Shown here piece after piece: positions 1 to 33,869 of a stretch of 33,869 nucleotides of DNA. The stretch covers positions 1 through 33,869 of the forward strand of contig LJUC01000007.1 in assembly GCA_001303695.1 (NCBI GenBank), written 5' to 3'. Source of the stretch: Phycisphaerae bacterium SM23_30 (GTDB taxonomy: Bacteria > Planctomycetota > Phycisphaerae > Sedimentisphaerales > SM23-30). The notes beneath the pieces are model-generated. The model did not search any database. It was not told the origin of the DNA and saw nothing but the letters and a program-made list of their open reading frames with translations. Every line of letters starts with the position of its first letter. The stretch's first letter is position 1. Both the position numbers and the translations under genes were made by a program.

Positions 1-2
1 AT

Positions 3-1463
3 GTACGTTTATTATGGCTGGCGGGTTTTGTGGTGTTTTTGACGCTGGGTTTGATGCTGGTAATCGCCGCCGGAGTAACCAGAATGGGAAGGGAAGAATT
101 TGCTTTGTCGGTTTCATTTGGCGTGGGCAGTTTGATACTCAGTTTATTTTGCGTGCTGCGCACATACCGCTCGACATTCATGGGGTGGTATCGTTACCTG
201 GTCAAGCCGCTGTTACTATTTGCGTGCGTACAGACGATACTTGTTGCCTCATTATGTTTGGGTCATATGCGGCTGCGGGGCGATGAGGAACTGATAGCTA
301 TATTTTTTATCATCATATCGAGCATTTTGTTTTTGGTGCTTTTGTTTTTGCCGAGCCGGCTGGTGGAACGCCAGAGCGCCTATGCCCGGGCGGCGGCGGC
401 TCAACCGCACCTAAAAACGGGCGTATCGCCATTTAAGCGTTTATGGGCCTTGATTCTATCGGGGGGTATGTTTCTCTGGATTTTCGGTCTGCAGCGATTT
501 TACGTGGGTAAGATAGGCACCGGTATTCTCTGGCTGCTGACGCTCGGTCTGGGTTTTATCGGTCAGATCATTGATATAATACTAATTTTGAGCGGTCGGT
601 TTACCGACAAACAGGGCCGCCGACTGGTTATATGGGAGAGTCGGGGCGAAATAAAAGATATACCGCCGGCGCCCGAGGCGGCAGAGAAGTCGGCGGAAGC
701 GGCGGCGGCGGCGGATAAGGAGGTTGGCGTTGAGATGAAACAGCCGTACGATTACCAAGGGCCGGCCTATGCGCAGCAACCGGCATATCAACCGATCCGA
801 AATGGCGGTTCAGGATGGTTAACGGATTCGGCGTTAAGTCAGTCGGGAGTGATAGATACGCTGCTGCATCCGTTTAGTTTTTTGCTTTCGGGTCTGGGAC
901 TGGCGTGCGCGATTTTAGCGATTTTGGTGGGGCTGGCGATGGCGCTGCACCTTCCGGCGATATTAGGAGGCATTATTCCGGAGATGGCCGAGGAGATGAA
1001 AAGGGTGTTTGGATATTCCGACTGGCCCATTCTGCTCGAGCGTTTCGGGGGGGTGGCGGCGTTGGTATTATTTTTGCTGGCGGCGACGTTTATGATTATC
1101 GCGCGGCGGCGTTTCGGGGTGGCGCACATTATCCGGGCGGCGTTGGGCGTGGGGGGGCTGATGTTGTGTTTGATAGCGTTTAATGGAGCCATTCCCGCCT
1201 TAACGGATGAGACCATAGACCTGTTTGCCGATCAGCAATTCGGCTACGCCATCGAGATGATTTTCAGAAGGATAGACGAAGGCGCCGCTATTGGTTCGGT
1301 GGTACTTTTCATTATTTCGGTGATCTTATTATCATGGGCGCCGAAGCGTCGGCGCGTGCAAACGTCGGCGGCGGGCGGGAACCCGGCGAATCCGCCGGTC
1401 AACGGATACGTCCGTTCCGAAAATCGTCCTTATACCCCGCCGACCCCCGAGCAGAAAGCGTAA
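3..1463 (+). CDS. TM2-domain multi-pass membrane protein (5' end cut by window edge)
   Basis: The reading frame stays open to the left edge. Residues encoded before the tracked GTG at 30 (VRLLWLAGF...) continue a hydrophobic helix, so the true start is probably outside the window. About three N-terminal membrane helices are followed by a TM2 module at roughly residues 130-195 of the tracked ORF. That module has two helices around 'GLQRFYVGKIGTG' and ends in a charged 'GRFTDKQGRR' turn. An Ala/Glu-rich linker and a Gln/Tyr/Pro-rich stretch follow, then four more helices and a polar proline-rich tail. TM2 domains occur in many membrane proteins and do not fix a function. The next gene starts 3 bases after the stop, so the two are probably co-transcribed. 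The specific role is unknown. Confidence 0.8.
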   Translation, partial: VRLLWLAGFVVFLTLGLMLVIAAGVTRMGREEFALSVSFGVGSLILSLFCVLRTYRSTFMGWYRYLVKPLLLFACVQTILVASLCLGHMRLRGDEELIAIFFIIISSILFLVLLFLPSRLVERQSAYARAAAAQPHLKTGVSPFKRLWALILSGGMFLWIFGLQRFYVGKIGTGILWLLTLGLGFIGQIIDIILILSGRFTDKQGRRLVIWESRGEIKDIPPAPEAAEKSAEAAAAADKEVGVEMKQPYDYQGPAYAQQPAYQPIRNGGSGWLTDSALSQSGVIDTLLHPFSFLLSGLGLACAILAILVGLAMALHLPAILGGIIPEMAEEMKRVFGYSDWPILLERFGGVAALVLFLLAATFMIIARRRFGVAHIIRAALGVGGLMLCLIAFNGAIPALTDETIDLFADQQFGYAIEMIFRRIDEGAAIGSVVLFIISVILLSWAPKRRRVQTSAAGGNPANPPVNGYVRSENRPYTPPTPEQKA

Positions 1464-1466
1464 GTT

Positions 1467-2942
1467 ATGGAAGTTAACCCCAATTTATTTTTACCCCGAG
1501 GGCCGATCCTGCTATTGATATTAGCCGGATTAGTCGCCTTGATGGTGTTATGGTCGAAAAAAGACGCAGGAAAGGGTTTTAAGACCGCTCTCATTGTCGG
1601 ACTGGTTTTATTGCTTGTGGTATTGGCGTTTGGGGGTTTGAGTGCAATGCGGGCCGTTATGCCCGGAGTCATGCCTTTCCCACCGAGAGGGGGGATAGGT
1701 TTTGGTATGCCGGGGGTCCTGGAGATCATAGTCGTATTACTGGTCATTGGCCTGATGGTAAGTTTATGGGCTAAAAAAGGGAAAAGTGAACATGGCCGTC
1801 ACAGTCACTGGCTGGCAGGTCCGGCAGTGATGCTGTTGGTTTGCCTATTATTACTTGGAGCGGCGTTTTTCCTGGCAGCAAAGCCGACGCGAATCCTGCC
1901 GCTGAGTGACTTCAAAACGAACTATGAATATCAAACAAGTAAAACCATATCGGAGACGCCGACGATCTGGTTTGCGGGCATGGAAGATGAGTTTGAGGCG
2001 GACGTATATCCCTCGCAATTAGCGGCGGTTCGGGGTTTGGGCCACCGCCTGAAGGAAGTTATGCAACAGTACAATCTGCGGTCCACCGAACAAACTACCG
2101 TCAAACTGGTGCAGGGAGGCCATCAGCGGAAGCTGCTGGAAGAGCTGCGTCGGTCGATTCGGGATAAGATTGAGGAGGGAGGTTGTCTTATCGTATCGGA
2201 TAAGGATGAAGTGGATATTGCCGCAGGGGAAATAGGCGTCGTGCTGAACTTTACTTTTGATTCGGGCGCACCGGCTCCGAAGGGAAATCAAATAAATTAT
2301 ACTACGGGGGGAGAGCGCGGCGCGGTGGAGGCGGCGGTGTTAGCCGGGGGGGATGAGTATCCGATCAGCGTAGGTTTCAGGGAAAAGCCGTGGGTGGAGA
2401 ATTTCGCCGATTTTATGAATCGTAATTCCAAGCGGCAGTGGCTTCTGGCCCGTTCCTCGGAGACCTGCAGCACGGCGGAAAAGGCGCACGAGCTGGGTCT
2501 GGCCGATGCGGCGCGGCGGATCAGCTATATATTGAACGGTCCGCCGGGGGAGCGCGGGCGGGTCAAGGAATTGATTAAGGTGGCGCCTAAGGATATTCGC
2601 AAGCTGGACATTATCGTCGATAAGTTTCCCCAGAGTTTCAGAGGATCGGAGGGGCCCATCTGGCGGGAGGCGTTGTTGATTGACGTTTCGGCCCCCAAAC
2701 TGGAGCAATTAAGACTCCAATATGCCGCGGAGCGCGGGGCGCGGCGGCGCGGGGCGGCGTATATCGTATTTTCCTTTGCGGGGATGATGGGATTAATCTG
2801 TTTGCTGTATGCCGTGGTCAACGCCGCCACTAAAGGATATTACACCACGGTGCTGCGGGTGATGACGGTATTATTGGCGATAGCCGTTTTGGCGGGGCTT
2901 TTTATGTTTTTAGGGATGAGGGCGCCGCTAATGTTTGGTTGA
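1467..2942 (+). CDS. Hypothetical membrane protein with a central soluble domain
   Basis: I do not recognise this family. The 491-residue product has about four N-terminal transmembrane segments (near residues 12-30, 40-60, 80-100 and 115-140). A soluble region of about 270 residues follows, then two C-terminal helices near 430-452 and 462-485. The soluble part has a mixed alpha/beta look with a stretch rich in charged helices ('RKLLEELRRSIRDKIEEGG'). No catalytic motif or cysteine cluster is visible. The ATG lies 3 bases after the stop of the TM2-domain gene and there is no strong Shine-Dalgarno sequence, which suggests translational coupling. Its neighbours do not reveal a role. It is real coding sequence because of its length, coherent membrane topology and tight spacing. 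Confidence 0.8.
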   Translation: MEVNPNLFLPRGPILLLILAGLVALMVLWSKKDAGKGFKTALIVGLVLLLVVLAFGGLSAMRAVMPGVMPFPPRGGIGFGMPGVLEIIVVLLVIGLMVSLWAKKGKSEHGRHSHWLAGPAVMLLVCLLLLGAAFFLAAKPTRILPLSDFKTNYEYQTSKTISETPTIWFAGMEDEFEADVYPSQLAAVRGLGHRLKEVMQQYNLRSTEQTTVKLVQGGHQRKLLEELRRSIRDKIEEGGCLIVSDKDEVDIAAGEIGVVLNFTFDSGAPAPKGNQINYTTGGERGAVEAAVLAGGDEYPISVGFREKPWVENFADFMNRNSKRQWLLARSSETCSTAEKAHELGLADAARRISYILNGPPGERGRVKELIKVAPKDIRKLDIIVDKFPQSFRGSEGPIWREALLIDVSAPKLEQLRLQYAAERGARRRGAAYIVFSFAGMMGLICLLYAVVNAATKGYYTTVLRVMTVLLAIAVLAGLFMFLGMRAPLMFG

Positions 2943-2992
2943 TAATTACGGCGGGGGCCTTTAATGATATGAGGGGCGGTGTGAGATGATAG

Positions 2993-3021
2993 TTGACAAA
3001 GAAGGGGTTTTTACAGAGAAT
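2993..3021 (+). promoter_or_regulatory. Candidate sigma-70-type promoter upstream of the sigma factor gene
   Basis: A perfect -35 hexamer TTGACA (2993-2998) is followed after 17 bases by GAGAAT (3016-3021), a 4 of 6 match to the -10 consensus. The start codon of the sigma factor gene is 45 bases downstream with an AAGGA ribosome binding site. Read by eye only; planctomycete promoters often deviate from this consensus. Confidence 0.4.
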
Positions 3022-3065
3022 AATAACAGGATAACGAGGTTTATCTCCGGTAATAGAAGAAGGAC

Positions 3066-3968
3066 ATGAGCGAAATTACCCAGGCCGAACAATATCTGCT
3101 GGCGCAGATTAGGGCGGGCGACTCCGATGCCTGGACGCAGTTGGTGGACCGTTACCAGGGGCGTCTGGCGGCGTTTGCCCGGGCGCGGCTGCCGCAGCGC
3201 GCCGACGCGGAAGATATTGTACAGGATACCTTTGTAGCGTTTTTGAAAGGTTTGGACAAGTATCGGGGCGAGGCGGGACTGGAGACCTATCTGTTCACCA
3301 TTCTGCGTCACAAGATCGCGGACTGCTATCGCGGCCGCTGGACGCGAGACGTTTGCCTGCTGCAGGACATATATCAGTCGGATCGACAAGACAGTAACAT
3401 ATCCGACGCTTTCAGCCACGTGGCCGGGACCGAACCCACCGCCAGCACCTACGCCCGGCGCGACGAACAACATCAGTTACAGCGCCAGGGGTTGAATCAG
3501 GCCCTGCGGGAGCTGATCAATTCCTTTAAGAAGTCGTTGAACTTTCGCGATCTGCAAATCGTGGAGCTGCTTTTTTATTGCCATTTTTCCAATCAGGATG
3601 TGGGCAAGATCATGAGACTGGACGAAAAAAACGTCGCCGTCATCAAGCATCGGTGTCTGAAACGAGTTCGCGAGGCGGTGGACAAGTTAAGCATCACCAC
3701 GGACGAACCGACGCTGGAAAATCTGCTTACCGAGGTCTGGGAGGCCCAGCGGCTCAGCTGCCCCAAGCGGAGCACGATCGGGGCCTACATGTTAAAGACG
3801 CTGGAGAAGGACTGGTACGATTACGTGGATTTTCATTTGCATAAATTGGGCTGTCGTTTCTGTCGGGCCAATCTGGACGACCTGCAACAGCAAAATAAGC
3901 AGGAAGAGCCCACCCTCCTGCGAAATCGAATTATGGAATCCACGTTAGGCTTTCTGCACAAGGCCTAG
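3066..3968 (+). CDS. ECF-like RNA polymerase sigma factor with C-terminal zinc-binding-type tail
   Basis: This product of 300 residues is a sigma-70 family protein lacking regions 1 and 3. Region 2 spans about residues 20-90 and includes the typical 'DAEDIVQDTFVAFLKGL' helix and 'LETYLFTILRHKIADCYRGR'. Region 4 lies at about 155-205, with a helix-turn-helix near 'SNQDVGKIMRLDEKNV'. After it comes a tail of about 95 residues, unusual for a plain ECF factor of about 180-200 residues. The tail holds H259-x3-C263-x2-C266 ('HKLGCRFC'), the core arrangement of ZAS/zf-HC2 anti-sigma zinc domains. A fused, self-regulating tail is an inference. It has a candidate promoter and an AAGGA ribosome site of its own. 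The target regulon is unknown. Confidence 0.88.
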   Translation: MSEITQAEQYLLAQIRAGDSDAWTQLVDRYQGRLAAFARARLPQRADAEDIVQDTFVAFLKGLDKYRGEAGLETYLFTILRHKIADCYRGRWTRDVCLLQDIYQSDRQDSNISDAFSHVAGTEPTASTYARRDEQHQLQRQGLNQALRELINSFKKSLNFRDLQIVELLFYCHFSNQDVGKIMRLDEKNVAVIKHRCLKRVREAVDKLSITTDEPTLENLLTEVWEAQRLSCPKRSTIGAYMLKTLEKDWYDYVDFHLHKLGCRFCRANLDDLQQQNKQEEPTLLRNRIMESTLGFLHKA

Positions 3969-4063
3969 CTTCCTATGGTAGTACCACAGGAAAAGCGCAT
4001 GCCTTAGGGAAAATCCATAATCGTTCCAGGGAAAATACCAGGCGGGTTTTTTTGACAAATTTC

Positions 4064-4091
4064 TTGACCGGGGCAGGTTTTTACCGATACT
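4064..4091 (+). promoter_or_regulatory. Candidate promoter for the response-regulator gene
   Basis: TTGACC (4064-4069), 16 bases, then GATACT (4086-4091). Both hexamers are 5 of 6 matches to the sigma-70 consensus. A second TTGACA sits just upstream at 4052-4057 without a well-spaced -10. Transcription would begin near 4098, inside the adjacent palindrome, leaving a leader of about 290 bases before the start codon at 4393. Confidence 0.45.
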
Positions 4092-4097
4092 ATTGTC

Positions 4098-4115
4098 GTA
4101 ATAATTAATTATTAC
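4098..4115. promoter_or_regulatory. Perfect 18-bp palindrome at the predicted transcription start (operator candidate)
   Basis: GTAATAATTAATTATTAC is identical to its own reverse complement over all 18 bases. It begins 7 bases after the candidate -10 box. That position and perfect two-fold symmetry suit a site for a dimeric repressor or autoregulator, possibly the LuxR-type protein encoded downstream. Being AT-only apart from the ends, it could also arise by chance, so the role is inferred. Confidence 0.4.
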
Positions 4116-4258
4116 TATACATCCGCATTTTCGATGAAGGTCATGGGATGCTCTGCTGAGATGATTTTTATGGATTGACGTGCAAAAGCGGGGTGTTATC
4201 GAAACAGGATGCGCTGATAAGCTCTTAAAGAGTAGCTGGAGGGTTCGTTGATTTTTTC

Positions 4259-4298
4259 ATAATGCGGCGGCGTGGGTCTGCGCCTTTCTTTGCGTTAT
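4259..4298 (+). other. Stem-loop in the long leader of the response-regulator gene
   Basis: ATAATGC (4259-4265) can pair with GCGTTAT (4292-4298), with one G-U pair, and encloses a GGCG/CGCC inner stem. The whole gap 3969-4392 holds the promoter, the 18-bp palindrome, this stem-loop and a small hairpin right after the sigma gene (CCTaTGGT...ACCAcAGG, 3972-3990). I see no ORF and no known riboswitch motif in it. The stem may be chance pairing. Confidence 0.2.
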
Positions 4299-4392
4299 CA
4301 CAACTGCTCCTTCCCTGCTGCAAAGAGCATCTTCTTGAGCAGACAGGGTTTTAAGACATTCTGTTAAGAAGTTATGTTACGAGGGGTTTCTA

Positions 4393-5046
4393 ATGATTTA
4401 TAAAGTAATTGTTGCGGACGACCAACAACTTACTCGAGAGGGGGTTTGTTCCCTGCTGGACCGGCAAAGGGGGATAGAGGTGGTGGGCCAGGCCGATGGC
4501 GCGCCCCGCGTGGTGCAATTAGCCCGCGAGCGGCAGCCGGACGTGGTGATTATGGGCATTAATGCGTCACATTTTGAGGGGGTAGAGGCCGCCAGACAGA
4601 TTGCGGCCGAATGCGACGGGGTCAAAGTAATCGTTCTGTCTTTGTATAGCAATAAGCTGTTGGTGGCGGACATGTTTAAGGCGGGGGCCTGCGGTTTTTT
4701 ATTGAAACATTGCACTTTTGAGGAGTTATTGGAGGCTATTCGGAAAGTCGTTAATGATCAGGTTTACCTGAGCCCGCGCATCGCATCGGTGATGGTGGAT
4801 AGCTATATTGGCCGGTCTTGCAAGACTGATCGAGCTATAGAGTCAAACCTGACGGAAAGAGAATGTCAGGTGATCCGGCTCCTCTCGGAAGGAAGATCCA
4901 CCAAGGAAATCGCCTTGCATATCAACATGAGCGTGCAGACGGTAGATGCCTGCCGCCGGCAGGTTATGAAAAAACTGAACCTTGACAGTCTGGCCCAACT
5001 GGTGAAATACGCCATCCGGGAAGGATTGACCCCCATCGAATATTAG
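4393..5046 (+). CDS. NarL/LuxR-type response regulator with a non-canonical receiver domain
   Basis: The 217-residue protein has a receiver domain (about 1-120) and a LuxR-type helix-turn-helix (about 150-212: 'LTERECQVIRLLSEGRSTKEIA' region followed by 'SVQTVDACRRQVMKKL'). The acidic pocket residues D9-D10 ('VADDQQ'), S83 and K105 ('GFLLK') are present. At the phospho-acceptor position after 'PDVVIM' there is Gly55 instead of Asp. Phosphorylation in the usual way therefore looks impossible, and the protein may act independently of a kinase or respond to a ligand. No histidine kinase gene is adjacent, which agrees. The ATG has a GAGGGG ribosome site. DNA targets are unknown; autoregulation through the upstream palindrome is possible. 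Confidence 0.9.
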   Translation: MIYKVIVADDQQLTREGVCSLLDRQRGIEVVGQADGAPRVVQLARERQPDVVIMGINASHFEGVEAARQIAAECDGVKVIVLSLYSNKLLVADMFKAGACGFLLKHCTFEELLEAIRKVVNDQVYLSPRIASVMVDSYIGRSCKTDRAIESNLTERECQVIRLLSEGRSTKEIALHINMSVQTVDACRRQVMKKLNLDSLAQLVKYAIREGLTPIEY

Positions 5047-5089
5047 AGGAGAGTTTTTTATAAGATATATCCAACAGGATGATATTCGA

Positions 5090-5112
5090 TTAGCCGGTTA
5101 GCGCCGGGCTAA
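5090..5112. other. Hairpin downstream of the response-regulator gene
   Basis: TTAGCCGG...CCGGGCTAA forms an 8-bp stem with one bulged G and a loop of six bases. No T tract follows, so it is not a classical terminator. It may protect the 3' end of the mRNA or be part of the longer untranslated tail that ends at the terminator at 5251. Confidence 0.25.
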
Positions 5113-5250
5113 GGAAGATTAGTAATTTATTAACGAGATTAGCAATTACCTGAGATGACATGCCGGCAGAAGGGGCCGATAGTATAGGTAAAGAATAATA
5201 GTATTATGCGAAAATTTAACTGGTATGGGGCCCGCTCTCCCAATCCCCCG

Positions 5251-5278
5251 ACCGGCGGGCTGCCATGCCGGTTTTTTT
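5251..5278 (+). terminator. Rho-independent terminator after the response-regulator gene
   Basis: ACCGGC (5251-5256) pairs with GCCGGT (5267-5272) across a 10-base loop. An uninterrupted T run follows on the + strand. It lies 205 bases after the response-regulator stop and before the convergent tadA gene, so it ends the + strand transcript. I see no ORF or RNA gene between 5047 and 5250. Confidence 0.75.
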
Positions 5279-5329
5279 GTTTTCCTTAATGACCGCATTG
5301 CGGTTCTGATTCAGGGAGCCGGATTGCTG

Positions 5330-5830
5330 TTATCTGCCGCCCGATGAGGATCGTTTCCGGGTGAAGAATTTCTGCAGGATTTGTCGGCAGGGTTCTTCCA
5401 TGATGCCGGTGATGACTTCGACGCGGTGGTTTAGTCTTTCATCATGCACGATTCGATAGAGGGTTTCACAAGCGCCGGCTTTGGGATCAGCGGGGCCATA
5501 GACCAACCGATCGATGCGGGCCTGTACCAAAGCGCCGGCACACATGGCACACGGTTCAAGGGTAACGTAGATGGTGCAGCCCTGGAGGCGCCAATCACCG
5601 AGATAGGCGGCGGCCTGGGTCAGGGCGATCATTTCGGCATGGGCGGTGGGGTCGGTTAAGGTTTGGCGCTGATTATGAGCCCGGGCGATGATCCGGTCTT
5701 GATGGACGATGACCGCCCCTATGGGGACTTCATTCTGTTCGGCGGCGGCCTGAGCTTGGGCCAGCGCCGCCCGCATATAGCGGGCGTGATAGTCGGCGTC
5801 AGACGGAGATGTTTTGTTTGAATTATCCAC
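5330..5830 (-). CDS. tadA: tRNA-specific adenosine deaminase TadA
   Basis: This is a cytidine/deoxycytidylate-type zinc deaminase that converts adenosine to inosine at the tRNA wobble position (A34), which is essential for reading some Arg codons. The zinc and proton-shuttle residues are visible: H64-A-E66 in 'TAHAEMIAL' and P93-C94-A-M-C97 in 'LEPCAMCAGAL'. The N-terminal 'NEVPIGAVIV' strand is typical of the family. The length, 166 residues, fits. The tracked start is GTG at 5830 with no clear ribosome site; the next ATG (5776) would remove a helix that aligns with family members, so GTG is preferred. The gene is a lone - strand gene, convergent with the response regulator. The pseudogene upstream of it lies on the other strand. 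Confidence 0.94.
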   Translation of the reverse strand: MDNSNKTSPSDADYHARYMRAALAQAQAAAEQNEVPIGAVIVHQDRIIARAHNQRQTLTDPTAHAEMIALTQAAAYLGDWRLQGCTIYVTLEPCAMCAGALVQARIDRLVYGPADPKAGACETLYRIVHDERLNHRVEVITGIMEEPCRQILQKFFTRKRSSSGGR

Positions 5831-5848
5831 AAATTTACGCCAAACAGT

Positions 5849-6450
5849 CGAGACACAATTGGTCGGTCAATTTGAGTTAATCGACGACCTGGGAAAATGT
5901 AACGATTTAGCTGCAGATCGTCAATACCGCCATTAAGGGCCTATTACCAAAAGAGGGGCCCCCAACGATCATGTTAACATGTCGCAATCGACCAACGACA
6001 CCTAACGACTTTGATCCATATAGCGGCAGTAATGTGCATAAAAGAAAAACTGCTGCTCAATTTAAGGATCCTAACCACAACCCTTTGAAGGTAAAGCCAA
6101 GGCTTTCAAAGACAACGTAATTTGGTGGATTGGGCGAGATGGTCCTACCAGTGCACGAACCGGGCGGTTCCATCATGCCAGGCAAGGTAAATCCCACTCA
6201 GTGCGAGACGGTGTGCAGGGCGGCATGACAGGTCTATGGCGACGAAACGGCCATAAGTATGGCCGGCTCACCGGGCAATTTTGAGTTAAATGTTTATAAG
6301 TACTTAATAAACATATAGGTTACGACAAATCAGCGGAAATCGCCCTTGAAGGATTGGCGGGAAGATAAAACCTTAAAGGAAGCCGCTTTGGAGATGGGAT
6401 ACTGGGCGGTAGAACAGATTAACACCTGGGTGCGGCCGATCCAAATGATA
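5849..6450 (+). pseudogene. fumC: Decayed class II fumarase (fumarate hydratase) gene
   Basis: No intact ORF exists, but collinear pieces of a class II fumarase can be read in order. A possible start is 'RDTIG' (5849-5863, weak). 'PNDHVNMSQSTNDT' (5961-6002) is followed by 'HIAAVMCIKEKLLLNLR' (6017-6067, other frame) continuing to 6085. '[12 protein letters not shown]' comes next (6087-6122). '[20 protein letters not shown]' starts at 6127 and contains the fumarase/aspartase signature GSxxMPxKxN; this piece runs to NVYK at 6300 with an in-frame TGA at 6226. 'LNKHIGYDKSAEIA' (6303-6344) and 'TLKEAALEMGY...WVRPIQM' (6361-6447) complete it. Compared with E. coli FumC, about 120 residues are missing before GLGE and about 55-60 before LNKH. 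The tracked ORF 6346-6543 is only the C-terminal piece and is not a separate gene. Confidence 0.9.
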
Positions 6451-6663
6451 CACCCCCTCATAGACGCCAATTACCGGACAAAAAGTGATACCCGGATCAG
6501 TAAATGCTTGGCGATATCATCCTTGAAGGTTATAATCATATAGGTCAGTTTGATATAATAACAGGTATTGCATAAATCCGCTTGAATTTTGGATATAGTT
6601 TGGGCACCAGGGTATGGATCTTCCTCTAACCTGACGTTAACTTTTTGTTTTATAAAGGTTTAC
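6451..6663. other. Intergenic sequence between the fumarase relic and the coiled-coil gene
   Basis: The fumarase match stops near 6450. The rest of the ORF to 6543 matches no fumarase and looks like read-through of a lost stop. The remaining AT-rich stretch probably holds the promoter of the downstream array, but I could not single out a convincing -35/-10 pair. The tracked ORF start at 6589 (TTG) lies in this stretch and is unlikely to be used. Confidence 0.4.
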
Positions 6664-8328
6664 ATGAAATCAGCCTTTGATAGACATCTCAATAGAATTC
6701 GCTGGCGCTGTAACTTTAATCTCCTTTTTGAGCAGTTCGCCTGGGTATTGGCGTCGGCGGGGGCGATCATGGTCCTGGCGGTACTGGCCGAGCGTTGCCT
6801 GGCAGTGCAAATTTATCGGCAATGGATTTTATGGTTTTTTTTGGCGAGTATTGTCATTCTTACGACGTTGTCATGGTTTTTCAAGCGGCCCAGTACGATT
6901 CAGTTGGCACTTTTGATCGACCAGAGGCTGTCACTGCATGAGCGGTTCAGTACGGCCTTAACGGTTGCGGATCGGGATGATCCTTTTGCTCATGCGGCTA
7001 TTACCGACGCCCACCAGGCGGCCCGGAACCTGAAAATTGAAGGTCGCTTTCCGGTTAGACTTTCACGGCGCTGGCTGCTATCAGCGGGCATCTGGGGTTT
7101 GGCCGGTATTTTAGTGCTTTTTATGCCGCAGATGGATCTATGGGGGAGATTGAAAGAGAAACAGCAAGAGCAGGAAAAGGTTGAGCAACTGGAACAGGCT
7201 AAAACGGAGGTAAGGAGCGCCATAAAAGCGGTCAGCAGTGCCGTAAAACAATTGGCCGAACCGGAACTGGCGGAAGAACTGGGTAAATTTGAGAGCGCCT
7301 TGGCCGAAGAGCTCAAGCCGGATGAAGTGAGACGTCAGGCCATCCGGAGATTAGGTGATCTATCGGACAAGATCCGCCAGTCACAAGAAGATCAAATGGA
7401 TATGGCCCGGATGACCCGTCAGATGCTTCGGAGACTGCGCGGTTCCGCGGGTGAACTCACCCGGGAGTTGAACCAGGCGCTGGCCCAAAGCAACTTCGGC
7501 AGGGCCGACCAAATCATGGAAGAGTTCCAAAGGCAAATAGCACAGTCGGAGCTATCAGAAGAGCAGCGTCGGGCCCTGGCCCAGCAGTTGGAGAAACTAG
7601 CCCAACAGTTAAAGGATTTAGCCCAACAGGATCAACGGCTTGAAAAAGAACTGGAAAAAATGGATCTGGATAAGAAATTGGCCCAAATGAATCCGGAAGA
7701 ATTGCGTAAGGTTCTGGAGAAAATGGGTTTGGATGAGGAGGCGATCAAACAAATGCTGCGTATGGCCGGTTCGTCGCGTTTGGCCCGTTCTCAAATCAGT
7801 CGATTGGGAGAGGCTTTGGCCGGTGTAGCGGGGGGCGGTCCAGGGGGGCTTTCGGGCGATGAGATGGCTGAATTGGCCGAGCAGTTGGGTGAGATGGAGG
7901 CCCTGCAGGAGGAATTTTACCTGACCCAGGCCACTCTGGATGAGATTGCCCGCTCGATAGCCGCTTTGGGAGAAGGAGAGTGCGGGTACGGCGGTTATGG
8001 GGAATACATGGAGGGTCTGGATTTTGAATTCGGCCCCGGCACCGGTGGTCCGGGGCGTGGCTGGGGTCCGCGGCGATCGGAGGAGAGCGGCGCTACCGCC
8101 ACCCAAAAGACCCGAACCAAGACCCAGACGGGTGCGGGACCGATGATCGCCAGCTGGATGTTCGAAGGGCCGCAGGTTAAAGGCGAATCGAGACGTCAGT
8201 TAGAAGAGTTAGCCGATCAGGCTCAAAGCAGCGTCGCCGAAGCCATCAGCGAAGATGAAATCCCGCGCAAATACGAAACGACCATCAAGAAGTACTTCGG
8301 CGCCTTGAAACAGACGGATAAAAAATAA
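6664..8328 (+). CDS. Membrane-anchored coiled-coil protein (unrecognised family)
   Basis: I chose the ATG at 6664 (MKSAFDRHLNRIRW...) with an AAAGG ribosome site. The tracked TTG start at 6589 adds 25 residues with no membrane or domain character. The product has 554 residues. Two membrane helices near residues 24-45 and 54-75 and a third near 135-155 precede a long Glu/Gln/Arg/Leu-rich coiled coil at about 160-385 ('LAQQLEKLAQQLKDLAQQDQ' type repeats). A Gly-rich, low-complexity patch and a charged C-terminus follow. The arrangement resembles DUF4175-like or other membrane coiled-coil proteins found near MoxR/BatA gene sets, but this is only an architectural similarity. It heads the long + strand array, so a structural or scaffold role in the same envelope system is plausible. 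Confidence 0.8.
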   Translation: MKSAFDRHLNRIRWRCNFNLLFEQFAWVLASAGAIMVLAVLAERCLAVQIYRQWILWFFLASIVILTTLSWFFKRPSTIQLALLIDQRLSLHERFSTALTVADRDDPFAHAAITDAHQAARNLKIEGRFPVRLSRRWLLSAGIWGLAGILVLFMPQMDLWGRLKEKQQEQEKVEQLEQAKTEVRSAIKAVSSAVKQLAEPELAEELGKFESALAEELKPDEVRRQAIRRLGDLSDKIRQSQEDQMDMARMTRQMLRRLRGSAGELTRELNQALAQSNFGRADQIMEEFQRQIAQSELSEEQRRALAQQLEKLAQQLKDLAQQDQRLEKELEKMDLDKKLAQMNPEELRKVLEKMGLDEEAIKQMLRMAGSSRLARSQISRLGEALAGVAGGGPGGLSGDEMAELAEQLGEMEALQEEFYLTQATLDEIARSIAALGEGECGYGGYGEYMEGLDFEFGPGTGGPGRGWGPRRSEESGATATQKTRTKTQTGAGPMIASWMFEGPQVKGESRRQLEELADQAQSSVAEAISEDEIPRKYETTIKKYFGALKQTDKK

Positions 8329-8398
8329 GACCAGCGGGAGGTAAGTTCACCGGGAGTGTTTGGAAAGGGCGGGGGATTGACATTCCAGGAGACAGTTC

Positions 8399-9526
8399 AT
8401 GAATTTGAATTTATTTCGACAAAGAGCCCTATTTGAATGTCTAGCGAAATCCAGAAGATGCCGCTGCGCGGGGTGTTTAAATGGATTCTTCGGCTGCGCT
8501 CGGGATGACAGTAGTAATTTTGGTTATGCGCTCTTGTTTTCCGTTCTTTTGTTGCCGGTGGTATTATTTTTCGGACCCGGCTGCGATGGGACAAGAGAAG
8601 AAGTGGTGTTGTATTGTTCGGTGGACCAGGCTTTTGCGGAGCCGTTAGTGGGGGAATTTGAGAAACAAACGGGCATTGAGGTATTGGCCCGTTATGACAC
8701 GGAAGCGACGAAGACGGTGGGGCTGGTGAAGAAGATCGAAGCGGAGGCCGCCCGGCCGATAGCGGATGTTTTCTGGTCGAGTGAGGTTTTTTATACGATT
8801 CGGTTGGCCCGGGAAGGTTTGCTGGAGGGTTTTGAGAGCGAAGAAACAAGGGGCTGGCCGGGGTATCTCACCGATGAGGGGGGACATTGGTATGGTTTTG
8901 CCCTGCGGGGTCGGGTGATCGCCTACAGCAGCGAGAGGGTTTCGGATGCCGAAGCTCCCAAAAGGCTGGAGGATCTGCTGGACGGCAGGTGGAAAGGGCG
9001 GCTGGTGATGGCCGATCCGGGGTCGGGCACCACGGGAGGGGATGTAGCCAGTTGGTTTGTTCACTACGGCGCCGACGGGGCGCGGGAGATTTTGCAGGGA
9101 CTCAAGGCCAACCAGGTGCGTCTGGTGGACGGCAACAGCACGGCGGTGCGGTGGGTGGCGACCGGTCAGGCGGACGTTTGCCTGACCGATACCGATGACG
9201 TCTATGCGGGCCAGAGAAACGGATGGCCGATATCCCGAAATTTTCTTGATCAGGGCGGCGCGGGCGTGCTGGCCATACCTAATACGGCGGCACTTATTAA
9301 AGGCGCTCCTCATAGGGAGGCGGCGCGTAAACTGATGGACTATTTATTAAGCGAGCGGGTGGAGCGCCTGCTGGCCCAAAGTGATTCCCACAATGCTCCG
9401 ATTCATGGGTCTTTAGCGGAGGAATTTGAGGAGTATTTAATACCGACGCCCCTGGAGGTGAACTATGCGGAAGTAGCCGAAGTGTTGCCGGAGGCGATCC
9501 AGGCGGCCCGGGAGATACTTAAGTGA
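8399..9526 (+). CDS. Iron(III)-type ABC transporter solute-binding lipoprotein
   Basis: The mature part (from 'EVVLYCSVDQAFAEPLVGEF', through 'ADVFWSSEV', to 'VRWVATGQADVCLTDTDDVY') is typical of the FbpA/FutA-like periplasmic Fe3+-binding family; the substrate is not proven. A hydrophobic segment at residues 43-58 ends in the lipobox 'FFGPGC' with Cys62, so it should be lipid-anchored outside the membrane. The odd part is the N-terminus. The ATG at 8399 has a good AGGAG site, but about 40 hydrophilic, Cys/Arg-rich residues precede the signal helix, and they are encoded by a dispersed repeat (8446-8511). An in-frame TTG at 8534 would give a normal short signal peptide. The stop overlaps the permease start by 4 bases (GTGA). 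No ATP-binding subunit of this importer is nearby. Confidence 0.88.
   Translation: MNLNLFRQRALFECLAKSRRCRCAGCLNGFFGCARDDSSNFGYALLFSVLLLPVVLFFGPGCDGTREEVVLYCSVDQAFAEPLVGEFEKQTGIEVLARYDTEATKTVGLVKKIEAEAARPIADVFWSSEVFYTIRLAREGLLEGFESEETRGWPGYLTDEGGHWYGFALRGRVIAYSSERVSDAEAPKRLEDLLDGRWKGRLVMADPGSGTTGGDVASWFVHYGADGAREILQGLKANQVRLVDGNSTAVRWVATGQADVCLTDTDDVYAGQRNGWPISRNFLDQGGAGVLAIPNTAALIKGAPHREAARKLMDYLLSERVERLLAQSDSHNAPIHGSLAEEFEEYLIPTPLEVNYAEVAEVLPEAIQAAREILK
8446..8511 (-). repeat. Dispersed 'GTCATCCCGAGCGCAGCCGAAGAATC' repeat inside the 5' end of a gene
   Basis: On the - strand the stretch reads CTGTCATCCCGAGCGCAGCC... followed by GAAGAATCCAT, a widely seen intergenic repeat of bacterial genomes. 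Its translation 'CHPERSRRI' is a familiar spurious peptide. The other end is degenerate and may reach back to about 8403. It lies inside the solute-binding protein ORF, after the ATG and before the signal helix, and keeps the frame open. A related copy lies at 22535-22635. Confidence 0.7.
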
Positions 9527-12078
9527 AAGGGCAAAGGCTATCTGCCGGGCTGTTCGCGGCCGTAACTTTCTTCGTTTGGGGTGCGATTGTATTGCTGCCT
9601 CTGGCCAGACTTTACGCCGGCGCGATTTTTTCGAAGGGGAGCATAGCGCCGGAAGACGAATATGTTGCTTTGATAATTCGGTCACTGGGACTGGCGGCGG
9701 TGATCGCCGCCATAGCGGTGTTGCTGGGTTATGTGCCGGGACGCATTCTCGGCACCCAAAACAGCAGAGAGGGCCTGCTTTTATTTTTATTTTTGATGCC
9801 GGTGGTGCTGCCGCGATACGTGCTGTATTACGTCTGGAGACTGCTGCAGACGCCGACGACCGAGCTGGGCAGATTTCTTTCGGCGGAACCGGAGCGGGCC
9901 AGATTAGCAGGGGCGATAACGACGTGTATGGTCATGATATTGTGGTACTGGCCGTTAGCAAGTTTGCTGATAGCGCAAGGGTGGCGCACCATTGATCGGG
10001 AGGCTCTGGAGTGCGCCCGACTGGAGGCGCCGCCTCTGGGTCGTTTTACGGGGGTTACTTTGCCTCTATTGCGGCGGAGTTTGATGCTGGCGTTTGGCGT
10101 GTGCTTTGTTTTTGCTCTAGGCGAGTTCGGCGTGTTTCATCTGGCGGGCGTCCGGACCCTGGGGACGGAGTTAAAGGATTTGTATAATCTTACCGGATCC
10201 GAAAATTTTATCGCCCGGGCGGGATGGCCCTTAACGGTTTTGGCCGTTATTATGGGAATCCTTTTATGGCGGCAGGCGCGGGATTGGGCGGTTAATGTGC
10301 CTGCCGGTCCGTTCGACAGTCGCCCGGGCCGATGGCGTTGGACCGTGGCGGCGGTGCTGCTGGCGTTTTCTCTGGGGGCCCCGATAGCGTTGTTGATCGG
10401 GCACGTCAGGGACCTGAGTCCCATAGAACAATTTTGGAAATTACATTATGATGAACTGATTGGTTCGGTGCTCACCTCCGGGCTGGGGGCGGTCATCGCG
10501 TTGTTGATGGCAGGAGGGACCCTGATGGTGGAACGATGGGGGGGCGGGGGGCGTTTGGTATCAGGATTCATGCAAATTTTTATTCTGGCGGCGATGTTTC
10601 TGCCCGGTTCGCTGGCGGCGGCGGCGCTATTAAAGATGCTGGGAGAGATTCCGCTAGCGGCACCCTTGAGGCAAGGGTGGTATATGGTTTCAGCGGGTCT
10701 GGCGGTGCGTTTTACGGGGGTAGTGCTTATTTTACTGCGTTTAGCCCGCGATACCCATCAAAAGCATCTGGGGGAAATGGCATCAGTGGACGGGGCGTCG
10801 TGGTTTCAGACATGGCGGCAAATTCATCTGCCGCGGACCTGGCCGCTGGTGCTGGGGGCCTTGGTGCTGGTTTTAATGCTGGGCATGACGGAGTTGTCGG
10901 CGACGATGCTGCTGCTGCCGGCGGGGGTTCCGAATTTTGCCCAGCAACTACTCAACCAGATGCACTACCTGAGGGATCAACACGTAATTACTTCGTGTCT
11001 AATGTTGATGGCCGTATATCTAGTTTTGGGCGTACTGGTGGTGGGGCTGATACGCATGATTAAAGCGCGATCGGTGGCGGCGCTGATTACGGCTGCTTTA
11101 TTAATTTTTCCGACGGGTTGTGATTTTAGATTTTCCTCGGGAGGCGAGGCGGAGGTTTTAACGGTATTCGGCGGCACGGGCCGGGGCGGGGGTCAATTTA
11201 TGTATCCGCGGGCGATCGACATTGCTCCGGACGGTTCGCTGTTCGTGGCGGATAAGACCGGCAGGATTCAGCGCTTGACCGCCGACGGGGAGTATGTATC
11301 GGCAATCAGGATGCCATTGATCGAGAATGGATACCCGACGGGGATCAGTTTCGGTCCGGACGGCAATTTATACGTGGCGGATACTCATTATCATCGGGTG
11401 ATGGTGTTTACCCCGGAGGGGGAAAAGGTCGGCGTCTTCGGCCGGTTGGGCGAAGGCGACGGTGAGTTTATTTACCCCACGGATGTAGCCTTTGCCGACG
11501 AGGGCAGATTGTTTGTGAGCGAATACGGCGGCAATGATCGCATAAGCGTATATTCTTTAGAAAATCAAAGCCAGGCAGAGAGGCAAGCTTTTGCGTCTCT
11601 TGATAGTGAAGGGGCAGCTGCGGGTTGGGCGTCTCACCAAGAACAGTGGGAATATCTATACAGTTTTGGTGTTTTAGGATCGGGGGAAGGTGAATTTTCC
11701 CGGCCGTCGGCCCTTTGCGTTGATCGGCAGAGGCGGCGGCTGTACGTGGCCGACGCCTGCAATCATCGTATCGCCGTTTATGATCTTGACGGCAGGCAGA
11801 AAGGATATTTCGGTTCGGTGGGCAGCGCGCCGGGCCAACTGCGCTACCCCTATGATCTGGCTTTATCGACGGACGGGAATTTAGTAGTATGCGAGTACGG
11901 TAATAACCGGATTCAATTATTTAATCCCGCCGGCGAGTGTTTGGCGGTGCGTGGTCGGCCGGGGCGGGGCGGGGGAGAATTGGCTTTCCCCTGGGGAGTG
12001 GCGGTCGATGCCGAGCGGCACGTCTATGTGGTGGACGCGGGCAATAATCGCATTCAGGTATGGAGGCTTGGAAATTAA
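9523..12078 (+). CDS. Iron(III)-type ABC permease fused to a six-repeat NHL beta-propeller
   Basis: Residues 1 to about 515 form a FbpB-like permease with two membrane domains. Each carries an EAA-type coupling loop ('EALECARLEAPPLGRFTGVTLP' region near 160 and 'GEMASVDGASWFQTWRQIHLP' near 418). It continues without a stop into 'LITAALLIFPTGC' (Cys533), which looks exactly like a lipoprotein signal and lipobox. About 318 residues with six NHL repeats follow ('YPRAIDIAPDGSLFVAD', 'YVVDAGNNRIQVW' and others). The propeller would sit on the outer face. An in-frame ATG at 11056 (MIKARSVAAL...) could start a separate NHL lipoprotein. The GTG start overlaps the binding-protein stop. A palindromic repeat (11577-11600) lies in a loop between blades 3 and 4. 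The matching ATPase gene is absent here. Confidence 0.88.
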   Translation: MKGQRLSAGLFAAVTFFVWGAIVLLPLARLYAGAIFSKGSIAPEDEYVALIIRSLGLAAVIAAIAVLLGYVPGRILGTQNSREGLLLFLFLMPVVLPRYVLYYVWRLLQTPTTELGRFLSAEPERARLAGAITTCMVMILWYWPLASLLIAQGWRTIDREALECARLEAPPLGRFTGVTLPLLRRSLMLAFGVCFVFALGEFGVFHLAGVRTLGTELKDLYNLTGSENFIARAGWPLTVLAVIMGILLWRQARDWAVNVPAGPFDSRPGRWRWTVAAVLLAFSLGAPIALLIGHVRDLSPIEQFWKLHYDELIGSVLTSGLGAVIALLMAGGTLMVERWGGGGRLVSGFMQIFILAAMFLPGSLAAAALLKMLGEIPLAAPLRQGWYMVSAGLAVRFTGVVLILLRLARDTHQKHLGEMASVDGASWFQTWRQIHLPRTWPLVLGALVLVLMLGMTELSATMLLLPAGVPNFAQQLLNQMHYLRDQHVITSCLMLMAVYLVLGVLVVGLIRMIKARSVAALITAALLIFPTGCDFRFSSGGEAEVLTVFGGTGRGGGQFMYPRAIDIAPDGSLFVADKTGRIQRLTADGEYVSAIRMPLIENGYPTGISFGPDGNLYVADTHYHRVMVFTPEGEKVGVFGRLGEGDGEFIYPTDVAFADEGRLFVSEYGGNDRISVYSLENQSQAERQAFASLDSEGAAAGWASHQEQWEYLYSFGVLGSGEGEFSRPSALCVDRQRRRLYVADACNHRIAVYDLDGRQKGYFGSVGSAPGQLRYPYDLALSTDGNLVVCEYGNNRIQLFNPAGECLAVRGRPGRGGGELAFPWGVAVDAERHVYVVDAGNNRIQVWRLGN
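11577..11600. repeat. GAGACGCAA-type palindromic repeat, copy 1 (inside the NHL coding region)
   Basis: AGAGAGGCAA-GCTT-TTGCGTCTCT forms a 10-bp stem with one G-G mismatch and a 4-base loop. It belongs with the copies at 17285 and 19396. It encodes part of an extra segment of about 35 residues ('SQAERQAFASLDSEG...') between NHL blades 3 and 4, which suggests an in-frame insertion. Confidence 0.65.
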
Positions 12079-12203
12079 GATGAGGCGGTTTGGATATATG
12101 CGCGCAGACACTGGAGGATCGAAGGTTTATTCCCGCATTTTACGCGCGGGGCCGGCGAAATTGTATTACGGTGCAAAATTTTGTATTTTACAACGAGTAG
12201 TAT

Positions 12204-15200
12204 ATGTTTTTGTCATATAGTTTCCATTTTAACCAACCCTGGTGGCTGCTGTTAGGGTTGCTGGCGGTGCCGATGATCTGGATGGGGCGGCGCAACCTTA
12301 TCGCCCTGGGGCCGATCCGTCGATGGACGGCACTGGTGCTGCGGGCGCTGGTGGTGGTGCTTTTGGCGGTGCTGCTGGCACAGCCGGTGCGGAGCAGGAA
12401 AAACGAACAGGTAACCGTGATAACGGTTTTTGACAGGAGCCGATCGATTCCCCTGGAACATCAAAGAGCGGGATTGACCTTTCTGGAGGAGGCGAAGACC
12501 TATCGCGAATCGGGCGATCAACTGGCGATGGTAGATGTGGCGGAAGCGGCCAGCATTGCCACTTTGCCCAATATTATAGACGACAAGACAAAAATTCCGG
12601 AACGGAACACCAACCTCACGGGTCAGCAGAGCCGGCTTTCGGACGGGGTGCAGATGGCGATGGCCATTGCCCCGCCGAACACCGCTACGAGGATTTTACT
12701 GGTCAGCGACGGCAATGAGACGGCGGGCGATTTGAAAGAAGCGGCCCGGATTGCCGCCGCCAATCAAATACCGATTGATGTCCTGCCGCTGCGTTATAAT
12801 TATGAACGGGAGGTCATCTTTAAGCATCTGGCGGCGCCCGCCAAGGCGCGGAGCGGGCAGACGATTTCGCTGCGTTTTGTGCTGAGCAGCACTTTTGAAG
12901 CTTACGGTAAGCTGCTGTTGAACCTTAACGGCGAGCCGGTGGATTTGACGGCCGATTCGGCGGAAATCGGATTGGAGGTGCAGTTAAAGCCCGGCACCAA
13001 TGTATATTCGGTGTCTCTGCCGGTGGGCATGCAGGGGATGCATGAGTTTGAAGCGGTCTTTATACCGGATAATAAGGATCAAGACCGGATAGAACAAAAT
13101 AATCGCGTCGGCGCCATGACCTATGTGGCGGGTCCCGGTCATGTAATAGTGGTGGATAAAGACGGCGTATCGGCGACGCCGTTGATCGATGCTTTGAGCC
13201 GAAGCGATATTGAGGTGCAATACTTTCCGGCGGCGGAGTTTACCGATAATATATCCAAACTGATGGACGCCGACGCGGTTATTCTGGTCAATACCGACAA
13301 CAGCAGTTTTAGTTTCGCCCAGCAGGAGATGTTGACTCGATACGTCCAGGACCTGGGCGGCGGATTGGTGATGGTGGGGGGTCCCGATTCGTTCGGCGCC
13401 GGGGGCTGGATCGGTTCGCCGGTGGCTGAGGTTCTGCCGGTCGATCTGGACCCTCCCCAGAAGAAACAGATGCCCCAGGGGGCTTTGATTTTAATTATGC
13501 ATGCCTGCGAGATGCCCCAGGGCAACTTTTGGGGCAAACGTGTCGCCACCGCCGCGGTGAATGCCTTGAGTCAGCAGGATTATGTTGGGGTACTCGATTA
13601 CGGTTGGCAGCAAGGGACGGCTCACTGGGTTTTTCCTTTTGCCCAGGCCGGCGATAAATCGGCGGTAAAAAACGCGATCAACCAGATGCAGATGGGCGAC
13701 ATGCCGGATTTCGGTCCGCCCATGCAGGCGGCTTACAATAAGCTCATAGACTGCACCGCCGCCATAAAACACGTGATCATCATCAGCGACGGTGATCCCC
13801 AGCCTGCCCCGCCGGCGCTGCTGAGCCAGTTCAAACAGGCGGGGATTACCTGCACCGGGGTGGCGGTGTTTCCTCATGAACTGGATCCGAAGGCGTATAT
13901 GTCTTTGCAATATATCGCTCAAATGACCGGGGGGAATTTTTACCTGATTAATGATCCGCAGAAGCTGCCCCAGATATTTATCAAAGAAGCCCAGATAGTA
14001 CGACGGAGCTTGATCATAGAGGAAACTTTTACCCCGAGGGTTAACTTTTCCCTCAGTGAGATTCTCAAGGGAATTGGCGGCTTTCAACCCGCGCTGGACG
14101 GTTATGTTTATACCGGGCCCAAAGGCGGAATGGCGCAAATTGTATTGACCAGTCCTGATAATGATCCGATCCTGGCGACCAATCAGTCCGGTCTGGGTCG
14201 AACGGCGGCCTTTACCAGTTCGGCGGACAGCCGCTGGGCGTCGGATTGGTTGAAATGGCAAAACTTCGCCCAATTCTGGGAACAGCTCGTGCGCTGGGTC
14301 AGTAAACCATCACAGTCGTCCGATTGTGAGGTGTTCGCCGACGTTTTGGGCCGCGACGTGACCCTTACCGTGGAGGCTGTTGACGCTCAAGGTGAGTTTG
14401 TACAATTTTCCAATATCATCGGTCAGACCATCGCTCCGGATATGTCGGTCGAACCGCTTTCTTTGGTGCAGGTGGGACCGGGCCGATATAGGGGACAGTT
14501 TCAGGCCCAGCACTCGGGAAGTTATATTGTCAGTCTCAGATACGGCAAACCCGATGAACCCGGTAAAACGCACACGGTGCAAAGTGCGGTGACGGTGCCT
14601 TTTGCACCGGAGTTTCGCGACCTTACCGACAACTCTGCTTTGCTGACGGAGGTCAGCCGCATTACCGGGGGCCGGGTTATCCGCCCTCAGCCCGATCAGG
14701 CCGAGCTTTTTGATCGGACAGAGGTCAAGTTTCCGCGGACTCCTTTGCCTCTGCTTGATTATCTCATGTTGGTCTGGTTGGGGCTGTTTTTGTTGGATGT
14801 GGGCGTGCGGCGTATTGCGTGGGACGTCAGAGCGGCAGGCCGCAGCCTGGCCAGGCACGTCCAAAGGATAGGGCGAGGTCGAGTCTCGGATCCTACCCTG
14901 GAAAGATTAAAACAAACGCGTCAAAAACTGCGTGACCAGTGGGCCCGCCAGGCGCCGGAGGCTCAGGCCTCTCGGCGCTATGAGGCGGCGCGGGACACGG
15001 CCGGTGAGGATCTGCCTTTAGCTAAAACCGCGCCGAAAAAACAGAGGCCGCCCCTGCCGACGGCAGGGGAAAAAGCCGCGGAGAAAAAAGAAGCAGCGCC
15101 CGCCAAAAAACCGAAGGCGAAAGCCGCCCAGGATGCCCGGCATATCCAACAGTTACTGAAAGCCAAACGCCGGGCCAAGGAGAATGAACCAAAAGATTGA
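12204..15200 (+). CDS. Large VWA / GATase-like membrane protein
   Basis: This protein of 998 residues has an N-terminal BatA-like pair of helices (about 10-28 and 42-60). A von Willebrand A domain follows with MIDAS motif D77-R-S-R-S81, Thr near 139 and 'LLVSDG' near 165-170. A class I glutamine-amidotransferase-like domain lies at about 310-415 ('PGHVIVVDKDG', 'GGGLVMVGGPDSFG') without a visible catalytic triad. A second VWA-like domain begins near 427 ('LILIMHACEM', then 'HVIIISDGDPQP') and has a degenerate MIDAS. A beta-rich region, one helix near 850-870 and a Lys/Ala/Arg-rich cytoplasmic tail complete it. Such proteins accompany MoxR and DUF58 genes and are thought to act with the AAA+ ATPase on envelope substrates; the substrate here is unknown. 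MoxR starts 31 bases downstream. The ATG has only a weak ribosome site. Confidence 0.88.
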   Translation: MFLSYSFHFNQPWWLLLGLLAVPMIWMGRRNLIALGPIRRWTALVLRALVVVLLAVLLAQPVRSRKNEQVTVITVFDRSRSIPLEHQRAGLTFLEEAKTYRESGDQLAMVDVAEAASIATLPNIIDDKTKIPERNTNLTGQQSRLSDGVQMAMAIAPPNTATRILLVSDGNETAGDLKEAARIAAANQIPIDVLPLRYNYEREVIFKHLAAPAKARSGQTISLRFVLSSTFEAYGKLLLNLNGEPVDLTADSAEIGLEVQLKPGTNVYSVSLPVGMQGMHEFEAVFIPDNKDQDRIEQNNRVGAMTYVAGPGHVIVVDKDGVSATPLIDALSRSDIEVQYFPAAEFTDNISKLMDADAVILVNTDNSSFSFAQQEMLTRYVQDLGGGLVMVGGPDSFGAGGWIGSPVAEVLPVDLDPPQKKQMPQGALILIMHACEMPQGNFWGKRVATAAVNALSQQDYVGVLDYGWQQGTAHWVFPFAQAGDKSAVKNAINQMQMGDMPDFGPPMQAAYNKLIDCTAAIKHVIIISDGDPQPAPPALLSQFKQAGITCTGVAVFPHELDPKAYMSLQYIAQMTGGNFYLINDPQKLPQIFIKEAQIVRRSLIIEETFTPRVNFSLSEILKGIGGFQPALDGYVYTGPKGGMAQIVLTSPDNDPILATNQSGLGRTAAFTSSADSRWASDWLKWQNFAQFWEQLVRWVSKPSQSSDCEVFADVLGRDVTLTVEAVDAQGEFVQFSNIIGQTIAPDMSVEPLSLVQVGPGRYRGQFQAQHSGSYIVSLRYGKPDEPGKTHTVQSAVTVPFAPEFRDLTDNSALLTEVSRITGGRVIRPQPDQAELFDRTEVKFPRTPLPLLDYLMLVWLGLFLLDVGVRRIAWDVRAAGRSLARHVQRIGRGRVSDPTLERLKQTRQKLRDQWARQAPEAQASRRYEAARDTAGEDLPLAKTAPKKQRPPLPTAGEKAAEKKEAAPAKKPKAKAAQDARHIQQLLKAKRRAKENEPKD

Positions 15201-15231
15201 TTAAATTAGTATATATTTAGGAGAGTCTCTT

Positions 15232-16257
15232 ATGTTGGATAAAAACAAAGAGGTTGAAGAAAAGTGTCGCGAATTTCGCCGGATGTTCGAATCTCTGCGG
15301 CGGGAGATATCGAAGGTTATAGTAGGTCACGAGGAGATCATAGATGACGTGCTGATCTGTCTTTTTTGCGACGGGCATGTACTTCTGGAAGGCGTGCCGG
15401 GCCTGGGCAAAACCCTGCTGGTGCGGACGCTCAGCTCGTCGTTGTCGCTTTCGTTCGGACGGATTCAGTTTACGCCCGATTTGATGCCCGCCGACATCAT
15501 CGGCACCACGGTGGTGATGGAAGACAGGGCGACCGGCAAGCGCCACTTTGAGTTTCAAAAGGGACCGATTTTCGCCCAGGTCATTTTGGCCGACGAGATC
15601 AATCGCGCCACTCCCAAAACCCAGTCGGCGATGCTGGAGGCGATGCAGGAACACGCGGTGACCAGCGGGGGCCATCGTTATCGGCTGGTGGAGCCCTTCA
15701 TGGTTTTGGCCACGCAAAATCCGATCGAACAGGAAGGCACCTATCCTTTACCGGAGGCCCAGCTGGATCGCTTTTTCTTTAAGGTGCTGGTGCCTTACAG
15801 CAATCGCGAGGAGCTGGGCACTATTCTGGACCGCACCACGGCGGGGCAGGATCCTCAGGCAGAGGCGGTTATCGGCGCCCCGCAAATAATCGACGCTCAA
15901 CGACTGGTGCGCCAGGTGACGGTCGCCCCGCATGTGCAGGATTACGCTATTCGTTTGGTTTTAGCCACTCATCCCGGGGGTGAATTTGCTCCGGAGATAA
16001 CCAATCGATTCGTACGGTACGGCGCATCGCCGCGGGGCGTGCAGGCGGTGGTGCTGGCCGGCAAGGTGCGGGCCCTGCTGGATGAGCGGTATAACGTGAG
16101 TTTTGCCGACGTATCCGGTTCGTTGCCGCCGGCGCTGCGACATCGGATGATTTTAAATTTTGAAGGACAAGCGGAAGGCATCACTACCGACGAGGTTTTG
16201 AGACAAATCATGCAGGAGACGCCCACCACCACGGAAAAGGCCGTTAAAGTACCATGA
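15232..16257 (+). CDS. MoxR-family AAA+ ATPase
   Basis: The 341-residue cytoplasmic protein shows Walker A 'GVPGLGKT' (54-61), Walker B 'VILADE' (117-122) followed by the MoxR hallmark 'INRATPKTQSAMLEAMQE', sensor 1 'ATQNPIEQEGTYPLPEAQLDRF' (from 160) and a C-terminal lid domain. MoxR proteins work as chaperone-like ATPases with VWA partners to activate or assemble complexes. The gene has an AGGAG site before its ATG. Its stop overlaps the DUF58 gene start (ATGA), and VWA genes flank it on both sides, so it forms the core of a MoxR-DUF58-VWA module. All ATPase motifs are intact. Confidence 0.96.
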   Translation: MLDKNKEVEEKCREFRRMFESLRREISKVIVGHEEIIDDVLICLFCDGHVLLEGVPGLGKTLLVRTLSSSLSLSFGRIQFTPDLMPADIIGTTVVMEDRATGKRHFEFQKGPIFAQVILADEINRATPKTQSAMLEAMQEHAVTSGGHRYRLVEPFMVLATQNPIEQEGTYPLPEAQLDRFFFKVLVPYSNREELGTILDRTTAGQDPQAEAVIGAPQIIDAQRLVRQVTVAPHVQDYAIRLVLATHPGGEFAPEITNRFVRYGASPRGVQAVVLAGKVRALLDERYNVSFADVSGSLPPALRHRMILNFEGQAEGITTDEVLRQIMQETPTTTEKAVKVP

Positions 16258-17168
16258 AACAAAGCAAGCCAAAATCTTACGATCGCCGCCTAACGGAATT
16301 GTTGGATGCCGACTTTATGGCCCGGTTGGATGGTTTGGACGTTCTCAGCCGTAAGATCCTGCAGGGGAAAATTCAGGGCGAGCGGCGCTCCAAACGGCGC
16401 GGTCAAAGCGTGGAGTTTGCCGATCATCGGCGCTACGTCGTCGGCGATGACCTGCGTTTTGTGGATTGGAATATTTACGGTCGCTTAGAACAGTTGTTTT
16501 TGAAGTTGTTTCTCGAGGAGCAGGACCTGACGGTATATATAGTTATCGACAGCAGCGGATCGATGGATTTCGGGGAGCCGGCCAAGGGGTTTTTCATAAA
16601 GAAGCTGGCGGCGGCGCTGGGTTACGTGAGCCTGGTCAACAACAATCGGGTAAGTCTTAGTTCGTTTGCCGACGGCATCACCGGCGATTTGAGCCATATG
16701 CGCGGCCGAAGCTACCTACCGCAGATGGCCGAGTTTCTCCTGACGTGCCGGGATGTCGGACCCACCTTTTTTGAGAAATCCTGCCGGCAAAGGGCCTCCG
16801 GGCGCTTTGGTTCGGGCGTTATGATAGTACTTTCCGATTTTCTCTTTAAGGATGGTTACCAAAGCGGCCTGCGGCGTTTGATAAGCGATCGTTTTGATTT
16901 ATACCTGATCCAGGTGCTCAGCCCCCAGGAGATGGAGCCGGATCTTACCGGGGAATTAAAACTGGTGGATATTGAAGACGGCGACGCCGCGGAGATCACC
17001 GTTAGCGCCGCTTTGTTAAAGTATTATAAAAGAACTTTGGCTTCTTACTGCAATGAATTAAAACAGTTTTGCACTCAACGCGGAGCGGCCTACGTACTGG
17101 CCAATTCGGCCGATAAGGTCGAGCATCTGGTGCTGAACTACCTGCGGAGGATTGGATTGTTACGTTAA
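16254..17168 (+). CDS. DUF58 family VWA-like protein
   Basis: The product has 304 residues, soluble, with no membrane helix. The DUF58 signature 'YVVGDDLRFVDWNIYGR' lies at 61-77 and is followed by a VWA-like fold with a full MIDAS start 'DSSGSM' (99-104) and 'MIVLSDFL' further on. Members of this family are the usual adaptor partners of MoxR ATPases. Translation is coupled to moxR through an ATGA overlap. After the stop there is a gap of 176 bases that holds two hairpins, so expression of the downstream BatA gene may differ. Confidence 0.95.
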   Translation: MKQSKPKSYDRRLTELLDADFMARLDGLDVLSRKILQGKIQGERRSKRRGQSVEFADHRRYVVGDDLRFVDWNIYGRLEQLFLKLFLEEQDLTVYIVIDSSGSMDFGEPAKGFFIKKLAAALGYVSLVNNNRVSLSSFADGITGDLSHMRGRSYLPQMAEFLLTCRDVGPTFFEKSCRQRASGRFGSGVMIVLSDFLFKDGYQSGLRRLISDRFDLYLIQVLSPQEMEPDLTGELKLVDIEDGDAAEITVSAALLKYYKRTLASYCNELKQFCTQRGAAYVLANSADKVEHLVLNYLRRIGLLR

Positions 17169-17182
17169 ATATCCAGCGGCGC

Positions 17183-17201
17183 CCTCAAGCGAAGCTTGGG
17201 G
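17183..17201. other. Strong small hairpin after the DUF58 gene
   Basis: CCTCAAGC-GAA-GCTTGGGG makes an 8-bp stem (one U-G pair) closed by a GAA triloop, 15 bases after the stop codon. There is no T tract, so it is more likely an mRNA-stabilising or processing element than a terminator. Confidence 0.35.
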
Positions 17202-17284
17202 ATGGTTAGATTGAGATTATAGCGCCTCCAAACCGGTTTGAAAGTGCCGCTTAAACCAATGAGGGTTTTGACGAGCCATCGGCA

Positions 17285-17306
17285 GAGGCGCAAGATTTTG
17301 CGTCTC
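17285..17306. repeat. GAGACGCAA-type palindromic repeat, copy 2
   Basis: GAGGCGCAA-GATT-TTGCGTCTC forms a 9-bp stem with one G-U pair. It sits in the gap between the DUF58 and BatA-like genes, 39 bases before the ATG of the latter, and closely matches the copies at 11577 and 19396. Confidence 0.7.
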
Positions 17307-17344
17307 CGCACGAAAAAATGAAGTAAAAGTTGGGAGTTGTCTTT

Positions 17345-19372
17345 ATGGAATGGTTGGCGCCCATGACCGCCATATATGCCGCCTCGGTCGCGGTGCCGCT
17401 TTTGGTGCTGATGTATTTTCTCAAGCTCAAACGCCAGGAGCGGTTAATATCCAGCACTCTGCTTTGGAGACGTGCCGTAAGGGACCTGCAGGTTAACGCA
17501 CCGCTGCAAAGGCTGAGGCGTAATCTGCTGTTGTTGCTGCAATTGCTGGCTTTGCTGTCGATATTGGCGGCTTTGGGTCGGCCGATATTATCATTACAGG
17601 CCGGCGCCGGGCAGCGCTATGTGCTTTTGATAGACAACTCGGCCAGCATGAACGCCGCCGACGCCGGTCCAGCCCGCCTGGAAGAGGCTCAAAGACAAGC
17701 CCGGTTGTTCGTGGAATCGCTGCGTAATAAAACGTCTTTTTCGCTGGGGGAAGCCTCGGACCAGGCGATGGTGATCGCTTTTAATAACCATGCTCAAGTG
17801 ATGTGCAACTTTACCGCGGATAAGCACCAACTGACCTCTGCCATTGAATCAATATCGCCCGGTGACGGAGGCTCTTCCTTATACGAGGCGGTTACGGTGG
17901 CGCGCGCTTTCGCCCAGTCGCCGGGCACGGAAAATAACGACCGCAGCGCCGAAGAGATGCCCCAGCTGGTGTTATTCAGTGACGGCCGGATCGGCGACGC
18001 CGAACAGTTGGTGATAAATGCCGAGGAGATTGACTTTCATTGCATAGGTAACTTGCATGACAATATCGCTATTACGGCGATGCAGGCGCGCCGCTCCTAT
18101 GAAAATGCCGATGAGGTGACGGTTTTTGCCACCCTGGCCAATTACGGTTTTGAGGCGGTTAATTGCGCGGTGCAGCTCAGCCTTAACGGCGATGTGCGGG
18201 CGGTGCGTCCGGTTGATATTCCGGCCCGACGGACGTCACAGGCGCCGGGATTGGGCTCGGCATCCGAGGTTGAAGGGCCCGGCACCACTTCGGTGACCTT
18301 TGTTCTGGAATATGCCGAGGCCGGGGTGATTGAGCTGCGACAGCTGCACCCTGATTTGTTAAACAGCGACGATGCCGCCTGGTCGATTCTGCCGCCGCCA
18401 AAAAGGCTTTCGGTTTTGTTAGTGACCCAAGGGAACCTGGCTCTGGAGTCGGCCCTGGAGGCGTGCCCGCTGGCCCGGCTGGTAATGGTAACGCCCGATG
18501 AATTTAATCCCGCCGACCAGAGCGAAAACTCCTTGGCAGCGGCCTTGAGTGCGGATCAACTTTATGACGTGATTGTATTGGATAATCATGCCCCGGCCGA
18601 ACTGCCTCGCGGCCGTTATATAGTTTTCGGCCGACCGCCCCCGGATATTGGGGTATCAGTTACGGAAGAATTACAAAATCAGGTCATGGTTGATTGGCGC
18701 AGTCGGCATCCGGTGCTGCAGTACGTAAACCTGGCCAATTTTTTCACCGCCAAGGGTTATAAGATGGATTTGCCGCGCGATGCCGAGGTGCTCGGCGAGT
18801 TAAATGAGTCGCCGGCGCTGGCTTTGCTGCACCGCAGGGGAAGCGTTTTTGTATTGGTGGGCTTCGACGTGATGGACACCAATTGGCCCTTCGAGGCGGG
18901 TTTTGTGATGTTCTTTTACAACGCCACCGCCTTTTTGTCACGGGAGGCCGGCCCGGGCCGACAGAATTTTCTGCAGGTCGGCGAGGCCATCATTCTCGAG
19001 GGCGCCGATTCCGGAACCGAAGCTCAGATCGAAGGGCCCGTTTATTTTAATGAAAAGATTGAGACGCAACATCTTGGGTCTCTACGAGCTGATCCCGCCG
19101 GCACCATTCGTTTTGCCGGCACCGATCGGGTGGGATTGTACAATGTAATAATAGAAGGCAAAGCGCCGGAATTCTTTGCGGTAAACCTGCTCGACGCCTA
19201 CGAAAGCGATGTTAAACCTGTTGATGAACTTTTTTTCTCGGGTCAACAAGTCAAGGCCGAGCAGGCCCCGGTGCGCCGGACCAATGTGGAATTGTGGCCT
19301 TATCTGGTGCTGTTGGCGTTGGTGATGGCATGCGTGGAATGGCTGGTGTATAATTCCAGAGTACGCCTTTGA
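17345..19372 (+). CDS. BatA-like protein with VWA domain
   Basis: I chose the ATG at 17345 (MEWLAPMTAIYAAS...), with GGGAG nine bases upstream, over the tracked TTG at 17330. The product of 675 residues starts with the BatA domain: a helix, 'MYFLKLKRQER', 'SSTLLWRRAVRDLQ', and a second helix 'NLLLLLQLLALLSILAALGRPIL'. A VWA domain follows with MIDAS 'DNSASM' and 'LVLFSDGRI'. A beta-rich region and a region with the look of a degenerate GATase fold come next. A single C-terminal helix ('LVLLALVMACVEWLVYN') ends it. BatA proteins are inner-membrane partners of MoxR systems, with the VWA domain outside the cytoplasm. It probably works with the VWA/GATase protein encoded at 12204, which has a similar plan. 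Confidence 0.9.
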   Translation: MEWLAPMTAIYAASVAVPLLVLMYFLKLKRQERLISSTLLWRRAVRDLQVNAPLQRLRRNLLLLLQLLALLSILAALGRPILSLQAGAGQRYVLLIDNSASMNAADAGPARLEEAQRQARLFVESLRNKTSFSLGEASDQAMVIAFNNHAQVMCNFTADKHQLTSAIESISPGDGGSSLYEAVTVARAFAQSPGTENNDRSAEEMPQLVLFSDGRIGDAEQLVINAEEIDFHCIGNLHDNIAITAMQARRSYENADEVTVFATLANYGFEAVNCAVQLSLNGDVRAVRPVDIPARRTSQAPGLGSASEVEGPGTTSVTFVLEYAEAGVIELRQLHPDLLNSDDAAWSILPPPKRLSVLLVTQGNLALESALEACPLARLVMVTPDEFNPADQSENSLAAALSADQLYDVIVLDNHAPAELPRGRYIVFGRPPPDIGVSVTEELQNQVMVDWRSRHPVLQYVNLANFFTAKGYKMDLPRDAEVLGELNESPALALLHRRGSVFVLVGFDVMDTNWPFEAGFVMFFYNATAFLSREAGPGRQNFLQVGEAIILEGADSGTEAQIEGPVYFNEKIETQHLGSLRADPAGTIRFAGTDRVGLYNVIIEGKAPEFFAVNLLDAYESDVKPVDELFFSGQQVKAEQAPVRRTNVELWPYLVLLALVMACVEWLVYNSRVRL

Positions 19373-19395
19373 TATGAGTGATTCCGGTATAATGT

Positions 19396-19419
19396 AGAGA
19401 CGCAAGATTATGTGTCTCT
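19396..19419. repeat. GAGACGCAA-type palindromic repeat, copy 3
   Basis: AGAGACGCA-AGATTA-TGTGTCTCT forms a 9-bp stem with one G-U pair. It lies between the stop of the BatA-like gene and the next start. The sequence around it (TGTAGAGACGCAAGATT) is the least changed of the three copies. Confidence 0.7.
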
Positions 19420-19445
19420 TGGGTGAAATTTAGAGAGGATTTCCC

Positions 19446-21578
19446 ATGCGGCGTTCCACAACAGCTTTAGCGATCATTACTGTTTTCATCATGGCGGCAG
19501 GGGCACAGGCCCAGATCAAGTTGGACATGGACGTTGAATTTGGCTGGGAACTCTGCTATCGGCCTTCTCAGTGGATGCCGGTGAATATCAGTATCTATTC
19601 TCAACTGGACCATGCCTTTGAGGGGACGGTGGAGGTGTCGGCTCAGCAGGATAGCATGAATATTATGACCGTTTATCAAGGCTTTGTGCTCACCCCGGAC
19701 CTGCCGGCGCATATACCTTTAGTGATAAAGCTGGCTTTTGCCGCAGATGAGTGTCGGATAAGAGTAAGCGATAGTCAAGGCCGCACGGTTTTAAGAGAGG
19801 ACCGCCCCCTTTGGGATTCCAGTTCCACCCAACAGCCCTTAACGGCGGTACAGGAAGACGAACTGCTGATCGGAGTTATCGGCAACCGAAAATTTTCTTT
19901 GCCGCTGCTGTCGGATTACAGCGCTTCTATTACCGAAGGGGATACCAACCGCCCGTCGGTTTATACCGGTATGTCGGCAGGAGGGGGGGGAAAGGTTCAT
20001 ATCAAGCATAAATTAGAGCGTATGGCATGCTGGGACTGGACCGGTTTTGTCGGTCTGGATCTGCTTATATTGTATGATCCGAAATGGGATCAGCTGCACC
20101 CCGAACAATTAACGGCCATATCCCAGTGGATCGGCAACGGCGGCAAACTGTTGGTGGTAATGGGGGCCAATCCGCTGCCCGCCGAGAGCGCCGTTGCGGA
20201 AATTTTGCCCTTTGAATTGGGCCCCGCTCAGCAGGTGGTCCTGCCGCCGACGGCTATCCAGCAATGGAACTGGTCTCTATCGGAACCCCCGAGGGTGGTT
20301 GGTCGTCCGCTGAGGCCCAAGTTATCCAGCCGGATTTACCAAACCGTATCTTACGAGACAGATAAATCCCTTTTCGGGACCGGTTATGTTGGTTTCGGCC
20401 GGGTGGGAGTATTGGCGTTTGATCCGGCCCTGATCGACGAAAATGATCCCCAAAACCGGGTGCACTTCTGGGTAAAACACATAGCGGCGGTTTTGGAAGA
20501 TGAGTCTCATCTCTTAAACCGAAGCATAATATTTCAGGAAAAAAAAGGAGATGTAAATTATGACGCCTACACCTACAGCTCTTATGCCCTGGGTCAAGCC
20601 GACAGCGGTTTGACGGCGGTTTTGAACCGTCTGACCAATATTCCGGAGTTGAAGCCTTTGAGCATTTGGTGGGTGATTTTCCTTTTGACGCTGCTGGCGT
20701 TGCTGCTGGGCCCCGTGGATTACTTTGTATTAAAACGTCGAGACCGTCAGCCGTGGACCTGGCTGACGTGCATCGGATGGATCGTTCTTTTTTCCGTGGG
20801 CGCCTACTACGGGGTCCAGGCGTTGCGGGGCGGGCAAATGAGGGTGCGAACCGTTTCGGTGTGGGACGGTGTTCAGGGTCGTGGGGACAGCTGGTCCGCG
20901 ACGTATTCAGGTCTGTTCGCCCCCGCCAGCGACGAGTATCATTTAGACTTGAAGGAAACATTCGGTAAACAATGGTGGTCAGGCATAGCGCCTTCGGGCG
21001 ACTATTACTATGCCTATGAGCAAAAAGCCGGTCGGAATATTTTTTATTCTCAGCGCGACGGAGAAAATCGGCCCCTTTCGCTGCCCATAAACATATGGAC
21101 TATGCAAACTATGCTGGCGGAAGCGCCTCAGCCGCGGCTGCCTATTAATGCCGTTCTCCGGCGTCAAGGCCCAAAAATTAATTTAAGGATCACGAATTAC
21201 TCCGAAAATGCCCTAAAACAAGGTTATGTACTTTTTGACCAGGACCAAGCCCTAGCATTCGGCGCCGTCGCCGCGGGCGAAACCAGAGAGATCACCGGTG
21301 AGTTGAGCGCACGTAAAATGTGGCATCCTGGTGATAGATATGAATTATCCAGATACTATGATAATTACCCCCCATCTTATTTGGAAGTGGAGGCGGCGTA
21401 CTTCGCCCGCGGCTCTCTACAGCGCACCCAGATGATTTTGGGTTATCTGCGCCACGGGGCCGCGGTGGTCTGCGCCGAATTCGATAATACTCCGGCTCCT
21501 TTCGACGTGATAGATAAGAATTGCCGTTTTGAACACACCCAACTGGTCCGGCAGGTGGTTTTTCCTCAAGAAAGGTGA
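19446..21578 (+). CDS. Exported membrane protein with beta-rich ectodomain, BatA-associated
   Basis: I do not recognise a named family. The protein of 710 residues starts with a clear signal peptide ('TALAIITVFIMAAGAQAQ'). About 100 residues of beta-rich ectodomain follow. A segment resembling the non-catalytic GATase-like fold comes next ('LDLLILYDPKWDQLHPEQLTA', 'WIGNGGKLLVVMG'). Two membrane helices lie near 405-430 and 438-458, and a C-terminal beta-rich domain ends the protein. 'GPVDYFVLKRR' after the first helix is a motif I associate with planctomycete BatA-neighbour proteins. Its stop lies just before the ABC ATPase start, with 5 bases between, so the genes are coupled. This physically links the MoxR/VWA part of the array with the ABC-2 part. 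Confidence 0.85.
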   Translation: MRRSTTALAIITVFIMAAGAQAQIKLDMDVEFGWELCYRPSQWMPVNISIYSQLDHAFEGTVEVSAQQDSMNIMTVYQGFVLTPDLPAHIPLVIKLAFAADECRIRVSDSQGRTVLREDRPLWDSSSTQQPLTAVQEDELLIGVIGNRKFSLPLLSDYSASITEGDTNRPSVYTGMSAGGGGKVHIKHKLERMACWDWTGFVGLDLLILYDPKWDQLHPEQLTAISQWIGNGGKLLVVMGANPLPAESAVAEILPFELGPAQQVVLPPTAIQQWNWSLSEPPRVVGRPLRPKLSSRIYQTVSYETDKSLFGTGYVGFGRVGVLAFDPALIDENDPQNRVHFWVKHIAAVLEDESHLLNRSIIFQEKKGDVNYDAYTYSSYALGQADSGLTAVLNRLTNIPELKPLSIWWVIFLLTLLALLLGPVDYFVLKRRDRQPWTWLTCIGWIVLFSVGAYYGVQALRGGQMRVRTVSVWDGVQGRGDSWSATYSGLFAPASDEYHLDLKETFGKQWWSGIAPSGDYYYAYEQKAGRNIFYSQRDGENRPLSLPINIWTMQTMLAEAPQPRLPINAVLRRQGPKINLRITNYSENALKQGYVLFDQDQALAFGAVAAGETREITGELSARKMWHPGDRYELSRYYDNYPPSYLEVEAAYFARGSLQRTQMILGYLRHGAAVVCAEFDNTPAPFDVIDKNCRFEHTQLVRQVVFPQER

Positions 21579-21583
21579 ATATT

Positions 21584-22510
21584 ATGATCCAGACAAAAGG
21601 CTTAACCAAGTACTATGGAGATTTAGCGGCGTTGGTGGATCTTGACCTCGATATAAACGCCGGTGATATTTTCGGATTCATCGGCCCCAACGGCGCCGGT
21701 AAAACCACCACCATGCGGATCCTGGCGACCCTGCTGGAACCGACCCGCGGGCGGGCGTTTATCGACGGTTTGGACGTTACGAAAAAGGGTAAACAGGTCC
21801 GCGGCCGCGTCGGTTACATGCCGGACTTTATGGGAGTCTATGACGATCTCAAGGTCTTTGAGTACCTGGAGTTTTTCGCGGCGGCCTTTAACATTCCCCG
21901 CCGACAGCGCAAAAGCATTGTCGATGGCGTATTGGAGTTGACCGATCTGCAATCGAAACAGACCTTTACCGTCGACAGCCTGTCGCGCGGCATGCAGCAG
22001 CGGCTTAGTTTGGCCCGGGTTTTGATCCACGATCCCAAGGTGCTGGTCCTGGACGAACCGGCCAGCGGCCTGGACCCGCGGGCCCGCATCGAGATCCGCC
22101 AACTGCTCCAGGAACTCCAGCGAATGGGCAAGACCATTATGATCTCCAGCCATATCCTGAGCGAACTGGAGGAGATGTGCGACCACGTGGGGATCATTGA
22201 ACAGGGAAAACTGGTTTTTACCGGCACCATGGAAGAGATTCGTCGGCGGTTGGGGGTCAGCACCATGGTGCGTTTGCAGGTGGTCGGTGATCCCCGGCGG
22301 GCCGTCGAGTTGCTCAACGCCCTGCCGCAGATTCGCCAGGCCCGGCGGGTGGACGATCATATTACCGTAACCTTTGAGGACGACTCCGATAACGACGGAT
22401 TGATCGCGCGCACTCTGGTGCAGGGGAATATCGATATTATTTCCCTGCAGCCCGAACAGATTAAACTGGATCAGGCCTTCCTGCAATTGACCAAGGGAAT
22501 CGTGCAATAA
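21584..22510 (+). CDS. ABC transporter ATP-binding protein (ABC-2 / GldA type)
   Basis: Start chosen at ATG 21584, with AAAGG upstream. The tracked GTG at 21575 would overlap the previous stop and adds three residues. The product has 308 residues. Walker A 'GPNGAGKTT' is at 34-42, the signature 'LSRGMQQRL' at 133-141, Walker B with D-loop 'VLVLDEPASGLD' at 153-164, and the H-loop 'ISSHIL' follows. The Q-loop region reads 'VGYMPDF', so the usual Gln is replaced, as in a number of ABC-2 exporter ATPases. A C-terminal domain of about 90 residues is typical of this group. It must power the three permeases encoded next, since no other ATPase gene is in the window. It is an exporter-type ATPase, so it is unlikely to serve the iron importer. 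Confidence 0.95.
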   Translation: MIQTKGLTKYYGDLAALVDLDLDINAGDIFGFIGPNGAGKTTTMRILATLLEPTRGRAFIDGLDVTKKGKQVRGRVGYMPDFMGVYDDLKVFEYLEFFAAAFNIPRRQRKSIVDGVLELTDLQSKQTFTVDSLSRGMQQRLSLARVLIHDPKVLVLDEPASGLDPRARIEIRQLLQELQRMGKTIMISSHILSELEEMCDHVGIIEQGKLVFTGTMEEIRRRLGVSTMVRLQVVGDPRRAVELLNALPQIRQARRVDDHITVTFEDDSDNDGLIARTLVQGNIDIISLQPEQIKLDQAFLQLTKGIVQ

Positions 22511-22534
22511 GACGACTTTTTTAACATCGTTGAT

Positions 22535-22635
22535 TGTCATGCCGAGCGCAACGAAGCATCTTTATGAAATCGAGTATTAAGATTCTTCCCCTTCGGTTTT
22601 GCTCAGGGCTAAAGGCTTTTGCGCTCAGAATGACA
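22535..22635. repeat. MITE-like inverted repeat, 'TGTCATnCnGAGCGCAA' ends
   Basis: The left end TGTCATGCCGAGCGCAA and the reverse complement of the right end TGTCATTCTGAGCGCAA agree at 15 of 17 positions. They bound about 101 bases with internal AGATTCTTCCCCTTCGG. It lies between the ABC ATPase and the first permease gene. It is the same family as the partial element at 8446-8511. It carries no ORF and is presumably moved in trans or spread by recombination. Confidence 0.75.
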
Positions 22636-22702
22636 GAACAACATGGAGAGCCGGTAGAGTGGGGCTTTGCCCCCCTTGGAAAGTTACCGTAGGAGTATCG
22701 AT

Positions 22703-24535
22703 TTGTCCGCCGGCGTAACAATTATGAACTTTGGCATCAAACTGTTGAGTTTGTCCTGGCTGACCGGGCCGATCTTCGACAAGGAACTGCGCGTCTCGTC
22801 CCGGCGGCCGCGCAACTACTGGCTCCGTTTTGCTTTTCTGACTCTATTGACTGTTTTTGTAGTGATGGTCTGGATGGCATGGGTGCAGCCGCTCCGAAAC
22901 ACACGCGGCTCCTATCAAATATTGCGCATGGCCGAAGCAGGAAAATCCATTATCCTTACTATTGTCATATTTCAGTTTTGCGCCACTCAGTTATTGGCGG
23001 TTATTATGCTGAGCACTTCCATCAGCGACGAGATAGTTCACCGTACCCTGGGAGTGCTGATGACCACTCCCATCAGCAGCCTGCAGATTGTGATGGGTAA
23101 GCTCTTCAGCAAGCTGCTGCAGTTGATTTTATTTTTGGCGCTGGGCGTGCCGCTTTTGGCGCTGGTGCGCGTCTTCGGGGGGGTGCCCTGGGATTATATC
23201 ATCTCCAGCTTTTGTATTACCCTGACCGCGGTAATCTTTGTGGGGTCCTTGAGTTTGTTTTTTTCCGTTTACAACCGCCGGGCCTACGTGGTGATTCTCA
23301 AGGTGTTCTTCATAGTGGGGGGATTATTTTTACTGTTGCCTTCGTTATTGACCTATTTGATACTTGCCTGGTTCCGGTTTAATCCGTCTCCCGTTTTTAT
23401 GGACTACGTTCTCTATATCTATTCCCTGGCCAATCCCTATGTTACTTTTTTCGTGGAGACGACTATAATGATGACGCCCGGCGGAGGCGGCATCGGTCCT
23501 GCCTTTTTTGCCTACTATAGCTGGCCTATGAACTGCGGGATCATGCTTGTCTTTTCGGCGCTGCTGTTGGGATGGTCGGTGGTTAGAGTTAGAAAGGTGG
23601 CTTTGCGTCAGGCGTGCGGGGAGGTCGGCGGAACATCTGCCCGCCCCGTCAAAGCCAGGAAGACTCAGGCGGACGGCGGGGCTGAACTTATCGAGCACGC
23701 CGGAACCATCCGGAGAGTAAGGGGCTGCCCGATCATCTGGAAAGAGCTGCGTTGCCCTCTGCTGGGACGCCGACGGATTGGTACTGTCATCAGCATAGTT
23801 TTAGCCCTTGCGGCTCTGCTTTTTACCTACTGGTTTTGCGCCAGAACCGGCATCCTGGACAACGAAGAAATTCAAATTGCCTACGTGTCAATTTTTATGC
23901 TGATGGGTATGCTCTGGTGTGCGGTGCTGTCGGCCACCGGTATAACGTCCGAAAAGGAATCGCGCAGTTGGCCTCTGCTGCTGGCTACCACGCTCAGCGA
24001 CCGGCGGATTTTGTGGGGCAAAGCCTTGGGGAATCTGCGCCGCTGCCTGCCCATCTGGTTGTTTCTATTCGGCCATGTGCTTCTATTTATTTGCCTGGGT
24101 TATATTCATCCGCTTGCCCTGTTGCATCTGGGAATGCTCGCTGGATGGGTTACGGTATTTCTCATCGGGACCGGTTTATATTTTGGTTCGCTTTTCAAAC
24201 GCACCACCACCGCGGTCATGGCCAATTTCGCCCTGGCGGCGTTGATTTGGGGGATTATCCCCCTGCTGTTGGGTCTGCTTGGCGAAATTACTAGGTATTA
24301 TCGCGATCTGGCAGGAGCCTATCTGGATTGCACCAATCCGGCGGTCCACGCCATAGTTATCATGGACGCCACGACTCGTACCCGGGGTTATCTTCGTTTT
24401 GACTGGATAGAAATATCCGACTGCAACCTATGGCAGGCGACGGTATTTATGGGATATGTAGCGCTGGGTTATATGGGGGCGGGAATTCTTTTTGCCTACC
24501 TGGCCCGGCGTCGCTTGAGGCGTAATGTTTTTTAA
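22703..24535 (+). CDS. ABC-2 type permease, double-length (paralog 1 of 3)
   Basis: The start is taken as TTG 22703 because TAGGAG lies 7 bases upstream. The same TAGGAG-TTG-TCC arrangement precedes paralog 2, so the tracked start at 22667 is rejected. The product has 610 residues and about 12 membrane helices. The N-terminal 'GPIFDKELRVSSRR' elbow motif and 'SISDEIVHRTLGVLMTTP' are repeated in weaker form in the second half ('PIIWKELRCPLLGRRR', 'EKESRSWPLLLATTLSDRRILWGK'). One chain therefore seems to hold two ABC-2 membrane modules, joined by a charged cytoplasmic linker near 320-350. It is the export channel partner of the preceding ATPase. The substrate is unknown. Confidence 0.9.
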   Translation: MSAGVTIMNFGIKLLSLSWLTGPIFDKELRVSSRRPRNYWLRFAFLTLLTVFVVMVWMAWVQPLRNTRGSYQILRMAEAGKSIILTIVIFQFCATQLLAVIMLSTSISDEIVHRTLGVLMTTPISSLQIVMGKLFSKLLQLILFLALGVPLLALVRVFGGVPWDYIISSFCITLTAVIFVGSLSLFFSVYNRRAYVVILKVFFIVGGLFLLLPSLLTYLILAWFRFNPSPVFMDYVLYIYSLANPYVTFFVETTIMMTPGGGGIGPAFFAYYSWPMNCGIMLVFSALLLGWSVVRVRKVALRQACGEVGGTSARPVKARKTQADGGAELIEHAGTIRRVRGCPIIWKELRCPLLGRRRIGTVISIVLALAALLFTYWFCARTGILDNEEIQIAYVSIFMLMGMLWCAVLSATGITSEKESRSWPLLLATTLSDRRILWGKALGNLRRCLPIWLFLFGHVLLFICLGYIHPLALLHLGMLAGWVTVFLIGTGLYFGSLFKRTTTAVMANFALAALIWGIIPLLLGLLGEITRYYRDLAGAYLDCTNPAVHAIVIMDATTRTRGYLRFDWIEISDCNLWQATVFMGYVALGYMGAGILFAYLARRRLRRNVF

Positions 24536-24555
24536 CTCATTTAGGAGTAATCAAT

Positions 24556-26367
24556 TTGTCCGTCGGGATGAAATCAATCAATTTGGGCGTCAAGCTGTTG
24601 AGTCTGGGTTGGCTGACCGGGCCCATCTTTGACAAGGAACTGCGCGTCTCGTCCCGGCGGCGCCGTAATTATATCTTGCGCTTTTTGTATTTGCTGATCT
24701 TAACCGGTTTTATGATCCTGGTGTGGCGGTATTTCGCCCGCATTTTCGGGTACGGCTCTCAGGCGTCGCGGGTGTCGCAGATGGCCGAAGCCGGCAAGTT
24801 CATCATCACCTACGTGGTCTGGTTCCAATTTTGCGCCACCCAGTTTTTAGCCGTGATTATGCTCAGCAACTCCATCAGCGACGAAATCTACCATCTCACC
24901 TTGGGCCTTTTGATGACGACTCCGATTAACAGCTTTCAGATCGTGATGGGCAAGCTCTTCAGTAAACTGCTGCAGCTGGTGCTGCTCCTGGCCATCAGTC
25001 TGCCCCTGTTGGTCATCGTGCGGGTATTTGGGGGCGTGCCTGCTGATTTCATTACCTCCAGCCTGGCCCTAACGCTCACCGCCGTGATCTTTGCCGGGGC
25101 GCTGAGCTTGTTTTTTTCCATCCACTCGCGCAGGTCTTATGAGGTCATCATCAAAACTCTTTTCGTATTAGGGATCCTTTATGCGGTCCTGCCTTTTTTC
25201 GCCGCCTGTCTGCTGCATAAATATATTTCGGTAAATCAATTCTTTTGGGCGCTTTCATATATAAACCCCTTTGTCATCTTGTACAACGACACCCAGCAGA
25301 TGCTGTCGGCCGGGGCGGTGCCGTGGCTGTCATCCACCTCCTGGCCCATACATTGCGGAACCATGTTAGCGGCGGCGGGAATGCTGTTGGCCCTGTCGGC
25401 GCGGGTGGTGCGTAAAGTCGCCCTGCTCCAGGCCTGCGGCCAGGTCGGTTCTGTCTCCTCCCGAAAGCCGCGCCCCCGCCCTAAAAACACCAGCGCTTCC
25501 TCCGGCGGAATCGAAGTCTCATCAAAACCCGTCAAACGAGTAGAAGGTTCGGCGATGATCTGGAAAGAGTTACAAGCGCCTCTCTTGCGGGGAGGGCGCC
25601 TGAGTTATTTTGTCGGCCTCTTGGCCGGCGTAATCGCCCTGTTGATAACCTATGGCGTCTGCGCCTATCATAAATCTTTAGACGATGTCTATACTCACGC
25701 CTGGTATGCGGCCCTTTTTGTCATATTAGGGTCGGTATGTACGGCGGTGTTGGCCGCCACCTGCATTACCCTGGAAAAGGAATCCCGCTGTTGGCCTATT
25801 CTGCTGGGCACGACCTTGAATGACTGGCATATTCTGGCGGGTAAAATCTTGGCGGTATTCAAACGCTGCCTGCCCATCTGGTTGTTTCTCGCCGGACATC
25901 TCATTATTTTCACCTTTTTCGGCTACATTCATCCCATCGCCCTGGTCCACGTGGCGATATTGACCGCCTGGTTGATAATGTTTCTCTCCGCAGCGGGATT
26001 GTATTTCAGCAGTTGTTTCAAGCGCACCGCTACGGCCGTGATCGCCAGTTTCTCCCTGGCGGTGATTCTCTGGGCTATTATACCCATGGTACTGGGTCTG
26101 CTCGGGCAGTTCAGACCCCATAACGGCCTGATCGCCATGTTCTTAAAGGCTAATCCCGTCATCCAGGTGGAAGTGATAATGACCTCCGCCGGCGGCAGCA
26201 GCGCCAAACTGTCGCTCGATCACCTCGTCTATCGATGGCCTTTGTATGAAAGAAATGAAGTGGGCTCCTTCACCTTGGTCTTGCTGGCTTCTCTGCTCGC
26301 TTACGCTCTCGGGGCCCTGCTTTTCGCCTGGCGGGCCAAGGTGAGGTTCCGACGTAACGTCTTCTAG
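24556..26367 (+). CDS. ABC-2 type permease, double-length (paralog 2 of 3)
   Basis: The 603-residue product is closely similar to paralog 1 in its first half ('GPIFDKELRVSSRRRRNY', 'SISDEIYHLTLGLLMTTPI', 'LVRVFGG'-like 'VRVFGGVPADF'). It is less similar in the linker and second half ('SAMIWKELQAPLLRGGR', 'EKESRCWPILLGTTLNDWHILAGK'). The TTG start has TAGGAG upstream and follows paralog 1 by 20 bases. Thirty bases around the GPIFDKELRVSSRR codons (24631-24660) are identical to paralog 1, which points to recent duplication or gene conversion. It is predicted to be an inner-membrane protein of the same exporter. Confidence 0.9.
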   Translation: MSVGMKSINLGVKLLSLGWLTGPIFDKELRVSSRRRRNYILRFLYLLILTGFMILVWRYFARIFGYGSQASRVSQMAEAGKFIITYVVWFQFCATQFLAVIMLSNSISDEIYHLTLGLLMTTPINSFQIVMGKLFSKLLQLVLLLAISLPLLVIVRVFGGVPADFITSSLALTLTAVIFAGALSLFFSIHSRRSYEVIIKTLFVLGILYAVLPFFAACLLHKYISVNQFFWALSYINPFVILYNDTQQMLSAGAVPWLSSTSWPIHCGTMLAAAGMLLALSARVVRKVALLQACGQVGSVSSRKPRPRPKNTSASSGGIEVSSKPVKRVEGSAMIWKELQAPLLRGGRLSYFVGLLAGVIALLITYGVCAYHKSLDDVYTHAWYAALFVILGSVCTAVLAATCITLEKESRCWPILLGTTLNDWHILAGKILAVFKRCLPIWLFLAGHLIIFTFFGYIHPIALVHVAILTAWLIMFLSAAGLYFSSCFKRTATAVIASFSLAVILWAIIPMVLGLLGQFRPHNGLIAMFLKANPVIQVEVIMTSAGGSSAKLSLDHLVYRWPLYERNEVGSFTLVLLASLLAYALGALLFAWRAKVRFRRNVF

Positions 26368-26416
26368 AAAAATTATTTTAAATCCGAAATGGGCGGCGCC
26401 CTTTTGCCGAATCCAA

Positions 26417-28231
26417 ATGTCATCATTTAAAATGGGCTTAGAATTTCTTGCCGACTTAGCGGATCCCGCCCGGCTCATCGGGCCCATCTTTGACAAAGAA
26501 CTGCGCGTCTCGTCGCGGCGGCGGCGCTACTATCTGCTGCGCTTTGCCTATATCGCCGGCTTGAGCATTGCGGTGCTCTGGGTCTGGATGTCGTTTTCGA
26601 TGGTTCCCGGCGGCCTTTCGCCGGCGGGCCGGATTCTACGCCTCTCGGAAGCCGGCAAGGTTATGATCACCTCTGTTGTTTGGTTTCAGTTTTGTGCGGC
26701 CCAGTTCCTGGCCGTCACCATGCTCAGCAGCTCCATCAGCGACGAGATCTACCGCCGGACGCTGGGCGTGCTGATGACTACGCCCATGAGCAGCTTTCAA
26801 ATCGTCACCGGCAAACTTTTCAGCAGATTACTGCAGATTATGATCTTGCTGGCCATCAGCCTGCCGCTGTTGGCCATCGTGCGGGTCTTCGGGGGCGTGC
26901 CCTGGGATTACCTGATCTCCAGCTTATGCATCACCCTGACCGCGGTCGTCTTTGCCGGTTCGCTCAGCTTATACTATTCCATTCGCAAACATCAGGCCTT
27001 TCTGGCCATGAGACAGGCCTTCTCCGTTTGCCTGCTGTTATATTTGCTGCCGCCGATTGCGGAGTTATTACTTGCCCTATTATATCCAAACTTTTATTGG
27101 GGATATTTCTGGATTTTGCATTATCTCAATCCGTTTTATATATTGGCGCAAAACACGCAAATGATGATGACCGCGGCAGGCGCCGCGTCTTCCTTTCTGA
27201 GCTGGCCTTTGCACTGCGGAATCATGATGTCGCTGTCGGTGTTGGTGCTGGCCAGGTCCATGCGGTCGGTGCGGAAAGTAGCCCTGAAAGACGCTGCCGG
27301 CCAGTTGCAATTGTTTCGCAAAGGTAAACGCATATCCATCGGCAAGGCCGCCGTCCCTGCCGCTCCCCCGAAGAAAGCCGGCGGGAAGGTCAAGCCCGTC
27401 ACCGGCCCGCCCATCCTCTGGAAAGAAATGAGAACCCCTTTGATCAAACAGGAAAAAATCTTCCAAATACTGGCTTTGATATTTGTCGCTGTCGCGCTGT
27501 TAGCTGCTTATGGCTTTGGGATATACTATCGTTACCTTGATGAAGAATATATGCATGTAGTTTATATCGTTGTGTATTTATTATTCGGAATGGCGCGCAC
27601 GACAGCGGTTGCCGCCGGGACGATCAGTTCGGAAAAGGAGGCCCGCACCTGGCCCCTGCTGCTGACCACGCCGCTGGAGGATCGACAGATCGCCTGGGGC
27701 AAGATGATCGGCGCCATCCTTCAGGGTTCGCCCGCCTGGCTGCTGATAGCGGGCCATATGCTGGTCTTCTGTCTGGTCGGCTACATCCACCCGATAGCAA
27801 TAATACATGTGTCGATGGTAGTTGTCCCCGGCGCGTTTTTTGCCGCGGCACTGGGATTGTATCTCAGCAGCTCGTTTAAGCGAACCTCAACCGCGGTGAC
27901 CGCCGCCACGTTGCTTCTGTCTGGATTATGGTTGTTTTTCCCCTGGTGCTGCTGCGGCGTTTTTATACCCAGCCTTGGGGGGATAGAGCTTATCTTTATG
28001 GCGAATCCTTTTTTTGCCGCGGGGATGACGGTGGCGGCGACGGCGGGAACGAAAAATGCCGACCTGGCCCTTTCTCAAATGCGCTACGGATTCGACGGAA
28101 ACGACCTTGGTATTCTTGCCGCCACCGCAATGCTGCTGTTTATTGGACTGTTATATCTGTTTTTCGCCTTTTTATTGGCCTCCGGCGCCATGGATAAGTT
28201 TAGGAGCAACATCTTCTCAACAGATAAATAG
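26417..28231 (+). CDS. ABC-2 type permease, double-length (paralog 3 of 3)
   Basis: The 604-residue product follows the same plan: 'GPIFDKELRVSSRRRRYY' elbow, 'SISDEIYRRTLGVLMTTPM', linker near 300-330, then the second module from 'PPILWKEMRTPLIKQEK' with 'EKEARTWPLLLTTPLEDRQIAWGK'. The N-terminus before the elbow is different from the other two ('EFLADLADPARLI'). The ATG has no recognisable ribosome site, unlike its siblings, so it may be expressed less or differently. It is the last gene of the + strand array. The following gene is convergent. Confidence 0.9.
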   Translation: MSSFKMGLEFLADLADPARLIGPIFDKELRVSSRRRRYYLLRFAYIAGLSIAVLWVWMSFSMVPGGLSPAGRILRLSEAGKVMITSVVWFQFCAAQFLAVTMLSSSISDEIYRRTLGVLMTTPMSSFQIVTGKLFSRLLQIMILLAISLPLLAIVRVFGGVPWDYLISSLCITLTAVVFAGSLSLYYSIRKHQAFLAMRQAFSVCLLLYLLPPIAELLLALLYPNFYWGYFWILHYLNPFYILAQNTQMMMTAAGAASSFLSWPLHCGIMMSLSVLVLARSMRSVRKVALKDAAGQLQLFRKGKRISIGKAAVPAAPPKKAGGKVKPVTGPPILWKEMRTPLIKQEKIFQILALIFVAVALLAAYGFGIYYRYLDEEYMHVVYIVVYLLFGMARTTAVAAGTISSEKEARTWPLLLTTPLEDRQIAWGKMIGAILQGSPAWLLIAGHMLVFCLVGYIHPIAIIHVSMVVVPGAFFAAALGLYLSSSFKRTSTAVTAATLLLSGLWLFFPWCCCGVFIPSLGGIELIFMANPFFAAGMTVAATAGTKNADLALSQMRYGFDGNDLGILAATAMLLFIGLLYLFFAFLLASGAMDKFRSNIFSTDK

Positions 28232-28242
28232 GCCTCAGGTCG

Positions 28243-28267
28243 CTTTTCGGGTTCAAAACCCAAAAAG
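28243..28267. other. Hairpin between convergent genes (possible weak bidirectional terminator)
   Basis: CTTTT-c-GGGTT-CAA-AACCC-a-AAAAG forms a 10-bp interrupted stem in the 117-base gap between the last permease and the cytochrome gene. The T tract lies on the 5' side for both strands, so it is not a classical rho-independent terminator. Position alone suggests a role in ending transcription. Confidence 0.25.
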
Positions 28268-28348
28268 AAATCCGAATATTTAAATCATTACCGTCATAAT
28301 GTTAATAAGACTTATGCCCAAAATCAGGTTCAAAAAAGAAAAAGGGCC

Positions 28349-28831
28349 CTACATCTTGAGCAGCATCTTGTAAGATTTCAATATCTGTTGCGCCTTGTCG
28401 CGCGTCATCTCCGGGATGCCCAGCAAAATCTCCATCCGTTCGCCGTCGGTCATCAGCACCATCTGCTGCAGCATTTCCTTCGTCAGGTATTGGCTGTAAT
28501 CAAAAAGCGTCAGGGAGGCCTGAATGTTTTCGATCTCGCTTTCCGGGATATTGAATCTCCGCACATGGTTCATAAGCAGCACCGACCGGTGCTCTTCGTC
28601 CAGCGGCATATCGGCAAACCTCTTCTCCGTATGACAGCGGGTGCATTGCTCCTCAAAAGCCAGCTCTATCGAGGGGGCCGCCATCGCGATCAGATCGGAT
28701 TTGGTCGCCACTCCCTGCAAATTGTCCACTTGTTGGCGCAGATCAAACACCATGTTGCAGACAAATACCACCAGAATAGTGTTAACAACCAGAAGAAGGC
28801 TGATCATCACTTTCAAGAACGTACCGTTCAT
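28349..28831 (-). CDS. Membrane-anchored monoheme cytochrome c
   Basis: I chose the ATG at 28831 (MNGTFLKVMISL...) because AGGAG lies nine bases upstream. The tracked start at 28870 adds 13 polar residues before the signal anchor. The product has 160 residues. An N-terminal helix ('VMISLLLVVNTILVVFVCNMVF') is followed by a periplasmic domain with one heme-c site 'CTRCH'. A charged helical C-terminal part ('EMTRDKAQQILKSYK') ends it. I do not recognise a named subfamily. It is the last gene of the formate dehydrogenase operon, 46 bases after the NrfD-type subunit, so it probably carries electrons to or from that complex on the outer side of the membrane. Confidence 0.85.
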   Translation of the reverse strand: MNGTFLKVMISLLLVVNTILVVFVCNMVFDLRQQVDNLQGVATKSDLIAMAAPSIELAFEEQCTRCHTEKRFADMPLDEEHRSVLLMNHVRRFNIPESEIENIQASLTLFDYSQYLTKEMLQQMVLMTDGERMEILLGIPEMTRDKAQQILKSYKMLLKM

Positions 28832-28877
28832 AGTATATGACTCCTTGAACCAAGATGATTCTTCAATCAATAAATAT

Positions 28878-30170
28878 TTATGCGATTTCCTGGCCCGCGG
28901 GTTTTTCGTAAACCGGGAAATTACGCACGATATAACTAAACATCAGCAATCCGGCCGCCACTACGCCCAGGGAAATCAGATACTCCGACAAAGCGGGGGT
29001 ATAGCTCTCCCAGGAGGGCACCTTGATGCCGATGACGCTGACGTTAAGCCGGTGGATAAACACCCCCGCCACCGCGCAGAGGCTGCCCCAGAACAACCCT
29101 CTTTCGGTGCGGGCGATCTCCGGCGTGGCGAAAAGCACCAGCGGCAGGACCGCTCCCAGCGTCAGCTCCACCCAGAACATCACCGCTTGCGGGGTTAACT
29201 CAAAGGCGCTGAAAACCGCCCCGCGAACCGCCAGGTCCACTACCCGCACCACCAGATAAATCGATATCAGAATCGGTATAGCCTTGGCCAGGCCCGACAA
29301 AAGCTCCAGCTCCGGTTTGCGGCGGAAAATCCGGGCGCTGACTATCCCCTCGAAGACCACCATCGCCGGTCCCACCATGATCGCCGAAAGCAGAAACTCT
29401 ATGGGAAGTAACGGCGTATGCCACAAGGCGTTGAGTTTATGGGGCACAATCAGAAACAGAGAGCCCAGGCTGGATTGGTGCAGGCAGCTCAACAGCACCC
29501 CGCCCATAATCAGCAGGATGGGCACCGGTCGGCTCCGTGGCACCACTTCCATCATCTGCAGCAGCTCAAAAAGCACCGTGATAACTAATATCGCAATCGT
29601 CCATAAGCCGCTGCTCGTCATGGCGTAGGTAAACAAGGTAACCAAAACGATCACCACCAACGGGGTGATCTTCTCCCATAACTGAATAAGATCCTGCCGG
29701 TTGTATCTCTCTAAAATACTGGGAAGAAACTCGAAGATAAGGATGATCAAATAGGTGGCAACGCACCAGCCTACCTCAAACATCACGCTGTCATGCTGCC
29801 ACCGCCAGGGCAGAAACATCCGCCACATGACTATGCCTCGGCCCAGGTCGATAAACAAGGCCACCACGAAGAAGATGTATCCCAGCAGGGCTGTGAGGAT
29901 AGCCGGGCGGGTCAGCGGGTGATACTTTTCGCTGCCCCAGAGGTAGATGGCCGCCGTCAGCGTGAAGCCCCCCGCCGCCAGGGCGATCCCGGTTAAAATA
30001 TCAAACCCGATCCAGAACCCCCACGGATAGGTATCGTTGAGGTTGGTGACCGAGCCCAGTCCGTTTATAAACCGCCAAATGGTCACCGCCGCTCCGATAA
30101 TGAGCAGAACGTAAAGCACAAAACGACCAAATACCCGGGGTTTTCCTTCGATGTAAACGTGATTACTCAT
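28878..30170 (-). CDS. nrfD: NrfD/HybB-type integral membrane subunit
   Basis: The ATG at 30170 (MSNHVYIEGKPRVFGRF...) overlaps the stop of the Fe-S subunit gene by eight bases. The tracked start five codons upstream is less likely. The product has 430 residues and about ten membrane helices. Family hallmarks include 'YPWGFWIGFDILTGIALAAGGF' (glycine-rich quinone-site helix) and 'LPWRWQHDSVMFEVGWCVATYLIILIFEF'. HybB/NrfD proteins hold no heme and pass electrons between a periplasmic Fe-S subunit and the quinone pool. Here it takes the place of the cytochrome b subunit FdnI found in E. coli formate dehydrogenase-N. The closest character is HybB; the nrfD symbol is for the family. Confidence 0.92.
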   Translation of the reverse strand: MSNHVYIEGKPRVFGRFVLYVLLIIGAAVTIWRFINGLGSVTNLNDTYPWGFWIGFDILTGIALAAGGFTLTAAIYLWGSEKYHPLTRPAILTALLGYIFFVVALFIDLGRGIVMWRMFLPWRWQHDSVMFEVGWCVATYLIILIFEFLPSILERYNRQDLIQLWEKITPLVVIVLVTLFTYAMTSSGLWTIAILVITVLFELLQMMEVVPRSRPVPILLIMGGVLLSCLHQSSLGSLFLIVPHKLNALWHTPLLPIEFLLSAIMVGPAMVVFEGIVSARIFRRKPELELLSGLAKAIPILISIYLVVRVVDLAVRGAVFSAFELTPQAVMFWVELTLGAVLPLVLFATPEIARTERGLFWGSLCAVAGVFIHRLNVSVIGIKVPSWESYTPALSEYLISLGVVAAGLLMFSYIVRNFPVYEKPAGQEIA

Positions 30171-31026
30171 GACCGCTGCCCTCACTTTCTTTAAGTTCGG
30201 ATTCGATCTTTCTGCGCCTGGCGCTGTAAACGCCTATCATACCCAACGACAGGGCTACAATAACATACGGCAGCCCTTTCATGGCCCAACTGGTGTTGAC
30301 CGCCAGCGATTCGGTGGGCAGATCCGTCGGATAGTGCAGCTGTTCAAAAGGTACGCTCGAAAGGTGCAGCACGCAGGTGCCGCCCACCTCTTTTTCGCCG
30401 TAGATGTGTTGATAGTATTTGCCGGGATTGTCTACGAGCCGCCGGTGGGCTTCGGTCAGCAGCTCCTCCCGCTCGCCGGTGACGATCGCATCGGTGGGGC
30501 AGGCCTTGGAGCAGGCCGGCTCCGTAAAGCCTTCTTTTTCCTGGGTGAGCCGGTCGAAGCACATCGTGCACTTGCGGATCTTGGGCCAGGCCTTGTCCCA
30601 TTCAAACTTGGGTATATGAAAGGGACACGCCAGCATGCAGTAGCGACAGCCAATGCAGCGCTCCGTGTGCCAGATGACCGGACCTTCTTCCGTCTTTTCC
30701 AACGCCTGAACCGGGCAAGAAACCACGCAGGCCGGCCATTTGTTGCGGTCGTGAGCGTCGGTGCCGCAGTGCATACACTGCAGCTTGCCGAACACCCACT
30801 GAAAACGACCGCCCAACTCCACCTCATTGTAAGTCATTAACGTCCACGTCTTGGCCGAAAGATCACGGGGATTCTGATAACCCCGATTGGCGAACTCCGC
30901 GGCCGTCTCCTTTTGGGCGGGAAGAAAACTGGTCTCCTCGCCTTCCAGGCCGTTCCATTGCTTGCAGGCCACCTGACAGCCCCGACAGCCAATGCAACGG
31001 GTCGAATCTATCAGCATCGCTTTCAT
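30163..31026 (-). CDS. fdhB: Four-cluster [4Fe-4S] electron-transfer subunit of formate dehydrogenase
   Basis: The 287-residue product carries four ferredoxin-type cysteine sets: 'CIGCRGCQVAC' near the N-terminus, 'CMHCGT...CVVSCP', 'CIGCRYCMLACPF', and 'CTMCFDRL...CSKACP'. A single C-terminal helix ('GLPYVIVALSLGMIGVYSA') anchors it, as in FdnH. It shuttles electrons from the molybdenum/tungsten subunit to the membrane subunit. Its ribosome site AAGGAGGT lies inside the last codons of the catalytic-subunit gene, and its end overlaps the NrfD-type gene, so the operon is tightly coupled. Confidence 0.94.
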   Translation of the reverse strand: MKAMLIDSTRCIGCRGCQVACKQWNGLEGEETSFLPAQKETAAEFANRGYQNPRDLSAKTWTLMTYNEVELGGRFQWVFGKLQCMHCGTDAHDRNKWPACVVSCPVQALEKTEEGPVIWHTERCIGCRYCMLACPFHIPKFEWDKAWPKIRKCTMCFDRLTQEKEGFTEPACSKACPTDAIVTGEREELLTEAHRRLVDNPGKYYQHIYGEKEVGGTCVLHLSSVPFEQLHYPTDLPTESLAVNTSWAMKGLPYVIVALSLGMIGVYSARRRKIESELKESEGSGHE

Positions 31027-31030
31027 AGGC

Positions 31031-33868
31031 TTAGACCTCCTTCCTGGTCACATCACAAAGGAAAGCTTTGTATTCCGGAATCGTGGTGTTGGCGTCGCCG
31101 ATATGGGGAGTCAGGACGTTGGCGCTGCCTTCGATCTCCTCGCCTCCCAGGCGTTTTTTACGATTATCGGCATCCAAACCGGCATAACCGAAATGCCAGG
31201 GAATGCCGATGTGATCGACTATCCTGTCGCCGCATCGGAAGGTCTGGAATCTCTCCGTAACCAGGGCCCAGGCCTCCATCTCACCACGTTTGCTTTTGAC
31301 CACAACCCGATCGCCGCTCTTGATGCCTTTACGGCGGGCCAGGTGTTTACTAATCTCCACGAAGGGATCCGGGAAACATTCCACCAGCCAGGCCAGGTTC
31401 CGCGTCATGCAGCCCGCCTGCCAGTGCTCACATAATCTAAAGGTGGTGGCCACAATCGGAAATTCATCGGGCGTTCCGCGGGTATCCGGCCGCCAGACCG
31501 TCGATACCGGATTGTATTCGACTCCTTTATCTTTGTCGCGGCCTAACAATTGAAGTTTGCTAAGCTCTAGGGGGCTCTCCCATGGCTCATAATGTTCCGG
31601 GAAGGGTCCGTCGGTCGGACTGGTCGAAAACAGCGAGCCATGCCCGTCCGGCCTCATAATAAAGGAATAGCGGGATGCACTATTGGGTGTGCCGTCGGGA
31701 TTTTCCAGCGGCGGCCAACCGCCGTCCGGAACGTCGCCGATCCATCTACCCGCCTCCCAGTCATATTTAATTACATAGCGGTTCGGATTGTAAGGAACGC
31801 CGCGGGCGTTGCAACTGGCCCGATTATAGAGGATGCGGCGATTCACCGGCCAGCACCACGTCCAGTCCGCGTTCAATCCAACCACCCGGCCGGCGCCGCA
31901 GACCTGATCGTATTCCGGAGTATCTGGCGGCGGATCGGCGATCCGCTTGGCCATCCGATTGGCCAGCATCCTGCCGCTGTGCTCGACTATATGGGGACCT
32001 TCCTTAACTCTTTCATCCTCCAGTTCCACAAAACTGCCGCAATATAGCCAGTTGCCGCTGCAGGTGGTGCCGTCGGCTTGGAGACCCGTAAAACTGGGTA
32101 TCTGGCGACCGGCTTGGCTGTCGCTTATCCACTCATAGCCGTTGATTTCCATCGCCACCTTCTTGATGTCCGGCTCTTCGTGTTCCGTATCGGGATGATC
32201 GTAATTCCAGTGCAGATTCACAATCGGCTCCGGGAATACACCGCCGCCGCGGTACAGTTCCTTAAGTTTTTTCACCAGCCGATCCAGGATCCAGGCGTCA
32301 CTGTGGGAATCGCCCAGCGCGGGTACCGCCTCGTAACGCCACTGAGCCCAGCGGCCGGAATTGGTAATGCTGCCTTCTTTTTCCACCGAACTGCAGGCCG
32401 GCAGTAGAAATACCTCGGTTTGGATGTCCTTGGGATCGACGCCGGGTCGTTTCCAGAAAACGGACGTGTCGGTCTCCCACAGGTCCGCCGCCACCATCCA
32501 GTCCAGTTTCCCCAGGGCGTTACGCTCCAATTTAGCGTCGGGGCCATCGACCGCCGGGTTTTGACCCAGGATAAAAAATCCCTTGATGATGCCGGCGTCC
32601 ATCGCTTCAAACAGGCCGATATGCGAATAGTTGCCGCTCCGCTTGGGAATATAATTGAAGCAGAAACCGCCGGCCCGGTCCTGGGCGGCGTGATCACCCC
32701 ACCAGGCCTTCAGTTGGCTGACTATATACTTGGGATAATTTTGCCACCAGTTGGCCGAGAGCGGATCGTTGGTTTTGGGGGCGGTGTTTTCGATGTAAGC
32801 GGCCAGATCCGTATCGTCCGGCACCGGTGATTTAAGATAGCCCGGCAGGATATGAAACAGCAGACAATGGTCGGTTGAGCCCTGCACGTTGCTTTCGCCG
32901 CGCAGGGCGTTGATCCCGCCGCCGGCCGTACCTACGTTACCCAGGACCATCTGTAAAATGGCATAGGTGCGGATGTTCTGGGTGCCGCTGGTATGCTGGG
33001 TGGTGCCCATCGCGTACAGCCAGGTGCCCGAACGGGTAGGAAGGTAGGTGCTGGTGTAAATATCGCAGATCCGACGATAATCTTCCACCGGAGTGCCGGT
33101 AATGCTGCAGACGGTCTCGATATCATACCGCGAAAAATGCTTTTTCATCAGTTGAAACACGCAGCGGGGGTGCTGCAGCGTTTTATCGCGCATGGGGATG
33201 TCGTCCGCATCCAGCTCGTAACCCCAGGAGGTTTTAATGTAAGAACCTCCGAGGTTTTCCGGATGGGGCTGGTAACCGCTGAAAAGCCCGGTTTCCACGT
33301 CGAAATTATAATCTTCTCTTATAATAAACGAGGCGTTGGTGTGGTTGATCAGATAATCCCGCTGGATGCGATTGTTTTGCAGGGCGTAATTGACCATCCC
33401 GCCGGCAAAGGCGATATCCGTGCCGCTGCGGAACTGGGCGTAATGATCCGAAAAGGAGCTGGTCCGGGTGAAACGCGGATCGGCCGATAAAATAACCGCG
33501 CCGGCCTTCTTGCGGGCGCCGCGCTTTATAGCCCGACCGTCGGTCCAGGGGATGCCTTCCTGGGCCCGCTGCACCCAGCGCGAGGCGATCGGATGGCACT
33601 CGGCCGTGTTGGAGCCCATTACCATCACCACGTCGGCATTGACCATATCCACAAAATGGTTGGTCATGGCGCCGCGGCCAAACGATGCCGCCAGCGCTGC
33701 CACCGTCGAACTGTGGCAGATCCGGGCCTGGTGCTCCAGGTACGTCACGCCCAGCATCCGGGCGAACTTGGAATACAGGTAGCACTCCTCACTATCCAGC
33801 GCCGCTCCCCCCAGACAGGCCAGACCGTTGGTCCGATTGATCAGCAACCCGTTTTCTTCCTTTTGGAA
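31031..33868 (-). CDS. fdnG: Formate dehydrogenase catalytic (alpha) subunit, FdnG/FdoG type, cut by right edge
   Basis: The frame is open through the right edge ('FQKEENGLLINRTNG...'), so the signal peptide and N-terminal Fe-S domain, probably about 150 residues, are missing. The remaining 945 or so residues follow FdnG/FdoG throughout: 'FGRGAMTNHFVDMVNADVVMVMGSN', 'DPRFTRTSSFSDHYAQFRSGTDIAF', 'TLQHPRCVFQLMKKH', 'GGGINALRGESNVQGSTD', 'NSGRWAQWRYEA', 'WPVNRRILYNRASCN', 'IGIPWHFGYAG'. It oxidises formate to CO2 at a molybdo- or tungsto-bis-MGD cofactor, normally outside the membrane. The catalytic site reads 'QARICHSST', with a TGC codon (33716-33718) where E. coli enzymes have selenocysteine. 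It is the Cys form and needs no SECIS element. It is the first gene seen of the - strand operon. Confidence 0.96.
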   Translation of the reverse strand, partial: FQKEENGLLINRTNGLACLGGAALDSEECYLYSKFARMLGVTYLEHQARICHSSTVAALAASFGRGAMTNHFVDMVNADVVMVMGSNTAECHPIASRWVQRAQEGIPWTDGRAIKRGARKKAGAVILSADPRFTRTSSFSDHYAQFRSGTDIAFAGGMVNYALQNNRIQRDYLINHTNASFIIREDYNFDVETGLFSGYQPHPENLGGSYIKTSWGYELDADDIPMRDKTLQHPRCVFQLMKKHFSRYDIETVCSITGTPVEDYRRICDIYTSTYLPTRSGTWLYAMGTTQHTSGTQNIRTYAILQMVLGNVGTAGGGINALRGESNVQGSTDHCLLFHILPGYLKSPVPDDTDLAAYIENTAPKTNDPLSANWWQNYPKYIVSQLKAWWGDHAAQDRAGGFCFNYIPKRSGNYSHIGLFEAMDAGIIKGFFILGQNPAVDGPDAKLERNALGKLDWMVAADLWETDTSVFWKRPGVDPKDIQTEVFLLPACSSVEKEGSITNSGRWAQWRYEAVPALGDSHSDAWILDRLVKKLKELYRGGGVFPEPIVNLHWNYDHPDTEHEEPDIKKVAMEINGYEWISDSQAGRQIPSFTGLQADGTTCSGNWLYCGSFVELEDERVKEGPHIVEHSGRMLANRMAKRIADPPPDTPEYDQVCGAGRVVGLNADWTWCWPVNRRILYNRASCNARGVPYNPNRYVIKYDWEAGRWIGDVPDGGWPPLENPDGTPNSASRYSFIMRPDGHGSLFSTSPTDGPFPEHYEPWESPLELSKLQLLGRDKDKGVEYNPVSTVWRPDTRGTPDEFPIVATTFRLCEHWQAGCMTRNLAWLVECFPDPFVEISKHLARRKGIKSGDRVVVKSKRGEMEAWALVTERFQTFRCGDRIVDHIGIPWHFGYAGLDADNRKKRLGGEEIEGSANVLTPHIGDANTTIPEYKAFLCDVTRKEV

Positions 33869-33869
33869 G

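Follow-up and report, generated by a model that had tools for sequence, protein, structure and literature searches.

A single open reading frame in the analysed stretch of DNA from the bacterium Phycisphaerae bacterium SM23_30 (33,869 nucleotides, referred to below as the window) encodes a two-domain ABC transporter permease which is continued, without a stop codon, by a segment resembling a lipoprotein signal and by a six-bladed NHL β-propeller. As a comparison of related genomes indicates, this fusion is genuine and has been conserved within a single group of planctomycete bacteria. Since the gene is kept continuous while the lipoprotein export-and-cut signal stays intact, one chain is probably made and then cut. 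In our opinion, with a probability slightly above even, the product is a polyprotein which signal peptidase II would cut at Cys533 into a permease and a periplasmic NHL protein with a lipid anchor.

Structure of the fused protein

The frame occupies positions 9523–12078 of the forward strand and consists of 851 codons, corresponding to 851 amino acid residues, with a GTG start and no internal stop. The start is preceded by the sequence GGGAG and overlaps by 4 bases the stop of the gene of a solute-binding protein (SBP; 8399–9526). The Pfam search revealed BPD_transp_1 at residues 343–516 and NHL, for which four stretches passed (E 1.3e-36). Structure prediction of the full chain, proposed as a check in the sequence-only reading of this DNA, was carried out by AlphaFold2 with an alignment of 50 rows comprising the window protein and related sequences (mean pLDDT 90.1, pTM 0.88). 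Both parts were confidently modelled in one chain, namely a helical permease (residues 2–514) and a propeller (residues 544–848) of six four-stranded blades, in which an N-terminal strand closes the last blade and a helical insert (residues 684–708) lies within blade 3. The linker at about 516–536 is the worst-modelled part, mostly with pLDDT <50, which may fit a cleaved linker or a merely flexible one. Among the best Foldseek matches were FbpB of Thermus FbpBC (9j4r; TM 0.78) for the permease half and the NHL domains of the animal proteins Thin and TRIM71 (TM 0.87–0.92) for the C-terminal half. Two six-helix MetI domains with the FbpB fold were found in one chain by AlphaFold2, the match to 9j4r and BPD_transp_1.

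The permease portion, two MetI-type domains with 12 helices according to Pfam, hydropathy, AlphaFold2 and Foldseek, comprises residues 1–514 (9523–11064, forward strand). It is followed on the same strand by an embedded segment similar to type II signals, RMIKARSVAALITAALLIFPTGC (residues 511–533; 11053–11121), ending in the invariant pair Gly532–Cys533 with the Cys533 codon at 11119–11121, and by the NHL six-bladed β-propeller portion (residues 534–851; 11122–12075), recognised by Pfam, AlphaFold2 and Foldseek. The initial description of a two-domain FbpB-like permease running in frame into a six-blade NHL propeller was borne out by the single open frame and by these searches and models. The lipobox proposed at the junction was confirmed in part: a lipobox-like segment does end in Cys533, but its tetrad P-T-G-C is not strictly canonical, because position −3 is Pro. 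Hydropathy and positive charges fit 12 helices with both ends inside and a 13th stretch taking the NHL part out, and basic loops lie on the alternate, predicted cytoplasmic side, including the loop directly before the 13th stretch.

Distribution of fused and separate genes

In GTDB species genomes, a scan detected 44 loci; almost all belong to Planctomycetota and most to Phycisphaerae. Two loci titled Alphaproteobacteria (L019) and Leptolyngbya (L023) lie deep among Phycisphaerae in the NHL tree and are probably mislabelled or misbinned. Strong matches were found in 22 of 118 genomes by whole-genome searches within the order of the window. The fusion, as the orthologue search indicates, is genuine and conserved, and split orthologues exist as well. 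Counted by distinct rows, permease and NHL are in one frame at 24 loci; two of them are cut by contig ends (L005 and L110) and one more, counted as fused, has a frame change between its two permease halves (L053). In all 24, these three included, NHL is read in the frame of the permease C-terminus. Permease and NHL are separate genes at about 28 other, more distant loci of Phycisphaerae: a stop codon closes the permease, and the NHL gene, which mostly carries a lipoprotein signal, starts anywhere between a 4-base overlap with the permease and several hundred bases behind it.

A tree built from the NHL part placed the fused loci together in one group (support 97/87). With more rows, the group (support 100/99) comprised the 24 fused loci and one free protein, from G099; the fused loci thus represent a single clade with this one exception. 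Inside the clade, the deep branches are poorly settled. G099 is a single-contig genome whose operon has neither the SBP nor the permease, and its NHL is a free 320-aa protein with its own signal ending in MSMIGC, from which it may be inferred that the signal segment works alone there. No relative of the permease was detected elsewhere in this genome at the sensitivity of a search with the permease alone as a query, an empty result of little weight by itself. The simplest reading suggested by these comparisons is that the transporter genes were lost and the signal was retained; G099 may also descend independently from an unfused state, since the deep branches of the clade are so poorly settled.

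The junction and the fate of the chain

In the alignment of 12 fused orthologues, Gly532 and Cys533 are the sole invariant columns between residues 496 and 549, and in all 24 fused junctions a basic loop is followed by a hydrophobic stretch and then by Gly-Cys, with varying neighbouring residues. The NHL part has the features of a lipoprotein signal, including a basic n-region, a hydrophobic stretch and a lipobox with an invariant Cys. In the fused clade this signal is embedded after the permease and not placed at the N-terminus of its own chain, whereas in the split homologues and in G099 it is free. The separate-gene homologues carry a similar signal ending in Gly/Ala/Ser-Cys, and fused signals are no more degraded than free ones, because the strict lipobox [LVI][ASTVI][GAS]C occurs in 10/24 fused junctions versus 11/28 separate-gene homologues. 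At position +2, 15 of the 24 fused junctions have Asp or Glu; in E. coli, Asp at this position keeps lipoproteins in the inner membrane, a rule that may or may not extend to these bacteria. Of nine fused genomes, seven yielded Lgt and six LspA; all four with a completeness of at least 90% yielded both. The genome that contains the window (78.5% complete) yielded Lgt but no LspA.

The invariant Gly-Cys is, as far as the alignments indicate, the strongest argument for a cut polyprotein and makes post-translational cleavage the likeliest route to two products. Cleavage is favoured because this pair is present in every fused junction, while conservation of an internal start was not observed and four junctions contain no start codon in the region where one would be expected. 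The PTGC tetrad, the proportion of strict lipoboxes (10/24) and the LspA search in the incomplete genome of the window were counted against it.

The main rival, in our estimation considerably less likely, is a stable two-domain protein in which the 13th stretch would be a transmembrane anchor, the propeller would be tethered near the periplasmic face of the permease, docking the SBP or partners, and Cys533 would perhaps be lipidated uncut or be a leftover. One open frame in 24 loci and the confident modelling of permease and propeller in one chain agree with such a tether, and translocator-tethered extracytoplasmic binding domains are established, as in GlnPQ (PMC8025302). However, a plain anchor needs no invariant Gly-Cys, the sole fixed pair in the linker, and where the propeller is not fused it takes the form, as seen from the separate lipoprotein homologues and the free protein of G099, of an untethered lipoprotein.

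The formation of two proteins via an internal start at ATG 11056, put forward on first inspection of the sequence, or at a nearby codon, which would give a separate NHL prolipoprotein besides the fusion, seems improbable. This ATG, the codon of Met512, does precede the Cys by 21 codons, as would suit a signal peptide of normal length, and some start codon is present near the junction in several orthologues. Nevertheless, no Shine-Dalgarno-like sequence was found ahead of any candidate in the 11 junctions checked, the candidates are scattered over positions that fail to align, Met512 itself shows no conservation, and in four fused junctions (L104, L106, L107 and L110) the region from −13 to −30 relative to the Cys contains no start codon, so an internal start at 11056 is not supported. 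That a lost stop codon or a sequencing error joined two genes in this assembly has a practically negligible probability: more distant relatives do carry two genes, but the 24 separate in-frame loci of one clade, 46–59% identical to the window protein in the 12-row alignment, rule out an error or misassembly, and the reservation that orthologues might always be split, with an error near 11050 here, fails because of these loci.

The transporter

The SBP (8399–9526, forward strand; SBP_bac_6/11 type) resembles ferric-binding proteins overall and is related to HitA/FutA. Thr-Asp-(Thr/Ser)-Asp-Asp (TDTDD/TDSDD, with TDTDD in the window) replaces Tyr-Tyr in every homologue covering the site. The tandem tyrosine iron ligands of ferric importers are absent, and iron specificity is not supported, Asp-Asp standing where ferric-binding proteins have Tyr-Tyr. 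The designation "iron-type" given to the permease earlier suits its FbpB-like fold but has no support as regards the substrate. By NCBIfam, the SBP is nearest to 2-aminoethylphosphonate binding proteins, far under the cut-off. In the permease, the second EAA motif is kept in most orthologues (E-M-A-x-x-D-G...LP); in the first, EAA and Gly are lost and the ITLP end is kept.

No gene of a MetI-type ATPase, the cognate partner expected in an importer operon, was detected in the fused or split operons searched, and the same query did find one beside distant SBP–permease pairs (L064/L065; genomes G051 and G005). In G009, an ATPase is situated divergently, directly upstream of the block. Six of nine fused genomes contain TOBE-type orphan ATPases outside the operon. 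The permease is likely to be powered by a shared ATPase encoded elsewhere, because the operon-linked ATPase of G051, which belongs to a related SBP–permease pair, is 50–62% identical to orphan ATPases (62% for G026:C58 and G009:C191, 50–51% for G000:C20 and G001:C100). The last two adjoin, in both genomes, genes which we take from sequence reading to be nusA- and infB-like. The ATPase at 21575 of the window was rejected as the importer partner, as it is of the GldA/DrrA type and sits with ABC-2 membrane proteins.

The operon

All genes of the block lie on the forward strand. The first of them (6589–8328) encodes a 579-aa protein with no Pfam match, an orthologue of which is found upstream of the SBP or NHL in most related loci. 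Behind the fused gene there follow a VWA/GATase1-like protein of 998 aa (12204–15200; Pfam), which is a conserved NHL neighbour, a MoxR-family AAA+ ATPase (15232–16257; PF07726, 210 bits), whose order is conserved, a DUF58 protein (16254–17168; PF01882) and a BatA/VWA_2 protein (17330–19372; PF07584, PF13519). The gene order, 579-aa protein, SBP, permease, NHL, VWA/GATase-like, MoxR, DUF58 and BatA/VWA, is stable. At five loci (L013, L015, L016, L020 and L045), the NHL and VWA genes come close behind the 579-aa gene, and no SBP or permease was detected in the block. Since NHL is kept there without them, it is tied more strictly to the MoxR/VWA block than to the transporter, and this gene order indicates that it belongs first to the conserved MoxR/DUF58/VWA/BatA operon.

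The earlier suggestion that the propeller serves as an extracytoplasmic docking or sensing domain holds as regards location, because the predicted topology places it in the periplasm. Its role in an iron importer is doubtful, because the MoxR/VWA operon can retain NHL where SBP and permease are missing, the tandem tyrosines of ferric-binding proteins are not present in the SBP, and no importer ATPase is encoded in the operon. Pairs of MoxR and VWA proteins are chaperone-like machines acting on other proteins, and in one studied case iron is inserted into a membrane enzyme (PMC9976466, PMC13036017). A comparable role of the present operon is no more than an idea.

Proposed route and its significance

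According to the cleavage reading, the 12-helix N-terminal permease would insert with its C-terminus in the cytoplasm, and the short basic loop with the 13th hydrophobic stretch would act as an internal lipoprotein signal, exporting the NHL propeller to the periplasm. Lgt would lipidate Cys533, and LspA (signal peptidase II) would cut before it, so that the permease and an NHL lipoprotein anchored in the membrane would arise in equal amounts. The primary partner of the latter may be the neighbouring MoxR/DUF58/VWA/BatA membrane machinery, for which NHL could form a periplasmic interaction platform, and the SBP and permease may represent a facultative importer energised by an unlinked MalK/PotA-type ATPase. 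The whole proposal, in which signal peptidase II would cut a lipobox inside a polytopic transporter chain and release a lipoprotein working with a MoxR/VWA machine, has, in our opinion, a little less than an even chance of being correct. If true, it would be a route to a 1:1 pair of permease and lipoprotein that was not described before.

If the chain is cut, the Lgt/LspA pathway can act on a signal buried behind twelve membrane helices, and lipoprotein predictors restricted to N-terminal signals would miss such signals. The linkage of an exported NHL propeller, and sometimes of an importer, with the poorly understood MoxR/DUF58/VWA operon across Phycisphaerae provides a handle on the role of this operon.

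Comparison with known systems

Taken singly, the permease, the NHL propeller, the lipoprotein signal and the MoxR operon are all familiar elements. In the open-licence literature, we found no permease–NHL fusion, internal lipobox or bacterial signal-peptidase polyprotein and could not find any description of a conserved in-frame fusion keeping an internal lipoprotein signal.

In the MoxR-vWA-beta-propeller ternary systems, which occur also in planctomycetes, the propeller and the vWA protein are fused into one chain (PMC7159879). MoxR, VWA and propeller proteins share one neighbourhood here too, but the propeller is an exported lipoprotein or a permease fusion and MoxR belongs to the general AAA_3 type, with 210 bits versus 46 for bpMoxR. 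No propeller match was found in the VWA proteins 12204–15200 and 17330–19372, and membership in these conflict systems was rejected because their defining feature, a propeller on the VWA protein, is absent. Metal-insertion chaperones such as NorQ/NorD (PMC9976466, PMC13036017) likewise combine a MoxR ATPase with a VWA partner and have a membrane-protein target; the present operon gives no sign that metal insertion is its task.

With the ferric importer FbpBC of Thermus thermophilus, the window protein shares the double MetI fold (520 columns, 21% identity in the match to FbpB) and the pairing with an SBP related to HitA/FutA; unlike it, the fused protein adds a C-terminal signal-like segment and an NHL propeller, the SBP has no ferric ligands and the operon contains no ATPase gene. 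GlnPQ, an ABC importer with extracytoplasmic domains tethered to its translocator (PMC8025302), also has a periplasmic or extracellular domain on the permease chain, but that domain binds the substrate, whereas here it is an NHL propeller accompanied by a separate SBP and by a Gly-Cys pair suggesting cutting.

Also close are the separate NHL lipoproteins encoded behind the same permease in Phycisphaerae (e.g., L006, L007 and L012). They agree in gene order, kind of signal and propeller (about 35–47% identical) and differ in that a stop codon terminates the permease there and NHL is started independently. FbcH of Bradyrhizobium is a polyprotein of cytochromes b and c1, in which a polytopic membrane protein is likewise followed in frame by an exported protein and cut at an internal signal, although that signal is of the signal peptidase I type, there is no lipid anchor and the proteins are others.

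Neighbouring Genes and Related Loci

Downstream of the MoxR/DUF58/VWA block, the same strand of the window continues (19446-28231) with genes for a 710-aa protein, an ATPase of the GldA/DrrA type and three ABC-2 membrane proteins. A membrane protein of the NrfD type is encoded together with a molybdopterin oxidoreductase on the opposite strand (28878-33847, -), and the two probably form a respiratory complex.

An orphan MalK/PotA-type ATPase gene is adjoined by nusA/infB/rbfA-like genes in two genomes, G000 (C20, locus L076) and G001 (C100, locus L077). In the permease of the related locus L053/L063 (G050:C218), the reading frame shifts between the two halves, at about residues 343-352, reflecting either a real split or an assembly error. 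Phycisphaerae-type loci were also found under the record titles Alphaproteobacteria (L019) and Leptolyngbya (L023), and these records are probably misbinned or mislabelled MAGs.

In the distant SBP-permease operons of genomes G051 and G005, a ChrB_C (PF09828) protein with a membrane-anchor-like N-terminus is encoded between the permease and the ATPase (L064:4566-5108 and L065:7047-7658).
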